Shown here: positions 1 through 64,000 of the stretch, one piece after another
How the letters are laid out: each line of letters opens with the position of its first letter
Position numbering within the stretch: the first letter of the stretch is position 1
Assembly: GCA_902525935.1 (NCBI GenBank)
Contig: CABZJA010000003.1
Coordinates: 32,492 to 96,491 of the forward strand
Direction of reading: 5' to 3'
DNA: 64,000 nucleotides
From: an uncultured Pelagibacteraceae bacterium
Lineage (GTDB): Bacteria > Pseudomonadota > Alphaproteobacteria > Pelagibacterales > Pelagibacteraceae
Position numbers and translations under genes: made by a program
The notes under the pieces: model-generated
Database searches by the model: none
What the model was told of the DNA's origin: nothing
Seen by the model: only the letters and a program-made list of their open reading frames with translations

Positions 1-537
1 ACTAAAATTATTCATATTAGTACCGTGAATACAAATGTAGAATTTTTAAAAGATAATTATTCATTATCGAAAAAAAGAGGAGAAGAATTATTAAAAACAG
101 AAAATGTAATAATTTTGAAATTACCTTTAATAATACAAGAGAATAATAATAAAGAATTAATTCAATCAGGACAATTATCAATTTTTTTTAAATATTTAGA
201 TTTAAAATTTTTACCGATTTATCCAATGATTTATCCTGGAAATTATTTTAATCCAATTGATATTGGCAAACTTTCAAAATTTATTCTATCTTTAATTAAT
301 TCAGAAGAGAATAAAGGAATTTATAATTTATCTGGATTAAATAAATTTAGTACATGGCAGTTATTTGAAAAAATAGCAAAAAAAAAAAATAAAAAAATAA
401 TTAAAATTAAAACTAAATTATTTACAAAATTTTTACCAAAAATTTTAACAAAACTAGTATATAAATATAATTTTTTATATAATTTAATTGGCAATATAGA
501 TTTTGAAAAACATTCAGAGAACAATAAACTTATATAA
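1..537 (+). CDS. NAD-dependent sugar epimerase/dehydratase (SDR), 5'-truncated by window edge
   Basis: The reading frame is open from base 1, so the GTG at base 25 is internal, not the start. What remains is the C-terminal part of an extended short-chain dehydrogenase: a strand ending in IST, then the catalytic Y-S-L-S-K (YxxxK) and a substrate-binding half with the typical NPIDI and GIYNLSG stretches. The N-terminal NAD-binding GxxGxxG lies outside the window. Families of this type epimerise, dehydrate or reduce nucleotide sugars in the cytoplasm. It precedes a GT2 gene by 5 bases, so it is probably in the same operon. The exact substrate cannot be told. Confidence 0.75.
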   Translation, partial: TKIIHISTVNTNVEFLKDNYSLSKKRGEELLKTENVIILKLPLIIQENNNKELIQSGQLSIFFKYLDLKFLPIYPMIYPGNYFNPIDIGKLSKFILSLINSEENKGIYNLSGLNKFSTWQLFEKIAKKKNKKIIKIKTKLFTKFLPKILTKLVYKYNFLYNLIGNIDFEKHSENNKLI

Positions 538-542
538 ATATT

Positions 543-1244
543 ATGAATTTATCAATTATCATACCAGTGTTTAACGAGGAAAAAAATATTTTAAAATTAT
601 ACAAAAAATTAAAAAAAGTTTTTTATAATAAAAGTATTCAAATTATATTCGTTAATGACAATTCTTATGACAGTTCAGGAATTATTTTAGATAAAATAGT
701 AAAAAAAGATAATCAAGTTATACATTATTTGAGAAAAAAAAAACGAGATCTTACACAGTCGTGTATTGATGGTTTTCTATCATCAAAATATCAAAATATT
801 CTTGTTATGGATTGTGACCTTCAACATAATCCAAAAGATATTAATTTTATGATATCAAAATTTAAAAACAAGAATGCAGATTTTGTGATTGGTACAAGAA
901 ATTTCAATAAAAAACATTACGGATTAAGTTACGTAAGATCTTTTGCTTCAATTACTTTGACTTTTGTAATTAATATCCTTTTAGGAAAAAAATTGAATGA
1001 TCCAATGAGTGGCTTTTTTCTATTCAAAAAAAAAAATTATTTTAAAGTTAAAAAAAAACTTTATGGACAAGGGTATAAGATACTTTTTGATATGATCTAT
1101 TTATCAGATAAAAAAATTAAAATAATAGAACATGATATCATACTTTATAAAAGAAACTCTGGAGATAGTAAGATGTCATTTAAAACATTAATACAAATCA
1201 TTATTCAAATTTTGAGACTCTTTTATTTTAGACTAGTTAAATGA
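543..1244 (+). CDS. GT2 glycosyltransferase, polyprenyl-phosphate sugar synthase-like
   Basis: The protein has 233 residues and a GT-A fold of the dolichol/undecaprenyl-phosphate mannose or glucose synthase type. Visible are the N-terminal IIPVFNEE, the nucleotide-binding VNDNS, the metal-binding DCD (in MDCDLQHNP) and a DPMSGFF acceptor-loop motif. It ends in a hydrophobic amphipathic stretch rather than the paired membrane spans of ArnC/GtrB. Such enzymes load a sugar from a nucleotide donor onto a lipid carrier at the cytoplasmic membrane face. The stop overlaps the start of the next gene, a GT-C-like membrane protein that would be the natural user of the lipid-linked sugar. That pairing is inferred. 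Confidence 0.85.
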   Translation: MNLSIIIPVFNEEKNILKLYKKLKKVFYNKSIQIIFVNDNSYDSSGIILDKIVKKDNQVIHYLRKKKRDLTQSCIDGFLSSKYQNILVMDCDLQHNPKDINFMISKFKNKNADFVIGTRNFNKKHYGLSYVRSFASITLTFVINILLGKKLNDPMSGFFLFKKKNYFKVKKKLYGQGYKILFDMIYLSDKKIKIIEHDIILYKRNSGDSKMSFKTLIQIIIQILRLFYFRLVK

Positions 1245-2725
1245 AAAATTTAACAATTTTAAAACTTGAGTATATTTTTGTTTTTATATACATCTTATTC
1301 CATATTTTCTTTATTAATTTAGACCCAATTAATGATGAATATATATTTTATTCAGGTGCAGATTTTATCGGAACACAAAATATTGAAATCATAAATATAT
1401 TTTTTGATTATAATGCAAATACGCTCGGTTTTTCTTACCTAATTTTTATTTTTTCAACCATTTTCAATACAGATAATTTCTATTTAATAGGTAAAATTAT
1501 ATCTTTAAGCAGTTATATCTTCCTTTATTTTGGAATTTTGAATTTTATTAAAATATTTGAAATAAAAAAAAAATTTGAAATATTAATTATTATTTTTCTT
1601 TGTCCTATAGTTTTTACATATGGCTTTAGAGCAACTCCAGACTTATTTTCTTTTTGCCTGGCATTTTTTTCATTTTCTTTAATTTTAATAAAAAAAAAAA
1701 TAATTATAAAACTTTTAGCATTTTTTTTATTATCTATAGCATTTGTAATAAAGCCAATTAATGGAATTGCTCTATTTTTCGTATTTTTATATTATTTTCT
1801 TTTTAATAAAAAAAAAATTTTCCAATTAGAAAATATTATAGGTGTTATTTTATTCTTTTTATTATCTACAACTTTTTTTTATTTAAATTATAAAAATCAT
1901 GGATTTGCAATAATTTCTCCAAATTGGAGAAATCTAGATACTTCGGAAAACAATTTTCTTGTAAATTTTATATATTACCTTGGTTTTTTAAATTTAGTTA
2001 TTTTACCATTTAATTTTAAATTTATTTTAAAAGAAATTCTAAATTTAAAAAACTTTGTTTTATTTACATTAATAAGTTTAACAATTTTTTCTTATCAATT
2101 TATTCACATCAGTGAGAGCATAAATGAAATTAATTTTGGTTTTTTATCAGATGGTTTAAATGAATATATTTTAAAATTATTTTTTGGTTTAAATGCTTGT
2201 TTTTTTATTTTCTTTTTTTTTATATCTATTTCTACAAAAAATAGAAATCACACTCTCTACTTTATTTTAATCACTACATTAACTTATTTACTTATAATTT
2301 CTAATTTTAGCCCAGCACAAAGATATTTGATGATTTTATTTCCCACAATTTATCTTTTAGCTTTAAGACAAAATTACCATAAAATAATTTATATTATTGT
2401 TTTACTCACTTACTTTGTCCTTAATTTATTAATTTTGAACAATCATTTAGTCATAAGTGACTTATCAAAAAAAACACATAATTTTTTAATTAAAGAGGGC
2501 TTATTAAATCAAACTCACCCGGGTTATTTTGGTCAACACTCTCTATCTAGATTTGCTAAATTTTATGACAGTAAAATGAATATAATAAGTCAAAATAATA
2601 TATTTGATCAGAAAAAGAAATATATAATTACAAATGAAATTAAAAGTTATGAAAATGTAATTTTTTCATACTCATCAAATAAATTTTTAATTAATAGAGA
2701 AATATTTGTAGTTTTAAGAAATTGA
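1241..2725 (+). CDS. Multi-span membrane glycosyltransferase, GT-C/GT39-like
   Basis: The protein has 494 residues and about ten or more hydrophobic spans. The first large outside loop carries an acidic DPINDE motif, as expected for the metal or lipid-phosphate binding loop of GT-C enzymes. YGFRA and the later AQRYL motif are shared with the protein at 29152-30687, so the two are paralogues. GT-C enzymes take a sugar from polyprenyl-phosphate and add it to a glycan outside the membrane. Its start overlaps the upstream GT2 synthase by 4 bases. Its 3' end overlaps the convergent radical SAM gene by 12 bases. Family membership is inferred from topology and motifs; the acceptor is unknown. Confidence 0.65.
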   Translation: MKNLTILKLEYIFVFIYILFHIFFINLDPINDEYIFYSGADFIGTQNIEIINIFFDYNANTLGFSYLIFIFSTIFNTDNFYLIGKIISLSSYIFLYFGILNFIKIFEIKKKFEILIIIFLCPIVFTYGFRATPDLFSFCLAFFSFSLILIKKKIIIKLLAFFLLSIAFVIKPINGIALFFVFLYYFLFNKKKIFQLENIIGVILFFLLSTTFFYLNYKNHGFAIISPNWRNLDTSENNFLVNFIYYLGFLNLVILPFNFKFILKEILNLKNFVLFTLISLTIFSYQFIHISESINEINFGFLSDGLNEYILKLFFGLNACFFIFFFFISISTKNRNHTLYFILITTLTYLLIISNFSPAQRYLMILFPTIYLLALRQNYHKIIYIIVLLTYFVLNLLILNNHLVISDLSKKTHNFLIKEGLLNQTHPGYFGQHSLSRFAKFYDSKMNIISQNNIFDQKKKYIITNEIKSYENVIFSYSSNKFLINREIFVVLRN

Positions 2726-4276
2726 AGAGTGCTTTAATTCGAAATCCTCGATAATTTTTCTTTTTAATTTTATTTTAGACATATTTAGAATATTTTCTTT
2801 TGCTTTTTCTCCAAACTTACTTTTTATTTTATCTAAAAAATTTTTGTTAGTATGATACTCAAAATAATGGTTATCTCTTAATTTAAGAATTTCAGCTGGA
2901 TCCAAACTATCAGTTGGTAAAGGTTGTGTGTTATATGAATGGAAAGAAAAATCTTCGTATTTCTCTGGTAATTTATAATTTTTTTCTAATGCTTCTTTGT
3001 ACAACGCACTTCCTGGCAATGCCATAGCTGCATATGTATTCCAACCAAGAGTATTTAGTTTTTTACTTAATTTAAATGTCTCATTAATTGTATCTTTAGT
3101 ATCTCCAGGTAGACCATAAATATAATTTGCCATTATTTCAATTCCACTTTCGTGGACTTGATTTACAACTTTATTTATATCTACATCTTCAAATTTACCC
3201 TTTGAAACTTCTAATCTTATTTTTTTATCACCACTTTCAATCCCAAGACACAGCCATTTTATTCCTGCAGATCTCACTAATGATAAAATATTTTTTCTTC
3301 TTAAAGTATCGACTCTGGAATAAGCCCACATTTTTAATTCATCATTTTTATTAAGCTTACTTAGTTTCTCGCACAAAGGAATATAATATTTTGGATTTAG
3401 CAAGAACATTTCATCCACAATTCTAATAGTCTTAACCCCATAATTATAAAGTTTCAAAAATTCACGAAAAATAAATTCAGTACTCCAAAATCTCATCTTA
3501 CTATAATTACTTGCAACACCAATTTCTTCATTATCATTTCTATTAATAATGTTTATCATACAAAAACTACATCCAAACTGACAACCCAAAGATGTTTGTA
3601 TAGCCGCGTAAGGACTTCTATTTTCTTCCAAGTATTCAGCGTGCCACATTGGAGCCCTGTATAAATCAAATGGTTTTTTATTTTTTGGCAATAAATCCCA
3701 AGCATATCCTGGCAAATCTATATCCATTCTATCTTGAGGCACAATCTTCTCTGGTGGTGTTAATTTGCAAGTATTATTTTCTCTGTAACCAATACCCTTA
3801 ATGTTTCGTAAATCTTCTGAATTGAAATTTTCAAGTCTTAGTAAGTTATGTAGAGTGTATACACCTTCGTTTGTACATACAATATCAACGCTCTTTTCAT
3901 CCTCTAAAGTTTTTAATGGCAAAGCTTGAATATAAGAACCTACAAAAATTATTGGACTTTGAATTTTATTTAATTTTATATGATTTGCTAATTGAACAGC
4001 TCCAACCATATTTGTAGTACCTGCATTTACATTCTGACCATATACTACAAAGCACAATAATCTTGGTTCCAACTGTCTAATTTTATTTAAACATTCAACA
4101 TTATCTAATTGTTCTGCATTTGCATCAAGAATACCAACTTTGAAATTTTTTGATCTACAAGACTCCGCTAAAAGTAATGACCATGTTGGTGGTTCAATTG
4201 CTGAATAATTTTTTGAAAGATCTTGGTATACTTTTTTTGAGCTATTTGGTGTTATGAATAGTATATCAATTGACAT
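2714..4276 (-). CDS. Cobalamin-binding-domain radical SAM protein
   Basis: The protein has 520 residues. Residues 1-150 resemble the Rossmann-like B12-binding domain of class B radical SAM enzymes (ILFITPN near the start, a PPTWSLLLAES helix). The classical DxHxxG ligand motif is not seen, as is common in this class. The radical SAM core follows with CxxxCxxC at C232, C236 and C239 for the [4Fe-4S] cluster, and downstream SAM-contact stretches including GIESGD and YGLPGDT. Members are methylases, cyclases or ring-modifying enzymes (BchE/HpnP-like). In a polysaccharide island, C- or P-methylation of a sugar or lipid is a plausible but unproven role. Its start overlaps the STELLO-like gene end by 11 bases, implying co-transcription. 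Confidence 0.85.
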   Translation of the reverse strand: MSIDILFITPNSSKKVYQDLSKNYSAIEPPTWSLLLAESCRSKNFKVGILDANAEQLDNVECLNKIRQLEPRLLCFVVYGQNVNAGTTNMVGAVQLANHIKLNKIQSPIIFVGSYIQALPLKTLEDEKSVDIVCTNEGVYTLHNLLRLENFNSEDLRNIKGIGYRENNTCKLTPPEKIVPQDRMDIDLPGYAWDLLPKNKKPFDLYRAPMWHAEYLEENRSPYAAIQTSLGCQFGCSFCMINIINRNDNEEIGVASNYSKMRFWSTEFIFREFLKLYNYGVKTIRIVDEMFLLNPKYYIPLCEKLSKLNKNDELKMWAYSRVDTLRRKNILSLVRSAGIKWLCLGIESGDKKIRLEVSKGKFEDVDINKVVNQVHESGIEIMANYIYGLPGDTKDTINETFKLSKKLNTLGWNTYAAMALPGSALYKEALEKNYKLPEKYEDFSFHSYNTQPLPTDSLDPAEILKLRDNHYFEYHTNKNFLDKIKSKFGEKAKENILNMSKIKLKRKIIEDFELKHSSIS

Positions 4277-5459
4277 TCTTATTTTTAAAAGTTTTTTTTA
4301 TTTGAAATAACCAATTTTCATATTCGGCAATATACTTATATATATATATTAAAGATTTTTTTCTTCTTTCATCAATTTCAATATTTGAAATTGCCTGATA
4401 ATGTCTAATTTTTTTTAAATTTTTTTTTCTAACTTTTAACATTTTTTCTATAGAATCTTTAAAACTCTTACACAGTTCAATAAAAGTATCTACTCTGTTT
4501 GATTTACTTTTCAGTTTTATTTTCTCTAATATCTCTGCAAATAGGTCTGTAGAAATATTATGTTCTTTTTCAAGCTCATAATCTTTCCAATAATCATGTT
4601 TATTTCTGATCTGAGTTATGATTGGAGGTCCATAGGATACAGTTTCATTAAATTTATAAGCAACTTTTTCTAATAAATAACTAGTCCATATATCGGAGTT
4701 TCTCCCTCCAGCCAAAGGTTTGAAATATAAAGGAATATAAGATTTTCCTACACTCGTATTCTGATCATTTAAAGGAAAAAAGTTTTCGTTGCTAAGAGCA
4801 AAATGGGTTTGACTTTTAACTTTTAATGTTTCAATTGGCCAAAATAGTCTTGATGTTGCATCTATGTCTGGATCACCGAGTATATAACCGCAATTTGCAA
4901 TAATTTTTTTTTCAATAAATTTAATTTTAAATTTGTTTGCTTTCAATTTTCTATTCTTCCATGGAAAACCTCTTGGATAAAAAGGTACATCACTTCTCTC
5001 TTTAAAGTATTTATATAAATTTGGCCATTTGTCATTTGAATAAATTGTTTTAATTTTAACTTTTGAATTTGTTAAACTATGACCTCTAAGAAAATTTTTA
5101 TTTTTATCTACATAATTATCATCATCAATAAAGACAACCTTGTCTGGCAGATTATCAAATAAATAAATTGATCCTAGTAATTTTCGTACCGCATCATTTA
5201 AAGGAAAAAATTTATAAAGTTTTTTGTATTTCTTCAAAAAAAATTTATTCTGAAATTTTATATCCATGAATAATATTTTGTATCCAAACTTTTTAGAAAG
5301 TTTATTGCAATATCCAAGAGCTTCTTTTGGTGTTTTTAAATCACCAATTACAATTATTGAATTTTTATCTTTTCTATGTTTATATTTTTTTAAATTCTTA
5401 CATATTCCTTCGAGGAATGTTGGAATATTTATCGTTGTTGTAATTATAACATTTTCCAT
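4266..5459 (-). CDS. STELLO/DUF288-like putative glycosyltransferase (copy 1)
   Basis: The protein has 397 residues and looks soluble. It shares a set of motifs, in order, with the protein at 28230-29150: TTIN-PT at the start, GDLKTP (residues 40-45), a metal-binding-type DDDN (112-115), GDPDIDA, a QNT stretch, a DIWxSY motif and a late N-x-HD. This pattern fits the STELLO/DUF288 group, which is related to GT-A transferases. Its C-terminal region (about residues 310-397) is an extra lysine-rich helical part that the shorter copy lacks. It lies between the radical SAM and the GHMP kinase genes on the same strand. The sugar and acceptor are unknown. Confidence 0.65.
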   Translation of the reverse strand: MENVIITTTINIPTFLEGICKNLKKYKHRKDKNSIIVIGDLKTPKEALGYCNKLSKKFGYKILFMDIKFQNKFFLKKYKKLYKFFPLNDAVRKLLGSIYLFDNLPDKVVFIDDDNYVDKNKNFLRGHSLTNSKVKIKTIYSNDKWPNLYKYFKERSDVPFYPRGFPWKNRKLKANKFKIKFIEKKIIANCGYILGDPDIDATSRLFWPIETLKVKSQTHFALSNENFFPLNDQNTSVGKSYIPLYFKPLAGGRNSDIWTSYLLEKVAYKFNETVSYGPPIITQIRNKHDYWKDYELEKEHNISTDLFAEILEKIKLKSKSNRVDTFIELCKSFKDSIEKMLKVRKKNLKKIRHYQAISNIEIDERRKKSLIYIYKYIAEYENWLFQIKKTFKNKNVN

Positions 5460-5470
5460 AATTTTAAGAT

Positions 5471-6463
5471 TTAATTAGAATGGATAATTGCTGAGCATTC
5501 ATTTGTAAAGTTAAATTTGGTAATATAAAAATTTCTCATCTTTCTTAAAAAATTTTTATGTTTATTTTTTGAGCAATAAAACAGTATAAATCCTCCACCT
5601 CCAGCACCCAATAATTTTCCACCGAGAGCCCCAGAATTCAACCCTTTATTATAGATGCTATCAATTTTCTTATCGCTAACAGAACTAGATAGACCTTTTT
5701 TTAACTCCCAATAATTATTTAAAAGTTTACCTATATTATCTATATTCTTATTATTTTCAAAAATTTCTAAAGCTTTATTTGTGATTTCAAGTATTTCAAA
5801 ATACTTTTTTTTATTTTTTTTTATATTGTTGATTTTTTTTTTTTCAATTTTTGATGCATATCTTGAATTCTCTGTATAAACCAAAAAAAAATTATTTTCT
5901 AAAGCTTTTAGTTTTGTTTTTGATATCTTTATCTTTCTAACAGTTATTTTATTTTTTTTGAATTTAATCAAATTAAATCCACCGTAAACAGCCAAAGTCT
6001 GATCTTGACATCCTACAGCCTCATTAAGATAACCTCTCTCTAAAGTAATACTTTTTTCCAAAAGTTCTTTTTTTGTTAATCTCTTTTTTTTGTATTTATG
6101 TATTGTTTTAATTAAACTAACAGTAAATGATGAGCTTGTGCCTAAACCGGACTTCGCTGGCATGTCGGCATCATAGTTTAAATTTATATAGGGATTTATT
6201 TTATATATTTTGTAACAAGCTCTTATTACAGGATGTTGAATTTTGTTGACTCTGTTTACTTTTTCTATTTTTGAATAATGGACTTCAAACTTATGGTTGT
6301 GAAATTTTGGGAGATCTCTAAGTGTTATATAGCAGAATTTGTTTATTGAGCCCCCAATTATCATTCCTTCATTCTTATTGTAAAATTCTGGAAAATCTGT
6401 GCCTCCTCCAAAAAGAGAGACTCTGAAGGGAGTTTTACAAACTATCATCAAAATCTTATACAT
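5471..6463 (-). CDS. hddA: GHMP kinase, D-glycero-D-manno-heptose 7-phosphate kinase-like
   Basis: The protein has 330 residues. It has the GHMP pattern of sugar kinases: an N-terminal TPFRVSLFGGGTDF substrate loop typical of HddA, the ATP-binding PAKSGLGTSSS, and the C-terminal LLGAGGGGF. HddA phosphorylates D-glycero-D-manno-heptose 7-phosphate at C1 on the route to GDP-heptose. A fused HddC-GmhB gene at 12039-13208 supplies the next two steps, which supports this call over a fucose kinase. No gmhA isomerase is seen in the window. Two in-frame ATGs are available, the second at 6448; the second starts just before the conserved TPFR. It is divergent from the transketolase pair. Confidence 0.7.
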   Translation of the reverse strand: MYKILMIVCKTPFRVSLFGGGTDFPEFYNKNEGMIIGGSINKFCYITLRDLPKFHNHKFEVHYSKIEKVNRVNKIQHPVIRACYKIYKINPYINLNYDADMPAKSGLGTSSSFTVSLIKTIHKYKKKRLTKKELLEKSITLERGYLNEAVGCQDQTLAVYGGFNLIKFKKNKITVRKIKISKTKLKALENNFFLVYTENSRYASKIEKKKINNIKKNKKKYFEILEITNKALEIFENNKNIDNIGKLLNNYWELKKGLSSSVSDKKIDSIYNKGLNSGALGGKLLGAGGGGFILFYCSKNKHKNFLRKMRNFYITKFNFTNECSAIIHSN

Positions 6464-6581
6464 TATTAAAAATAATTTGTAATTTAAATTAATCTTAATG
6501 TTAGATTATTAAAAAACATAAAGATATTGAAATTTAATTTAATTAATTTAATAAGAACTAGGTTTTAATTAAAATATTAAC

Positions 6582-7418
6582 GTGAAATCAAAATATTCAT
6601 ATCTCATAAAAAAGTCAAAGTGGTTAAGAAGTGAAATTTTTGAGATGGTTGTGAAAGTCAACCAAGGCCACATAGCTTCCTCATTATCCCAAGCTGAAAT
6701 ACTTATTTCACTTTATTACGGTGGAACATTAAATATTAAAAAAAATCAACCCAATTATGAAAAAAGAGACAGAGTAATTGTAAGTAAGGGTCACTCAGCC
6801 ATGGGTGCATATCCAATCTTTGCAGATTTAGGATACATAAAAAAAAACGAATTAGAAAAATATGGAACTCCAAAAGGAAAATTAAGAATATATGGAGATA
6901 AAAGTATACCTGGGGTTGAAACAACGTCTGGATCTTTAGCGCAAGCTCCTGGTATAGCGAGTGGGTTCGCATATTGTAGTAAAAGAGATAAACAAAATTT
7001 TTACACTTATGTTATTTTAAGTGACGGTGAACATTATGAAGGGCAACTTTGGGAAACTGCGCTATTTGCATCTCATTACAAACTGGATAACTTAGTATTT
7101 ATAGTTGATAGAAATAAACAAATAATTTTAGGAAAAAACGAGGAATTATTAAAACTCGAACCTCTTGATAAAAAATGGAAAAGTTTTGGCTGGAATGTAT
7201 TTAACATCAATGGACATAAATATTCAGAGATAATTCCAGTTTTAAAAAAAACTAAAAAGTTAAAAAATGGAAAACCGACTTTAATTATTGCAAACACCGT
7301 TAAAGGAAAAGGTGTTTCATATATGGAGGATGTAACAAGATGGCACAATACTATGCCAAACAAAAGTCAAATTGAAATAGCAAGACAAGATTTAAAGAAA
7401 AATTGTATTTATGAGTAA
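6582..7418 (+). CDS. Transketolase N-terminal subunit (split transketolase)
   Basis: The 278 residues cover only the thiamine diphosphate-binding half of transketolase. Visible are HIASSLSQAE near the start, SKGHS, GSLAQAPGIASG, and the diphosphate/Mg motif SDGEHYEGQLWE with the downstream DRNKQ. The usual first Gly of GDGE is Ser here. The start is GTG; no nearer ATG fits. The stop overlaps the C-terminal subunit by 8 bases, so the halves are translated together. The window also has a full-length tkt at 50369-52324, so this pair is likely specialised. It could supply sedoheptulose 7-phosphate for heptose synthesis, or transfer a two-carbon unit onto a keto sugar; both are inferences. Confidence 0.88.
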   Translation: MKSKYSYLIKKSKWLRSEIFEMVVKVNQGHIASSLSQAEILISLYYGGTLNIKKNQPNYEKRDRVIVSKGHSAMGAYPIFADLGYIKKNELEKYGTPKGKLRIYGDKSIPGVETTSGSLAQAPGIASGFAYCSKRDKQNFYTYVILSDGEHYEGQLWETALFASHYKLDNLVFIVDRNKQIILGKNEELLKLEPLDKKWKSFGWNVFNINGHKYSEIIPVLKKTKKLKNGKPTLIIANTVKGKGVSYMEDVTRWHNTMPNKSQIEIARQDLKKNCIYE

Positions 7419-8358
7419 AAATTATTTAGATTTTAAAAGATCATTAGATCTTCCTTTCATGAGAGATATAGTAATTGATAAAATTTATAAGCATTCAAAG
7501 AAAAATAAAGATATATTTTTTGCAACACCTGACATGGGTGCACCAGCTTTAGATGAATTCAGAAAAAAATTACCAGGTCAATTCATTCATTGCGGTATAT
7601 CAGAGCAACAAATGATTTCTTTTGCTGGTGGTCTCGCATTAATGCGAAAAAAAGTGTTTTGCTATGCAATGGCACCATTTATAAATTCTAGATGTTATGA
7701 ACAGATTAAATGTTCAATTTCTGCAATGGATTTAAATGTAAACTTAATTGCAGTTGGTATTGGTATTGGATATGCAGATGCTGGGCCTACGCATTATTCT
7801 ACAGAAGATATATGCATAATGAAAGTATTTCCGAACATAACAATTTATACCCCGTCAGATGATTTCTCCTCTAGCGTGATAACTGACAAGATTATAAAAA
7901 AAAATCATTTTACTTATCTAAGATTAGATAGAGATGCTTTGCCAAATTTATATAATAAAATGAATTTTAACTTTGAAAATGGATTCAATTTTTTAAATAA
8001 AAAAAAAAATAATAAAGTTTGTATAATTACTTGTGGCTATCTAACACATAAAGCTCTTCAAGTTTGCAGATTAATCAATCATAAAGTCGATGTGATAGAT
8101 TTATTTAGAATAAAGCCATTTCCAAAAAAATTAATTTCACAAATAAAAAAATACAAAGAGGTAATTACTTTAGAAGAACAACTTGCGACAGGTGGATTTG
8201 GAGCTTCAATTCAAGAAAAAATATCGGATGAAAAAATGAATATTAAATTAAAAAAATTTTGTCTAGATGATAAATACTACTTTGAAAATGGTGGAAGAGA
8301 ATATCTTCATAATAAATATGGATTATCTCTTAATAAAATTATTAAATATTTAAGATAG
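7411..8358 (+). CDS. Transketolase C-terminal subunit (split transketolase)
   Basis: The 315 residues comprise the Pyr domain and the C-terminal domain of transketolase. The Pyr domain has GISEQQM with the glutamate that activates the aminopyrimidine of thiamine diphosphate, then GYADAGPTHYSTED. The C-terminal part has VIDLFRIKPFP and EEQLATGGFG. It must pair with the product of the overlapping upstream gene to form the active site. Split transketolases occur in secondary-metabolite and polysaccharide clusters, where some transfer glycolaldehyde or hydroxyacetyl units to unusual acceptors. An epimerase gene follows 16 bases later on the same strand. Confidence 0.88.
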   Translation: MSKNYLDFKRSLDLPFMRDIVIDKIYKHSKKNKDIFFATPDMGAPALDEFRKKLPGQFIHCGISEQQMISFAGGLALMRKKVFCYAMAPFINSRCYEQIKCSISAMDLNVNLIAVGIGIGYADAGPTHYSTEDICIMKVFPNITIYTPSDDFSSSVITDKIIKKNHFTYLRLDRDALPNLYNKMNFNFENGFNFLNKKKNNKVCIITCGYLTHKALQVCRLINHKVDVIDLFRIKPFPKKLISQIKKYKEVITLEEQLATGGFGASIQEKISDEKMNIKLKKFCLDDKYYFENGGREYLHNKYGLSLNKIIKYLR

Positions 8359-8374
8359 TTTAAATTTAAATTAA

Positions 8375-8878
8375 ATGTTGAAAGCTTCAATAAATAAGTT
8401 TGATAATGAAATTAAAATTTATACCTCCAAATCATTTAATGATTTTCGTGGTCAATTATGGACTAGTTGGGACCATAAAATAATTAAACTAAATTTTAAT
8501 CATGATAAATTTTCACTATCAAAAAAAAATGTAATAAGAGGTTTCCATGGAGATAAAAAAACATGGAAATTAATTTCATGTGTATATGGGAAAATTTTAT
8601 TTGTAGTCGTAAATTTTAAACCAAAAAGTAAAAAGTATTTAAGTCACCAATCATTTATTTTATCAGATAAAAATAAAAAAACTGTTTTAGTCCCACCAAA
8701 CTATTTGAACGCACACCTTTGTCTGACAGAACAATGTCTTTTTCATTATAAACTTTCCTATAAAGGTAAGTATAATGATGTTAAAGAGCAATTTTCTATT
8801 CCATGGAATGATAAAAAAATAAATTATAAATGGCCAATAAAAAAACCAATTTTGAGTTATAGAGACAAGAATGATTGA
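8375..8878 (+). CDS. RmlC-like nucleotide-sugar 3,5-epimerase family protein
   Basis: The protein has 167 residues and a cupin fold of the dTDP-4-dehydrorhamnose 3,5-epimerase family: DFRGQLWTSW, then NVIRGFH with the conserved histidine, the WKLISCVYGKI strand, VLVPPNYLNAHL and YKLSYKGKY. RmlC-type enzymes invert C3 and/or C5 of a 4-keto-6-deoxy nucleotide sugar. The family signature is partly degenerate compared with canonical RmlC (GFHGDKKTWK in place of GLHxQ-type), so the substrate may be GDP- rather than dTDP-linked, in line with the neighbours. It overlaps the GT10 gene by 8 bases. Confidence 0.75.
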   Translation: MLKASINKFDNEIKIYTSKSFNDFRGQLWTSWDHKIIKLNFNHDKFSLSKKNVIRGFHGDKKTWKLISCVYGKILFVVVNFKPKSKKYLSHQSFILSDKNKKTVLVPPNYLNAHLCLTEQCLFHYKLSYKGKYNDVKEQFSIPWNDKKINYKWPIKKPILSYRDKND

Positions 8879-9902
8879 GGTCTCGGCGATTGTTCAGCAA
8901 GATTATACAAAAAATCTTTTCTTTGACTCTAAGATGCCACAAGTTATTCCAAATAAAATTTCCATTCCAAGAGACGATAATAATGAGTGCTTCAAAATAT
9001 TTAAAAAAAAACTTTTTGAAAATGGCATTAACATAAATACCCATGATCTTGTTGATCAAACCAAAATAGATTTAGAGATCTTTTTTCATTTTAACTTTAA
9101 CGTAAAAAAAAAAAAAATTATCAAATATTGTGTTTGGCCTGAAGCGCCAGAAATTTATCCGAGGAATGCTAGCTCTCAATTAGATAAAGATTTTAATAAA
9201 ATATTTACAACTTTTGATAACGATGTTGATAACAAAAAATTTTTTCCAATAAAATATCCTATTAATTTTAGAAATTCTATAAATCCAAAATTTAGTGAAA
9301 GAAAAAAACTTTGCTGTATATTATCAAGTAACAAAACTTTATCCGTTAATTCTAGCAATTCAGGATATTCTGAAAGAGTAAAAATTATAAAATGGTTTGA
9401 AAAATATAACCCACTAGATTTATCATTATATGGTGTTGGCTGGAATGGCTATTTTTCTTCTAATTATTATTTAAATCGATATTTTCGTAGACTAATAAAT
9501 AAAATATACACAAAAAAAATTAGTGTTTATCAAGGTGTAGCTACATCTAAATCAGAAATATATCAAAATCACAAATTTTCAATTTGCTACGAGAATGTCT
9601 TAGGCAAATCAGGCTATTTTTGTGAATTGATATTTGACTCTATGAACAATGGATGTATTCCAGTTTATCTAGGATCTTCAAATGTAACAGAATACATTCC
9701 TCAGAACTGCTTTATTGACAGAAGAAACTTTACTAATAATCAAGAACTTTTAAATTATTTAAAAAATTTTAAAGAAGGAGATTATAATAATATGCAAGAT
9801 AATATAAATAACTTCTTAAAAGAGCAGACTAATCAAATATTTTCAGTTGAATTCTTTGCAAACCAAATTATTAAACATATTAAAATAGATGTGTGCAGTT
9901 AA
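8871..9902 (+). CDS. GT10 family (alpha-1,3-fucosyltransferase-like) glycosyltransferase
   Basis: The protein has 343 residues. The GT10 donor-binding signature is clear: KFSICYEN (residues 235-242), then CELIFDSMNNGCIPVYLGSS and EYIPQNCFID about residues 251-283. GT10 enzymes use GDP-beta-L-fucose. The neighbours suggest the donor here may be another GDP-deoxysugar, such as a colitose- or deoxyheptose-type sugar. A run of 14 A (9104-9117) sits in codons 78-82, so a one-base slip would truncate the protein before the catalytic domain. The start overlaps the epimerase gene by 8 bases; the next gene begins at 9904, one base after the stop. Confidence 0.85.
   Translation: MIEVSAIVQQDYTKNLFFDSKMPQVIPNKISIPRDDNNECFKIFKKKLFENGININTHDLVDQTKIDLEIFFHFNFNVKKKKIIKYCVWPEAPEIYPRNASSQLDKDFNKIFTTFDNDVDNKKFFPIKYPINFRNSINPKFSERKKLCCILSSNKTLSVNSSNSGYSERVKIIKWFEKYNPLDLSLYGVGWNGYFSSNYYLNRYFRRLINKIYTKKISVYQGVATSKSEIYQNHKFSICYENVLGKSGYFCELIFDSMNNGCIPVYLGSSNVTEYIPQNCFIDRRNFTNNQELLNYLKNFKEGDYNNMQDNINNFLKEQTNQIFSVEFFANQIIKHIKIDVCS
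9104..9117 (+). repeat. A14 homopolymer inside the GT10 coding region
   Basis: Fourteen consecutive A bases encode the KKKK stretch near residue 80 of the GT10 transferase. Such tracts are prone to replication or transcription slippage. A change of length not divisible by three would shift the frame before the catalytic part. Confidence 0.9.
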
Positions 9903-9903
9903 T

Positions 9904-11097
9904 ATGAGCTATCAAAAAATAAATCATAAACTTATGCAATCAAATTTTTCTAAGGATGATTTTAAAGTTTTAGAAAAATTTTTTAAAAGAGCTAATGAAA
10001 AAACAATTTTGACACAAGGCCCAAAAGTTAAGGAATTTGAAAAAAAATGGTCTAAGTGGTTGGGTGTAAAATACAGCACTTTTGTTAATTCCGGATCATC
10101 AGCCAACCTTTTAAGCTTGAAAATACTTAAAATAATAAAAAAAAAAAATACAAATGAAATTATAGTACCTACACATACTTGGGTATCAGATATTGCATCT
10201 GTTATACAGAACAATTTCAAACCAGTATTTGTCGATATGGATTTTAAACATCTTGGACCAGACAATGATCAAATAATTTCTAAAATTAATAAAAAAACCG
10301 CTGCAGTTTTTGTTTCTCATATTCAAGGATTTAATGCACTTAGTACAAAAGTCATAAATCATTTAAAAAAAAAAAAAATACATTTAATTGAAGATGTATG
10401 CGAGTCTCATGGTGCACTTTTTAAAAATAAGAAGCTAGGAACATTTGGTTTAATTTCTAATTTTTCATTTTATTATGCACATCATATGTCAACTATTGAA
10501 GGGGGAATGATATCGACTAATAATAGAGAAATATATGAGTTATCAAGAATTTTAAGATCACATGGAATGGTGAGAGAAATCGAAAACATGAAAATTAAAA
10601 AAAATTATATAAAAAAATATAAAAATTTGTCTGAAAAGTTTATTTTTTTACATGATGCTTATAATATGAGAAATAATGAAATTGGTGCATTACTTGGCAT
10701 TAATCAATTAAAAAAATTAGATCAAAATAACAAAAAAAGAATGGATAATTTAAGTTTTTTTTTGAAAAATTTAGACACATCAAAGTATCTTACTAATTTT
10801 AATGTTGAAGGAAGTTCTAACTATGCTTTTCCTCTCATTATAAGAAAAAAATCAAAAAAATTTTCTATAAAATTAGAAAAAATTTTATCAAAAAATAATA
10901 TTGAGTTTAGAAGAGGAGGTGCTGGTGGGGGCAATCAATTAAGACAGCCTTATTTAAAAAAATATGTAAAAAATATACAAATTTCTAAATTTAGAAATGT
11001 TGAACACATGCATTTTTTTGGATATTATTTGGGAAATTTTCCAACACTGAGAAAAGAAAAAATAAAAAAAATATGTCAAATAATAAACAATATTTAA
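9904..11097 (+). CDS. ColD-like PLP-dependent sugar 3-dehydratase (DegT/DnrJ fold)
   Basis: The protein has 397 residues from the ATG at 9904; an in-frame ATG at 9889 would overlap the GT10 gene by 14 bases. Fold motifs include LTQGP, SGSSANL, IIVPTHTWVSD and EDVCESHGA. Where aminotransferases carry the PLP lysine it has histidine: SFYYAHHMSTIEGG, with the key His at residue 193. This substitution marks the 3-dehydratases ColD (GDP-4-keto-6-deoxymannose) and RfbH/E1 (CDP sugar). The E1 [2Fe-2S] cysteine cluster is not seen, so it is closer to ColD, which removes the 3-OH without iron-sulfur. Its expected product is a 4-keto-3,6-dideoxy sugar, probably GDP-linked given the neighbours. Confidence 0.82.
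   Translation: MSYQKINHKLMQSNFSKDDFKVLEKFFKRANEKTILTQGPKVKEFEKKWSKWLGVKYSTFVNSGSSANLLSLKILKIIKKKNTNEIIVPTHTWVSDIASVIQNNFKPVFVDMDFKHLGPDNDQIISKINKKTAAVFVSHIQGFNALSTKVINHLKKKKIHLIEDVCESHGALFKNKKLGTFGLISNFSFYYAHHMSTIEGGMISTNNREIYELSRILRSHGMVREIENMKIKKNYIKKYKNLSEKFIFLHDAYNMRNNEIGALLGINQLKKLDQNNKKRMDNLSFFLKNLDTSKYLTNFNVEGSSNYAFPLIIRKKSKKFSIKLEKILSKNNIEFRRGGAGGGNQLRQPYLKKYVKNIQISKFRNVEHMHFFGYYLGNFPTLRKEKIKKICQIINNI
10365..10378 (+). repeat. A14 homopolymer inside the ColD-like coding region
   Basis: Fourteen consecutive A bases encode KKKK just before IHLIED, upstream of the catalytic histidine. A slip would inactivate the enzyme. It is the second A14 tract in two adjacent genes of one sugar pathway. 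Confidence 0.9.
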
Positions 11098-12032
11098 ATA
11101 AAAAGATTTTAATAACTGGAGGTGCTGGATTTTTAGGATCAAAACTTGCTACAAAACTAGTTTTTGAAAATTATTTAGTTACTGTAATTGATAAACAATT
11201 ATATTCGAACACATCTTTAGATCATTTAATTCCATACTCAAATTTTATTTTTATTAAAGGCGATGTCAGAGATAAGAAACTAATGAAAAAAATATTAAAA
11301 AATCAGGACTTTGTAATTCCTCTGGCAGCCTTAGTAGGTGCCCCTTTGTGTGAAAAAAATAAAAGATTGGCTACTGAAACCAATTTGCTTGCTGTCAAAT
11401 TTATTATAAATAATATAAAGAAGTCAACAAAGATCATAATACCAAGCACAGAGTCTGGTTACGGCAAGACAAAAAAAAATGTAGTATGTGATGAAAATAC
11501 TCCCGTAAATCCAATATCTCATTATGGTAGAACTAAGTTAGACTCTGAAAAATTAGTATTAAAAAGGAGAAATTCTGTAGTTTTGAGATTAGGGACTGTA
11601 TTTGGTTTATCTTATAGATTTCGACAAGATCTTTTAGTTAATAATTTAGTAACAAAAGCAGTAAAGGATAAAAAATTAGATATATTTGAAGGACACTATA
11701 GAAGAAATTTTATATCAATCGAAGATGTAATAAATACCTTTTTACATATAATCAAAAATTTTAAAAATTTTAGAGATGAAATTTTTAATGTCGGATTAGG
11801 AGACGGAAATGTCACTAAAATTGAACTTGCAAAAATAATAAAAAAACATGTAAAAGGTCTTAAAATTGTTGATAATAAAAAAAAAAAAGATCCTGATCAA
11901 AGAGACTATTCTGTCAGTAGCAAGAAACTAGAGAAAAGAGGATATAAACCTAAAATAACATTATCAGAGGGCATTAGTCATCTTGTCAAATTTCTAAATA
12001 AAAAAAACTTCAACAATAATTTTAATTATTAA
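11073..12032 (+). CDS. NAD(P)-dependent epimerase/dehydratase/reductase (SDR)
   Basis: The protein has 319 residues and is an extended SDR. The NAD-binding TGGAGFLG is at residues 15-22, then GDVRD, AALVGAPL, an STESGY catalytic stretch and YGRTK (Tyr151, Lys155). The start overlaps the ColD-like gene by 25 bases. It shares the AALVG motif and overall layout with the SDR at 21618-22568, suggesting paralogy. Position after a 3-dehydratase makes a 4-ketoreductase (ColC-like role) or a 4,6-dehydratase reasonable; motifs do not decide. It converges on the HddC-GmhB gene with a 6-base gap. Confidence 0.75.
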   Translation: MSNNKQYLNKKILITGGAGFLGSKLATKLVFENYLVTVIDKQLYSNTSLDHLIPYSNFIFIKGDVRDKKLMKKILKNQDFVIPLAALVGAPLCEKNKRLATETNLLAVKFIINNIKKSTKIIIPSTESGYGKTKKNVVCDENTPVNPISHYGRTKLDSEKLVLKRRNSVVLRLGTVFGLSYRFRQDLLVNNLVTKAVKDKKLDIFEGHYRRNFISIEDVINTFLHIIKNFKNFRDEIFNVGLGDGNVTKIELAKIIKKHVKGLKIVDNKKKKDPDQRDYSVSSKKLEKRGYKPKITLSEGISHLVKFLNKKNFNNNFNY

Positions 12033-12038
12033 AGATAA

Positions 12039-13208
12039 TTATATTTTTTTTAATAACTTATCGATATATAAAAATCTAATACTCGATCTTTTTGCCATTT
12101 TCTCATCTAAAACAGAATCGCCTACTACCAAACTTTTAGATTTATTAAATTTCCAAAATTTTTCTAGTTGTTTTATCATTAGTATCCCCGGTTTTCTAAA
12201 ATCGGAATTTTTTTTATACTTTTTTATCTTTGCATTAGGATGATATGGACAAAACATAACATCATCTATAAAAATATTTTTTTTAATTAATTTTTTTTTT
12301 AAAAATTGCTGGAAATTAATAAAATCTTGAATTTTAAACAAGCCTTTTGCAATGCCCGCTTGATTTGTAACAATAAATTTAAAATAATCTTTATTAGATA
12401 AATATTTCAGATATTTTAAAATTTTAGGTTTAAATCTTAGATCTTTTTTTTTATACGTGTAACCTTTATCAATATTAATAGTATTGTCCCTATCAAGAAT
12501 TATTGCTGGTCTAAAAAAAAAATTATTCAAAGTTTTTCCGCTTAATTTTAATTTATTTGGCGTTCCAATATCAATGAAAATATTACTGAAAAATAATCCT
12601 CCAACTTGATTATTGTTTATAAGATTATTATTTAAATAATTTTCCCAAGAAAAAACTTTTTGTTTATTTATTTTTAATAATTTTTTTTTGATAAAATATA
12701 TTCCTCCATTCATATATTTTGTATTTTTGTTTGAATTTGAAATAATTTTATTTTTCAGTTGCAAATTAATTAACTTTTTATTTGATGAGTAATATTTTTT
12801 ATTTGTTAATGCAATATTAACTAATTTTTTCTTATTAGACAAATTTACAAATTTTTGTAAATTTATTGGAAAAAAAGTATCTGCATTTATTAAAACAAAA
12901 TCATTTTTAATTTTTCTTTTTAGATTAAATATAGCCCCGCCGGTACCAAGAAGTTTTTTCTCGACTATGACTTTAACTTTGCAGAAGTTGAAATATTTAT
13001 TATTATATTTTTTTTTTATTTTCCAACCTCTATAACCTGCCAGAATATAAATATCACCAGTGATGTACTTCGAATAATATTTGAGTAATATTTCTATAAA
13101 ACTTATATTATTTATTTTCACTAATGGTTTTGGGTCACCATTTAAATATTTTTTAATCCTTGTACCTTTTCCCCCAGCTAAAAATACCAAATCAATTTTT
13201 TTAAACAT
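12039..13208 (-). CDS. Fused nucleotidyltransferase-HAD phosphatase (HddC-GmhB-like)
   Basis: The protein has 389 residues in two domains. Residues 1-225 are a sugar-1-phosphate nucleotidyltransferase (AGGKGTRI at 11-18, DPKPL near 25-29, LLGTGGA, NAD for metal). Residues about 232-389 are a HAD phosphatase of the GmhB type: DRDNT nucleophile motif (Asp239, Asp241), TNQ (281-283), RKPG and VGDSVLDE. Together they would remove the 7-phosphate of heptose 1,7-bisphosphate and attach GMP, giving GDP-heptose. In canonical GmhB a zinc is held by CxH and CxC; here CPYH is kept but the second pair reads SDF, so zinc binding is probably lost. It converges with the upstream SDR. Confidence 0.8.
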   Translation of the reverse strand: MFKKIDLVFLAGGKGTRIKKYLNGDPKPLVKINNISFIEILLKYYSKYITGDIYILAGYRGWKIKKKYNNKYFNFCKVKVIVEKKLLGTGGAIFNLKRKIKNDFVLINADTFFPINLQKFVNLSNKKKLVNIALTNKKYYSSNKKLINLQLKNKIISNSNKNTKYMNGGIYFIKKKLLKINKQKVFSWENYLNNNLINNNQVGGLFFSNIFIDIGTPNKLKLSGKTLNNFFFRPAIILDRDNTINIDKGYTYKKKDLRFKPKILKYLKYLSNKDYFKFIVTNQAGIAKGLFKIQDFINFQQFLKKKLIKKNIFIDDVMFCPYHPNAKIKKYKKNSDFRKPGILMIKQLEKFWKFNKSKSLVVGDSVLDEKMAKRSSIRFLYIDKLLKKI

Positions 13209-13274
13209 TAACTAATTTTATTTTGTTTTTTTTATGTTACTCCTAATATCAAATTTATATAACAAAATATTCTG

Positions 13275-14921
13275 ATGAAAGATTTGCTTAAAATATATAA
13301 TTTACTTGGAAATCAGTTTAAAAAAAAGATACCCGTTTTTATATTCCTTACTTTAGTAAGCACTATATTTGAAATATTAAGTATAGGTCTTATAGTGCCC
13401 TTAATATCAACATTATTAGATAACAAAATTTCTTTCTTAAATTTAGAAAATAAAAGTTTTTATTTTTTTTTAATATTATTAATGCTTGTTTATTTTGCAA
13501 AAACTTTTTATTTAATATTATTCAATCGCTGGCAGTTTAATTTAATATTTAATATAAATTACAATTTATCAAACAGACTATTTTATAAATATATACATTT
13601 TGATTATAACGATTATTTAAAAAAAAACTCATCAGAGCTTGTTAGAAATATTATTAATGTTGAGAATTTCTCTCAAAACATTTACCAGTCAGTAATTTTA
13701 GTTTCAGAAATTATACTAATATTTTCTTTTGCTTTAATTTTATTAATATTTCAACCAATTATAACACTTTTTACGATAATTTTTGGATTTGTATTATCTT
13801 ATATTTTTCTAAAAATATTTAATCCAAAATTAATAAAATCAGGAGAAGATTATCAAAACAAATCTAAAACACTTATTCAGAAAATAAATCAATCTATAAA
13901 TAATTTTAAAGATATAAAAATCTATCAAAGGCAAGAATTTTTTTTAAATCAATTTAAAATTTCTACAAAAATTTATAGCGATGCAATTAAAAATAATGAA
14001 TTTTTAAAAACTTTACCTAGAATTATCATTGAATTAATTGCTGTTTTTATTGTTCTAATAATTATTTTTGTAATGTTAAAGCTTGAGGTACGAAAAGAGG
14101 AAATTATAACTTTTGTTGCTTTATTTGCAGCAATTGGATTCAGGCTAATTCCATCCTTAAATAAAATTATTGCCGCAATTCAGCATCTAAAATATTATTT
14201 AAAATTAACAGATAATATTAGTGACGACCTAAATTTTTTAAATAAAAATCTAACTGTTGATAAGGACGTAAAATTTAATAATAAAATTACTCTTAAAAAC
14301 TTATCATTTGCTTATTCAAATAAAAACTTTGTTTTAAAAGATTTTAACATGAGAATAAATAAAAATGAGATTACTGGAATCAAAGGTAGAACTGGTAGTG
14401 GGAAATCGACAATTGTAAATTTAATTACTGGATTATTACAACCTCAAAAAGGTGATATTTTAATTGACGATAAAAAAGTGAACCTAAATAATTCAAAATG
14501 GTTTAACAAAATTGGATATGTGCCTCAAAGAATTATGTTAAATGAGGATTCAATTAAAAATAACATTATATTTGGTGCTGAGATTGATGAGAGTATACAA
14601 AATAAATTAGATAACGTTTTAAAATATTCTCAACTAAAATCATTTGTTGATGAAAAAGGTGGTCTAGATATAAACATAGGTGAGCTAGGTAAAAATATTT
14701 CTGGAGGACAAATACAAAGAATTGGAATAGCACGGGCTTTATTTAATGATCCAGAAATACTAATATTAGATGAATCCACTAGTAATTTAGATAAAATTAC
14801 AGAAGAAGCATTTATAGACTCAATAAAATCAATTAGTAAAAATAAAACTGTTATTATTATTTCTCACGATGAAAAACCACTTGAAATATGTGATAACGTA
14901 TATGATTTAGATAAAATTTAA
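13275..14921 (+). CDS. ABC transporter, fused permease-ATPase (MsbA/PglK-like flippase)
   Basis: The protein has 548 residues. The N-terminal half (about 1-310) has six hydrophobic spans of an exporter-type permease. The C-terminal nucleotide-binding domain has Walker A GRTGSGKST (371-379), a Q-loop at VPQR, the signature ISGGQ (475-479), Walker B ILILDE (about 495-500) and the H-loop SHD. The arrangement matches homodimeric lipid-linked oligosaccharide flippases such as PglK, or MsbA-type exporters. In this island the likely cargo is an undecaprenyl-linked glycan. The next gene starts 7 bases downstream. Confidence 0.85.
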   Translation: MKDLLKIYNLLGNQFKKKIPVFIFLTLVSTIFEILSIGLIVPLISTLLDNKISFLNLENKSFYFFLILLMLVYFAKTFYLILFNRWQFNLIFNINYNLSNRLFYKYIHFDYNDYLKKNSSELVRNIINVENFSQNIYQSVILVSEIILIFSFALILLIFQPIITLFTIIFGFVLSYIFLKIFNPKLIKSGEDYQNKSKTLIQKINQSINNFKDIKIYQRQEFFLNQFKISTKIYSDAIKNNEFLKTLPRIIIELIAVFIVLIIIFVMLKLEVRKEEIITFVALFAAIGFRLIPSLNKIIAAIQHLKYYLKLTDNISDDLNFLNKNLTVDKDVKFNNKITLKNLSFAYSNKNFVLKDFNMRINKNEITGIKGRTGSGKSTIVNLITGLLQPQKGDILIDDKKVNLNNSKWFNKIGYVPQRIMLNEDSIKNNIIFGAEIDESIQNKLDNVLKYSQLKSFVDEKGGLDINIGELGKNISGGQIQRIGIARALFNDPEILILDESTSNLDKITEEAFIDSIKSISKNKTVIIISHDEKPLEICDNVYDLDKI

Positions 14922-14928
14922 ATATATA

Positions 14929-17235
14929 ATGTTTGTAAAGCTATATAAATTGTATAGAAAATACGTATTTATATATCCAAATTTAGTAATAAATAATTTT
15001 TTCTCAAATTTCTTATTAGTCACATTATTTATTTCTGGATATTATTCTTTAGCAGCTGAAGTCGGTGTAATTATTAGTTTAACATTCCTTATTTGTAATA
15101 TTTTTTCAGGAAACTTGAGATCAATTATTATTGCTGACAAAAATTTATTACTTGCTGATGAAATGCTATTTAAAAGAATATTGTTATCGCTCTTAATTAT
15201 AATAATTATTATTTTTTTCATTTTTAAAAATAATATAAGTGATATTTCTTTGGCTTTAGCCACATCAATTCTCGTACTTCTTGGATGGATTTTTGAAATT
15301 ATGTTAACAAAATTTGAAATCTCGAAGAAAATTAAAAGTACAAGAGTTCATTTAATTGTATCTATAATTTTTATGTTTTCGATATTCATTTTTGGGTTAA
15401 CTAAAAATTTATTTTTACTAAAGTCAACTTTATATCTTTATTTATTATTTTTGATTATTCTAATACTTTTATTAATAAGACTTAATATAAAAAATTTTAA
15501 GATTATTGATTACAATAAAAATATTTTTCAAGATCTTTTTAAGTCAAATTATATATCTTCTTTATCAACATCTTTAAGTAATTTTTTATTTAGGTACTTT
15601 TTGATATTATTCTTATCTAAAGATGTAGCGGGAATATTATTTGCATGTTTTATGGTAGGCTCATTTCCCGGATCGCTTTTCAATCAAATTTTTGGTGCAA
15701 CTTTTATACATAATAAAATAAGTTTACAAAAAATTTTTTTTCCAATTTTTACATTGAGCTTAATAGCATTGATGTTTATTTTTAAGTATGTGCCTTTAGA
15801 AACACTAATTTTTGAAAAAGATTTCTTAAGTCAGAAAGATTTAATTTTAACAACAATATTTTATTCAGTTATAGGACTTAATATTATGATTACGTCTTTA
15901 TACATCAGGCAGAAAAATATTTTCAAAACATCTATAAGAGAAAATTTTTTTATAATTGATATGTTTTATAGTCTAAGTGTTATATTGTCAGTACCACTTA
16001 TATATTTTTTCTTTGGAGCAACAGAAAAATATTTTACAGTTGGCTTTTTCCTTTGCTCTATTTTTTCATTGATCTTTTACACATCTCCAAAAATGCAATT
16101 TAATTTATTGGTTTATAGGTTGTTTCTAATAATATTTATTACTCCAATTTTTTTTATGTTTTATGATGGAAGTTTAAACCTATATTTACTTGATTTTCAC
16201 AATATATTTATTTCACAAAATAATTTTTTTGAAAAAAATAGAATTTTAACTGCAGCATTAATCGTCCCGTTTTTGTTCTACTTTGGAATTAGGAGCATTA
16301 AAAGTCCAGTAATTTCAATTGTTTTTATACTTATTACAGTCATAGGCATCATAAATATAAATTTATTTAGAGATCAAATCACCATAGAAAACCATATAAA
16401 CTTGGTTCAATTACTTTTTCCAATATTCTTCTTAATATTAGGAGAAATATTTATTACTGAAAAATATAGAGAAAATTTATTTTTTAAATATTCATTTTGG
16501 ATTTTAAGCAGTTATATTTTACTTAAAAATATTTTTACTTTATACAAGGTTGATATTATAGAAAATTACTTCACATTCTTATCAAAAAATATTTTTCACA
16601 CTCAAGATATTTTTATACTTTTCTTTTGTTTTTATTGTTTATATAAAATAATCTTAAATTCTGAAATCAACAAACTTTCAATTCATTTTTTATTTTTGAA
16701 TATTTTGTTGTTTTGCCTTTTTAAAGAAAGTCTTTATTTAATTTTTGGTGCACTTCTACTATTTCTTTACTTAAAAAATATTTTAAAAATCAAGTCGTGT
16801 TATTTTTATATGGTACCAATATTTTTTGTATCATTATTTTACAATTATGATGAACTAATTGTTTATAAATCAAATTATATCGAATCTTTAAGCGCTTATA
16901 CTTATCAAAATTTCTCAAGCGTGAATAATTTTCTATTTGGATCCAATATAAAAAACGAGTTATATGATATATATTTATCACAGAATTATTTTATTGATTT
17001 AATTTATAACTTTGGTTTTATATGCTTGGTACCAATTATATTTTTATTTTATTATTCTTTTTTAAAATTAAAGAAGTTACCTATAAGTGTATTTAATAAC
17101 GAAATTTTCTTTTTTATTTTATTTTCCATTATATTTCCTTTATTTAGTTTATCTTTAAATGATATTTATGTAGGAAGCTTTACTTTTTTATATTGGTCAA
17201 TTATTTTAAAAAAATATACAAATACTAGTAAATGA
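14929..17235 (+). CDS. Large membrane protein, possible Wzx flippase-Wzy polymerase fusion
   Basis: The protein has 768 residues, almost entirely membrane spans (about twenty). Residues 1 to about 420 look like a MOP-superfamily oligosaccharide flippase, with repeated 20-residue spans and a GSFPGSLFNQIFG motif. Residues about 430-768 form a second block of spans ending with FLFGSNIKNE then SQNYFIDLIYNFGF, which resembles the FGxG...SHNxxLxxxxxxG part of O-antigen polymerases/ligases. Stand-alone Wzx and Wzy are each about 400-450 residues, so the length fits a fusion. The frame is continuous with no internal stop. It is followed by another polymerase-like gene that overlaps by 4 bases. The fusion reading is inference. 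Confidence 0.55.
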   Translation: MFVKLYKLYRKYVFIYPNLVINNFFSNFLLVTLFISGYYSLAAEVGVIISLTFLICNIFSGNLRSIIIADKNLLLADEMLFKRILLSLLIIIIIIFFIFKNNISDISLALATSILVLLGWIFEIMLTKFEISKKIKSTRVHLIVSIIFMFSIFIFGLTKNLFLLKSTLYLYLLFLIILILLLIRLNIKNFKIIDYNKNIFQDLFKSNYISSLSTSLSNFLFRYFLILFLSKDVAGILFACFMVGSFPGSLFNQIFGATFIHNKISLQKIFFPIFTLSLIALMFIFKYVPLETLIFEKDFLSQKDLILTTIFYSVIGLNIMITSLYIRQKNIFKTSIRENFFIIDMFYSLSVILSVPLIYFFFGATEKYFTVGFFLCSIFSLIFYTSPKMQFNLLVYRLFLIIFITPIFFMFYDGSLNLYLLDFHNIFISQNNFFEKNRILTAALIVPFLFYFGIRSIKSPVISIVFILITVIGIININLFRDQITIENHINLVQLLFPIFFLILGEIFITEKYRENLFFKYSFWILSSYILLKNIFTLYKVDIIENYFTFLSKNIFHTQDIFILFFCFYCLYKIILNSEINKLSIHFLFLNILLFCLFKESLYLIFGALLLFLYLKNILKIKSCYFYMVPIFFVSLFYNYDELIVYKSNYIESLSAYTYQNFSSVNNFLFGSNIKNELYDIYLSQNYFIDLIYNFGFICLVPIIFLFYYSFLKLKKLPISVFNNEIFFFILFSIIFPLFSLSLNDIYVGSFTFLYWSIILKKYTNTSK

Positions 17236-18647
17236 CAAAATACATAAAGTATATATTTTTAATTTCATTTCTAATCCTTTTTATTTTTGGTTTCAAAAAT
17301 TATATTGGATCAAAAATTATATATTCAATCTTTACTTTGACTTCTCTAATAATGTTGACTTATTCCTTCAAAAGGGAGTACTATTTTTTTGAAATATTTT
17401 TTTGTTTTTTTATATTTTTAAATTTTTGGTTAGACTTTGTAGTAACAATTTCGTTTTATGATTACTTTTTTTCAGAAGGTTTTGGTTCATTTACATTTAA
17501 TAAACAGTCTCTAGACGATATTTTATTACTTTCAACATTAGTATGTTTTTCAATTACATTTTCTATCTTTCTAAGAAGAAAATATTTTCCTAAAAAAAAT
17601 AAAAAATTAGACAAAATAAAACTAAGTAATAAATTCCTAATTTTTTCTAAAAAATATAATATTTTAATTTATCTAATTCTCACAATTATTGTAGGAATAT
17701 TAGCTTTTATAAATTTTAAATATTCGATATATCAAAGAGGTGTCGCCAATGACATAGAGATCAATTTTTTCTTAAAGTATGTTTTGCAATGGTTGTTACT
17801 TTTCGGCTTTGCTTCTTTTTTTTGTGTTTTAATAGATTTGCAAATTTCTAACAATATTTTTAATAAATTATTCACATTATTTATTCTTTTTGAGTCTCTA
17901 ATTTCTAATCTGTCAATTTTGAGTAGGGGAAATATTTTGAACAGTTCATCAATAATATTTGCAATTTATAAAACTATAAGAGTTAAAAGGCTAAATTACC
18001 TATTATTTTCAGCAATTTTTATCTTAATTTTTTTCGTTTTAGGTATAGAGTTGTCATCTCCTATTAGAGGTGATGAGAGTATTATTAATAGTTCATTAGT
18101 ATTCCAAGATTTTAAAACAAATAGCGAATCTTTTTTTAAGGAAATTATAATTTCAATAAAAAATTTTTTTTATTTCATCTTCAGTAGATTATTTGGAATA
18201 GAGGCGCTAATGGCTGTATATTCATTAGACGGACTTGGATTTGATTTATTTTATAAAGCTTTTTCATACAAGCCAAGTATTGGTGAAGTTTCATTTTTTG
18301 ATGCTTTAAAAGAAGATTATAGAGAAAATACTTTATCAAAGGTATCAATCACTTTACCGGGTATAGTAGCTTTCCTTTACTATTCAGGGTCAATTTACTT
18401 TCTTCTATTTGCATTATTATTTATTACTGTATCTTTCAGTTTTTTTGAATTTTTAATATTCAAATATTGTAATTCAAATCTTCTTTTATGTTCTCTATTT
18501 TCTCAAGTGATTGCTTACAGGCTTATTCATTTTGGATATAATCCATCAAATTCTTATATGCTTTTAATAAGTATATTTCTAAATGTTATTATAATTATAT
18601 TTTTTTATAAGATAATTAATATGATAAAAAAAAATTTTAATATATAG
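17232..18647 (+). CDS. O-antigen polymerase (Wzy)-like membrane protein
   Basis: The protein has 471 residues and about eleven hydrophobic spans. A central outside loop includes SRGNILNSS and later YSLDGLGFD and PGIVAFLYYSG. Span number, a larger periplasmic loop after about residue 270 and position among assembly genes fit the oligosaccharide repeat-unit polymerase families. Wzy proteins have little sequence conservation, so the call rests on topology and context. It overlaps the previous gene by 4 bases and lies 7 bases before the next, indicating one operon. Confidence 0.55.
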   Translation: MTKYIKYIFLISFLILFIFGFKNYIGSKIIYSIFTLTSLIMLTYSFKREYYFFEIFFCFFIFLNFWLDFVVTISFYDYFFSEGFGSFTFNKQSLDDILLLSTLVCFSITFSIFLRRKYFPKKNKKLDKIKLSNKFLIFSKKYNILIYLILTIIVGILAFINFKYSIYQRGVANDIEINFFLKYVLQWLLLFGFASFFCVLIDLQISNNIFNKLFTLFILFESLISNLSILSRGNILNSSSIIFAIYKTIRVKRLNYLLFSAIFILIFFVLGIELSSPIRGDESIINSSLVFQDFKTNSESFFKEIIISIKNFFYFIFSRLFGIEALMAVYSLDGLGFDLFYKAFSYKPSIGEVSFFDALKEDYRENTLSKVSITLPGIVAFLYYSGSIYFLLFALLFITVSFSFFEFLIFKYCNSNLLLCSLFSQVIAYRLIHFGYNPSNSYMLLISIFLNVIIIIFFYKIINMIKKNFNI

Positions 18648-18654
18648 AATTCTT

Positions 18655-20388
18655 ATGAATAATTTTTCCTTAAGAAATATTAATTTGTTACTTTCTTGTT
18701 TATTTATAATTTCAGCTTTTTTTTTATGGGATTTAAAAGATTTACCCTTTGACTCAAGGATTATACCTTTGTTTATAATTTTTGTTTTTTTTTTTATAAA
18801 TTTTCAAAGAATAAATTTTAGAAATTATTTATTTATTTTATTTATTTCACTATTACTTTTAATTCATTATATTTTTTTTTCTATATTTTATGAGATTAAA
18901 ATAGAATATAAAATAATATATTTTTTAATATTGATTAATGCTTACTTCTTTTTTATAAAAAATAATATTGAGTATTTACCTAAAGTTTTACTGGTATCTT
19001 CTAAATTATTTATAATTTTGTTTTCTATTTATATAATTGTAAACATCAATACGTTCAGTATTGTTGAAAATACAGTTTCCGGGGCTTGTGGAATGTTTAC
19101 AAATTTAGCAAGTTTAAAAGTAAATATTTTTATTGAAAACTCTCATTTTGGCATGGTGGCTCCTGCAGCTATGTTTTGTATTTTGTTTTCGATAAAAAAA
19201 AAAGAGATATTTAAACTAGAAAATATATTTTTTTATCTTTTAATTATTTTTCTTTCTTTTTTAGTTTTTTCCATGACACTTCTTCTTGGAATAGTTTGTG
19301 GATTTATTTGTCTTTTATTCTCTATCACAAAAAAAAATTTAAAGATTTATATTGTTCCAGCAGCATTGGTATGCCTCTCTATTTTAACAATATCTTTCAA
19401 GGATAGCTGTTCTTCACGGTTATCAAGATTAGATTTTTTTAACAGTGTTAGTGCAAATTTATTACAAGATAGGGTTAATACAAAAATTATTGATTTAGTA
19501 ATTAATTTTAAAGAGAAATACAATCAAAATAGTGATGAAATTAAAGCTTTAATTTCAAAATGTTACAGAATGAAAAATGCTATGCATTCATTTCAAAGTA
19601 TTGAGGAGGAGTATTCCGTACTTTCAAAAAAACTAAATATAAACAGAGAAAAAATAAGAAATTTTAAAAAATTTGATGATGAAACTTATAAAATACAATT
19701 AGAAACAGCAACTCTAATAAAAAAAAAAAATATTTTATTAGATGATTATTTGACCTTTGTGGAGTTTACATTTCCGGGAGCATTAGATGAATGTAAATAT
19801 GAAGATAATAATTTAAGAGATATTGAACTACTTGAAGTAGAGATTATTAAAATTAAAAAAGAAAAAGATAAATATCAAAATATTGTTCAAGAAATTTCAT
19901 TTAAAGACTCTCTTTATCTTAATCCCAATATAACAACACAAGTATATCAAATTGCATTATTGAATACTTTCAATAGTATAACAAATGAGTTCTTTGGTTG
20001 GGGATATGGAAATTATAAAAATGCCCATTTTAAATATGTTTTAGACAATATTATTGAATTAGACATTAAATCTAAATATAGAGACGAAAATAAACCCATT
20101 AATTCAAGAGAAAATTTACAAGATAATGATGTTTTTTATTTAAACTATAATGATGGTAGAAATAATTTCTCAAAGTTAGTTGTTGAATATGGTATTTTTT
20201 GTATTCCAATTTTTGTTTATTTGATTTTATTTGGAATATCTCGAAAGCAAAATATTACAAACAAAGGCTTTCTTTTACCACTTTTAATAACACAATTAGG
20301 CAGTGGAGCTGGTTATACAAATGGTGGTTTTGCCTTATCCTTGATAATAGTATCAGTATTATTAATAAATGAAAAAAAAATTAAATGA
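18655..20388 (+). CDS. Polymerase/ligase-like membrane protein with a coiled-coil insertion
   Basis: The protein has 577 residues. The N-terminal 260 residues hold about eight membrane spans. Residues about 260-440 are soluble, highly charged and helical (heptad-like Lys/Glu/Ile/Leu spacing), probably a periplasmic coiled coil. The C-terminal part has FGWGYGNYKNAH, like the FGxGxxxxxxxH region of O-antigen polymerases or ligases, followed by two or three spans. Several cysteines lie in or beside the insertion (in DSCSS, SKCYR and DECKY) and might form disulfides. An insertion this long is unusual for Wzy/WaaL. The function is inferred from context only. Confidence 0.45.
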   Translation: MNNFSLRNINLLLSCLFIISAFFLWDLKDLPFDSRIIPLFIIFVFFFINFQRINFRNYLFILFISLLLLIHYIFFSIFYEIKIEYKIIYFLILINAYFFFIKNNIEYLPKVLLVSSKLFIILFSIYIIVNINTFSIVENTVSGACGMFTNLASLKVNIFIENSHFGMVAPAAMFCILFSIKKKEIFKLENIFFYLLIIFLSFLVFSMTLLLGIVCGFICLLFSITKKNLKIYIVPAALVCLSILTISFKDSCSSRLSRLDFFNSVSANLLQDRVNTKIIDLVINFKEKYNQNSDEIKALISKCYRMKNAMHSFQSIEEEYSVLSKKLNINREKIRNFKKFDDETYKIQLETATLIKKKNILLDDYLTFVEFTFPGALDECKYEDNNLRDIELLEVEIIKIKKEKDKYQNIVQEISFKDSLYLNPNITTQVYQIALLNTFNSITNEFFGWGYGNYKNAHFKYVLDNIIELDIKSKYRDENKPINSRENLQDNDVFYLNYNDGRNNFSKLVVEYGIFCIPIFVYLILFGISRKQNITNKGFLLPLLITQLGSGAGYTNGGFALSLIIVSVLLINEKKIK

Positions 20389-21569
20389 ATATATTAATCC
20401 TTTCCCAAAGATTTTGGCCAGAAAACTTTAGAATTAATCTTGTTGTAGAAAAACTGAAAAAAAATAATAAAATATTTGTTTTAACAGAAAAACCCAACTA
20501 TCCGAATAATAATATTCCAAAAAAGTTCAAATCACAATTTTTTTATAAAGAAAAAAATAAAAATATAGAAATAATTAGAATACCCACAGTTAGAAGAGGT
20601 ACTAGTAATTTTACATTAATTTTTAATTATTTTAATTTTATATTAATGTCTACGATAGGGATATTTTTTTTTAAAAAAAAAAAAATTGATATAATATTTG
20701 TATACGCAACCAGTCCAATTTTTCAAGCTATTGCAGGAATTATTTTTTCGAAAATATATAAAATTCCATTAGTTTTATGGGTACAAGATTTATGGCCAGA
20801 TGTATTAAAAGATCTAAAAGTTATAAAGAGTAAATTTCTATTGTATTTAATAAGTAAAACTGTAAATCAAATTTATAAATATTCTGATTTTATTTTAGTT
20901 CAATCTAATTCATATAAAAAAATAATTTCAAAAATTGTAAAAAAAAAAATTAGAGTTTTTCACAATCCTGAAGTTTCAAATTTTAAATACAAAAAAAAAA
21001 ATAGAGGAAATTTAATTATTACATACACTGGAAATTTAGGTAAGGCCCAGTCTATTGACTGTTTTTTAAAATCAATATCAAAATTAAGTGACAAAAAATT
21101 TATTGTAAAAGTATATGGAGATGGATCGGAAAAAAATAATATGATCAAATATATTAAAAAAAAAAAACTTAATCAAAAAATTTTTTATTCTAAACCTTTA
21201 TCTTTCAATAAATTAAAAAAAAAAATAAATAATTCAGATGCTTTAATTCTATTTTTAAAAAAAGGTAAAGCCTTATCAAATACCTTACCAGCAAAAATTC
21301 AAACTTATTTATCATTTGGTAAGCCGATTATAGTTAGTTCTGATGGCGAGGCTAAAAAATTTGTCAAAAAATATGGATTAGGATATTCATGTCCCGCAGA
21401 AAATATTGATAGATTTGTATCTATAATTTCCAAAACTTTAAATTTACCAGAAAGAAAAAGAAAAATAATTTTTTTAAAATCGAAAAAAATTTTCGAAGAT
21501 AAAGTTGAAATCAATAGCTGGATAAAAAATTTAGAGCAACTTTTTGCTCAAATCTTGATTGCTAAATAA
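20385..21569 (+). CDS. GT4 family glycosyltransferase (WbuB-like)
   Basis: The protein has 394 residues with a GT-B fold. It begins ILILSQRFWPENFRIN, typical of the WbuB/fucosamine transferase-like GT4 group, then WVQDLWPD, YTGNLGKAQS at the start of the donor domain, YGDGSE, and a C-terminal LPAKIQTYLSFGKPII where the nucleotide-sugar contacts lie. It acts at the cytoplasmic face of the membrane on lipid-linked intermediates. A T9A13 tract (20664-20685) lies in its N-terminal half. The start overlaps the previous gene by 4 bases. Confidence 0.82.
   Translation: MNILILSQRFWPENFRINLVVEKLKKNNKIFVLTEKPNYPNNNIPKKFKSQFFYKEKNKNIEIIRIPTVRRGTSNFTLIFNYFNFILMSTIGIFFFKKKKIDIIFVYATSPIFQAIAGIIFSKIYKIPLVLWVQDLWPDVLKDLKVIKSKFLLYLISKTVNQIYKYSDFILVQSNSYKKIISKIVKKKIRVFHNPEVSNFKYKKKNRGNLIITYTGNLGKAQSIDCFLKSISKLSDKKFIVKVYGDGSEKNNMIKYIKKKKLNQKIFYSKPLSFNKLKKKINNSDALILFLKKGKALSNTLPAKIQTYLSFGKPIIVSSDGEAKKFVKKYGLGYSCPAENIDRFVSIISKTLNLPERKRKIIFLKSKKIFEDKVEINSWIKNLEQLFAQILIAK
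20664..20685 (+). repeat. T9A13 homopolymer junction inside the GT4 gene
   Basis: Nine T followed by thirteen A encode the FFFKKKK stretch near residue 95 of the GT4 protein. It is a slippage-prone tract comparable with the two A14 runs upstream. Confidence 0.85.
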
Positions 21570-21617
21570 ATATAATACTTGAATTAAATATCTTATGAAA
21601 TAAAAAAGATCTAATTT

Positions 21618-22568
21618 ATGAAAATATTAGTTGTAGGTGGAGCTGGTTATGTCGGTGGATATGTTACCGACTTAATTCTAGAAAATAAAACCGACGATGT
21701 AATTGTCTTTGATAATTTATTATATGAAGCTCAATATCAAAAAAATGTAAATTTTGTATATGGTGATATAAGAGATAAAAAATTACTTAAAAAGTATTTG
21801 GACTGGGCAGATGCCGTAATTTGGATGGCCGCTTTAGTGGGTGACGGTGCATGTAGCATAAATCCCTCTATAACTAACGATATTAATTTCAAATCAGTAG
21901 AGTTTTTATCAAATAATTTTAGGGGAAAAATAATTTTTTTTTCCACTTGTAGTGTTTATGGTGCACAGAATGATGTTTTAAACGAAGATTCAAAAACAAA
22001 TCCTTTATCAGTATATGCGTCAACCAAACTACAAGCGGAAAAGTTATTATTAAATAATGATGCATTGATATTTAGACTTGGAACTTTGTTTGGTGTTGGA
22101 GATTTATTTTCTAGGATAAGAATGGATCTAGTAGTAAATGTTTTAACAGCCAAAGCAATTCTTGAGAAAAAACTTACAGTATTTGGTGGAGCACAATATA
22201 GACCTTTATTACATGTAAAAGATGCTGCAAGAATAATAAGGGACTCAATACTCTCAAAAAATAAAGGCATTTATAATTTACACTTGGAAAATATTAAAAT
22301 AATTGATTTAGCTGAAAAAATTCAAAAACATTTTAAAGATGTTGAGATTGAAAAAGTAAATATAAAATTTCAAGATGCAAGAAATTATAGAGTTGATGGT
22401 TCTAAACTAAAAAAAGATTTTGATTTTGTTCCGAAATATTCAGTAAATGATGGAATAGAGGAAGTAAAAAATTTAATACTTGAAAATCGAATTAAAGATG
22501 TAAATGATCCCAGGTATACAAATCAAAAATATCTAGAAATATTTAAAACCAAACTAAATATTGATTAA
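21618..22568 (+). CDS. NAD-dependent epimerase/dehydratase (SDR)
   Basis: The protein has 316 residues. VGGAGYVGG (residues 6-14) is the NAD loop, followed by GDIRD, AALVGDGAC, FSTCSVYG and YASTK (Tyr133, Lys137). It is similar in layout to the SDR at 11073-12032. It begins a tight run with a cupin, an RmlD-like reductase and a 2-epimerase, so it probably works on the same nucleotide sugar. It lacks the WbjB/FnlA-type N-terminal TGGTGSFG signature, so it is not a clear member of that 4,6-dehydratase/5-epimerase family. Its C-terminal tail (about 296-316) extends past the usual end. Confidence 0.78.
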   Translation: MKILVVGGAGYVGGYVTDLILENKTDDVIVFDNLLYEAQYQKNVNFVYGDIRDKKLLKKYLDWADAVIWMAALVGDGACSINPSITNDINFKSVEFLSNNFRGKIIFFSTCSVYGAQNDVLNEDSKTNPLSVYASTKLQAEKLLLNNDALIFRLGTLFGVGDLFSRIRMDLVVNVLTAKAILEKKLTVFGGAQYRPLLHVKDAARIIRDSILSKNKGIYNLHLENIKIIDLAEKIQKHFKDVEIEKVNIKFQDARNYRVDGSKLKKDFDFVPKYSVNDGIEEVKNLILENRIKDVNDPRYTNQKYLEIFKTKLNID

Positions 22569-22987
22569 TGAAACCCATCTTAATTATTGGAGGAATATCA
22601 AAAGATAATAGAGGAAGCGTCTCATTTAATAATAATCTGGATCTAAAGCATGTAAAAAGATTTTATATTGTTAAAAATAAAAAAAAAAATTTTGTGCGAG
22701 CTTGGCATGGACATAAAATAGAGGCAAAATATATTCTTTGTTTACAAGGTAAGGCAAAAATTTCTGCTGTAAAAATTAATAATTTCCAAAATCCTTCAAG
22801 AAAAACAAAAGTTTACTCATGGATAATTGATAATAAAATACCAAATGTAATTTATATTCCACCAGGATATGCTAATGGCTCTAAATCCTTATCCAAAGAT
22901 ATGAAGTTAATGGTATTATCAACTACATCCTTAAAAAAAAGCTTAAAGGACGATTATAGGTTTCCTAAAGAAATTTGGAAAATTTAA
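22568..22987 (+). CDS. Cupin, RmlC-like sugar epimerase domain protein
   Basis: The protein has 139 residues and forms a single cupin domain: DNRGSVSF near the start, KRFYIV, then RAWHGHK with conserved histidines, LQGKAKIS and IPPGYANG. This pattern belongs to the RmlC-like sugar epimerase group and resembles the C-terminal cupin of FnlB/Cap5F, which epimerises C3 of the 4-keto intermediate. Here it is a separate protein. The start overlaps the SDR stop by one base and the reductase gene follows 3 bases after it. Confidence 0.72.
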   Translation: MKPILIIGGISKDNRGSVSFNNNLDLKHVKRFYIVKNKKKNFVRAWHGHKIEAKYILCLQGKAKISAVKINNFQNPSRKTKVYSWIIDNKIPNVIYIPPGYANGSKSLSKDMKLMVLSTTSLKKSLKDDYRFPKEIWKI

Positions 22988-22990
22988 TTA

Positions 22991-23896
22991 ATGAAAAAAA
23001 AAGTATTAATTATTGGTTCTACGGGAATGCTCGGATCTGCTGTAATTAATCAATTTATATTAAATAAAAAAATAAATTTAAGTGCGACTTATAGAGAAAA
23101 AAAGGATTTGAATATTTTAAAAAAAATTCTAAAGTTTAAAAAACCGCGAGTTAAGTGGATTAAATTTTCTATTAAAGGGAATTATGAAAAGAAACTAAAA
23201 AAAATACTCAAAAATAAAGATTATATAATAAATTGCACAGGTATTATAAAACCTTATATTAATGAAAAAAAATTTAAATCAATTAAAGAAGCAATATTGA
23301 TAAACTCAATATTTCCTCATAATCTAAACAATTTGAAGGAAAAAAATACAAAAATTTTGCAAATAGCAACAGATTGTGTGTACGATGGAAAAGAGGGTTT
23401 TTATAAAGAGTCTTTTTCTCACAATGCGACCGATGTATATGGAAAATCTAAAAGCCTAGGCGAGGTAGACTCTGAAAATTTTTTTAATATTAGATGTTCA
23501 ATAATTGGAAAAGAGATAAAAGGTTTTAAATCTTTAGTAAATTGGTTTCTATCTAACAAAAAAAATTCTAATTTAAATGGGTTCTCAAATCACTTGTGGA
23601 ATGGAGTAACTACAAATTTTTTTGCTAAGTTTTTATTAATTTTAATTATAAAAAACGTTAAAATACCCAATTTAATACATCTTACTCCATCTAATTATGT
23701 CAATAAGTATGAATTATTAAAAATTTTTGCGGAAAAACTGCAAAGAGTGGATCTTCAAATTACAAAATCTAAGTCAACAAATAAAGTAAATAGAGTTATA
23801 ATTACAAAACATAAAAAATTGATACAAAAGATATCTAATTATATGGGTTTTAAGTCAATTCCTTCAGTAAAAAAAATTATAGACGAAACTCTGTAA
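22991..23896 (+). CDS. RmlD-like 4-keto sugar reductase (SDR)
   Basis: The protein has 301 residues. The NADP loop is IGSTGMLGS, then NCTGIIKP, QIATDCVYDG, YGKSKSLGE with the catalytic Tyr and Lys, and a GFSNHLWNGVT substrate stretch, all as in dTDP-4-dehydrorhamnose reductase and the N-terminal domain of FnlB/Cap5F. It would reduce the 4-keto group of a deoxy or acetamido-deoxy nucleotide sugar with NADPH. Together with the adjacent cupin it would equal a Cap5F split into two genes. The 2-epimerase gene follows 3 bases later. Confidence 0.8.
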   Translation: MKKKVLIIGSTGMLGSAVINQFILNKKINLSATYREKKDLNILKKILKFKKPRVKWIKFSIKGNYEKKLKKILKNKDYIINCTGIIKPYINEKKFKSIKEAILINSIFPHNLNNLKEKNTKILQIATDCVYDGKEGFYKESFSHNATDVYGKSKSLGEVDSENFFNIRCSIIGKEIKGFKSLVNWFLSNKKNSNLNGFSNHLWNGVTTNFFAKFLLILIIKNVKIPNLIHLTPSNYVNKYELLKIFAEKLQRVDLQITKSKSTNKVNRVIITKHKKLIQKISNYMGFKSIPSVKKIIDETL

Positions 23897-23899
23897 TAA

Positions 23900-24985
23900 A
23901 TGAGATCCCAGAAAAAAAAAATCTTAACTATTCTTGGCACAAGGCCTGAAATAATAAGACTTTCTCGAATTATTCCAAAACTAGATATTCATTTTGAAAA
24001 TATTATTGTGCATACTGGCCAAAATTATGATTATGAGCTTGATAGAATTTTTTTAAAAGAATTAAATGTTAGAAGACCTAACTACTATTTAAATGCCAGA
24101 GGTACTTTTGCGAAACAAATAGCTATCATTCTAGTTAAGCTAGAACAGATATTAAAAAAAGAAAAACCTGACAAATTTTTAGTATTAGGTGATACTAACA
24201 GTAGTGTTGGAGCAATTGTTGCCAAAAGACTGAATATCAAAGTTTTTCATATGGAGGCAGGGAATAGATGTTACAGTGACAAGAGCCCTGAAGAGATTAA
24301 TCGTAGAATAATAGATCATAGTTCAAATATTCTTTTGCCATATACAAAAGGGAGTAGAATGAATTTGTTAAAAGAAGGCATAAGTAGTAATAAAATTATT
24401 ACTACTGGAAATCCAATAAAAGAAGTTATCCATTTTAATATAAAAAAAATAAATAATTCAAAAATTATTCACAAATTAAAATTAAAAAAATATAAGTTTA
24501 TAGTTTTAACTCTGCATAGAGAGGAAAACGCTGATAATATTAAAAAACTGGGTAAATTTATCAATATTTTTAATACAATAGTAAATACATTTAATCTAAA
24601 GATTGTTTGGCCAGTTCACCCAAGAACGAGAAAAGAATTATTGAAAAATAAAATTGAAATCGATAAAAATATCATATTACTCAAGCCTCTTGGATTTATA
24701 GATTTTATTAAATTAGAAAAAAAATGTGTAGCGACAATTACTGATAGTGGAACAGTACAGGAAGAAAGTGCATTATTTAAAATTCCTTGTGCGGTAATCA
24801 GAGAATATACTGAAAGACCCGAAACTATAAAAGCTGGAAGTGCGATCTTAACAAATTATAATAAAGAAAAAATTACGAACTTAATTAGTTTAGCTGTAAA
24901 AAAAAAATATAAGATTAAAAAAATAAAAGATTATGAAAGTATAAAAGTAAGTTCTAAGGTTTTAAATTTAATCAAAAAATATTAA
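23900..24985 (+). CDS. wecB: Non-hydrolysing UDP-N-acetyl-sugar 2-epimerase (WecB/FnlC-like)
   Basis: The protein has 361 residues and a GT-B-like 2-epimerase fold. Motifs are GTRPEIIRLSRI at the N-terminus, HTGQNYDYELD, LGDTNS, FHMEAGNRC, EINRRIIDH, TGNPI, HPRT and DSGTVQEES. The N-terminal wording is closer to WbjD/FnlC/Cap5G, which makes UDP-N-acetyl-L-fucosamine from its 2-epimer, than to classical WecB (UDP-GlcNAc to UDP-ManNAc). The preceding cupin and reductase genes favour the FucNAc-type role. The stop overlaps the next start by one base. Confidence 0.85.
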   Translation: MRSQKKKILTILGTRPEIIRLSRIIPKLDIHFENIIVHTGQNYDYELDRIFLKELNVRRPNYYLNARGTFAKQIAIILVKLEQILKKEKPDKFLVLGDTNSSVGAIVAKRLNIKVFHMEAGNRCYSDKSPEEINRRIIDHSSNILLPYTKGSRMNLLKEGISSNKIITTGNPIKEVIHFNIKKINNSKIIHKLKLKKYKFIVLTLHREENADNIKKLGKFINIFNTIVNTFNLKIVWPVHPRTRKELLKNKIEIDKNIILLKPLGFIDFIKLEKKCVATITDSGTVQEESALFKIPCAVIREYTERPETIKAGSAILTNYNKEKITNLISLAVKKKYKIKKIKDYESIKVSSKVLNLIKKY

Positions 24986-26274
24986 TGATTTTAGAACTTA
25001 ATAGAATAAAATTGTCGTCAATCATAGTTATTTTATTTCCAGCAACTTTAATTTCAGGTCCACTTATTCCAGAAATATTATCTTTTACTTTATCTATCTA
25101 TTTATTTATTTATTTAATCAAGGAAAAAAGTATTTTAATATTAAAAGATAAAATATTTTTATTTTTAATTTTATATTACATATACCTTTTAATAATTTCT
25201 TTATTTTTAATTCCAATTGAAAATATTTTTAAAGATCAGTTTTTTTACTTTAGATTTATAATATTTTCGTATGCAATATATTTAATATTAAGCGAAAACC
25301 GGGATTTATTAGATAAGATTTGTTTTTTTTTTATAATTTTATTTACCTTTTTAATTATTGATGTTCTTATACAATTTTTTTATGGTAAAAATTTACTTGG
25401 CTTTGTGTCATCAACTCCAAATAGATATTCAGGTATTTTTGGTGAAGAATTAGTTTTAGGAAGTTATCTTTCTAGATTTTTTCCATTAATTATTGGACTA
25501 ATATATATTAATAAGAAATTAAAATTTAATAACTTAATTATTTTATTTTTCTCAGCTTTCGTATGTTTGGCTGTATTTATCAGTGGTGAGAGAACTGCAT
25601 TGGGGCTTACTTTCCTCACGATATTATTTTTATTTTTAAAAAAGGATTTTAGGAAAATATCAATTTATATTTTAATATTTGCTGTATTATCATTGAGTAT
25701 TTTAAGCTATTTCAACAAATCACAGAGATATAGGATATTTGTTGAGCCACTACATCAAATGTCTTTATTAGATGATGAATTTTTAAAAAAATATTCTGAT
25801 GTAGCAACAGATTACTCACCAGATAATTTAAAAAATTTTCATATTTTTAGTTCTCATCATCACTCTCACATAATGACTGGAATAAACATTTTTAAAGATA
25901 ATTTTATTATTGGCGTTGGTCCTGAGCAATTTAGAGAAAAATGTAAAGACATCAAGTATGCATCTGGTTCTGATCCTTGTTCTACGCATCCTCATAACAT
26001 TTTAATTCAAATTCTATCTGAAACTGGATTAATAGGCTTTATCTTTTATTTAGTCACTATTTTTTACCTTTTTATAAATATTTTTAATAAAATTAATTTA
26101 AAAAGATATAATGATCATAAAGATTTAGAATATTTTATTTTAATTACTTTTATTATTAACCTTTGGCCTCTTTTACCCTCTGGTAATTTTTTTAATAATT
26201 GGCTTTCATTTATTATATTTTTCCCGCTAGGATTTTATATATATACTAAAAATCTCAAATATGGAAATAAATGA
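24985..26274 (+). CDS. O-antigen ligase/polymerase-like membrane protein (Wzy_C family)
   Basis: The protein has 429 residues and about eleven spans. The large periplasmic loop holds FSSHHHSHIMTG, IIGVGPEQFR and THPHNILIQILSETGLIGF. The last is the hallmark of the Wzy_C/WaaL group, where periplasmic His and Arg residues take part in transfer of glycan from undecaprenyl-diphosphate. It therefore probably ligates or polymerises the lipid-linked glycan. It lies between the 2-epimerase gene (one-base overlap) and the WecA-like gene (14-base overlap), in one operon. Confidence 0.78.
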   Translation: MILELNRIKLSSIIVILFPATLISGPLIPEILSFTLSIYLFIYLIKEKSILILKDKIFLFLILYYIYLLIISLFLIPIENIFKDQFFYFRFIIFSYAIYLILSENRDLLDKICFFFIILFTFLIIDVLIQFFYGKNLLGFVSSTPNRYSGIFGEELVLGSYLSRFFPLIIGLIYINKKLKFNNLIILFFSAFVCLAVFISGERTALGLTFLTILFLFLKKDFRKISIYILIFAVLSLSILSYFNKSQRYRIFVEPLHQMSLLDDEFLKKYSDVATDYSPDNLKNFHIFSSHHHSHIMTGINIFKDNFIIGVGPEQFREKCKDIKYASGSDPCSTHPHNILIQILSETGLIGFIFYLVTIFYLFINIFNKINLKRYNDHKDLEYFILITFIINLWPLLPSGNFFNNWLSFIIFFPLGFYIYTKNLKYGNK

Positions 26275-27244
26275 TTTTATAATATTGATTGTGGTCTTAG
26301 TTAATTTTTTATTTTATTTTAATTTAAATAAAATATCAAATTACATTAATATTTTTGATAAACCAGATAAAAAAAGAAAAATACATAAATATAATGTACC
26401 ATCAATTGGTGGAATTATTTTTATATTAAATATTTTAATATATTTATTTTTTGAATTAACATTTCAATTTATCAATACGCAAACCGAAACTATTTTTTTA
26501 ATATTCACAATCTTAACAATTTTCATTTTGGGTTTTTGTGATGATAAATTTGATATTAATTCAAATTTCAAATTAATTTCATTTATTTTAATTATATCAA
26601 TTTATTTTTATTTGAATAATGAGCAAATAGTAACTGAACTAAAATTCTCCTCTTTTAGTAAAATAATTCATCTTGGTACTTATTCCTTTATTTTTTCAGT
26701 ATTATCGATTGTTATTTTTATGAATGCTTTCAATATGTATGATGGAATAAATGGACAATCAGGTTTCTATACTCTTCTTTTATTTTCATTTTTGTTAATT
26801 AATGGACAAAATTTTTTATTAGGTTTGATTATAATTATTTGTAGTTTATTTTTTTTATACTTTAATCTTAAAAGTAAAATATTTCTAGGTGACAGCGGTT
26901 CTTTAGTAATTTCTTTTCTGTTTTCAGTTATGATAATCAAATTTTATAATTCGTCTAATAATTTTGTCTGCGAAGAAATTTTTATATTAATGATGTTGCC
27001 AGGAATTGACATGACTAGATTATTTATTGAGAGAATGATTAGAAAAAAAAATCCCTTAAAAGCTGATAAGAACCATTTTCACCACCTGTTATTAAAAAGT
27101 TTCAATTCAACAAAAGTTTTTTTAATTAGCTCATTTTTAATATTGGTTCCAATCTTACTAATGATTTTAAAAATTAATTTACTGCTAATTATTACTTTGT
27201 TTTTAATTTCTTATTCACTAATCATATTGAGATTAAAAAATTAG
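26261..27244 (+). CDS. MraY/WecA-family polyprenyl-phosphate sugar-1-phosphate transferase
   Basis: The protein has 327 residues and about ten spans. Signature motifs are KRKIHKYNVPSIGG, the Mg-binding FCDDKFD, NAFNMYDGINGQSG, FLGDSGS and the HFHHLLL near the end. These place it in the WecA/TagO branch, which transfers a HexNAc-1-phosphate to undecaprenyl phosphate and so starts glycan assembly on the cytoplasmic face. It is the probable initiating enzyme of this island. It closes the + strand operon and converges with the SDR on the other strand, 2 bases away. Confidence 0.85.
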   Translation: MEINDFIILIVVLVNFLFYFNLNKISNYINIFDKPDKKRKIHKYNVPSIGGIIFILNILIYLFFELTFQFINTQTETIFLIFTILTIFILGFCDDKFDINSNFKLISFILIISIYFYLNNEQIVTELKFSSFSKIIHLGTYSFIFSVLSIVIFMNAFNMYDGINGQSGFYTLLLFSFLLINGQNFLLGLIIIICSLFFLYFNLKSKIFLGDSGSLVISFLFSVMIIKFYNSSNNFVCEEIFILMMLPGIDMTRLFIERMIRKKNPLKADKNHFHHLLLKSFNSTKVFLISSFLILVPILLMILKINLLLIITLFLISYSLIILRLKN

Positions 27245-27246
27245 AT

Positions 27247-28233
27247 TTAATTGATAATTTTTGATAAGTAATTAATTCCTTTATCTATTCCTAGTTTGAG
27301 GTCTACTTGGTATTTAAAACCTAATTTTCTCTGCTTTTTTGTACATCCACCTCTGGCAAATACACCAACGGGTTTTGATTTTTTTGTTACAATTTTAAAA
27401 TCATTACCTATTATATTCCTCGAAATTTTTAAGAATTCTATAAAGCTGGTATATTTACCAGTTGACAAGTTAATTGCCTCGCCATTGTCTATTTTATCCA
27501 TAGTTTTTATAACGCCCATTACACAATCATCAATATGGATGAAATCTCTCATTTGTTTTCCGTTTCCCCATACTTCAACTTTTCTCTTTTTTTTTGATAA
27601 AATTATATTTTTACAAAGGTTAGGAAAAGGATAATTCATATCTTGATCTTCTCCATAACCTGAAAATGGTCTGTAACATACTGATTTTAGACCGTATTTT
27701 TCGTAGCAAATTTGGGCTAAATATTCCCCAGTCAATTTAGACCACCCGTATGTGTAATCAGGAACACCAAGATTGTTTTTAAAGCTAATATCATTCTCTC
27801 TCAACAATCTGTAGTAATTCTTTTTTTGTAAATTTAATGGATAGCTTGCGCTAGAGCTAAAGTATAAAATTTTTTTTGGTTTAGCAGTTAAACACCATTG
27901 CCAAAAATTACTATCAATTGTAAGGTCACTAGCAACAGCTAGGGGATTATTTTCAATTACTTCTCTTCCACCAACAATCGCAGCCAGATGTAACACATAG
28001 TCAAATTTTTTTTTTTTATTTTTTTTAAACCACTCAACACAGTCAGCATTTATAAATTTAAAGTATTTAAAATCGTATGGATTAAATAGAGGCCAACCTT
28101 TGTTTGGATCTATGGCACCTGTAAATTTTACTAAATTATCAACTCCTGTTACATGAAATTTATTTTCTAGAAAATATCTACAAAAATGTCTACCTACAAA
28201 TCCAGATACTCCTGTAATTAGAACATTCTTCAT
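27247..28233 (-). CDS. NAD-dependent epimerase/dehydratase (SDR)
   Basis: The protein has 328 residues. The NAD loop is GVSGFVGRHF, then HLAAIVGGRE, FSSSASYP and YGWSK with the catalytic Tyr and Lys, followed by YRPFSGYGEDQ and MRDFIHIDD, as in nucleotide-sugar epimerases. Its start overlaps the end of the STELLO-like gene (28230) by 4 bases, so it is translated with that gene and the GT-C-like gene before it. Substrate unknown; GDP-mannose epimerase-like and UDP-glucuronate decarboxylase-like enzymes share this pattern. Confidence 0.78.
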   Translation of the reverse strand: MKNVLITGVSGFVGRHFCRYFLENKFHVTGVDNLVKFTGAIDPNKGWPLFNPYDFKYFKFINADCVEWFKKNKKKKFDYVLHLAAIVGGREVIENNPLAVASDLTIDSNFWQWCLTAKPKKILYFSSSASYPLNLQKKNYYRLLRENDISFKNNLGVPDYTYGWSKLTGEYLAQICYEKYGLKSVCYRPFSGYGEDQDMNYPFPNLCKNIILSKKKRKVEVWGNGKQMRDFIHIDDCVMGVIKTMDKIDNGEAINLSTGKYTSFIEFLKISRNIIGNDFKIVTKKSKPVGVFARGGCTKKQRKLGFKYQVDLKLGIDKGINYLSKIIN

Positions 28234-29150
28234 TTTTTTAAAACCTTTTTATAAAGTTGGAAAGCATCCCATGATTTTTTTGGTAAAAATTTTTTTATAT
28301 TATTAGGATTTTTCTTTAAATTTTTTAATAGTTCAAAATTATTTTTATAACCTATAATTTCTTTTTCCATATCTTTAGTTAGGTCATGGACATTCCTATC
28401 TTGATAAACTGACGGTTTATTATATAGAACTTTAAAACCTTTGGCTTGCACATAATAAGATGCCCAAATATCATCCATTCTTCCTATGTGAGGAAATAAA
28501 AAGTAATGTTTTATTACATCTCTTGTTAAATATGTGTTCTGCGAATTAAAAGGTGAATATTTATTTGAGCAAAAAGGAAAATCAAACTTATTAAATCTGC
28601 ATTCTGGATAATGTTCCATCCTACAAATTGCATCAATATCTGGATCTCCATTCCAAAAATCTGCTTGTATATCAAAAGAACTTCTTTTAGATCTTGACTT
28701 TTTTTTCTTATTTTTATTTTTTAATATTTGAATCGGAAAACCTCTATGCCACAAATGGCTATGGTTAGTTACTGATAAGGGATCAAAAGCTATTTCATTT
28801 GTGTAGTATTTTTTTATGATACAATCTTTTTGTATAAGTAAATCTTTCCCCCAATTAGCAAAAGGAATATTGTCATCATCAATTGTAGCTACCAAGTCTG
28901 CACCTTCTTTAAATGCAGCAATCATTGCAAAATTTCTCCTTTGAATACAATTCCATCCAATTAAATCTGAGAGTTTTTTGCTAATTTTTATTTGATCTTT
29001 TGGGCCCAAATAAAGACCATTCTTAAGCTTATAATCAATTGGAGTTTTTAAATCCCCTGCAACTATTAATTTCCAACCCTTTAAATTATCAAATTTTTTT
29101 ATTGCCAATGTTGGAGAATTTATTGTTGTTGAAATGATGTATTTCTTCAT
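28230..29150 (-). CDS. STELLO/DUF288-like putative glycosyltransferase (copy 2)
   Basis: The protein has 306 residues. It shares with the 397-residue protein at 4266-5459 the motifs TTINSPT, GDLKTP (33-38), DDDN (91-94), GDPDIDA, NSQNTY, GRMDDIWASY and NVHD in the same order. DDDN is presumably the metal and nucleotide-sugar site. It lies directly after the GT-C-like gene 29152-30687 (one-base gap) and before an SDR, mirroring the left end of the island, where a GT-C-like gene and a STELLO-like gene also lie close together. Confidence 0.68.
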   Translation of the reverse strand: MKKYIISTTINSPTLAIKKFDNLKGWKLIVAGDLKTPIDYKLKNGLYLGPKDQIKISKKLSDLIGWNCIQRRNFAMIAAFKEGADLVATIDDDNIPFANWGKDLLIQKDCIIKKYYTNEIAFDPLSVTNHSHLWHRGFPIQILKNKNKKKKSRSKRSSFDIQADFWNGDPDIDAICRMEHYPECRFNKFDFPFCSNKYSPFNSQNTYLTRDVIKHYFLFPHIGRMDDIWASYYVQAKGFKVLYNKPSVYQDRNVHDLTKDMEKEIIGYKNNFELLKNLKKNPNNIKKFLPKKSWDAFQLYKKVLKK

Positions 29151-29151
29151 T

Positions 29152-30687
29152 TTAGTTTTTAATTATAGAGTATTTTTTGAAACTAAATCCTAAAACCTCA
29201 ACATCGCTAGAGTATACCGCCTTTTCACTATAATAATCAATTTTATATTCATCTGAAATTATTTCTATAGTGTTATTAGAATTATCATTACATTTATTTT
29301 TTGTCTTAGTGTTTTTACAATTACTATACAAATGATACACATGAGGTGTTATTACACCTGGATTCGTTTTTTTTAAAATATTTTCTTTTTTTAAATAATT
29401 AAAAACCATCTCAGATGATTTACCAGTTATATAATAATTTAAAAGTAAAAATGAGTTAAAAAAAGTATAAATTATTAAAATTGCAAATATAATTAGCCTA
29501 GGTTGAATAATTGTAAATAGAAATAAAAATATAAAAGGAAGAGGCAAAATAAGATATCTTTGTGCAGCTTTAACAAAAGATAGGGCTAATAGATAACATA
29601 CAATTGAAAAAATAATAATTAAACAAATTTTTAATTTTCTTTTTTCAAATTTGTTATTTTTAATAAATGTAAATAATAAAAATATAAAAAAAAGGAAACA
29701 AAATAAGATAATTCCTTTATAAATATTTTCAGGAATATATTTTTGAATTGGACCAAAGTCGAGTTCCGATGAAATAAACAAATATTTTTGAAAAAAAAGA
29801 CTAAAAAAAAAAGCAAATATAAAAAAAAATAAGTACTCGATTTTAATTTTATTATTAACTTTGAAAAAGAAAACCAACGAAAATGGAAAGGTTAATAATA
29901 ACAGATATCCAATATAAAAAATAAAATTATTTAGTACCCATAATAAATTTCTATTTTCATCATTGCCAATAAGTGCTATTTGTAAATCTTCATTTTTTGG
30001 CGCCAAAAAAAAACCTAAGTACTTATAGATTATAAAATGAAAAATCAAAAATGGTATAAATATTATTATTATTAATTTTATAAAATCTTTATTAAATTTT
30101 AATTTTTTTTTGGTTTTTTTTATATAAAGAAAAAAAATTGGCAATATGAATATTAAGTTATATGTCTTTAAAATTGTAGATATTCCTAAAAAAAAACTAT
30201 TTAGATAAACAGCATGAATATTTTTGGAAATCAAAATTTTAGAAAAAAAATAAATTCCAATAGAAAATGAAAATAAATCATTAAATGCTCTAAATCCATA
30301 ACTCCAAATTATACTATTAGAAAAAATAACAATTAAAAAAATTAATTTATTATCTTTAAAATTGTAATATTTTAAAATATTTATTATTCCCAAACCTAAA
30401 AAAAAATAGCTTGAAGCTGATAAAATTTTAACAGATTGATATCCATCTAAAAAAGGAATTAAATAGCTTATAAGTGATGCTAAGGCAGAAAATGAATAAG
30501 TATTAAATTGACTTATGTAATAAGCTTCTAGAAATTCTATTTTATTTTTTGCCTGAAAAAAATTCGCAAATGCGCCATATCCACCTTCAAAATTTGTTGG
30601 GTGAAAATTAATTGATATAAGATGTAAAATAAATGAGAGTATTATAATTATCCAAAAAAATGTGTTAATTTTTTTTTGCTTAATCAT
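29152..30687 (-). CDS. Multi-span membrane glycosyltransferase, GT-C-like
   Basis: The protein has 511 residues and about eleven spans. NFHPTNFEGGYG takes the place of the acidic loop after the first span. YGFRAFNDLFSF, KAAQRYL and a C-terminal NPGV...HVYHLYS region match the protein at 1241-2725 and show paralogy. The C-terminal soluble tail of about 80 residues, with three cysteines, would face the periplasm. A GT-C enzyme using polyprenyl-phosphate sugar is the best guess. It starts a three-gene set with the STELLO-like and SDR genes, divergent from the methyltransferase at 30746. Confidence 0.6.
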   Translation of the reverse strand: MIKQKKINTFFWIIIILSFILHLISINFHPTNFEGGYGAFANFFQAKNKIEFLEAYYISQFNTYSFSALASLISYLIPFLDGYQSVKILSASSYFFLGLGIINILKYYNFKDNKLIFLIVIFSNSIIWSYGFRAFNDLFSFSIGIYFFSKILISKNIHAVYLNSFFLGISTILKTYNLIFILPIFFLYIKKTKKKLKFNKDFIKLIIIIFIPFLIFHFIIYKYLGFFLAPKNEDLQIALIGNDENRNLLWVLNNFIFYIGYLLLLTFPFSLVFFFKVNNKIKIEYLFFFIFAFFFSLFFQKYLFISSELDFGPIQKYIPENIYKGIILFCFLFFIFLLFTFIKNNKFEKRKLKICLIIIFSIVCYLLALSFVKAAQRYLILPLPFIFLFLFTIIQPRLIIFAILIIYTFFNSFLLLNYYITGKSSEMVFNYLKKENILKKTNPGVITPHVYHLYSNCKNTKTKNKCNDNSNNTIEIISDEYKIDYYSEKAVYSSDVEVLGFSFKKYSIIKN

Positions 30688-30745
30688 TTACTTTTGCTCA
30701 TAACTCTATATTTGTCTAATTAAATAATATTTGTCTTACAAAAAT

Positions 30746-31402
30746 ATGACTGAATTTAAAGATTTTTATACTGGTAATAACTATAATCAACATATGTATA
30801 GCGGTTTAATTGGTTATTTTATGACATTAAGCCACAAAAGAATGGAAAAAAGTACAAAAAAAAAAAATAGAGTATTAGAAATTGGCCCAGGAACTCACCC
30901 ACATATAGATTATCTAAAGCATGAATTCGACGAATACTATGTTGTTGATAAAATTTCAGAGTTATCAGATTTCTATAAAAATTTTAAAAATGTTAAATTT
31001 GTTCATCAAACAAATAATAAATTACCTTTTCCTGATAATTATTTTGATAGAATCATAATATCGCACTGTTTAGAACATATCGTTTATCCAGAAGATGTGC
31101 TTTTAGATATTTACTCTAAATTAAAAAAAGGTGGTTCGGCAACTATAAGCTTACCAACGGATCCAGGTATTATGTGGAGGACCGGGAAATATATTAGTGC
31201 AAATTTTTTAATTGGTAAAAATTATAAATTTACAAAAGAAGATTATTATTATTTTACTGCCAAAGACCATGTAAATAGTATTTTTTCATTGATACCAATA
31301 ATAAAAAAAAATTTTAATAAAATAAATTTTGAAAGATTTGAACCATTCAAACTTCCAGTTTTGGATTTTAATTTATTTTATATTGTAGACATCGAAAAAT
31401 AA
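30746..31402 (+). CDS. SAM-dependent methyltransferase (type 11)
   Basis: From the ATG at 30746 the protein has 218 residues; an upstream in-frame TTG at 30731 is less likely. The class I fold shows VLEIGPGTHPH (SAM-binding motif I), then VVDK, NKLPFPDNYFDRIIISHCLEHI (motifs II/III) and LKKGGSATISLP. Such proteins methylate sugars or lipid-linked intermediates in polysaccharide clusters. It stands alone on the + strand between two - strand groups. The acceptor is unknown. Confidence 0.8.
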   Translation: MTEFKDFYTGNNYNQHMYSGLIGYFMTLSHKRMEKSTKKKNRVLEIGPGTHPHIDYLKHEFDEYYVVDKISELSDFYKNFKNVKFVHQTNNKLPFPDNYFDRIIISHCLEHIVYPEDVLLDIYSKLKKGGSATISLPTDPGIMWRTGKYISANFLIGKNYKFTKEDYYYFTAKDHVNSIFSLIPIIKKNFNKINFERFEPFKLPVLDFNLFYIVDIEK

Positions 31403-31405
31403 GTT

Positions 31406-32137
31406 TTACTTAATCAGCTTTTCTCTTTGTGAAAAAAAAATTCTAAAACCAGTGTAAATATATAAAAAATTTTTTATAAATGTATTGTTAGATTTACCCT
31501 CTTTTCTACTCCTCCATTTACTTGAAATTTCAATGAATTGTACTTCTAATTTAATTGGTATCAAAAGCGTTTCAAGAAGGATTGGATGCTTCATCTCTTT
31601 TAAATTAAATTTTTTAATTAAATTTGAGGGATAAACTCGAAATGCAAAAGTAAGGTCGGAAAGTTTTACTAAAAATAAGGTTGAAAAGAAAAGTTGGAAA
31701 ATTTTATTAAACAATAATTTAATTATATTATAACCAAAAAAGGAATTTTTTAATAACCATCGATTGGCAGTAATTATTTTACTAGGATTTCTTATTGATT
31801 GTTTGATTAATTTTTTTACATCTTTAGGGTTTGTTTCAAGATCTGAAGCCATTAAAATAAAGTGAGAAGACTTAATGTTTTTTATTGCCGATTTTAATGC
31901 TCCTCCAATAAACTTTTCTTTTTGAACAATAACCAAAATTTTTTTTTTATACTTTTTTTTTAATAGTTTAATTACATTTTTACTTTCGGATGTTGTAAGT
32001 TTCTTTGAAACAACAATCAAATATTTAGAAATATGTTTTGAACAATCATTTTCTATAATCCTTATTGTCCTTATTAATGATATAGTTTCATCCATTACAG
32101 GTAAAAACACATCAAATTTATGACTTTTTTCTCTCAT
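31406..32137 (-). CDS. GT2-like glycosyltransferase
   Basis: The protein has 243 residues. The GT-A layout is visible (FLPVMDE at the start, GGALKSAI, then the acidic ASDLETNP at the DxD position), but the normally acidic VDDxSxD stretch reads VVSKKLTT, so the nucleotide site departs from the DPM1-like pattern. It may act on an unusual donor or be weakly active. The end lies 3 bases from the convergent methyltransferase stop. The nearest upstream gene on this strand, 108 bases away, encodes a large membrane protein. Confidence 0.65.
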   Translation of the reverse strand: MREKSHKFDVFLPVMDETISLIRTIRIIENDCSKHISKYLIVVSKKLTTSESKNVIKLLKKKYKKKILVIVQKEKFIGGALKSAIKNIKSSHFILMASDLETNPKDVKKLIKQSIRNPSKIITANRWLLKNSFFGYNIIKLLFNKIFQLFFSTLFLVKLSDLTFAFRVYPSNLIKKFNLKEMKHPILLETLLIPIKLEVQFIEISSKWRSRKEGKSNNTFIKNFLYIYTGFRIFFSQREKLIK

Positions 32138-32245
32138 CTTTATGAAAATAAATCTAAACTTTTATTACAACTAAATCGTCCAATTATTGATTTATTATAA
32201 ATTTGAGTCAAAATAAAAATAATAAAACAGGAAAACAATTTTTTG

Positions 32246-33961
32246 TTAAATTTTTTCATCTTTAAAAAAGTAAATTTTATAACCATTTACTTTTGTATAA
32301 ACTAATTCATCTGATTTAAATTCAATATCAACTAAATGGGTACATGGTGTATATTTAGTATAATAGCACATTGACTGTAATGGCTTATAAAAAATTATTT
32401 CATTTTTAGAATATATAGGATCTAATTCATAATTTTTATCTAATTTTTGGTCGGTGTAGATACTTGGCCATGGAGAGTAATTTGTTCCATACTCTTTATA
32501 TATTCTTATAAAATTTTTTGACACCAAACCTATTAAAAGTATTAAAACTAAAAATCTAAAATATTTTTTAAGTTTTAATAAATTTATATCTATAAAACTT
32601 ATTAATAAAATAGAAAATAAAATTCCAAATGACGAAATTATATATCCATACCCATACCTAAATACTGGAAATTTTAAAAACCATATTATACATCCAATTA
32701 GATTTAGAATTAAAAAAATAAAAATTTTCATGTTGAAATTTCTTTTTGAAAAATTCTTAGATTTGCGTTCGGTAATAATCAAAGTAGTAAAAAATATTAA
32801 CATAAATATTAAAAATGGACCTACTTTTTTTAATATTTTTATTCCATGATTTTCTTTCCATACTTTTATCCATTCATTTGACGAAATAAATTCTGAGAAA
32901 TTTTTTTCTGATTGGTTTGGAAATCCTTTTGTCCATGCTTCATTTTCTATTCTTCCGCTTTTTGCATTACTTCTTCGAGTATCACTTTTGTCGAACCAAC
33001 TTAAATTTTTTATGCAAGTTTGTTCTATAGGAAAGGCAATACATCCAGATGTTAATATATTTTTTCCAATCCATAATAAAAAAATAAAAGCAAGTAATAC
33101 AAATATTTTATTAAATAATATTTTTAAAAAATTTTTATTAAATAAAAATATAAACGGAAAAAATAATGCTAAGAGCATCGTGATTTTATTTAAAAATATA
33201 AAGATAGATATAAGAATTATCTTATTGGTACTACTAACATAAGATTGATTTTTATTTAATAAATATATACCTAATATTAACAAATACATGTAATAAAAAT
33301 GTGCTGGAGCGTCATTACCAAAGCTGCTATATCTATTCATTCTAAAAATAACAAACGATAAAAAACAAAAAATAAGAATTATTATAAATTTATCTTTCTC
33401 ATAAAAAATTTTATTAATTAAAAACATTAAAAAAAAACTGAAAATTAAAGCATGTGGAATTAATATGCCTTTTTCATTAAACAAATGGTTATTGAATGAT
33501 GCTGATAGGTATTGCATTATTGATATATGACCAAAACGAAAGTGCAAATTAGACAGACCAATTATTATTTTATTTTCATTTAATATACTTATAAAGGGCA
33601 AATGATATGAGCCTGCATCTGGTCTGTATACATTGTCATAAGATATGATTATTGTACCTAGCAATGAACAAATAACTGCAAACTTTAAAAGTTTTGTGAA
33701 ATTGATCTCATATTTAATTTTGCTCAAATAAATTATTGCAAAAGGTAAAATGAACAATGCATCGTTCAAAAATTTATTTAAACTGAAAAAAAAATTTAAC
33801 AAAAAAGCAATAATCGAGGCAAATACTATGCCTAATAGCCCATTTTCGTAATAATCATTATTTGTTGCAATATTTTCTTTAAATAAAATTTTATTTCCAA
33901 TCAAACCTAATGAAAGTAAATAAATTGATGATAAAAACAATGAAACAAAAATTAAAAACAT
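32246..33961 (-). CDS. Large membrane protein, putative GT-C-like transferase
   Basis: The protein has 571 residues and about twelve or more spans. A large outside loop follows the fourth or fifth span and contains YRPDAGSYHLPF and HFRFGH; further on come SFGNDAPAHFYYMY and a cysteine-containing loop (SGCIAFPIEQTC). The C-terminal approximately 70 residues are soluble. Layout and motif style match membrane proteins common in leptospiral and SAR11 surface loci that probably transfer sugars or build polymers. No family can be named with certainty. It is divergent from the FkbM gene, 37 bases apart. Confidence 0.5.
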   Translation of the reverse strand: MFLIFVSLFLSSIYLLSLGLIGNKILFKENIATNNDYYENGLLGIVFASIIAFLLNFFFSLNKFLNDALFILPFAIIYLSKIKYEINFTKLLKFAVICSLLGTIIISYDNVYRPDAGSYHLPFISILNENKIIIGLSNLHFRFGHISIMQYLSASFNNHLFNEKGILIPHALIFSFFLMFLINKIFYEKDKFIIILIFCFLSFVIFRMNRYSSFGNDAPAHFYYMYLLILGIYLLNKNQSYVSSTNKIILISIFIFLNKITMLLALFFPFIFLFNKNFLKILFNKIFVLLAFIFLLWIGKNILTSGCIAFPIEQTCIKNLSWFDKSDTRRSNAKSGRIENEAWTKGFPNQSEKNFSEFISSNEWIKVWKENHGIKILKKVGPFLIFMLIFFTTLIITERKSKNFSKRNFNMKIFIFLILNLIGCIIWFLKFPVFRYGYGYIISSFGILFSILLISFIDINLLKLKKYFRFLVLILLIGLVSKNFIRIYKEYGTNYSPWPSIYTDQKLDKNYELDPIYSKNEIIFYKPLQSMCYYTKYTPCTHLVDIEFKSDELVYTKVNGYKIYFFKDEKI

Positions 33962-33998
33962 ATTAAAACTATACTTATATTAAATTATATTTAATTAA

Positions 33999-34814
33999 AT
34001 GCTTAATCATAATATACTAAATTTAATCAAATATAGAGTCGTTAGAATTATCGAGTCTAATCCATCGATTAATCTTATTATTTATAACAACATAAGATAT
34101 TTTAAATTTTTTTTACCACATGAAAAAGATTATTTAGGAATGAAAAAAGTTTGTAAAAATAAAACCAACCTAACTGTCATCGATATTGGTGCAAATCTTG
34201 GAATTTCTACTTTGGGTTTTAGATCGATGGGGTTTAAAAATAAAATTATAATTTTTGAGCCCAATAAAGAAATTTATAAAAAATATTTATTGCCACTAAG
34301 CAAAAGAGATAAAAATATTAAAATAAATAATTTTGCCTTAGGTCATAAGAATGAAAAGAAAAAATTTTACTTACCATACATAGGTAATAAGAGCATTCAC
34401 TATTTTGGAAGTTTTGATAAAAGTTACTTAATTAATAGTCTTAAAATAACCTTTCCCAATTTGATAAAAAAAATCAAAATAAAAGAAAAAAAAACTGAAG
34501 TTTTAAGTTTCGATAATTTAAAAACTGATATAAAACCTCATTTCGTAAAGATTGATGTAGAAGGATATGATCATAATGTAATTAAAGGTTTTTCTAAATC
34601 AATAAAGAAGCACAAACCGATTTTTTTAGTTGAATATAATAAAGAAAATTATGATAAAATTGTTAAAATTCTAAAAGGATATCAAAGTTTTTTTTATGAT
34701 ATAAAATCTGATAAACTTATCAAATTAAAAAAAAAATACTTAAATAATAAAATCGCAAGAACTAATAAAAAAAATCTGCTATCTATTAGAAATATATATT
34801 TTGTACCAAATTAA
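33999..34814 (+). CDS. FkbM family SAM-dependent methyltransferase
   Basis: The protein has 271 residues. The FkbM domain shows VIDIGANLGISTLGF (SAM motif I), IIFEPNKE, then VLSFDNLK and PHFVKIDVEGYDHNVIKGF, which are typical of the family. FkbM enzymes O-methylate sugars or polyketides; here a hydroxyl of the surface glycan is the likely target. The gene begins a + strand operon that runs to HisF at 39153. The next gene's start codon probably lies 8 bases after the stop. Confidence 0.85.
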   Translation: MLNHNILNLIKYRVVRIIESNPSINLIIYNNIRYFKFFLPHEKDYLGMKKVCKNKTNLTVIDIGANLGISTLGFRSMGFKNKIIIFEPNKEIYKKYLLPLSKRDKNIKINNFALGHKNEKKKFYLPYIGNKSIHYFGSFDKSYLINSLKITFPNLIKKIKIKEKKTEVLSFDNLKTDIKPHFVKIDVEGYDHNVIKGFSKSIKKHKPIFLVEYNKENYDKIVKILKGYQSFFYDIKSDKLIKLKKKYLNNKIARTNKKNLLSIRNIYFVPN

Positions 34815-34821
34815 AAAAAAT

Positions 34822-35526
34822 ATGCTCGTTTCAATAATTATACCTATTTATAATGAAGAGAAAATTATAAAAAAATTATTAAAAAAAGTAAATTCAACAA
34901 AAAAAATTAGAAAAGAGATTATAGTAATTAATGATGGATCCACTGATAATACACTTAAAATATTAAAAAAAGATTGCAAAAAAATGTATACAAAAATAAT
35001 TTCTTACAAAAAAAATATAGGAAAAGGATATGCATGTCGTCAAGGTATAAGCAAATCTAGAGGTGGTATAATAATAATTCAAGATGGAGATTTAGAATAT
35101 AATCCAAAAGATTATTATAAATTATTGCAACCAATTTTACAAAATAAAACTAATATTGTTTATGGTTCAAGAGTTTTAAATGGGGGAAAAAGAGTTAGAC
35201 CAAAAACTTTGAGTTTTAAAGTAAGAATTTTTGCAAATCATTTTTTAACTTTTTTATCAAATATTTTAAATAATCAAAATTTAACTGATGCTCATACTTG
35301 TTACAAAGTATTTAAAAAAAAAATAATAAAAAAAATAAAATTAAGAGAAAATGGTTTCAACTTTTGTCCTGAACTAACGACAAAATTTTCTAAAATTGAT
35401 GAAAAGATACTCGAGGTTCCAATTGATTATTTTGGGCGAACAGTGGAAGAGGGGAAAAAAATTAGATTTTTTGATGGAATAAGAGCAATTTATTGTTTAA
35501 TAAAATATAAAGTTAAATCTTCTTAA
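34822..35526 (+). CDS. GT2 glycosyltransferase, polyprenyl-phosphate sugar synthase-like
   Basis: From the ATG at 34822 the protein has 234 residues and opens with the GT2 strand SIIIPIYNEE; a TTG at 34801 would add seven residues and overlap the previous gene. Motifs are VINDGSTDNT, GKGYACRQGI, QDGDLEYNP (DxD) and DAHTCYKVF, all as in DPM1/DPG-synthase-like enzymes. It lacks C-terminal membrane spans. It would load hexose onto a polyprenyl phosphate for use by the GT-C-like proteins of this island. Confidence 0.85.
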   Translation: MLVSIIIPIYNEEKIIKKLLKKVNSTKKIRKEIIVINDGSTDNTLKILKKDCKKMYTKIISYKKNIGKGYACRQGISKSRGGIIIIQDGDLEYNPKDYYKLLQPILQNKTNIVYGSRVLNGGKRVRPKTLSFKVRIFANHFLTFLSNILNNQNLTDAHTCYKVFKKKIIKKIKLRENGFNFCPELTTKFSKIDEKILEVPIDYFGRTVEEGKKIRFFDGIRAIYCLIKYKVKSS

Positions 35527-35528
35527 AA

Positions 35529-36650
35529 ATGAAAAAAATTTGTTATGTTGATGAAGATGGTCGATTTGGAGGTCCCCAACAAAGAATGATATTAGTTGCT
35601 TCTGAGCTTTTGAAGCACGGTTATAAAATTGATTTTGTAATTCCTAATCAAGAGGTAGACATTTTTAAAAAAAAATTACAAAATTTTAATTTAAATTATT
35701 ACCAATTTAACATTAATAGATTATCTCTAAGACCAAAGTTTTTAATTAGATACATAATTTTTTTTTTTTATGAAATTTTTGTCTTAATTAAATTTTTCAA
35801 AAAAAAAAAATATGATTTAATCCAAGCAAATTCCACACCTCAATTTAAAGCAATCATTGCATCAATTATATTAAAGATGGATTCTGTTTGGGTGATCGAA
35901 GATAGTTATTTCCCTAAGATTGTTGTTAGAATATTTAAAATATTAGCCAAAATAAGCAAATGCAAAATTATATATACTAGTGGTAGAGTTAATGATTTTT
36001 ACTTTAAAAATAATTTTAATAAAAAAAATATAAAAAAAGAAATTTTTGCTCCTGTTGACCAAAATCAATTTAATATTATGAATCGTTTCAATATACCAGA
36101 TTATATTAATAAACAAAAGATAACGGTTACTACTGTTGCTAGCCTAGTTCCTGTAAAAGGTATAGAATATTTCATTGAAGCAGCAGATGAGTTGTATTCT
36201 AAAAATAAAAACTTAAATTTTATTATAGCTGGTCCTGAGATCAGTTCTCAAATTAAATATTCAAGAATGATAAAAAAAAAATTGGAAGGAAAAAAGTATA
36301 TTAAATATATTGGTATGATAGATAATGTTGCAGAGTTACTTTTTAGTAGCCAAATTTTTGTCTGCTCATCTATTTCAGAAGCCGGACCAATAACAGTTTA
36401 TGAAGCGATGTGCATGAAATTACCAATCGTAACAACAGATGTTGGGGCATGTAATCAAATTATTAAACAAAATATAAATGGAATAATAATTAAAATTAAA
36501 TCAACTAATGAAATGGTTTCAGCAATAAATAAAATTGCTGAAAATAATGAATTTAGAAAAAGCCTAGCTCTAAACGCATATAATTTTTCAAAAGATTTTT
36601 TTTCTGTAAAAAAAATTGTTGGAGAATATATAAAGGTATATTCACTTTAA
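35529..36650 (+). CDS. GT4 family glycosyltransferase
   Basis: The protein has 373 residues with a GT-B fold. GGPQQRM near residue 15 is the N-terminal glycine loop; the C-terminal domain has TTVASLVPVKGIEYFIEA, IIAGPE, YIGMIDN and the GT4 signature SEAGPITVYEAM (E-x7-E) with PIVTTDVG. A hydrophobic stretch at about residues 73-90 may associate with the membrane. It is co-directional with its neighbours (2-base gap upstream, no gap downstream), so it belongs to the same operon as the WbpG-like amidotransferase. Confidence 0.85.
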   Translation: MKKICYVDEDGRFGGPQQRMILVASELLKHGYKIDFVIPNQEVDIFKKKLQNFNLNYYQFNINRLSLRPKFLIRYIIFFFYEIFVLIKFFKKKKYDLIQANSTPQFKAIIASIILKMDSVWVIEDSYFPKIVVRIFKILAKISKCKIIYTSGRVNDFYFKNNFNKKNIKKEIFAPVDQNQFNIMNRFNIPDYINKQKITVTTVASLVPVKGIEYFIEAADELYSKNKNLNFIIAGPEISSQIKYSRMIKKKLEGKKYIKYIGMIDNVAELLFSSQIFVCSSISEAGPITVYEAMCMKLPIVTTDVGACNQIIKQNINGIIIKIKSTNEMVSAINKIAENNEFRKSLALNAYNFSKDFFSVKKIVGEYIKVYSL

Positions 36651-37787
36651 ATGATACAAAATAATTTACAAATATGTACTAAAACTGTGATGGATACAAC
36701 TGATCCAAATATAAAATTCAACAAATCAGGAGAGTCCCATTACTATACAAATTTTATTAAAAATATAATCCCTATTTGGAAAAATGATAATTCTAAATTT
36801 TATCAGTTAGAAAAAATTGCAGACAAAATAAAAAAAGATTCAAAAAAAAATGAATTTGATTGTATCATTGGGATTAGTGGTGGTGTCGATAGTTCTTATT
36901 TGGTATATTTAGCAAAAGAAATATTAGGATTAAGACCACTCGTTTATCATGTAGACGCAGGATGGAATTCCCAACTAGCAGTAAGTAATATTGAAAAAAT
37001 AATTGATAAACTTAATTTAGATTTACATACAGATGTAATTTACTGGCCTGAAATGAAAGACTTACAATTGTCATTTTTTAAAGCACAAGTTCCTCATTTA
37101 GACACACCCCAAGATCATGCTTTTTTTTCTTCTATGTATAACTACGCATCAAAGTATAAAGTTAAATATATATTAAATGGTGGCAATTTCTCTACTGAGT
37201 GTGTAAGGGAGCCACTTGAATGGCATTATCACGCTTCAGACTTAAAACAATTAAAAGATATACATTCAAAATTTGGAAATTTGAAATTAGATAAATTTCC
37301 AACTGCAGATATATTTAAATACAAATTTTATTATAGGTTCGTAAAAAGTATTAAAGTTATACAACCTCTTAACTTGGTTAAATATATTAAATCTGAAGCT
37401 ATAGATTTGCTTCAGAGAAAATTTGACTGGAAGGAGTATTCACATAAACATTATGAGTCTAGATTCACCAAATTTTATGAAGGATATTGGTTATTAAATA
37501 AATTTGGTTATGATAAAAGAAAAGCTCATTACTCAAGTCTTATTCTAACAAACCAGATGACACGAGAAGATGCACTGAAGCAAATATCTGTTGCACCTTA
37601 TACAGAAGAAATTGAAGATGATTTTGAGTATGTTGCAAATAAGCTTGAAATTTCTGTTATGGAATTAAAAAATTTAATGAATGGTGAAAATAAGTCTTTT
37701 AGAGATTATAATTCGAATTATTTGTTAATAAATTTCTTTACTAAATTAGTAAGATTAGCTGGAATAGAAAAAAGGATTATTGAGTGA
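36651..37787 (+). CDS. WbpG-like N-acetyl sugar amidotransferase
   Basis: The protein has 378 residues of the PP-loop ATP pyrophosphatase family; SGGVDSS is at residues 76-82, with YHVDAGWNS and NGGNFSTEC downstream. WbpG uses ATP to activate an acetamido group on a nucleotide sugar and replaces its oxygen with ammonia channelled from HisH2/HisF2, giving an acetamidino sugar. Many relatives carry CxxC...CxxC zinc motifs in the first 35 residues; here only one Cys is left (CTKTVMD), so the zinc site seems lost. It overlaps the HisH gene by 4 bases. Confidence 0.85.
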   Translation: MIQNNLQICTKTVMDTTDPNIKFNKSGESHYYTNFIKNIIPIWKNDNSKFYQLEKIADKIKKDSKKNEFDCIIGISGGVDSSYLVYLAKEILGLRPLVYHVDAGWNSQLAVSNIEKIIDKLNLDLHTDVIYWPEMKDLQLSFFKAQVPHLDTPQDHAFFSSMYNYASKYKVKYILNGGNFSTECVREPLEWHYHASDLKQLKDIHSKFGNLKLDKFPTADIFKYKFYYRFVKSIKVIQPLNLVKYIKSEAIDLLQRKFDWKEYSHKHYESRFTKFYEGYWLLNKFGYDKRKAHYSSLILTNQMTREDALKQISVAPYTEEIEDDFEYVANKLEISVMELKNLMNGENKSFRDYNSNYLLINFFTKLVRLAGIEKRIIE

Positions 37788-38389
37788 TAGGAATTATAGA
37801 TTATGGCCTTGGTAATATTAAAGCTATTTCAAACATATATAATAAACTTAAAATTGATAATATAATTTTAAAATCATCTAATGATTTTGAAAAAGCTGAT
37901 AAACTTATTTTGCCAGGAGTGGGAGCTTTCGATAGTGCAATAAGAAATCTAAAAGAAAATAATTTCTTTGAAAAAATAAATTCTCTAGTACTGAAAAAAA
38001 ATACCAAAATTCTAGGTATCTGTGTTGGAATGCAGACATTTGCTGAAGTAAGTGAAGAAGGTAGCTTAAGTGGTTTGGAATGGATATCAGGTAGTGTCAA
38101 AAAATTTGAAAAAAATAATAACTTCAGATTACCTCATATGGGATGGAACTCTATAAAAAAATTAAAAAAAAATATCCTTTTTGATGATATAGATGATGGA
38201 GAGTATTTTTATTTTTGCCATTCCTATTATTTTAATTGTGTTGATAATAATCACATAATTACAGAAACAAATTTTGGTTCTAATTTTGCAAGTTCAATAA
38301 ATTATAATAATATTTATGGTATTCAGTTTCATCCAGAAAAAAGCCATGATAACGGTATAAAAGTTTTAAAAAACTTTGCGAAATTATAA
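37784..38389 (+). CDS. hisH: HisH2-type glutamine amidotransferase for sugar amidation
   Basis: The protein has 201 residues and is a class I glutamine amidotransferase: IIDYGLGN at the start, GVGAF, nucleophile Cys80 in LGICVGMQ, and His183 with Glu185 in QFHPEK completing the triad. It hydrolyses glutamine and passes ammonia to its HisF-type partner. The start is GTG, overlapping the WbpG stop. Placement between wbpG-like and hisF-like genes, with no other his genes around, shows a role in acetamidino sugar synthesis rather than histidine synthesis. Confidence 0.88.
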   Translation: MIGIIDYGLGNIKAISNIYNKLKIDNIILKSSNDFEKADKLILPGVGAFDSAIRNLKENNFFEKINSLVLKKNTKILGICVGMQTFAEVSEEGSLSGLEWISGSVKKFEKNNNFRLPHMGWNSIKKLKKNILFDDIDDGEYFYFCHSYYFNCVDNNHIITETNFGSNFASSINYNNIYGIQFHPEKSHDNGIKVLKNFAKL

Positions 38390-39153
38390 TGTTATTACCA
38401 AGAATTATTCCATGTCTTCTTCTTACAAATGACGGCTTAGTAAAAACTCAAAATTTTAAAAATCCCAAATATATTGGAGACCCAATTAATACTGTAAAAA
38501 TTTTTAATGAAAAAAAGGCTGATGAATTAATTATTATGGATATTCATGCAACAACAAGATCTTACGATCCTAACTTTGATTTAATAGATAAAATTGCCAG
38601 GGAAGCCCGCATGCCAATTTGTTATACTGGAGGTATTAAAAAAGTTGAACAAGCAAAAAAAATTTTTTCATATGGCATTGAAAAAATTGGTATAAGTTCA
38701 GTAATTTTTGAAGATATAAATATAATTAAAAAGTTATCGAATTATGTTGGTAGGCAAAGCACAGTAATAATATTGGATATAATTAAAAATAAAAATACTT
38801 ACGAAATTTATACACATAACGCAAAAAGAAAAGTTAAAGTCGATCTTTTAAAATTTCTAAAATTAATTCAAGAGAAAGGTGCTGGAGAAATTGTTGTAAA
38901 TTCTGTTGACAGAGATGGATGCATGAATGGTTACGATTTTGATTTAATCAATCTAATTTATGATAATACTGAAATACCTATTACAGTAGTTGGTGGAGCT
39001 AAAGATTATAATGACATAAAAAAAATTCAATTAAAATATGGCCCAATTGGTATAGGAGCAGGTAGTATGTTTGTATATAAAGGATCTAGAAAAGCAGTAT
39101 TAATAAACTATCCGAATGTAAAAGAGAAAATAGATTTATGTGGTTCAGCCTAA
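38389..39153 (+). CDS. hisF: HisF2-type (beta/alpha)8 ammonia-channel partner of WbpG
   Basis: The protein has 254 residues, a HisF-like barrel. True HisF reads PCLDV at the N-terminus with catalytic Asp11; here it reads PCLLLTNDG, so the cyclase aspartate is missing, as in Pseudomonas HisF2. The KYIGDPINT, CYTGGIKKVE, NSVDRDG and GAGSMF stretches keep the barrel and phosphate loops. It probably guides ammonia from HisH2 to WbpG. The start shares one base with the HisH stop. It is the last gene of the island before the 5S rRNA. Confidence 0.88.
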   Translation: MLLPRIIPCLLLTNDGLVKTQNFKNPKYIGDPINTVKIFNEKKADELIIMDIHATTRSYDPNFDLIDKIAREARMPICYTGGIKKVEQAKKIFSYGIEKIGISSVIFEDINIIKKLSNYVGRQSTVIILDIIKNKNTYEIYTHNAKRKVKVDLLKFLKLIQEKGAGEIVVNSVDRDGCMNGYDFDLINLIYDNTEIPITVVGGAKDYNDIKKIQLKYGPIGIGAGSMFVYKGSRKAVLINYPNVKEKIDLCGSA

Positions 39154-39288
39154 CATATTTTAATTATGAATTTATTTATTATAATATTTTATCTCATCTG
39201 TAAGCATTATTTCGACTAGTTTTTTTTTTTTTCATAAATAATTCTGTTTTATTATTATTATATTATAAAAAGCTAAAAATTAGTTATT

Positions 39289-39312
39289 TTTAAAGAAAAA
39301 ATCTTCTTTAAA
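39289..39312. other. Perfect inverted repeat upstream of the 5S promoter
   Basis: TTTAAAGAA and TTCTTTAAA form a perfect 9-base inverted repeat with a 6-base loop. It lies six bases before the -35 box of the 5S promoter and 135 bases after the hisF stop. There is no T-run after the right arm, so it is a weak terminator candidate; an operator or a hairpin insulating the 5S promoter is possible. The remaining 39154-39288 sequence is A+T-rich with nothing else recognised. Confidence 0.5.
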
Positions 39313-39317
39313 TATAG

Positions 39318-39346
39318 TTTACATTTGTATCTATTAATATTATATA
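39318..39346 (+). promoter_or_regulatory. Sigma70-type promoter of the 5S rRNA gene
   Basis: TTTACA (39318-39323), a 17-base spacer and TATATA (39341-39346) end five bases before the G that begins the mature 5S (39352). Box match, spacing and distance to the expected start are all near ideal. No mapped start supports it; it is read from sequence. Confidence 0.75.
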
Positions 39347-39351
39347 TTTTT

Positions 39352-39467
39352 GCCTGGTGATTATTGCGAAGGGGCAATACCCGATCCCATACCGAACTCG
39401 GAAGTCAAGCCCTTCTGCGCCGATGGTACTTTGTCTTAAGACATGGAAGAGTAGGACGTTGCCAGGC
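39352..39467 (+). rRNA. rrf: 5S ribosomal RNA
   Basis: About 116 bases. The ends pair (GCCTGG with CCAGGC), and the internal blocks CCGATCCCATACCGAACTCGG and GAAGTCAAGCCC are the conserved loop B/C region of bacterial 5S, followed by the CGATGGTACT and GGAAGAGTAGGACG arm. It is not next to 16S or 23S; 39 kb of surface glycan genes precede it. This separation is the known arrangement at SAR11 hypervariable region 2. The next gene begins 9 bases downstream without a visible terminator. Confidence 0.95.
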
Positions 39468-39475
39468 TATTTTCA

Positions 39476-40366
39476 ATGAAAAATATTGTAGTCATTACAG
39501 GTGGAGCTGGTTTCATAGGTTCTAATTTGATAAGCAAGATTATAAAAAAAACAAATTTTGATGTCATTAGCATAGATAATTATTCTACTGGTAGAACGAA
39601 AAATCATATAAATTCAAAAAGAATAAAATATATTAAAGGCAATACCACGCAAATTAAGAATATATTAAATAAAAAAAAAGAAAAAATTCACTCTTTGTTT
39701 CACTTTGGGGAATTTTCAAGAATATATCAAAGTTTTAAAAAATTTAATGAATGTTTTAATTCTAATTCGATTGGGACAAAAGAAGTATTTAAATTTTGCT
39801 TAGATAACAAAATTAAATTAATTTACTCTGCAACATCTGCCACATTAGGAAAAAGAGGATTTAATAAAGATCTATCTCCATATGCTTTCACAAAAGCAAA
39901 TAATTTACAATTATTAGAAAACTTAAAAAAATGGTTTAAATTAAAATTTGAAGTAATCTATTTTTATAACGTTTATGGAGAAAACCAAATCGAAAGTGGA
40001 TATATGGCAACGGTCATTGGTATTTTTCAAAGACAATACTTGACTAATAAACCATTAACTGTTGTGAAGCCTGGAAAGCAAACTAGAAGATTCACACACG
40101 TTTTAGATACAGTTGATATCTGTTATACAGCATGGAAACAAAATAAATGTGGTCATTATATTATCAGTCACAAAAAGTCATACTCGATCTTAGATGTGGC
40201 AAAATTGTTTAAACATAAAATTAAATATTTACCTCCTAGACTAGGTGAAAGATATGCTTCTGCCTTAACAAAGATTTCATATAGTAATAAAGTTATTAGA
40301 TATTATGGAAAAATAGATTTGAAAGATTATATAACTTCGTTTATTAGAGGTGTAAAAAACAAATAA
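39476..40366 (+). CDS. UDP-sugar 4-epimerase-like SDR
   Basis: The protein has 296 residues. ITGGAGFIGSN at residues 7-17 is the NAD loop; DNYSTGR, YSATSATLG and PYAFTK (catalytic Tyr and Lys) follow, then YNVYGENQ, RRFTHVLD. The layout is GalE/WbpP-like, but shorter than GalE (about 335), with the HFGEFSRI region in place of the usual HLAAxxxV. It starts nine bases after the 5S gene and probably shares its promoter. It may be the last island gene or a fixed flanking gene. Confidence 0.78.
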   Translation: MKNIVVITGGAGFIGSNLISKIIKKTNFDVISIDNYSTGRTKNHINSKRIKYIKGNTTQIKNILNKKKEKIHSLFHFGEFSRIYQSFKKFNECFNSNSIGTKEVFKFCLDNKIKLIYSATSATLGKRGFNKDLSPYAFTKANNLQLLENLKKWFKLKFEVIYFYNVYGENQIESGYMATVIGIFQRQYLTNKPLTVVKPGKQTRRFTHVLDTVDICYTAWKQNKCGHYIISHKKSYSILDVAKLFKHKIKYLPPRLGERYASALTKISYSNKVIRYYGKIDLKDYITSFIRGVKNK

Positions 40367-40369
40367 TTT

Positions 40370-40495
40370 ATGAAAATCGCAAGCTCATTAAAATCTTTAA
40401 AAAAAAGAGACCTGAACTCTAAATTAGTCAGAAGAAGAGGAAGGGTATATATAATTAATAAAAAAAATCCAAAGTTTAAAGCCAGACAAAAATAA
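40370..40495 (+). CDS. rpmJ: 50S ribosomal protein L36
   Basis: A 41-residue, very basic protein with the L36 layout: [29 protein letters not shown], then NPKFKARQ at the C-terminus. It is the long alphaproteobacterial form without the zinc cysteines of classical L36. It starts 3 bases after the SDR stop and 1 base separates it from the cytochrome oxidase subunit gene. L36 binds 23S rRNA; its closeness to the 5S gene is noteworthy. Confidence 0.9.
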
Positions 40496-40496
40496 A

Positions 40497-40607
40497 ATGG
40501 ATAATGAAAATCATAAAAATACATGGAATAATTTTACAAAATTTATTTTGTGGGGTTCAGTTGCTGTTGTTGTTATTTTAATTTTAATGGCAATTTTTCT
40601 TTTATAA
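40497..40607 (+). CDS. aa3-type cytochrome c oxidase subunit IV-like small membrane protein
   Basis: A 36-residue protein: a short polar head with EHKNTW-like ENHKNTWNNFTKF, followed by a single hydrophobic span. This fits the bacterial aa3 oxidase subunit IV family, which in alphaproteobacteria is often encoded just before the transhydrogenase genes, as here (1-base gap to pntAA). Its length, head motif and context agree; the role in the oxidase is taken from the family. Confidence 0.75.
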   Translation: MDNENHKNTWNNFTKFILWGSVAVVVILILMAIFLL

Positions 40608-40608
40608 A

Positions 40609-41697
40609 ATGATTATTGGTTCAATATCTGAAAATAGAAATATAGAAAAAAGAGTTGCAATTACTCCCGAGAGTGTAAAAAAATATAAATCATTAGGTTT
40701 TGAAGTTTACTTATCTGAAAATTATGCATTACATTTGGGCATAGAAGATAAAGAATATACTTCACAGGGTGTAAAAATATTCAACAAAGAAGATGAAGTT
40801 ATTTTAAATTCAAATGCTATTTTGCAAATGAATATGTTAAATGATGAGAATCTAGATAAACTTAAAAAAGATCAATTGCTTATTGGAGTACTAAATCCTT
40901 ACTCGAATGAAAAAAAATTGAAAGAATTAAATTCAAAAAAAATTAATTGTTTTTCCTTAGAGCTTTTGCCAAGAATAACTAGAGCACAATCTATGGATAT
41001 TTTGTCATCACAAGCAAATTTAGCTGGTTACAAAGCTGTGGTTGATTCGTTTGCTTATTTTCAAAAAGCAATACCAATGATGATGACCGCAGCGGGAACA
41101 ATTTCTGCCGCAAAAGTCTTAGTTGTAGGTGCAGGAGTTGCAGGCTTACAAGCAATAGCAACAGCCAAAAGAATGGGAGCAATTGTTTTTGCGACTGATG
41201 TAAGAATTGCCTCTAAAGAACAAGTTGAAAGTTTAGGCGGAAAGTTTTTAATAGTAGAAGGTGCAGAAAATTTGGAGACTGAAGGCGGTTATGCTAAAGA
41301 AGCATCAGAAGATTTTAAAAAGAAACAAGAAGAGTTATTAAAAGAAACACTAAAAAAAATTGATATTGTTATTTGTACAGCTTTAATACCAGGAAAAAAA
41401 GCACCTGTAATAATAAAAAAAGATATGATAAATGTCATGACAAGTGGTTCGCTTATCTATGACTTAGCAGCATCCCAAGGTGGAAATTCTGAATTAACTA
41501 AGGTAGATCAAGTTATTGATGCGAATGGTGTAAAAATAATGGGTGAAACCAATATTCTTAACAAGTTGCCTGTTTCAGCTTCTAATTTATACTCAAAAAA
41601 TATGTTCAATTTTGTAAACAATTTATTTGATAAAGAGAAAAAAAATTTTGTTATAAATCTTGAAGATGAAATAATAAAAAAAACAAAGGTTGAATAA
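40609..41697 (+). CDS. pntAA: NAD(P) transhydrogenase alpha subunit, part 1 (NAD-binding)
   Basis: The protein has 362 residues. It holds the soluble domain I with NAD-binding VVGAGVAGLQAIATAKR, the dI loop region RITRAQSMD and TALIPGKKAP. PntAA with PntAB and PntB couples proton entry to hydride transfer from NADH to NADP, supplying NADPH. The alpha chain is split in two genes as in Rhodospirillum. Its stop overlaps the pntAB start by one base. Confidence 0.93.
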   Translation: MIIGSISENRNIEKRVAITPESVKKYKSLGFEVYLSENYALHLGIEDKEYTSQGVKIFNKEDEVILNSNAILQMNMLNDENLDKLKKDQLLIGVLNPYSNEKKLKELNSKKINCFSLELLPRITRAQSMDILSSQANLAGYKAVVDSFAYFQKAIPMMMTAAGTISAAKVLVVGAGVAGLQAIATAKRMGAIVFATDVRIASKEQVESLGGKFLIVEGAENLETEGGYAKEASEDFKKKQEELLKETLKKIDIVICTALIPGKKAPVIIKKDMINVMTSGSLIYDLAASQGGNSELTKVDQVIDANGVKIMGETNILNKLPVSASNLYSKNMFNFVNNLFDKEKKNFVINLEDEIIKKTKVE

Positions 41698-41999
41698 TGG
41701 AAATAGATCCTTTTATATTTAGATTAAGTATTTTTATTTTATCAATTTTTGTTGGTTATTATGTTGTTTGGAGTGTCACTCCCTCATTGCACACCCCCTT
41801 AATGTCAGTAACAAATGCAATTTCATCTGTTATAATTGTTGGTGCTATTATTTCTGCTTTAGCAGGATCTTCAGAAAGTATATTTGAAACATCAAATATT
41901 TTTGGATATCTAGCAATATTATTAGCTGCCGTAAATATCTTCGGTGGTTTTCTGGTTACTCAAAGAATGCTTCAAATGTATAAAAAGAAAAAGAAATAA
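41697..41999 (+). CDS. pntAB: NAD(P) transhydrogenase alpha subunit, part 2 (membrane)
   Basis: The protein has 100 residues and three membrane spans: after the short head, a span at about 10-30, LMSVTNAISSVIIVGAI, and a third ending GGFLVTQRML. TPLMSVTNAIS is the conserved domain II signature. It forms the proton channel together with the N-terminal half of PntB. It overlaps pntAA by one base and pntB starts two bases later. Confidence 0.93.
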   Translation: MEIDPFIFRLSIFILSIFVGYYVVWSVTPSLHTPLMSVTNAISSVIIVGAIISALAGSSESIFETSNIFGYLAILLAAVNIFGGFLVTQRMLQMYKKKKK

Positions 42000-42001
42000 T
42001 T

Positions 42002-43396
42002 ATGTCAGCAAATTTATCAGCATTGTTCTACTTAATTTCAGGAATATTATTTATTTTAGCTCTTAGAGGACTTTCTTCTCCAGAAACATCTAGACAAGGA
42101 AACTACTTTGGTATTGCAGGCATGATTATTGCTATAATAGTTACTTTTTTATCTATAGGTAACTTTGGCACCGGAATTTTATACGTGTTTATATTCTTAA
42201 TTATCGGAGGGTCTATTGGTGCCTTTATAGCTTTCAGAATACCAATGACAGCAATGCCAGAACTTGTTGCTGGTTTCCACAGTCTTGTTGGTCTTGCAGC
42301 TGTTTTTGTTGCAATATCTGCATTTTTAAAACCTGAGGCTTTCAGCCTAGGAACCGTCGGGAATATTCACTTAGCTAGCCTTGTAGAAATGTCTTTAGGA
42401 GGAGCTATTGGTGCGATAACTTTTTCTGGTTCGATAATTGCTTTTTTAAAATTAAGAGGAATTATGTCGGGTGCTCCTCTAACATTTAAGGGGCAACATA
42501 TAATAAATTTATTATTAGGATTGACAATTTTCTTTTTAATTTATTATTTATGCTTATCACAGTCATCTTACATTTTTTGGTCGATAGTAATCATATCATT
42601 TTTTTTGGGCGTGTTATTAATAATACCAATTGGTGGTGCAGATATGCCCGTTGTTATATCAATGTTAAACTCATACTCTGGTTGGGCTGCAGCCGGAATA
42701 GGTTTTACTTTAGAAAATACTGCCTTAATTATTACTGGTGCGTTGGTAGGTTCATCTGGAGCTATACTTTCTTATATAATGTGCAAAGGAATGAACAGAT
42801 CTTTCTTTAATGTAATACTTGGAGGATGGGGAGCTACTGATCAAAAAGCAAATCAAGATAATAAAGAACAGAAACCAGTCAAAAATGGAAACGCAGATGA
42901 TGCTGCTTTTTTGATGAAAAATGCATCTTCAGTAATAATTGTTCCTGGTTATGGCATGGCGGTTGCTCAAGCTCAACATGCGCTAAGAGAAATGGTTGAT
43001 GCGTTGAAAAAAAATGGAGTTAAAGTTTCATATGCAATACATCCCGTTGCTGGAAGAATGCCAGGACACATGAATGTATTATTAGCCGAAGCAAATGTCC
43101 CATACGATGAAGTATTTGAATTAGAGGAGATAAACAACGATTTTGCTAATTGTGATGTAGCTTACGTTATTGGAGCAAATGATGTTACGAATCCAGTTGC
43201 TAAATCAGATCCTCAAAGCCCTATTTATGGTATGCCCGTACTAGATGTGGAAAAAAGTAAGTCAGTTTTATTTGTTAAGAGAAGTTTATCCCCAGGCTAC
43301 GCAGGAATTGATAATGATCTTTTTTACAGAGATAATACTTTAATGCTTTTTGCAGATGCAAAAAAAATGACTGAGGAAATTGTAAAGAGTTTATAA
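42002..43396 (+). CDS. pntB: NAD(P) transhydrogenase beta subunit
   Basis: The protein has 464 residues. Residues 1 to about 270 contain nine or so spans of the proton channel, including PELVAGFHSLVGLAA and GGADMPVVISMLNSYSG. The C-terminal domain III binds NADP: VPGYGMAVAQAQHA, HPVAGRMPGHMNVLLAEA, VIGANDVTNP and VKRSLSPGYAG. It sits last in the pnt set and is followed directly by the transaldolase-like gene. Confidence 0.94.
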   Translation: MSANLSALFYLISGILFILALRGLSSPETSRQGNYFGIAGMIIAIIVTFLSIGNFGTGILYVFIFLIIGGSIGAFIAFRIPMTAMPELVAGFHSLVGLAAVFVAISAFLKPEAFSLGTVGNIHLASLVEMSLGGAIGAITFSGSIIAFLKLRGIMSGAPLTFKGQHIINLLLGLTIFFLIYYLCLSQSSYIFWSIVIISFFLGVLLIIPIGGADMPVVISMLNSYSGWAAAGIGFTLENTALIITGALVGSSGAILSYIMCKGMNRSFFNVILGGWGATDQKANQDNKEQKPVKNGNADDAAFLMKNASSVIIVPGYGMAVAQAQHALREMVDALKKNGVKVSYAIHPVAGRMPGHMNVLLAEANVPYDEVFELEEINNDFANCDVAYVIGANDVTNPVAKSDPQSPIYGMPVLDVEKSKSVLFVKRSLSPGYAGIDNDLFYRDNTLMLFADAKKMTEEIVKSL

Positions 43397-44089
43397 TTGA
43401 CCAAAATATTTTGTGATATAGCAGACATTAGCATTATTAAAAAATTTGATAAAAAAACAATTGTAAAAGGTTTCACAACAAACCCAAGTTTAATGAGGAA
43501 AGCTGGAGCTAAAGACTATACAAAATATTCAAAACTAATTCTAAAAACAACCAGTAAACCGGTCTCATGTGAGGTTTTTGCAGATGATGCTAAGCAAATG
43601 ATATTACAAGGAAATAAAATAAATAAATGGGCAAAGAATGTTATTGTAAAAATTCCTGTAACAAATTCAAAAGGAAAATTTATGGGTGAAGTTATTCAAT
43701 CTTTAAACAAAAAGAGAATAAAACTAAATATTACAGCAGTTTATAATTCAAGACAAACTGAACAAATTTTAAAAAAAATAGACAAAAAAACAAAAGTTAT
43801 TATTTCAATTTTTGCAGGCAGAATGGCTGATGTAGGAAAAGATCCAATTCCACAATTTAAGAAAAGTATAATGATCTCAAAAAAGTTTAAGAATGTAGAG
43901 ATACTTTGGGCTAGCACTAGAGAACCATATAATTTCCTTCAAGCAAAAGAACTGGGTTGTCATATAATCACAGCACCACCATCGGTAATAGAAAAAATTG
44001 AAAGTTTTGGTAAGAGTTTTAGAGAATTAACTACAGACACAGTCAAAGGTTTTTTAACCGATACAAAAAAATCAAAGTTTAACTTATAA
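43397..44089 (+). CDS. Transaldolase/fructose-6-phosphate aldolase family protein
   Basis: The protein has 230 residues, close to the small transaldolase/FSA group. CDIADI at the start replaces the usual DTAN, followed by KGFTTNPSLM, VKIPVT with the Schiff-base lysine (Lys85), NITAVYN, and SIFAGRMADVG. Transaldolase links the pentose phosphate pathway to glycolysis; FSA-type activity cannot be excluded. Start is TTG directly after the pntB stop, as no ATG precedes the conserved N-terminus. It ends 3 bases before the convergent tRNA. Confidence 0.85.
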   Translation: MTKIFCDIADISIIKKFDKKTIVKGFTTNPSLMRKAGAKDYTKYSKLILKTTSKPVSCEVFADDAKQMILQGNKINKWAKNVIVKIPVTNSKGKFMGEVIQSLNKKRIKLNITAVYNSRQTEQILKKIDKKTKVIISIFAGRMADVGKDPIPQFKKSIMISKKFKNVEILWASTREPYNFLQAKELGCHIITAPPSVIEKIESFGKSFRELTTDTVKGFLTDTKKSKFNL

Positions 44090-44092
44090 AAT

Positions 44093-44169
44093 TGGTTGCG
44101 GGGGACGGATTTGAACCGCCGACCTCAAGGTTATGAGCCTTGCGAGCTACCAGGCTGCTCCACCCCGCG
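44093..44169 (-). tRNA. Initiator tRNA-fMet (CAT)
   Basis: A 77-base cloverleaf with encoded CCA, anticodon CAT in the loop CTCATAA, and C1:A72 unpaired at the acceptor end, the mark of initiator tRNA. The anticodon stem is CAAGG:CCTTG, so the usual run of three G:C pairs before the loop is A:U plus two G:C. It lies 4 bases after rpsU on the same strand and was probably made from the same transcript. Confidence 0.95.
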
Positions 44170-44173
44170 ATAT

Positions 44174-44380
44174 TTAAATCCTATTTTTGAGTTTGTTAAG
44201 TTTTTTTACTCTTTTAATGTTTTCTTGAAGAATTCTTTTCTTTTTCTCAGATGGTTTTTCATAATTATTCTTTAATTTAATTATTTTAAAAAAACCATCC
44301 CTCTGAAGTTTTCTTTTTAAAACTCTGAGTGCCTGTTCAACATTATTATCTTTAACTTCTATTTTAATAACAACCTCCAA
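44174..44380 (-). CDS. rpsU: 30S ribosomal protein S21
   Basis: Up to 68 residues with the S21 pattern VKDNNVEQALRVLKRKLQRDG, then YEKPSEKKKR and a basic tail. S21 acts in mRNA start selection. The start is uncertain. A TTG at 44380 gives the listed length, but it overlaps a GGAGG Shine-Dalgarno-like run (44374-44378). An in-frame ATT at 44368 sits five bases after that run, so an ATT start is an option. No ATG is available near the conserved start. Confidence 0.9.
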   Translation of the reverse strand: MEVVIKIEVKDNNVEQALRVLKRKLQRDGFFKIIKLKNNYEKPSEKKKRILQENIKRVKKLNKLKNRI

Positions 44381-44425
44381 AAAACGCGATTAGTTAACAT
44401 TTTATTTTTAATTTGTCTATTATTT

Positions 44426-45007
44426 TCAAACCCCAGCCTTATTTACTGAACTTTCTTTATCTTTTTGTTTTTTTTCTTTCAAAATCTTTTTTTCCGCTTT
44501 TTCTAAAGATCTTAATAAATCTTTTTGGGTAAACAGGCCCATTGCAACAGGATCTTTTGAATTTAGACTATTATAATTCCAATAACTTTTGTTTCTAATA
44601 GCACTTACAGACGATTTAGTTATACCAACTAATTTAGCAATTTGAGAGTCCTTCAAAATTGAATGATTTTTAATTAACCACAATGCTGAATCAGGTTTAT
44701 CTTGGCGTTTTGATAAAGGAATGTATTTTTTTATTTTTTTTTCTGCATTTTTAATTTCAATATCTTCGTTTATAATATTTAAAGACCTTTCTTTATCCCT
44801 AGATGATAATTCTATTTCCTCCCTTGTCAATTGACCTGAATTAATTGGGTTATATCCAACAATTCCTTTCGCAACTTCTCCATCTGCTATACCTTGGATT
44901 TCAACTTCGTGTAGTTTACAAAAATCAGCAATTTGCTTAAATGTTAGAGATGTATTTTCGACAAGCCAAACTGCCGTAGCCATTGGCATTAAAGGAGCTT
45001 TTGACAT
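44426..45007 (-). CDS. trcR: DUF1013 protein, TrcR-like cell-cycle regulator
   Basis: The protein has 193 residues. It begins APLMPMATAVWLVENTSLTFKQIADFC and repeats a helix-turn-helix-like block later (DSALWLIKNHSILKDSQIAKLVGI), typical of the alphaproteobacterial DUF1013 family called cell cycle transcriptional regulator TrcR. The ending is lysine-rich. It binds RNA polymerase or DNA in the family view; this is not visible in sequence. It overlaps rpmE by one base. Confidence 0.85.
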   Translation of the reverse strand: MSKAPLMPMATAVWLVENTSLTFKQIADFCKLHEVEIQGIADGEVAKGIVGYNPINSGQLTREEIELSSRDKERSLNIINEDIEIKNAEKKIKKYIPLSKRQDKPDSALWLIKNHSILKDSQIAKLVGITKSSVSAIRNKSYWNYNSLNSKDPVAMGLFTQKDLLRSLEKAEKKILKEKKQKDKESSVNKAGV

Positions 45008-45237
45008 TAGTTTTTATTCTCAGATTTAAAATTTTGAAATTTTTTATTAAATTTACTTATCCTTCCTTTGTCCAATATTTTCTGTTTTCCACCAGTCCAA
45101 GCCGAATGTGACTTTGGATCAATTTCTAGTTTTAAAATATCATTCTCTTTTCCCCAAGTAGATCTAGTCTCAAATTGTGTTCCGTCAGTCATCTCTACTT
45201 TTATCTTATGATATTTTGGATGAATATTTTTTTTCAT
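45007..45237 (-). CDS. rpmE: 50S ribosomal protein L31
   Basis: A 76-residue protein with [40 protein letters not shown] and RISKFNKKF, the L31 signature. It has no cysteine, so it is the zinc-free form usual in alphaproteobacteria. The C-terminal extension is lysine-rich. It shares one base with the trcR start. Confidence 0.95.
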
Positions 45238-45272
45238 GCGCTGCCTTATAGCAAAAATTACTTTAAAAACAA

Positions 45273-46019
45273 TTAAAACTTCTCTAGTCTTTTGACCATT
45301 TTTTCATATATGTTTGGATTTCCAGCTCTAATGTCAATTTTATTAATTTTATAATCGTAGATATCATTTACTTTCCCACCTGCTTCTTCAATTATTAGTT
45401 TTCCAGCTGCAACATCCCATAAATTTATTTTATCATGAAAATAACCATCTAGTCTTCCACAACCTACATAAGCTAGATCTAACGCTGCGCACCCAGTATT
45501 TCTTAAATTTAACTCTGGATAAATTAATTTTATACCTTCACAATTAGAAGCAAACAAGCACTCATCAAGATTTGATTTATTAGAAACTCTTATTCTCAAG
45601 TTATTTATAAAAGCTCCATTATTTTTTTCAGCATAAAAAACTTCATTTTTTATAGGATCATATATTAATCCAATTATTATTTCATCATCTGCTTGTAATG
45701 CCACTGATATGGCAAAATGTGGAATACCATGTAAAAAATTAGTTGTTCCATCTATTGGATCTATAATCCAAAAAATATTTTTATTTTTGTTTATTATTTT
45801 ACCCGTTTCTTCTGTTATGAATGAATAATTTTTTTTTGTCTTTGACAGCTCATCTATAAGAATTTTTTCCACTTTCTTGTCAGTTTTGGTAACAAAATCT
45901 TTTGGACCTTTTTTCGATACTTGCAAATTTTCTATTTCTCCAAAATCACGTATTATTACTTTTGCAGCTTTTTCGCATGCTTTAATCATTAAATTTAAGT
46001 TTGGTGATATCGAATTCAT
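45273..46019 (-). CDS. suhB: Inositol monophosphatase family protein (SuhB-like)
   Basis: The protein has 248 residues. Metal sites are visible: EE of ITEET (Glu70, Glu71), [12 protein letters not shown] (Asp87, Asp90) and [15 protein letters not shown]. It hydrolyses inositol or related sugar monophosphates; SuhB also takes part in rRNA antitermination in enterobacteria. The gene follows efp by one base. Confidence 0.9.
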
Positions 46020-46020
46020 T

Positions 46021-46581
46021 TTAAATTTTTTTTACATATTCCATTGTTCTTGTATCAATTATGATTGTGTCGTCATTTTCTATGAAAGGTGGAACTTGAA
46101 TTTGTAATCCATTATAAAGAGTTGCTGGTTTATATGAAGACGAAACAGTTTGTCCTTTTATTGCAGCATCAGTTGTCTCAATCTTACAATTTATTTGATT
46201 TGGAAGTTTAATATTTAATGCTTTTTCGTTGTGAAAGTTAATTGAAACTTCCAAATTTTCACTTAATAAATTACCTTTTTCACCAATAGTGTTTTTATCT
46301 ATATCAATTTGATCAAATGTTTCTGGATTTATAAAATGATAACTAGTTTCATCACTATACAAATAATTAAACTTTATTTCATCAAGAGAGGCCTTTTCTA
46401 CTGTCTCACTTGATCTAAATCTTTCATTGAGTTTAGTATTTTTGTTTAAACTTTTCATCTCAACTTGTGCAAAAGCACCCCCTTTTCCAGGTTTAACATG
46501 ATTTGTTTTCAACACTTCCCATAAATCTTGTTTGTAGTCTAATATCATTCCAGCTCTTATTTCTGTAGCATTAATTTTCAT
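46021..46581 (-). CDS. efp: Elongation factor P
   Basis: The protein has 186 residues and three beta-barrel domains. Domain I carries VKPGKGGAFAQV with Lys33 at the modified tip; the C-terminal domain has VPPFIENDDTIIIDTRTMEY. EF-P relieves ribosome stalling at polyproline. It overlaps the thiE stop by 4 bases. Confidence 0.95.
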   Translation of the reverse strand: MKINATEIRAGMILDYKQDLWEVLKTNHVKPGKGGAFAQVEMKSLNKNTKLNERFRSSETVEKASLDEIKFNYLYSDETSYHFINPETFDQIDIDKNTIGEKGNLLSENLEVSINFHNEKALNIKLPNQINCKIETTDAAIKGQTVSSSYKPATLYNGLQIQVPPFIENDDTIIIDTRTMEYVKKI

Positions 46582-47195
46582 TTTAAATTTTTAATTGCTT
46601 CGTGTGGTTTTAATTTTTTATTTTTCCAAATGTAGCCTGAGATAGCCAAAAAATCTGCATTATTCAATAATAGTTTTTTATAATTATTTTGATTAATCCC
46701 ACCTATTGCAACAATAGGCATATTTATGATTTTCTTAATTTTTTTTAATGTACTTATACTTGCTTTGTACTTAACTTTTTTCGTATTTGATTTATAAAAT
46801 GCCCCTAAAGCAATATAGTTTGCTCCGTTTAATTTTGCTTTCTTTGCAAGTTTGAGTGAATTGTGACATGTTACACCTATAATTTTTTTACTTAAAATTT
46901 TTTTTGCCTGCATAATATCCATATCTTTTTGACCCAAATGACATCCATCAGCTTGAACTTTTAAAGCAAGGTATGGATCATCATTGATTAAAAATTTGAC
47001 ACGATATTTTCTACAAATTTTTAATATTTTCTTAGCATTTAAAATTTTTTTATTTAAAGCTGTTTTTTTTTGTCTCAATTGAAAAAATTTAACCTTTCTA
47101 GTTTGAAAAATTGTTTCTAGAGTTTTAAAAAAAGATCCTTCGACAATTTTATTTGGAGATATTAAATAAATGAAATTTTTCTTCTTAATTTTCAA
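46578..47195 (-). CDS. thiE: Thiamine-phosphate synthase
   Basis: From a TTG at 47195 the protein has 205 residues and begins KIKKKNFIYLISP; a longer frame from 47270 would overlap fba by 86 bases and is unlikely. Motifs of the TIM-barrel ThiE are QLRQK, INDDP, GCHLGQKD, GVTCHN, ALGAFYKSNTK and AIGGI. The family joins HMP-diphosphate and thiazole phosphate to thiamine phosphate. Thiamine diphosphate is the cofactor of the transketolases in this window. Confidence 0.85.
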   Translation of the reverse strand: MKIKKKNFIYLISPNKIVEGSFFKTLETIFQTRKVKFFQLRQKKTALNKKILNAKKILKICRKYRVKFLINDDPYLALKVQADGCHLGQKDMDIMQAKKILSKKIIGVTCHNSLKLAKKAKLNGANYIALGAFYKSNTKKVKYKASISTLKKIKKIINMPIVAIGGINQNNYKKLLLNNADFLAISGYIWKNKKLKPHEAIKNLK

Positions 47196-48192
47196 GATTT
47201 TCTGACCACTTTCCTTGTGCTGCCAAGGTACACATTTTAGCTCGATGATCGAATATTTTCTGAGTTCCACTTATGTTATTGACATTTTTAGACCAAAATT
47301 TTAAAGCACTTTGCTGAAGAGCTCTTCCGTATGAATAGGTCATAATAAAATTAGTATTATTTTTTTGATTTATTTTGTTAAGGTTTGCTGTAGCTTCAAT
47401 TTCTGTCTGACCACCTGAAAGAAATGCTATTCCAGGCACTTCACCTGGCACACTATTTTTCAAACAATCTAATGTGAGTTCAGCTATTTCGTCATTTGAA
47501 ATCTTCTCTTTTGAACTTGCTCCAGGAAGTACCATGTTTGGTTTTAAAATTATCCCACTTAAGTCAACTTTATTTAAATATAATTCTTCAAAGCATTTCT
47601 TAATTACTTCTGATGTTTTGTTGAAGCAAGTTTTTGCTGAATGATTTCCATCCATTAAAACTTCCGGTTCTATAATAGGCACCATACGGGTTTCTTGAAC
47701 CAATGCTGCATATCTTGCTAGTGCATGTGCATTTGATGATATAGATAATTTACTAGGGTAATTATCCGATATTATATAAACGCCTCTCCATTTTGTAAAT
47801 CTAGCACCTAAATTATAATAGTTTTTTAACCTTTCTCTCAAACCATCTAAACCTTCTGTAATTTTTTCCTCTATTGATCCAGCTAAATCTTTTGCCCCAG
47901 TATCAACTTTAATCCCAGTAATCCCCCCGTTATATTCAATTAATTCTGGTATTGTTTTACCATTAGATGCTTTTTGTTTAATAGTTTCATCATATAATAT
48001 AACTCCTCCTATACATTCTTTCATTGAACGAGAAGAGAAAAGTGTTTCTCTAAAAATTAATCGATTTTTTTCGTCAGACTCAACATTGACAGATGCAAGT
48101 CTTTTTGTCATTGTTGCCGTACTCTCATCAGCAGCAAGAATGCCTTTTCCATTTGATAATATTTTAAGAGCTATACCGTTTAATTCTGACAT
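47185..48192 (-). CDS. fba: Class I fructose-bisphosphate aldolase
   Basis: The protein has 335 residues: GKGILAADESTATM near the start, GGVILYDET, GIKVDTG, EPEVLMDG and Schiff-base Lys217 in IILKPNM, with FLSGGQTE toward the end. It cleaves fructose 1,6-bisphosphate (glycolysis/gluconeogenesis) without metal. It begins 1 base from pgk's end in the tkt-gap-pgk-fba order. Confidence 0.94.
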   Translation of the reverse strand: MSELNGIALKILSNGKGILAADESTATMTKRLASVNVESDEKNRLIFRETLFSSRSMKECIGGVILYDETIKQKASNGKTIPELIEYNGGITGIKVDTGAKDLAGSIEEKITEGLDGLRERLKNYYNLGARFTKWRGVYIISDNYPSKLSISSNAHALARYAALVQETRMVPIIEPEVLMDGNHSAKTCFNKTSEVIKKCFEELYLNKVDLSGIILKPNMVLPGASSKEKISNDEIAELTLDCLKNSVPGEVPGIAFLSGGQTEIEATANLNKINQKNNTNFIMTYSYGRALQQSALKFWSKNVNNISGTQKIFDHRAKMCTLAAQGKWSENLEN

Positions 48193-49365
48193 TTAATTTA
48201 ATGCTTTTATACCAGGAAGAACTTTGCCTTCAAGATATTCCAAAAAAGCTCCACCAGCAGTTGAAACAAAGTTAAATTTATTTTCAATATTTAAGGTGTT
48301 TATTACAGCAACTGTATCACCTCCGCCAACAACTGAAAATATTTCTTCTCCTTTGTTAGCGATATGTTTTGCAACTTCAAAGCTTCCTTTAGAAAAATTA
48401 GAATTTTCAAAGTAACCCAATGGTCCATTCCATAATAAAGTAGTGGATTTATCAATAATACTCAGTATTTCCTTTAAACTTTTAGGACCAATATCAAGTA
48501 TCATATCATCATCATCAATATCACAAAATTCTTTTTCTGTTGAACTATCATTTAGTTTTTTCCCAACTTTCGTGTCTATAGGAGTATAGATTTTACAGTT
48601 ATTGTTTTTCGCATGTGAAAATATCTCTTTAATAACATTATTTAAATTTCTTTCATAAAATGATTTGCCAATTTTAAAACCATTATATTTAAAGATATTA
48701 TTTGCCATTGCTCCTACAATAATAATATTGTCAAATTTAGGTATTAAATTTTTAATTATATTTATTTTTGATGATATTTTTGAACCACCTATAATACATG
48801 TGATAGGTTTTTTTATGTTTAAGGTAATTTTATTAAGTGCTTCAACTTCAGCGTTGATTTGTATTCCGCAATAAGATGGAATATATTTCGTAATTTTTGT
48901 AATTGATGCATGTTCTCTATGCGAACATGAGAATGCATCATTCACATATATTTCACCCAAACCTGCCAATTTTTGAGAAAATTCATCATCATTATTTTCT
49001 TCCTCTGGGTAAAATCTAATATTTTCAAGTAATACGACTTGTAATTCTGAATTTCTAAAAATATCCTCTTTTTTTAAATTATAAATATTTTCTTTTAAAA
49101 GAAGAATTTTTTTATTTATTTTTTGGTTTAAGTAAAAAGTAATTGGTTCTAGGGATAGATCTTTGCTTACTCTCCCTTTTGGTCTACCTATGTGAGAAAT
49201 AATTATGATTTTTGCTTTTTTTGATAAAAGAAATTTTATAGTTGGTAAAACTTTATCTATCCTATTCGTATCAGTAATCTTTCCATTTAATATCGGGACA
49301 TTCAAATCTAATCTTAAAAGGATTTTTTTATTTTCAATATGCTTTAAGTTTTCAATAGACTTCAT
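48193..49365 (-). CDS. pgk: Phosphoglycerate kinase
   Basis: The protein has 390 residues. RLDLNVPI, HIGRPKG, LLENIRFYPEEE, NDAFSCSHREHASI, GGSKISSKI, LWNGPLGYFE and VVGGGDTVA are the expected substrate and nucleotide motifs in order. It interconverts 1,3-bisphosphoglycerate and 3-phosphoglycerate. It follows gap by 2 bases. Confidence 0.96.
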   Translation of the reverse strand: MKSIENLKHIENKKILLRLDLNVPILNGKITDTNRIDKVLPTIKFLLSKKAKIIIISHIGRPKGRVSKDLSLEPITFYLNQKINKKILLLKENIYNLKKEDIFRNSELQVVLLENIRFYPEEENNDDEFSQKLAGLGEIYVNDAFSCSHREHASITKITKYIPSYCGIQINAEVEALNKITLNIKKPITCIIGGSKISSKINIIKNLIPKFDNIIIVGAMANNIFKYNGFKIGKSFYERNLNNVIKEIFSHAKNNNCKIYTPIDTKVGKKLNDSSTEKEFCDIDDDDMILDIGPKSLKEILSIIDKSTTLLWNGPLGYFENSNFSKGSFEVAKHIANKGEEIFSVVGGGDTVAVINTLNIENKFNFVSTAGGAFLEYLEGKVLPGIKALN

Positions 49366-49367
49366 TA

Positions 49368-50372
49368 TTAGATTTTGCTTATATACTTAGCAATATCACA
49401 CATTCTATTGGAAAAACCCCACTCGTTGTCGTACCAAGCAGATATTTTTCCCATATTATTTCCCATCACATTTGTTAGAGATGCATCTATGATTGCAGAT
49501 GACGCATTATGATTAAAGTCGATAGAAACAAGTTTTTCTTTACTAACACTTAAAATATTTTTTGGGTATCTTTTAGATGCTTTTAAAAGAGCAGCATTGA
49601 TTTTATTAATTGTAATACTTTTTTTTACATTGAATATAAATTCAACTAAAGAGACATTTGCTATTGGTACTCTCATTGCTACTCCTTGTAGCTTACCTTT
49701 TAATGATGGTATAATTTCCCCAATTGCTTTTGATGCACCAGTAGATGTAGGAACTATCGATTGGCTTGCTGATCTTGCTCTTCTTGGATCATTGTGAGAA
49801 TTATCTAGTATTCTTTGATCACTTGTAAATGCATGTATGGTTGTCATGTATCCATTTAAAATTACAAAATTTGAATTAATAACATCTGCGACAGGAGCTA
49901 AACAGTTAGTAGTGCATGATGCTGCAGAGATAATTTTATCATTCTTACTTATTCGTTTATGGTTAATACCAAAAACAATTGTTTTATCTGCCATTTTACA
50001 TGGAGCCGAAACTATCACTTTTTTTACACCATTTTCTAAATGGGGCAGCAATTGTTCTTTTGAATTAAATTTGCCTGTGCACTCAAAGACATAATCAACA
50101 TTATATTTTTTCCAATTGATATCATTGATATTGGTGTGTTGAGTATAAGATATTTTTTTTTCATTTACTTTTATAAAATTTTGGCCGGATTTTATTTGAG
50201 CATCAAATTTGCCGTGGATTGAGTCATATTTTAATAAATTTGAACAAATTTCAGAACTTGATCTATTATTAATATGTTTAATTGTTATTTTTTTTTTATG
50301 ATTTTCATATATAGATCTGACTATCATTCTGCCAATTCTTCCCATACCATTAATACCAATTTTAATTGTCAT
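49368..50372 (-). CDS. gap: Glyceraldehyde-3-phosphate dehydrogenase
   Basis: The protein has 334 residues. The NAD fold starts GINGMGRIGRM; the catalytic Cys153 is in SAASCTTNCLAP; HAFTSDQ and WYDNEWGFSNR follow. It makes 1,3-bisphosphoglycerate, handed on to Pgk in the next gene. Start overlaps the tkt stop by 4 bases. Confidence 0.96.
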   Translation of the reverse strand: MTIKIGINGMGRIGRMIVRSIYENHKKKITIKHINNRSSSEICSNLLKYDSIHGKFDAQIKSGQNFIKVNEKKISYTQHTNINDINWKKYNVDYVFECTGKFNSKEQLLPHLENGVKKVIVSAPCKMADKTIVFGINHKRISKNDKIISAASCTTNCLAPVADVINSNFVILNGYMTTIHAFTSDQRILDNSHNDPRRARSASQSIVPTSTGASKAIGEIIPSLKGKLQGVAMRVPIANVSLVEFIFNVKKSITINKINAALLKASKRYPKNILSVSKEKLVSIDFNHNASSAIIDASLTNVMGNNMGKISAWYDNEWGFSNRMCDIAKYISKI

Positions 50373-52324
50373 TTTTTAATATAAGAATTTATTTTTTTAC
50401 TAATTTTATCGCTACTCAAACCAAAATAATCGTAAATTTTTTTAAAAGGGGCGCTCTTACCAAAATCTTCTATTGAAAAACATAAACCCTTTTCAATGTA
50501 TTTTTGCCAAGACATTTTTGATCCTGCCTCGATTGCAAATATATTTTTGCTTTCTTTTAAAATTTTGTTTTTATAGTTTTTGCTTTGATTTTCAAATAAT
50601 TCTTGGCAAGGCATAGATATTACTTTTGAATAGATCTTTTGTTTGGCTAATTTGTGACCAGTCTCAATTGCAAGATTTACCTCAGAACCAGAAGCAAGAA
50701 TTGTGACTTTAATTTTTTTACCAGTTCTTAATACTTCGTAAGCACCCAAAGAGCATTTATTTTTTTTACTAAAACTAGTTCTAATTGGCTTTAAATTTTG
50801 TCTAGTCAAAGCTAGTATGCTAGGTGTTTTTTTACTTTTTAAGGCTATATCCCAACATTCTATTGTCTCAGTTTGGTCTGCAGGTCTTAAGATGTTTAAA
50901 TTAGGTACAGATCTTAAGGATGCAAGATGTTCAATTGGTTGATGAGTTGGTCCATCTTCCCCTAAGCCTATTGAGTCATGTGTCATAACATAAATTACTC
51001 TTTGTTTCATTATTGAGGATAACCTTATTGAAGGTTTGCAATAGTCCGAAAATATTAAAAAAGTCCCTCCATAAGGTATAAAATTACTATGTAGTGCCAA
51101 TCCATTCATTATACCACTCATGCCATGCTCTCTCACACCATAGTGAATATAATTGCCGTCAAAGTTATTAGCTTTAATAATTTTATGTGATTTAGTTTTT
51201 GTATTATTTGATCCAGCTAAATCTGCAGAACCACCTATTAAAGTATTTCTCTCTTTAAGTATTGCTGACAAAAATTCTTCAGATGATTTCCTTGTTGCTA
51301 TTGTTTTTAGATTTTTTACCGCATCTTTTTTTTGTTTTATAATTGAATTTGAAATATTATTTTTTATGAAATTTTTAAATTTAATTTTCTGTTTATTAAA
51401 ACTTATATTCCATTTTTTTTCTTTTTTTAAACCTTTATTACCTATATTTCTCCACTCGTTTAGAATCTTTTGAGGTACTTTAAAAGGTTTATGTCTCCAA
51501 TCTAAATTTTTTCTTACTAATTCAATTTCCGCAGTTCCAAGTGGACTTCCGTGTGAGGATGCTTTTCCACTTTTATTTGGAGATCCAAATCCTATTTTTG
51601 TTTTACAGGAGATAACCGTTGGTTTTTTTGAATTTTGGGCTTTTTTTAAAGCATTATAAATTTGTCTGTTATCATGACCGTTAATTAAAATATAGTTCCA
51701 TCCATAACTTTTAAACCTATTTTTAAAGTCATCCGAGACCGCTAAACTAGTCGGACCATCGATAGAAATAGAATTATTGTCAAAAAGCATTATAAGATTT
51801 TTTAATTTTAAATGACCAGCAAGACTCATTGCTTCGTGGCTAATTCCCTCCATTAAACATCCATCACCAGCTAATACATAAGTTTTATGATTAATTAAAT
51901 TTTTACCTAATTTTTTTTTTAAAATTTCCTCTGCAATTGCAAATCCTACAGAATTAGCAATTCCCTGACCAAGAGGACCAGTAGTAGTTTCAATACCTGA
52001 ATTAGGATGATACTCAGGATGCCCAGCACAAATTGAATTTAATTGTCTAAATTTTTTTATGTTATTAATTCCTATACTCTTATATCCAGTGAGATATAAC
52101 AGAGAATATAATAGCATCGAACCATGGCCTGCTGATAAAACGAATCTATCTCTATTAAGCCAGTTAGGATTTGCGGGGTTAAATTTTAAGAAATATTTAA
52201 ATAATATTGTTGCAACATCTGCCATACCCATTGGCATTCCTGGATGACCAGAATTGGCTTTTTGCACTGCATCTATTGATAAAAAACGAATAGCATTCGA
52301 TAAATTTTTTTCTTTGTTTTTCAA
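50369..52324 (-). CDS. tkt: Transketolase (full length)
   Basis: The protein has 651 residues, the usual size. SGHPGMPMG, SAGHGSMLLYSL, GPLGQGIAN, GDGCLMEGISHE with thiamine diphosphate binding, FDNNSISIDG, then VREHGMSGIMNG, THDSIGLGEDGPTHQP are all present in order. It serves the non-oxidative pentose phosphate pathway. It is the first gene of the operon that runs to the initiator tRNA. The contrast with the split copy at 6582-8358 shows that copy is additional. Confidence 0.96.
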   Translation of the reverse strand: MKNKEKNLSNAIRFLSIDAVQKANSGHPGMPMGMADVATILFKYFLKFNPANPNWLNRDRFVLSAGHGSMLLYSLLYLTGYKSIGINNIKKFRQLNSICAGHPEYHPNSGIETTTGPLGQGIANSVGFAIAEEILKKKLGKNLINHKTYVLAGDGCLMEGISHEAMSLAGHLKLKNLIMLFDNNSISIDGPTSLAVSDDFKNRFKSYGWNYILINGHDNRQIYNALKKAQNSKKPTVISCKTKIGFGSPNKSGKASSHGSPLGTAEIELVRKNLDWRHKPFKVPQKILNEWRNIGNKGLKKEKKWNISFNKQKIKFKNFIKNNISNSIIKQKKDAVKNLKTIATRKSSEEFLSAILKERNTLIGGSADLAGSNNTKTKSHKIIKANNFDGNYIHYGVREHGMSGIMNGLALHSNFIPYGGTFLIFSDYCKPSIRLSSIMKQRVIYVMTHDSIGLGEDGPTHQPIEHLASLRSVPNLNILRPADQTETIECWDIALKSKKTPSILALTRQNLKPIRTSFSKKNKCSLGAYEVLRTGKKIKVTILASGSEVNLAIETGHKLAKQKIYSKVISMPCQELFENQSKNYKNKILKESKNIFAIEAGSKMSWQKYIEKGLCFSIEDFGKSAPFKKIYDYFGLSSDKISKKINSYIKK

Positions 52325-52376
52325 AAAGTATCCTATCTAGACTTAGGTGAATCAATTTATTAATATAGATATATAT

Positions 52377-52700
52377 ATGAAAAACATTGATGAAAAAGAA
52401 AAAAAATTATCAGATACTTTAAAAAAATTGAGAGAAATAAATATTCAAGATAGTAAAGAAATCGATGAAGTTGCTATTTTAAAAGATCAAAAAAATCAAT
52501 TAGAAATTGAAAAAAATCAGATTACTAAATCTATTCAACACTTAGAGGAAGAAAATTTAAAACTTAAAAGTCAATTAAATGAATTAAAAAATGATTATGA
52601 AATTTCAAGAAGAAAAGAAAATAAATTCAATGAAAAAATTGATGAATTAAATCAAGAAACAGATAGTTTATTGGAAGAAATAGATAAATGGCAAATGTAA
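52377..52700 (+). CDS. Small coiled-coil protein upstream of zapA
   Basis: From the ATG at 52377 the protein has 107 residues, almost all heptad-like Lys/Glu/Leu/Ile and no membrane span; a GTG at 52347 would add 10 residues. Similar short coiled-coil proteins (DUF4164-like) are found just before zapA in alphaproteobacteria, but identity cannot be proven. It overlaps zapA by 13 bases, indicating joint translation. It may be a partner of ZapA. Confidence 0.7.
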   Translation: MKNIDEKEKKLSDTLKKLREINIQDSKEIDEVAILKDQKNQLEIEKNQITKSIQHLEEENLKLKSQLNELKNDYEISRRKENKFNEKIDELNQETDSLLEEIDKWQM

Positions 52701-53131
52701 ATATAAATTTTAATGGTAAAGAATATCTATTGTCTTGCGAAGATGGCCAGGAAGAACATTTGGAGCAATTATCAGTTGACTTAAATAAAAAATTCAACAA
52801 TTTAAAATTCGAACTTGGTAATATTGGCGAAAATAAATTATTATTAATATCATCCATCAAAGTTATGGATGAGTACTTTGAAACAAAAAAAAAAGTAGAA
52901 CAACAAATAAATGAGCTTCAAGCAATAAAAGAAAGATTTAAAGAATTAAAATCTTTAGTTTATCAATATAAGGAAAACAAAGAAAACGAGATTAATAATT
53001 TAAGTTCAACTCAAGAAGAACTTATTAGAAATATTGAAAATCATAAAATTAATTATGAAAATTTAATCGACAAAGTAACAGTTGAAATTGAAGACTTTGT
53101 AAATAAAAATAATTCAAACTCCGCTATATAA
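52688..53131 (+). CDS. zapA: Cell division protein ZapA
   Basis: The protein has 147 residues. The N-terminal ZapA domain (VNINFNGKEYLLSC, then HLEQLSVDLNKK) is followed by a long coiled coil from about residue 60 onward. ZapA bundles FtsZ filaments at the division site. It is longer than many ZapA proteins (about 105) because the coiled coil is extended. The 5-formyl-THF cyclo-ligase gene starts 9 bases on, leaving no room for a 6S RNA gene often present there. Confidence 0.85.
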   Translation: MANVNINFNGKEYLLSCEDGQEEHLEQLSVDLNKKFNNLKFELGNIGENKLLLISSIKVMDEYFETKKKVEQQINELQAIKERFKELKSLVYQYKENKENEINNLSSTQEELIRNIENHKINYENLIDKVTVEIEDFVNKNNSNSAI

Positions 53132-53140
53132 TAAAATTTT

Positions 53141-53680
53141 GTGTCAAAAAATATATTAAGAAAAAAAATTCTTAAAATTAGGAAAAAAAAATACTTTGAT
53201 ATCGAGATAAATAATAATGCAATAGATAAAATTTGTTATCAAATAAACTTTTCAAAAAATAAAATTATTGGAGGATATTTTCCAATAAATTTTGAATTTA
53301 ATTGTTTAAAAATTTTAAAAAAATTTTATTTAAAAGGTTATGGTATTTCATTGCCAATTATTAAAAAAAAACACCAAATGGATTTTTATAAATGGGATCT
53401 GAAAGATCCTTTGACCGTTAACTCATTTGGAATACCTCAACCAATAAAATTAATAAAAGTTTACCCAGATATATTACTCGTTCCAATTGTTGCTTTTGAT
53501 AAGTATAGTAATAGAATAGGTTATGGTGGTGGATTTTATGACAGATATTTGGAAAAAATTTCTAAAATTAAAAAATGTGAAACAATTGGCTTAGCATTTT
53601 CACATCAAAAAGTTAATAAAATTAAAATTCATAAGTTTGATAAACAATTAGATTCAATATTAACAGAAAAATTAATATAA
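53141..53680 (+). CDS. 5-formyltetrahydrofolate cyclo-ligase
   Basis: The protein has 179 residues and begins with GTG. LRKKILKIRKKKYF, GGYFPINFEFN, LPIIKKKHQMDFYKW, DILLVPIVAFD and the phosphate-binding GYGGGFYDRYL are the family motifs. It converts 5-formyl-THF to 5,10-methenyl-THF with ATP. It sits 2 bases before the phosphoesterase gene. Confidence 0.9.
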   Translation: MSKNILRKKILKIRKKKYFDIEINNNAIDKICYQINFSKNKIIGGYFPINFEFNCLKILKKFYLKGYGISLPIIKKKHQMDFYKWDLKDPLTVNSFGIPQPIKLIKVYPDILLVPIVAFDKYSNRIGYGGGFYDRYLEKISKIKKCETIGLAFSHQKVNKIKIHKFDKQLDSILTEKLI

Positions 53681-53682
53681 AA

Positions 53683-54489
53683 ATGAAGATTTTATTTTTA
53701 GGTGATATAGTTGGAGACACAGGTTTTAAATCTGTAAAAAAAAGTTTACCAAAAATAATTTCAAAGAAAGAAATTGATTTTGTATGTGTTAATGGAGAAA
53801 ATGCTGCAACAGAGGGTGTAGGTTTAACAGAAAATATTGCAAACGAACTTTTTAATGCTGGTGTAGATGTAATTACCACGGGTAATCATGTATGGGATCA
53901 AAAAGAAATTTATGAATTTATTAAAGATGAAAATAAATTACTAAGACCTCTAAATATGATTGGAGATTTACCTGGAAAAGGTTTTTCAGTGTACAATTCG
54001 AAAAAAAATTTAAAAGTTGGCGTACTAAATCTAATGGGCAATGTTTTTATGAAAAAGTGTGATGATGTTTTTAAAACGGCTTATGAGTTTATTTCAAAAA
54101 AAAAAATATCTAAAGATTATGATTTTTTAATTGTGGATTTTCATGGAGAAATAACAAGTGAAAAAATGGCAATTGGTAAATTGTTTGATGGTCATGCAAC
54201 ATTAGTTGTGGGTACTCATACTCACGTCCCAACAAATGATGCAAGAGTTTTGAATAACGGAACTGGATATATAACAGATGCTGGAATGTGTGGTGACTAT
54301 GACTCTGTGATTGGTATGAACGCACAAAACTCACTTAACAAATTTTTAAAAAAAGAATCATCAAAACATTTTCCATCTAATGGAGAAGCATCTTTGAGTG
54401 GAGTAGTTGTAGAGTGTGATATAGTTAGTGGACTTGCAAAAAATATTGAAAGCTTCATTTATGGTGGAAGTTTAAAAAGTATTAATTAA
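53683..54489 (+). CDS. YmdB-type metallophosphoesterase (TIGR00282 family)
   Basis: The protein has 268 residues. Metal motifs are FLGDIVGDTG, NGENAATEGVG, TTGNHVWDQ, DFHGEITSEK and VVGTHTHVPTND, with GYITDAGMCG near the C-terminus. The family hydrolyses cyclic nucleotides in vitro (YmdB). Its bacterial role is unclear. It lies in the same operon as yebC, 2 bases before it. Confidence 0.88.
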   Translation: MKILFLGDIVGDTGFKSVKKSLPKIISKKEIDFVCVNGENAATEGVGLTENIANELFNAGVDVITTGNHVWDQKEIYEFIKDENKLLRPLNMIGDLPGKGFSVYNSKKNLKVGVLNLMGNVFMKKCDDVFKTAYEFISKKKISKDYDFLIVDFHGEITSEKMAIGKLFDGHATLVVGTHTHVPTNDARVLNNGTGYITDAGMCGDYDSVIGMNAQNSLNKFLKKESSKHFPSNGEASLSGVVVECDIVSGLAKNIESFIYGGSLKSIN

Positions 54490-54491
54490 TT

Positions 54492-55214
54492 ATGGCCGGA
54501 CATTCACATTGGGCAGGTATTAAACATAAAAAAGGCAAAGCTGATAAACAAAGATCTAAAATTTTCTCAAAAATATCTAGAGAAATTACAGTAGCAGCAA
54601 AACTGGGTGATAAGAGCCCTGATATGAATCCAAGACTAAGATCAGCAATTCAGGCAGCGAGATCAGCAAACATGCCCAAAGATAACATTGAGAGAGCGAT
54701 TGAAAAATCATCCAATATTGATCAATCAAATTTTGAAAATATTAGGTATGAAGGCTTTGGGCCAAGCAAGTCTGCAGTAATAGTTGAGGCCTTAACTGAT
54801 AACAAAAATAGAACAGCTTCGAATATCAGAACAATTTTTTCTAAAAATAATGGTTCTTTGGGTACCCAGGGATCTGCATCACATAACTTTCAAAGATTAG
54901 GTGTAATAAAAATAAATAAAAGTGAAATTGATAGAGATAAAATTTTTGAATTAGCAACCGAGTATGGCGCAAATGATTGTATTTCTTATGATGAATTTCA
55001 TGAGATTCATACAAATATAGAGGAAATATATGAAGTTAAAAAAAAATTTGAAAAAGCAATTTTAAATTTTATGTCCACTGAAATTGAGTGGCTGCCGATA
55101 AATATAGTGTCTCTTAAAGGCGAAGAAAGTCAAAACATGTTAAAATTTTTGGAAACTCTTGAGGAAGAAGATGATGTGCAAAATGTTTATACAAATGTTA
55201 ACTTTGAAGGTTAA
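54492..55214 (+). CDS. yebC: YebC/PmpR family regulator
   Basis: The protein has 240 residues. GHSHWAGIKHKKGKAD, SKISREITVAAK, NPRLRSAIQAAR, MPKDNIERAI and YEGFGPSKSAVIVE are hallmark motifs. Family members act as DNA-binding regulators and, in more recent work, as ribosome stalling-relief factors. It is directly followed by the RuvC-like gene with no gap. Confidence 0.93.
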   Translation: MAGHSHWAGIKHKKGKADKQRSKIFSKISREITVAAKLGDKSPDMNPRLRSAIQAARSANMPKDNIERAIEKSSNIDQSNFENIRYEGFGPSKSAVIVEALTDNKNRTASNIRTIFSKNNGSLGTQGSASHNFQRLGVIKINKSEIDRDKIFELATEYGANDCISYDEFHEIHTNIEEIYEVKKKFEKAILNFMSTEIEWLPINIVSLKGEESQNMLKFLETLEEEDDVQNVYTNVNFEG

Positions 55215-55712
55215 ATGATAATAATTGGTATTGATCCCGGAATAGCAGGTGCTATTTGTTTTTTATCTAATGGAAGTGTGATTGATGTGATTGATATGCC
55301 TACAATGGCAGAAGGAAAAAAAAATAAAAAACAAGTAAATGGCAGACAGATATTTAATGAAATATCATCTATAAAAAATAAATTTTCGAATGAAAATATA
55401 GGCGTAGTAGTTGAGCAAGTTTCAGCAATGCCGGGACAGGGAGTAACTAGCATGTTTAATTTTGGACAATCATTTGGTGTAATCAAAGGTATTTGTTCGG
55501 CAATGGAACTACCGATTTTTTACGTAAGACCGGTAAAATGGAAAAAATATTTCAATTTGATTAATTCAGAGAAAGATGCAAGTAGAACAAAAGTAATAGA
55601 AATGTTTCCTAAAATTTCACATAAGTTATCTAGAAAAAAAGATAATAATAAAGCTGATGCTATTTTAATTGCTCAATACTTTGAAAACACAAGAGAAAAC
55701 AACAATAAATAG
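55215..55712 (+). CDS. ruvC: RuvC-like Holliday junction resolvase
   Basis: The protein has 165 residues with an RNase H fold: GIDPGIAGAI with Asp7, VVVEQVSAMPGQG with Glu67, FNFGQSFGVIKG, and C-terminal NNKADAILIAQY with Asp148. The acidic residues match RuvC. VEQVSAMPGQG and VRPVKWKK are more like phage-type RuvC-like nucleases than the classical VEExFxxxN form. ruvA and ruvB do not follow; tolQ is next. It may be the functional resolvase of this lineage. Confidence 0.75.
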   Translation: MIIIGIDPGIAGAICFLSNGSVIDVIDMPTMAEGKKNKKQVNGRQIFNEISSIKNKFSNENIGVVVEQVSAMPGQGVTSMFNFGQSFGVIKGICSAMELPIFYVRPVKWKKYFNLINSEKDASRTKVIEMFPKISHKLSRKKDNNKADAILIAQYFENTRENNNK

Positions 55713-55768
55713 TCTAATAGGGTTTTTTGAAGTCAAATTAATGACATATTTTAATGAGAAACGATTAA

Positions 55769-56443
55769 ATGGAAGCAGATATAGCTACGCAAAGTTTAGG
55801 TTTAGCAAGTAACACAGATTTTTCTTTAATTAGTCTATTTTTAAGAGCGGATATAATTGTCAAATCAGTAATCATAATATTGATTCTGAGTTCAATTTAT
55901 TCATGGGCAATAATATTTGAGAAAATAAGAATGTTTAGAAAAATTAATAAAAGTGCAGAAGAATTTGAAGAAAAATTTTGGAAATCAAAGTCTGCGGAAA
56001 CATTTTATAACAGTCTACCATCAAATATCGAAGACCCAATGGCAAAACTATTTAAGAGTTCTATGCAAACAGTTATGAAAACTAGATCAAAATCAAATTT
56101 GTCTGAAAGGCTCTCAAGTGTTTTAGAAGTAAATATTGAAAAACAAATGGTAGCAGTGGAAAAATATAATAGTTTCTTAGCAACTGTTGGGTCAACTGCT
56201 CCATTTATAGGATTGTTTGGAACAGTTTGGGGAATTATGAATTCATTTCAATCGATTGCAATTTCAAGAAACACAAGCCTTGCTATAGTTGCTCCAGGTA
56301 TTGCAGAAGCTTTATTCGCAACCGCACTTGGATTATTAGCAGCAATTCCAGCAGTAATTGCTTATAATAAGTTTAATTCAGACTCTAGGAAATATTCACA
56401 AAAATTAGAAAACTTTTCCAAAAGATTTTTATCAATAATTTAA
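55769..56443 (+). CDS. tolQ: TolQ, Tol-Pal proton-channel subunit
   Basis: The protein has 224 residues and three spans (about 31-51, 130-150 and 170-190). VGSTAPFIGLFGTVWGIMNSF and APGIAEALFATALGLLAAIPAV are the conserved MotA/TolQ/ExbB motifs. With TolR it powers TolA from the proton gradient to keep the outer membrane attached during division. A 56-base gap precedes it, containing no clear hairpin. tolR follows directly. Confidence 0.95.
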   Translation: MEADIATQSLGLASNTDFSLISLFLRADIIVKSVIIILILSSIYSWAIIFEKIRMFRKINKSAEEFEEKFWKSKSAETFYNSLPSNIEDPMAKLFKSSMQTVMKTRSKSNLSERLSSVLEVNIEKQMVAVEKYNSFLATVGSTAPFIGLFGTVWGIMNSFQSIAISRNTSLAIVAPGIAEALFATALGLLAAIPAVIAYNKFNSDSRKYSQKLENFSKRFLSII

Positions 56444-56860
56444 ATGGCATTTAAGCTAAAAAGTTCAAGAAACGATCCAATGAGCGAAATAAATGTAACA
56501 CCATTTGTTGATGTTATGTTGGTTTTACTAATTATTTTTATGGTTACAGCACCATTACTTACTGTTGGTGTTCAGGTAGATTTACCTGAGACCTCTGCAG
56601 ATACATTACCAGAGGAAAATGAACCACTAACATTAACAATTAATTCAAAAGGTGAAATTTTTATACAGGAAACAAAAGTCGAATTTCAAAACTTAATATT
56701 AAAAATATTAGCAGTATCAAATAATAGAACTGATACAAGAATATATGTAAGAGGAGACAAGGCTATTAACTATGGAAGGGTTCTTGAAATTATGGGAATG
56801 CTTTCAGGATCAGGATTTACAAAAGTTGCTTTAATATCTGAACCTAATAAAGAGAGATAA
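56444..56860 (+). CDS. tolR: TolR
   Basis: The protein has 138 residues. SEINVTPFVDVMLVLLIIFMVTAP holds the single span and the proton-carrying Asp23; the periplasmic domain follows, ending RGDKAINYGRVLEIM and VALISEP. It partners TolQ in energising TolA. Spacing to tolA is 5 bases. Confidence 0.95.
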   Translation: MAFKLKSSRNDPMSEINVTPFVDVMLVLLIIFMVTAPLLTVGVQVDLPETSADTLPEENEPLTLTINSKGEIFIQETKVEFQNLILKILAVSNNRTDTRIYVRGDKAINYGRVLEIMGMLSGSGFTKVALISEPNKER

Positions 56861-56865
56861 AGATT

Positions 56866-57834
56866 ATGTATAGAGGTCTTTTAATCTCATCTGGATTTCA
56901 TGTTGCTATTGTTATGGTGAGTATTTTGGCTTTGCCATTTGTTGCAAAAAAACCTCTGGATATACCACCCCTTATTTCTGTTGAACTTATTCAAATAGCC
57001 GAAAAGACAAATATTCCTTTCGCACCAAAAGCATCTAAAATAATTGAGAAGGCAAAAAAAGAAAATGAAAAACTTTTGTCTGAACAGGCCCCTCCTAAAA
57101 AAGTAAAAAAAGATGAAAAAAAAGAAGTTCAGACAGATAAAAAAAAAAATGAAATTTCTAAGGTTGCATCAAAAAAAACGCCAACTAGTGAAATAAAAAA
57201 AGAAAAGCTAAAAAAGGAAAAATTAAATGCAGTACCAATGCCAGAATCTGAGAAACTGAAAATTCAACCTAAAGAAGAAAAAAAGCAAAAACCCTCAAAA
57301 GAAATCAATGATGAAAATATAAAAAAAATAGTTCAAACTAAAAAACCTATTTTGGATGAAAAAAAAGTTAAACAAGTGTCTGAATTTGAACAAAAAGAAA
57401 AATTGGATTTAAATGAAATTGCAGCTTTAATTGATAAAAAAAAAGAAAACTTAGCTGAAACAAAAAAAGAAGTTGATAAGATTTCTCAATCAACTGATGA
57501 GTCTATGGACTATTCAAAGCTAACGTTAAGTGAGGAAGATGCTTTAAAGGCTCAAATATTTACATGTTGGAGTGTGCCTATAGGTTTGCCATTTAGTGAA
57601 GATTTATTAGTTAGAGTTAAACTCCAATTAAAACCAGACGGAACAATTGAAAAGCTTGAAATGCTAGATCATGTAAAGATGAATACACCTGGTAAAGAAA
57701 AGTTTAGAACACTAGCAGATAGTGTGAGAAGAGCTATTCAGCTGTGTAATCCTTTAAAAGTTCCTACAAGTGGTTATGAAAGATGGAAAAATATGATTTT
57801 AAATTTTGATGCTCGTGATATGCTTGGAGGATAA
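56866..57834 (+). CDS. tolA: TolA
   Basis: The protein has 322 residues: one N-terminal span (about 5-25), a Lys/Glu-rich helical domain (about 60-220) and a C-terminal domain ([10 protein letters not shown] onwards, with [12 protein letters not shown]) like alphaproteobacterial TolA. It bridges the periplasm to TolB/Pal. It shares one base with tolB. The very high lysine content fits the A-rich genome. Confidence 0.9.
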
Positions 57835-59168
57835 TGTTTAGAATACTTAATGTAGCCTTTTTTATAATTTTATTATTAACAACCAAAGCTAATTCCTTAA
57901 TAGAGATTGATATAACTAGAGGTAATTTAGATCCTCTTCCAATTGCAGTTTCGCCATTATTCCAAGACAATAATTCAAAAAATGAAATTAAAATTGAAAA
58001 TATTGGATCCGAGATATCATCAGTCGTAGAAAATAATCTGAAAACCTCAGGTTTATTTAATCCACTTAGTAAAGAAGCATTTTTACAAAAGCCTGATATT
58101 GCACATTTAAAACCAAGATTTGAAGATTGGGCACTAATTAATGCGCAAGCTTTAATTACAGGAAAAGTAACGATTGAGAACAAAAAATTAAAAGTTGAGT
58201 TTAGACTATGGGATATTTTAGCTGGTAGAGAAATGATGGCTTTGGCTTTTACGACTGTACCAAGTAATTGGAGAAGAGTTGGGCATATAATTTCTGATAA
58301 AGTTTACGAAAGATTAACTGGTGAAAAGGGATACTTTGATACTAGAATTATTTATGTTTCAGAGGAAGGGCCTAAGACAGCGAGGGTTAAGAAATTAGCC
58401 ATTATGGATCAAGATGGTTTTAACACAAAATATTTAACTTTAGGAAATGAATTAGTATTAACTCCTAGATTTAATCCAACAAGTCAGATGGTAACTTACT
58501 TATCATATTTCAAAAATCTCCCAAGAGTATATTTATTAGATATTGAGACCGGAACACAGGAAGTAGTTGGCGATTTTCCAGGAATGACATTTGCTCCAAG
58601 ATTTTCACCAGATGGAAAAAAAATTATTATGAGTTTTGCAAAAGATGGAAACTCAGATATTTATACAATGGATTTAGAAAATAGAATTGTTGAAAGAATA
58701 ACTAATCATCCATCAATTGATACTTCACCATCATATTCCCCAGATAATAAATTTATTACATTTAATTCTGATAGAAGCGGGTTTCAACAAATCTATGTAA
58801 TGAAATCTGATGGTTCAAATGTAAAAAGAATATCTTTTGGTAAAGGTTTGTATGGTACGCCAGTATGGTCTCCAAGAGGTGATTTAATTGCGTTTACAAA
58901 ATTACATAAAGGAAAATTTTATATCGGTGTTATGCGAACTGATGGTTCTGGAGAAAGATTATTGACTGAAAATTACTATCAAGAAGCTCCTTCATGGTCT
59001 CCAAATGGAAGGGTATTAATTTTCTACAGAGAAACTAAATCTAACGACAAAGGAGAGGGATTTAGTGCCAAACTTTGGTCTATAGATCTTACAGGATATA
59101 ATGAAAGGCAGGTAGCAACAGAGACAGATGCCTCCGACCCATCTTGGTCGTCTTTATTGACTAATTAG
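57834..59168 (+). CDS. tolB: TolB, periplasmic beta-propeller
   Basis: The protein has 444 residues. A signal peptide ends near TKANS (about residue 21). The N-terminal domain has [17 protein letters not shown]; then come propeller blades marked by FSPDGKK, YSPDNK, WSPRGD and WSPNGR. It binds Pal and the TolA C-terminus. No strong terminator follows, and pal has its own promoter candidate. Confidence 0.95.
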
Positions 59169-59200
59169 GGCTTTTTTATTAATTTTTAATGTAAATTAAG

Positions 59201-59229
59201 TTGATTTTTATGCTTGAAACATCTAATTA
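59201..59229 (+). promoter_or_regulatory. Possible promoter of pal
   Basis: TTGATT (59201-59206), a 17-base spacer and TAATTA (59224-59229) lie about 38 bases before the pal ATG. A start near 59236 would give a leader carrying the strong ribosome site below. A+T-rich sequence produces such matches by chance, so confidence is moderate. Confidence 0.4.
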
Positions 59230-59256
59230 GTTGTGAAAAAGTTCTAATAAATTATT

Positions 59257-59262
59257 AAGGAG
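59257..59262 (+). promoter_or_regulatory. Strong Shine-Dalgarno site of pal
   Basis: AAGGAG ends five bases before the pal ATG at 59268. Clear sites like this are rare in the window, where most genes overlap or lack one, so pal is probably translated independently and strongly. Confidence 0.8.
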
Positions 59263-59267
59263 CATTA

Positions 59268-59756
59268 ATGAATTTTAGCAAATCATTTAGAAATACATTT
59301 CTAGTTATATTATTAAGTTTAATCGTATCAGCTTGTGCTACTAAAAAAACTACTACGCAAGTAGAAGGCCAAATGCAAGGTGATGTTTATACAGGTACTG
59401 ATACAGTTAAATATTTAGCTGACGGTGTTCCAGACAGAGTATTTTTTGCGACAAACGAGTCAATATTAACGACTAAATCACGAGACACTTTAAGAAAACA
59501 AGCTAACTGGTTGAGAGAAAATTCTAGTATCAATGTTGTAGTTGAAGGTCATGCTGATGAGAGAGGTACTAGAGAATATAACTTGGCATTAGGTGAAAGA
59601 AGAGCAAATGCGGCTAAAGATTATCTAATTACCTATGGAATATCTGCTGATAGAATATCAGTAATAAGTTACGGAAAAGAAAGACCTGTTGACTCAGGTT
59701 CAAACCCACTTTCATGGTCAAAGAATAGAAGATCTGTAACCGTAAAAGCTAATTAA
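59268..59756 (+). CDS. pal: Pal, peptidoglycan-associated lipoprotein
   Basis: The protein has 162 residues. A lipoprotein signal ends VSAC with Cys23 as the lipidated residue. The OmpA-like domain follows (DRVFFATNES, VVEGHADERGTREYNLALGERRA, SYGKERPVD). It anchors the outer membrane to peptidoglycan and binds TolB. It has an unusually clear AAGGAG ribosome site and is followed by a rho-independent terminator. Confidence 0.96.
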   Translation: MNFSKSFRNTFLVILLSLIVSACATKKTTTQVEGQMQGDVYTGTDTVKYLADGVPDRVFFATNESILTTKSRDTLRKQANWLRENSSINVVVEGHADERGTREYNLALGERRANAAKDYLITYGISADRISVISYGKERPVDSGSNPLSWSKNRRSVTVKAN

Positions 59757-59774
59757 ACATATTTGAAAAATTTT

Positions 59775-59818
59775 AAAGACCCTAAGATTATTGTTAATAA
59801 TTTCAGGGTCTTTTTTTT
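59775..59818 (+). terminator. Rho-independent terminator after pal
   Basis: AAAGACCCT (59775-59783) pairs perfectly with AGGGTCTTT (59805-59813), and eight T (59811-59818) close it. This is the clearest terminator in the window. It separates pal from cpoB. Confidence 0.85.
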
Positions 59819-59846
59819 GCCATCATTATAATTAAAAAATAATTTA

Positions 59847-60851
59847 ATGTTCAAAAAGTATACCAATATATTTGCTTATATAATCTCTTTCTCACTTGCT
59901 ACTTTAAATGCAGCATCAGAGGAATTAAATACGAGAGAAATCCTAGAGATTATTCAAAAAGATCTTAGGACATTGGAAAGAGCAGTTTATTCTGAGTCAT
60001 TTGAAAAAAAATCTGGAGGAGAAACCGCTTTGTCAGATAAAGAAACTGAAGATGTATTAACAAGACACTTATTAAAATTATCAGAAATTGAAAAGCAATT
60101 TCAAAATTTAACTAACAAATTTGAAGAAATTAATTTTAAAATTGATAAATTGTCTACGAGGTTATCAAAAACCCAGGCCGATAATCAATTAAGATTTCAA
60201 GAATTAGAAAATAATTCAGGCCTAGTCCAAAATATTGAAAACAAAGAACAAAATTTAGTTACAAATGAAAACACAGAGACAAGCTTGGCTAGCAAAAAAA
60301 TTATGCCAGGTACTTCTCAACCTCAAGATTTAGGTAAAATATCATATAAAGACATGACAGACACAAATGAAACACAAGCGTTACAATCTGTTGAGACAAC
60401 TCAAACAATCTTGACAGAAAATTTTATAAATGAAGAAAAAATTTTACCTGACGCATCTCCTTTAGAGCAATACGAATTTGCAACTAGTTTTTTAAAGGTA
60501 GGAGATTATAATATGGCGGAAAGAGCATTTAGAGAATTTGTGGATATGAACCCAGATAATGATCTTTCTGGAAATGCACAGTATTGGTATGCTGAGACTT
60601 TTAGAATAAGACAACTCTATACAGATGCTGCATCTGCTTATTTAGAAGGATACCAAAAATATCCCAAGAGTGAAAAAGCGCCAATTAATCTTTTGAAGCT
60701 TGGTGTATCTCTAGTTCAAATAGGGGAGAAAGATCAGGGTTGCTTGATGATTGCTGGTGTAAAAAAACAGTATCCAAATGCCACTCAATCAATTCTTCAA
60801 AAAGCAAAATATGAAGAGAAAAAGTTTGAGTGTAACAAAGAAAACTCTTAA
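59847..60851 (+). CDS. cpoB: CpoB/YbgF, Tol-Pal associated TPR protein
   Basis: The protein has 334 residues: an N-terminal signal peptide (to about AASEE), a coiled coil around residues 70-115, a linker rich in Thr/Glu, and a C-terminal TPR region (QYEFATSFLKVGDYNMAERAF, NAQYWYAETFRIRQLYTDAASAY, KAPINLLKLGVSL). It coordinates outer-membrane constriction with wall synthesis in Escherichia coli. Its 3' end overlaps tilS. Confidence 0.9.
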   Translation: MFKKYTNIFAYIISFSLATLNAASEELNTREILEIIQKDLRTLERAVYSESFEKKSGGETALSDKETEDVLTRHLLKLSEIEKQFQNLTNKFEEINFKIDKLSTRLSKTQADNQLRFQELENNSGLVQNIENKEQNLVTNENTETSLASKKIMPGTSQPQDLGKISYKDMTDTNETQALQSVETTQTILTENFINEEKILPDASPLEQYEFATSFLKVGDYNMAERAFREFVDMNPDNDLSGNAQYWYAETFRIRQLYTDAASAYLEGYQKYPKSEKAPINLLKLGVSLVQIGEKDQGCLMIAGVKKQYPNATQSILQKAKYEEKKFECNKENS

Positions 60852-61863
60852 TTTTTATTTAACAAAATTAAAAGATCCCAAAATACAAAAAACATACAAA
60901 GTTTTTGAAAATAATCTTGTATCATTGGATATTAGAAATAAGAAGATTATGGTTGGAGTGTCAGGTGGCGCCGATAGTCTATCTCTTTTATTTTTCTCTA
61001 AGTGTTATGCTTTGAAACATAATGCAAGAGTGTATCCAGTTATAATAGATCACGGATTAAGAGAAGAGTCATCAAGTGAAGCTAAAATTTTAAAGTATCA
61101 ACTAAAAAAAAAATTTAAAATTGATTGTAAAATTCTGTCAAAAAAAAAAACTAAAAAAGGTAAAAATTTACAATCTTATGCCAGAGAATTAAGATATGAT
61201 TTATTTTTTGAGGAGTGTAATAAACAGAAAATTAGACATGTTTTATTAGGTCATCATAAAGATGATTTGATTGAAAATTTTATTATAAGATTATTAAGAG
61301 GCTCTGGTTTAAAAGGACTGGTTTCTTTTGACAAAAATATGATTGAATATAATGGGGTCAAGATTATAAGACCATTTTTATCTACTTCAAAAAAAAAATT
61401 ACTATTGATCAATAAAAAAACGTTTGGTTTTTTTATAGAAGATCCTACTAATAAAAATGATAAATTTTTAAGGAGTAGGGTAAGAAAATTTTTAAAATAC
61501 CTTAGTAATGAGGGTTTAAGTTTTAAAAAATTTTATTTAACACTTAAAAATTTGTCAAAAAGTAATCGTGTCATTGAATTTTTTGTTGAAAAAAATATTT
61601 CTGAAAATGCAAAACTCTTTAAAAAAGATAATAAAATAATTTTAAATCAATCTTTTTTTAAAAATCCAGATGAAATTATTTTAAGAAGCTTAACTCAGGT
61701 GATACATAGAATAAATAAGAACAAAAACTATACGAGAGGCAAAAAAATTATTAGCTTAATAGATTCATTAAAGTTATCAAACAAAAAGGTAAAATTGACA
61801 CTTTCAGGATGCATTATTGAAAAAATAAGTAATTCAGTGATTATTTACCCAGAAAAACGATAA
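60811..61863 (+). CDS. tilS: tRNA(Ile)-lysidine synthetase
   Basis: From the ATG at 60811 the protein has 350 residues. The PP-loop GVSGGADSLSLL is followed by DHGLREESSSEA, LGHHKDDLIENFIIRLLRGSGLKG, RPFLSTSKK and FIEDPTNKNDKFLRSRVR. It turns the CAT anticodon of tRNA-Ile2 into lysidine. The frame extends up to 60778, but the 41-base overlap with cpoB from 60811 leaves the usual N-terminal length. It lacks most of the TilS C-terminal domains (the E. coli protein is about 430), as in other small genomes. Confidence 0.88.
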   Translation: MKRKSLSVTKKTLNFYLTKLKDPKIQKTYKVFENNLVSLDIRNKKIMVGVSGGADSLSLLFFSKCYALKHNARVYPVIIDHGLREESSSEAKILKYQLKKKFKIDCKILSKKKTKKGKNLQSYARELRYDLFFEECNKQKIRHVLLGHHKDDLIENFIIRLLRGSGLKGLVSFDKNMIEYNGVKIIRPFLSTSKKKLLLINKKTFGFFIEDPTNKNDKFLRSRVRKFLKYLSNEGLSFKKFYLTLKNLSKSNRVIEFFVEKNISENAKLFKKDNKIILNQSFFKNPDEIILRSLTQVIHRINKNKNYTRGKKIISLIDSLKLSNKKVKLTLSGCIIEKISNSVIIYPEKR

Positions 61864-61928
61864 TTTTTTTTGTGAAATGATCAAAATGACACTTGTTAAT
61901 TTATTAATAATTCTTAATTTAGTGATCT

Positions 61929-63821
61929 ATGAATTTTAAAAACTTAGCTATGTGGGGTATAATCGTTATTTTGACGATTGGTCTATATAATATGTTTAAA
62001 AACCCTCAAGGGTCCATATCTCAAAAAAATAAAATTATTTTTTCAGAATTTCTGACGGAAGTGGATAATGGAAGAGTTGTCAAAGTTGAAATACAAGGTA
62101 AAAATATTAAAGGTGTATTATCAAATGGAAATCAATTCACCACTTATGCACCTGAAGATCCAAATTTAATACAAAAGTTGAGTGAAAAAGGTGTAAGCAT
62201 TTCAGCCAGTCCATTAGAAGAAAAAATGCCTTCGTTGTTAGGAATCCTTCTTTCTTGGTTTCCAATGCTATTGTTAATTGCTGTTTGGATTTTCTTCATG
62301 AGACAAATGCAAGGAGGAAAGGGTGGAGCAATGGGCTTTGGAAGATCAAAAGCTAAGATGATGAATGAGGTTAAAGGTAAAGTTACCTTTAACGATGTTG
62401 CTGGAGTAGAAGAGGCTAAAGAAGAAGTAGAAGAAGTAGTAGAATTTTTAAAAGATCCAAGAAAGTTTAGTAGACTTGGCGGTAAGATACCAAGAGGTTG
62501 TTTATTAGTTGGTCCTCCAGGTACTGGAAAAACACTATTAGCTAGAGCAATTGCTGGAGAAGCAGGTGTACCATTTTTTACAATATCGGGATCAGATTTT
62601 GTAGAAATGTTTGTAGGCGTTGGAGCTTCAAGAGTTAGGGATATGTTTGAACAAGGAAAGAAACACTCTCCATGTATAATATTTATTGATGAGATTGATG
62701 CAGTTGGAAGAAGTAGAGGAGCTGGACTTGGCGGTGGAAATGATGAGAGAGAGCAAACACTCAATCAGTTATTAGTTGAGATGGATGGTTTTGATACAAA
62801 TGAAGGAGTGATTATTATCGCTGCAACTAATAGACCAGATGTATTAGACCCTGCTCTTTTAAGACCAGGGAGGTTCGATAGACAAGTTGTTGTTTCAAAT
62901 CCAGATTTACTTGGGAGAGAGAAAATTTTAAAAGTACATGCAAAAAAAATATCAATGGCACCAGATGTAAATTTAAGAACAGTAGCAAGAGGAACACCAG
63001 GGTTTTCTGGAGCAGATTTAGCTAATCTTGTAAACGAGGCAGCATTACTGGCTGCAAGAAAAAATAAAAGAATTGTAACTTATCAAGAATTTGAAGAAGC
63101 AAAAGATAAAGTAATGATGGGTTCTGAAAGAAGATCAATGGTAATGTCTGAAGAAGAGAAAAGACTCACGGCTTATCATGAAGCTGGACATGCGATTGTA
63201 ACAATTAATGAAAAAGCAGCTTATCCTATTCACAAAGCAACAATAATACCAAGAGGTAGAGCTTTAGGAATGGTAATGCAATTACCAGAAAGAGATGAAG
63301 TTTCCCAAACAAGAGAGCAATTACATGCTCAAATGGCAATAGCTATGGGAGGAAGAGTTGCAGAGGAAATAATTTTTGGAGACGATAAAGTGACAACAGG
63401 TGCAGTAAGTGATATTGAACAAGCCACGAAAAGAGCAAGAGCAATGGTTATGAGGGCTGGTTTAAGTAAAGAAATGGGTCCTGTTGCTTATGGAGAAAAT
63501 GAAGAAGAAGTTTTTTTAGGTAGATCAGTTGCTAGACAACAAAATATGTCAGAAGAAACTGCAAGAAAAGTTGATAGTGAAATTAAGAAATTTGTTGATA
63601 TGGGCTATGAAAGAGCAAGAAAAGTTCTAACTGAAAAAATTGATGATTTGCATAAATTGGCAAAGGCTTTACTTACTTATGAAACTTTGACAGGGTCTGA
63701 AATAGAAGATTTAATAAATAAAAATATATATCCAAAAAATAAAGAGGACCTTAAAGTTGAAGATGATGATCAAAGCTCAGCACTCGGCTCAATGGGCTTA
63801 AAACCAAAGATTGTGCACTAA
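61929..63821 (+). CDS. ftsH: ATP-dependent zinc metalloprotease FtsH
   Basis: The protein has 630 residues. Spans at about 8-24 and 103-123 flank a periplasmic domain; the AAA domain has Walker A GPPGTGKT (195-202), Walker [12 protein letters not shown] and the SRH region; the protease has HEAGH (417-421). It degrades membrane and soluble proteins. The 65-base gap upstream is A+T-rich with no convincing terminator. Confidence 0.97.
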
Positions 63822-63827
63822 GCACTA

Positions 63828-64000
63828 ATGAATAAATATTACACTAGAGCGTGTAATTTTTATTACGGAAAAACTTCAAAGAAAAAACTGAAAGAAAAAA
63901 ATTCAATCCCTCTTAATGGAAATAGTTTAATTTCTTTTGATAAAATTGAAATTTTAACTAGAAAGGGAAGCAAACTAGTTGATATTAAATATACAAACAA
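63828..64000 (+). CDS. folP: Probable dihydropteroate synthase, N-terminal part, cut by window edge
   Basis: The frame from the ATG at 63828 stays open to the window end (57 codons). YYTRACNFYYG near the start and LISFDKIEILTRKG resemble the N-terminal extension of alphaproteobacterial FolP (YYRP ... FDxVEVLxR), and folP after ftsH is a common gene order. The pterin-binding motifs lie beyond the window, so the call is tentative. Confidence 0.5.
   Translation, partial: MNKYYTRACNFYYGKTSKKKLKEKNSIPLNGNSLISFDKIEILTRKGSKLVDIKYTN

Follow-up and report, generated by a model that had tools for sequence, protein, structure and literature searches.

A conserved gene module in a SAR11 polysaccharide island with a putative role in making a GDP-linked branched higher sugar

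Module genes and their closest relatives

The window analysed here is a stretch of 64,000 nucleotides from one contig of an uncultured Pelagibacteraceae bacterium, and the module described lies in a polysaccharide island of this SAR11-type genome. The eight open reading frames (ORFs) of 5471-13208 are all intact, and the gene families assigned to them, within 8 kb, by a sequence-only reading were confirmed at their coordinates (Table 1). The limits drawn by that reading proved too narrow: the radical SAM gene, radSAM1, is part of the module too. Both this partner and the likely role of the transketolase had been missed. The absence of gmhA from the window had been correctly noted, yet GmhA is encoded on the same contig, 3.6 kb outside.

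All ten genes of 2714-13208 have the same arrangement in a close relative, locus L110, with amino-acid identities of 61-87%, dN of 0.09-0.29 and dS of 0.99-2.89, the latter near saturation. Given this conservation, the gene set is more than a chance grouping. The STELLO-like protein is 71% identical in L110 and had no other match in the relatives' loci examined; its membership of the module is uncertain. Matches to the GT10 protein are present in loci L110, L023/L140 and L118.

Table 1. Features of the module, with supporting profile and structure matches
Feature	Coordinates	Strand	Matches and remarks
radSAM1 (radical SAM, N-terminal B12-binding-like domain)	2714-4276	-	Radical_SAM 8.2e-16; B12-binding 4.8e-7
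STELLO-like protein	4266-5459	-	STELLO 2e-6, 27.3 bits versus cut-off 27.8
HddA-like D-glycero-D-manno-heptose 7-phosphate kinase, GHMP type	5471-6463	-	NF049969 1.9e-41; 4n3o 6.3e-32
Split transketolase, N-terminal (ThDP-binding) subunit	6582-7418	+	Transketolase_N 2.1e-31
Split transketolase, C-terminal subunit	7411-8358	+	Transket_pyr 1.2e-23; Transketolase_C 7.2e-16; 6yaj 1.1e-34
RmlC-like C3/C5 epimerase, GDP-4-keto-heptose type	8375-8878	+	7ani 1.9e-42; 8dak/8dco/8dcl 2.0-2.2e-42
GT10 (fucosyltransferase-type) glycosyltransferase	8871-9902	+	Glyco_transf_10 3.6e-11
ColD-like PLP-dependent sugar 3-dehydratase with catalytic His	9889-11097	+	ColD 2gms 2.6e-50
Cj1427-like SDR, proposed GDP-heptose C4-dehydrogenase	11073-12032	+	6vo6 7.2e-79
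HddC (guanylyltransferase)-GmhB (phosphatase) fusion	12039-13208	-	GmhB_yaeD 1.8e-30; HddC NF049965 1.6e-28; 3l8e, 5xhw
GmhA (phosphoheptose isomerase)	L002:15337-15933, same contig		3.6 kb before the first base of the window

GmhA, HddA, GmhB and HddC, the enzymes of the GDP-D-glycero-D-manno-heptose pathway, are all encoded close together, as family-level matches that all fall below the NCBI cut-offs (142.6 bits against 600 for NF049969 in the case of the HddA-like kinase). In a PDB search this kinase matched 4n3o at 6e-32, compared with 2e-14 for mevalonate kinase and 5e-11 for fucokinase. The HddC half was closest to 5xhw and 6jq8 (~2e-17), which are named as 6-deoxy-D-mannoheptose pathway proteins. 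The RmlC-like epimerase matched GDP-4-keto-heptose epimerases at ~2e-42 versus 6.6e-16 for RmlC 1dzr, although its top match, 7ani (1.9e-42), carries the name 4-keto-rhamnose epimerase. Clustering with fucose or mannose enzymes had been named beforehand as the outcome that would speak against heptose chemistry; the best matches, judged by rank, were heptose enzymes.

The SDR is closest to 6vo6, with the next best match at 1.5e-28. We take this structure to be Cj1427; the SDR resembles this enzyme rather than 4,6-dehydratases, and we propose it as a putative GDP-heptose C4-dehydrogenase. Enzymes of the Cj1427 type use bound NADH and alpha-ketoglutarate to oxidize C4. Its active-site motif is TESGYG both here and in L110, and TNS[GA]YG in 89 of 107 SDR homologue entries, duplicates included. 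The earlier remark that no clear 4,6-dehydratase was in sight holds, for GMD, across the host genome (77% complete), where profile TIGR01472 reached at best 17.8 bits against a cut-off of 415, at the module SDR itself. In the ColD-like protein, the catalytic His aligns with a position that varies between ColD entries, being Asn in 3b8x and Lys in 2r0t, and it is kept in 134 of the 135 homologue entries that reach 200 bits, duplicates included; correspondence to the PLP C3-dehydratase of Campylobacter jejuni HS:5 was judged through this comparison with ColD. The HS:5 C4-reductase is of the GDP-fucose-synthase class. No C4-reductase of this class was found within the block, and an SDR at 27247-28233 scores 87.8 bits of 500 for it. 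The product first suggested for the locus, a GDP-3,6-dideoxyheptose, can be retained in part: GDP-heptose chemistry with 3-deoxygenation is supported by the best solved relatives and by the ColD-like catalytic His, whereas the 6-deoxy part is not. Since the SDR resembles a heptose C4-dehydrogenase and no GMD exceeded the cut-off in the 77%-complete genome, a 3-deoxy product appears likelier than a 3,6-dideoxy one.

The transketolase is split, with Transketolase_N on one chain and Transket_pyr plus Transketolase_C on the other, and the C-terminal subunits (TKC) of the module form their own clade in the tree. We considered its active site as a sign of a new acceptor and rejected it. A His and an Asp position of the housekeeping enzyme are altered in the module transketolases aligned, but they are also altered in the other split transketolases aligned, so these residues do not discriminate.

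The CxxxCxxC motif is present in 141 of 148 radSAM1 homologue entries, duplicates included. The nearest solved fold is that of AprD4 (Z 29.6), a radical SAM 1,2-diol dehydratase acting on a sugar; identity to it is 19%, and the curated score, 52.7 of 500 bits, lies far below the NCBI AprD4 cut-off, which led us to discard membership of that family. A cobalamin-dependent ring former of the HpnJ/BchE type was likewise discarded (HpnJ, 121.3 of 577.6 bits; BchE, 99.5 of 481.35 bits). The B12-binding domain scores 30.1 bits against a cut-off of 32.1. A B12 methionine-synthase domain was absent from all 61 SAR11 genomes searched, only 10 of which are at least 90% complete, and this absence hints that radSAM1 may act without B12.

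Recurrence in bacteria and phages

Much the same gene set recurs in other bacteria and in bacterial viruses, and a search of relatives, proposed earlier as a check, found the module genes together. Among SAR11 loci with a TKC at least 40% identical, radSAM1, HddA and the Cj1427-like SDR occur in 7/7 (the window and six of the loci examined). The bacterial survey comprised 76 loci with a strong radSAM1 homologue, drawn from the top 80 of 149, and the control set 37 other split-transketolase loci. Neither radSAM1 (at least 300 bits) nor a Cj1427-like SDR (at least 200 bits) was found in any of the 37 controls, and radSAM1, a ThDP enzyme, ColD, SDR and HddA were combined in 38 of 80 genome loci versus 0 of 37. 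Lower-scoring SDR and DegT relatives (25-36%) were frequent in control loci.

The ThDP enzyme of these loci is of two types. Among the 76 radSAM1 loci (best 80 of 149), 35 have only the transketolase, 32 only a different, minimal E1-type ThDP pair (E1 pair), none both and nine neither. On the radSAM1 tree the ThDP type switches 14 times, at least eight of these switches being forced by supported branches. These distributions show that two unlike ThDP enzymes are interchangeable in one slot of the module. Carriers include Nitrospira (L177), with the E1-type pair, and Methylobacter tundripaludum (L156), a culturable non-pathogen with the transketolase pair. No gene or a single gene lies between the ThDP pair and ColD in 46 of the 51 loci with both.

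ColD is absent or sub-threshold in 24 of the 76 radSAM1 loci, and a GDP-fucose-synthase-like SDR is also present in 28. Eight loci (L117, L118, L124, L130, L133, L139, L141 and L183) carry radSAM1 and a ThDP enzyme with HddA, ColD and SDR not at threshold; because L117, L124 and L141 exceed 21 kb, the missing heptose genes are not just a matter of contig ends. L138 is the only one of the 76 that is longer than 17 kb and lacks either ThDP type, with nothing clear in the ThDP slot by gene sizes. In the SAR11 locus L091, where radSAM1 is sub-threshold, the E1 pair, a distant split transketolase and HddA lie together. Loci L032 and L036 have ColD and split-transketolase subunits along with a true GMD, and heptose genes were not detected in them. 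ColD, an RmlC-like gene and a split transketolase are also found in L034, the single SDR examined there having no NCBIfam match at 1e-20. On plasmids, radSAM1 relatives at 36-39% were seen in four records (E <= 1e-60); the one examined, from Azospirillum lipoferum, encodes a GDP-L-fucose synthase, a radical SAM protein and a kinase, and its annotation table, which is incomplete, lists no transketolase or E1.

On T4-like phage contigs, a version of six genes occupies a single genome position and contains one or the other ThDP enzyme. The six-gene order was found with the transketolase on 16 of 60 phage contigs and with the E1 pair on three of 80 (L331-L333), and the flanking T4-like families of L190 and L331 are identical. 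Of 78 viral radSAM1 loci, 20 have no ThDP enzyme, ten of these being at least 17 kb, and one viral contig (L234, identical to L307) has both types. Among named phages, TKC matches (E <= 1e-20) were found in 9 of 50,697 records, none more than 28.3% identical.

Known systems and a proposed pathway

Contrary to the first impression that no described pathway joins these steps, GmhA, HddA, HddC and a PLP C3-dehydratase were reported in 2023 to make GDP-3,6-dideoxyheptoses in Campylobacter (PMC10440746). The C. jejuni HS:5/HS:11 pathway shares these four enzymes, an epimerase and the GDP carrier with the module. The HS:5 pathway opens with a 4,6-dehydratase and closes with a C4-reductase (PMC10440746), whereas the module has a Cj1427-like SDR, a split transketolase and a radical SAM protein, and no GMD was found. 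A C. jejuni C4-dehydrogenase and C3-dehydratase yield GDP-3-deoxy-4-keto-heptose in vitro, with its ion reported at m/z 616 (PMC10680097), and the module would likewise apply these two activities to GDP-heptose. In that system, Cj1427 and the HS:5 C3-dehydratase, enzymes of two serotypes, were mixed and followed by C4-reductases; in the module the genes adjoin and are accompanied by a ThDP enzyme.

YerE attaches a two-carbon unit to a CDP-3,6-dideoxy-4-keto sugar (yersiniose A; PMC12247030), and the ThDP enzyme of the module may similarly place two carbons on a nucleotide-linked 4-keto-3-deoxy sugar. YerE is of the decarboxylase type and uses pyruvate and a CDP-hexose, in contrast to a split transketolase or E1-type pair with, presumably, a GDP-heptose; a decarboxylase of the YerE type was dismissed for the module, two transketolase subunits having been found instead. 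Split transketolases of the miharamycin and amipurimycin clusters have been proposed to move a hydroxyacetyl unit to a keto sugar, a function that is a proposal there too, in Streptomyces secondary metabolism (PMC12247030). Our literature search, which missed most subscription papers, found no paper joining the genes of the module.

With modest confidence, we favour the view that the block 2714-13208, together with gmhA, encodes a pathway to a GDP-linked branched higher sugar for a cell-surface polysaccharide. Every reaction, the sequence of steps, the position of the branch and the product are deduced from the genes, and which donor and acceptor the ThDP enzyme uses is guesswork. GmhA, HddA, GmhB and HddC would convert sedoheptulose 7-phosphate to GDP-D-glycero-D-manno-heptose; the SDR would oxidize it at C4, and the ColD-like PLP enzyme would remove the C3 hydroxyl to give GDP-3-deoxy-4-keto-heptose. 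The split transketolase would then transfer hydroxyacetyl, a unit of two carbons, onto the C4 ketone, producing a 4-C-branched nine-carbon sugar on which radSAM1 may perform an additional radical step. The RmlC-like enzyme would set the C5 (or C3/C5) configuration, and GT10 is the best candidate for transfer of the product.

Gene content and the swap of ThDP types are consistent with ThDP-dependent two-carbon branching of GDP-3-deoxy-4-keto-heptose. The loci L032 and L036, where ColD and a split transketolase accompany GMD and heptose genes are undetected, count in its favour. Counting against it are the eight of 76 loci with radSAM1 and a ThDP enzyme and undetected heptose genes, the radSAM1 loci devoid of a ThDP enzyme (9/76 bacterial, 20/78 viral), the 24/76 in which ColD is missing or sub-threshold, both ThDP types in L234 and the mixture in L091. 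The transketolase active-site residues, the sub-cut-off HddA, HddC and GmhB, and the SDR and DegT relatives in controls also weigh against it.

Alternative readings and biological meaning

The match of HddA, HddC, the C3-dehydratase and the epimerase to the HS:5 pathway (PMC10440746) would suit an unbranched product, GDP-3,6-dideoxyheptose or GDP-3-deoxyheptose, made as in C. jejuni, with the transketolase and radSAM1 serving another product of the island. So would the opposite strands of radSAM1 and the transketolase genes in the window and in L070, and the eight loci that keep radSAM1 and a ThDP enzyme with HddA, ColD and SDR undetected. We consider this unlikely, as no GMD exceeded the cut-off in the host genome, the SDR is of the C4-dehydrogenase type, a close TKC, radSAM1, HddA and the SDR stay together in 7/7 SAR11 loci, and gene order is fixed in phages. 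Transketolases make sedoheptulose 7-phosphate, the substrate of GmhA, and the split transketolase gene adjoins HddA, but it is very improbable that the enzyme merely boosts this supply: a full-length transketolase is already encoded at 50369-52324 (Transketolase_N 1.6e-129), the E1 pair, which is not expected to yield sedoheptulose 7-phosphate, replaces the transketolase in 32/76 loci, and L032 and L036 pair ColD and the split transketolase with GMD, heptose genes being undetected.

It is also rather unlikely that the ThDP enzyme ligates two carbons at a carbonyl other than C4, such as one that radSAM1 generates at C6-C7, with the C4 ketone reduced by a fucose-synthase-like SDR. Such an SDR is found in 28/76 radSAM1 loci, and the closest solved relative of radSAM1, AprD4, dehydrates 1,2-diols, of which the heptose C6-C7 is one; yet the ThDP pair stays within one gene of ColD in 46/51 loci, and the LPS branching enzymes known so far act on the 4-ketone.

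An extended form of the branched-sugar pathway, which we regard as quite unlikely, would be an undescribed, cross-phylum and phage-borne route leading to a caryose-like sugar of nine carbons, either carbocyclic or branched. Either ThDP enzyme would add two carbons to C4 of GDP-3-deoxy-4-keto-heptose, as hydroxyacetyl from the transketolase or acetyl from the E1-type pair; radSAM1 would set up or form another carbon-carbon bond, this one reaching the C6-C7 end, by which the sugar gains a ring; and T4-like phages might use the product to modify their surface or their DNA, or to change the host surface. Caryose, a sugar of Pseudomonas caryophylli, has nine carbons, a 3-deoxy position and an extra carbon-carbon bond at C4, as expected for a heptose plus two carbons, whereas the transketolase product would keep C9 hydroxylated. 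Bradyrhizose, a ten-carbon bicyclic sugar, came into consideration through two Bradyrhizobium loci that have the module, and was set aside: of 146 genomes in the genus to which L154 belongs, just three have radSAM1 (E <= 1e-100), and photosynthetic reaction-centre genes occur in one of four radSAM1 carriers, bradyrhizose being described from photosynthetic strains (PMC4743980).

If the branched-sugar pathway is right, GDP-3-deoxy-4-keto-heptose, reported from a test-tube enzyme mixture, would occur naturally as an intermediate of many bacteria; split transketolases, with a role in keto-sugar branching that is only proposed (PMC12247030), would gain a tractable system beyond antibiotic clusters. 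That unlike ThDP enzymes replace each other in a single slot, and do so even at one T4-like phage position, gives a clean prediction that can be tested by assay. Phages would be shown to carry most of a sugar pathway. SAR11 are among the most abundant marine bacteria, and part of the chemistry hidden in their hypervariable surface island would be given a name.

Genes of the probable heptose locus and their setting

Contig C3, which carries the window, belongs to a genome of 1.06 Mb in 41 contigs (77% complete; GC, 26%). Upstream of the window, a 16S-tRNA-tRNA-23S run comes before the polysaccharide genes, which stop near the 5S gene, a placement that matches the SAR11 hypervariable island, which sits between 23S and 5S. 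By its gene families, a second putative nucleotide-sugar set shares this island with the module.

Features on the contig (L002 denotes a stretch of the same contig with its own numbering)
Feature	Coordinates	Remarks
16S-tRNA-tRNA-23S run	L002:2956-7599	polysaccharide genes begin after it
GmhA, phosphoheptose isomerase	L002:15337-15933	beside sialic-acid-synthase-like gene; NCBIfam 7e-53, under cut-off
radSAM1, radical SAM protein	window 2714-4276(-)	
STELLO-like protein	window 4266-5459	Pfam 2e-6, just below cut-off
TKN/TKC, split transketolase subunits	window 6582-7418/7411-8358(+)	
SDR, Cj1427-like	window 11073-12032(+)	
HddC-GmhB fusion	window 12039-13208(-)	
Putative nucleotide-sugar set	window 21618-24985	in a row: second SDR, FdtA/RmlC-like cupin (5e-8), RmlD-like (2e-13), UDP-GlcNAc 2-epimerase-type (1e-88)
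Second protein read as STELLO-like	window 28230-29150	no Pfam match
Trio that we take to be a sugar amidotransferase set	window 36651-39153	in a row beside 5S: NAD-synthase-type (weak, 9e-5), class-I glutamine amidotransferase (1e-17), HisF-type (1e-50)
5S gene	window 39353-39467	polysaccharide genes end near it
Full-length transketolase	window 50369-52324	

The eight open reading frames claimed by the sequence-only reading are all real, and their family assignments stand after ORF checks and family profile searches. The nearest solved relatives are heptose kinases for the HddA-like kinase, GDP-4-keto-heptose epimerases and 7ani, ahead of classical RmlC, for the epimerase, ColD for the ColD-like protein, HddC and GmhB for the fusion, and 6vo6, far above all other structures, for the SDR. 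In L110, a named Pelagibacteraceae genome and the closest relative by module locus, the ten-gene block that runs from radSAM1 to the fusion has the arrangement seen in the window; dN is well below dS between the two, with dS near saturation and only the direction meaningful.

The absence of gmhA noted earlier holds for the window, but GmhA is encoded on the same contig, 3.6 kb before it; together with HddA and HddC-GmhB, the GDP-heptose route is therefore complete on the contig. For GDP-mannose 4,6-dehydratase, the lack of a clear 4,6-dehydratase extends to the available genome (77% complete), in which none scored over the family cut-off. Contrary to the view that no described pathway joins these steps, routes to GDP-3,6-dideoxyheptoses in C. 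jejuni HS:5 and HS:11 are already published, with GmhA, HddA, HddC, a 4,6-dehydratase, a PLP C3-dehydratase, a C5-epimerase and a C4-reductase (excerpt of PMC10440746). The window locus differs from these in its Cj1427-like SDR and in that no such dehydratase was found. In vitro, the C4-dehydrogenase Cj1427 and the HS:5 C3-dehydratase make GDP-3-deoxy-4-keto-heptose (excerpt of PMC10680097). Given the SDR and the dehydratase result, the most direct reading of the genes would be a 3-deoxy rather than a 3,6-dideoxy product; of the dideoxyheptose-type sugar first proposed, the 3-deoxy part is retained and the 6-deoxy part is not. The ColD-like protein has His at the catalytic position, as in 2gms, where the ColD entries 3b8x and 2r0t align Asn and Lys. 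Of the 135 homologue entries that score 200 bits or higher (some genomes counted under two locus ids), 134 keep this His and the remaining one shows no motif; the divergent DegT protein of L070 (36%) also carries the HH motif. GDP-heptose and 3-deoxy chemistry by the module is, in our judgement, likely.

The module and its two ThDP enzymes

A ColD homologue (E ≤ 1e-60) is present in 19 of 297 Pelagibacterales genomes, the window's own included, and the module is therefore an accessory trait. A TKC search of 397 genomes gave 104 with a match at 1e-22, full-length transketolases among them, and its best-scoring places supplied the 40 split-transketolase regions compared. RadSAM1, HddA and the Cj1427-like SDR co-occur in all seven of the compared SAR11 loci with TKC of at least 40% identity (the window, L070-L074, and L023 from the ColD search), radSAM1 being 62-68% in the six beyond the window; ColD of at least 60% is found in six of the seven, window included, the exception being L070 with its divergent version. 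Among 37 control split-transketolase loci (35 regions, L075-L109, plus L032 and L034), radSAM1 at 300 bits and the SDR at 200 bits were found in none, ColD in two, HddA in one and an E1-type match in two; weaker SDR and DegT relatives were common.

GT10 homologues (31-33%) occur in the module loci L023/L140 and L118, and some of the SAR11 versions may therefore use GT10 as their regular transferase. The SAR11 locus L091 (5791-10444) has HddA side by side with both an E1-type pair and a distant split transketolase, while radSAM1 and SDR are below threshold; this is possibly another ThDP-heptose set using both enzymes.

Scanning named genomes with the radSAM alignment gave 149 relatives, of which the best 80 were analysed; 76 had an intact radSAM1 ORF of at least 300 bits, many loci being contig ends. 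Partners in these 76 were HddA (53), ColD (52), SDR (51), HddC (41) and a GDP-fucose-synthase-like SDR (28). RadSAM1, a ThDP enzyme, ColD, SDR and HddA occur together in 38 of the best 80, across five phyla, and one nine-gene order is common to seven loci (Bradyrhizobium, Vibrio, three Methylobacter, Rhodocyclaceae and Chlorobiaceae). The gene module itself is well supported.

In many loci without transketolase, the operon contains a pair of small ORFs that together encode a minimal ThDP enzyme of the E1 type; in L177 they match E1_dh (5.4e-16) and Transket_pyr (6.4e-11), and their best NCBIfam matches are pyruvate dehydrogenase E1 subunits. Of the 76 loci, 35 have only the transketolase, 32 only the E1 pair, none both and nine neither, eight of these nine being under 17 kb. 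Both types occur within single orders (transketolase and E1, respectively: Pelagibacterales, 12 and 12; Nitrospirales, 1 and 4; Puniceispirillales (SAR116), 1 and 3). A quickly built radSAM1 tree of 77 rows, 68 of them labelled, shows 14 changes of type, and well-supported branches force at least eight of these. Such frequent mutual replacement, with both together in none of the 76 loci, indicates that the two enzymes most likely have the same type of function. The module transketolases are almost monophyletic: of 87 rows labelled by a nearby radSAM1, duplicates included, 86 fall within one 91-row branch (100/95), L187 lying outside; the other five rows are viral, with weaker radSAM.

The split transketolase might merely feed sedoheptulose 7-phosphate. 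This is argued against by the full-length transketolase that the window encodes anyway, and by L032 and L036, where ColD, an RmlC-like gene and another kind of split-transketolase subunits accompany a true GDP-mannose 4,6-dehydratase (467 and 460 bits, cut-off 415) and neither HddA nor HddC was seen, the L036 locus ending after TKN; these look like a hexose version. Two-carbon branching has been hypothesised for E1-like ThDP enzymes in everninomicin (excerpt of PMC10338323) and for split transketolases in miharamycin (excerpt of PMC12247030). Transfer of two carbons by the ThDP enzyme to C4 of GDP-3-deoxy-4-keto-heptose is our best reading, held at somewhat better than even. Confidence in it is slightly reduced by eight of the 76 loci that have radSAM1 and a ThDP enzyme with HddA, ColD and SDR all below threshold. 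These eight make radSAM1 and the ThDP enzyme the tightest pair in the module; either their heptose genes lie elsewhere in the genome, or the two enzymes have a role with a second sugar as well. Five are short; in L117, L124 and L141, which span more than 21 kb, the pair may have additional sugars as substrates.

The radSAM1 model is confident (pLDDT 93.3); among solved structures, AprD4, which is a sugar diol dehydratase, comes nearest to it (profile E 1.2e-20; Z 29.6, rmsd 2.9, 414 aligned; next structure, 26.3). The best NCBI profile scores of radSAM1 are HpnJ and BchE, both far below cut-off. HpnJ catalyses the final step to the hopanoid cyclitol ether (excerpt of PMC12583986), and every known non-methylating cobalamin member, according to an excerpt of PMC13142503, functions in ring formation or rearrangement. 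Several radical steps are therefore eligible, and radSAM1 may catalyse deoxygenation, ring closure or methylation. The likeness of the predicted product to caryose, a branched nine-carbon sugar, is a lead and not a test of the reading.

Cassettes in phage contigs

TKC matched 60 IMG/VR contigs, 16 of which (within L190-L222) carry an unbroken radSAM1-TKN-TKC-HddA-ColD-SDR run. The flanks in L190 are T4-like, with a major head protein (1e-155), scaffold, tail tube, helicase, SbcC/SbcD-like proteins and a late sigma factor. A second scan, with radSAM, gave 381 relatives, of which 80 were kept, some contigs being the same as in the TKC search. Among these, 78 viral radSAM1 loci have the E1 pair only (42), the transketolase only (15), both (1) or neither (20, ten of at least 17 kb), and three contigs (L331-L333) carry an unbroken radSAM1-E1a-E1b-HddA-ColD-SDR run. 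Before the cassette in L331 stand major head protein, tail tube and helicase; after it come late sigma factor, SbcD and SbcC. These families and their order match those flanking the transketolase version in L190. In both, the cassette comes after the helicase gene with one small ORF between, and the late sigma factor gene lies downstream, directly in L190 and one small ORF away in L331. The ThDP enzymes have therefore been exchanged within a single phage cassette that keeps its place in the genome.

No HddC or GmhA scored over thresholds in the viral loci of either scan, and the phages would therefore rely on the host for both. L190 also encodes a homologue of beta-glucosyl-HMC alpha-glucosyltransferase (1e-46), which makes it possible that the phage cassette would be used for DNA modification.
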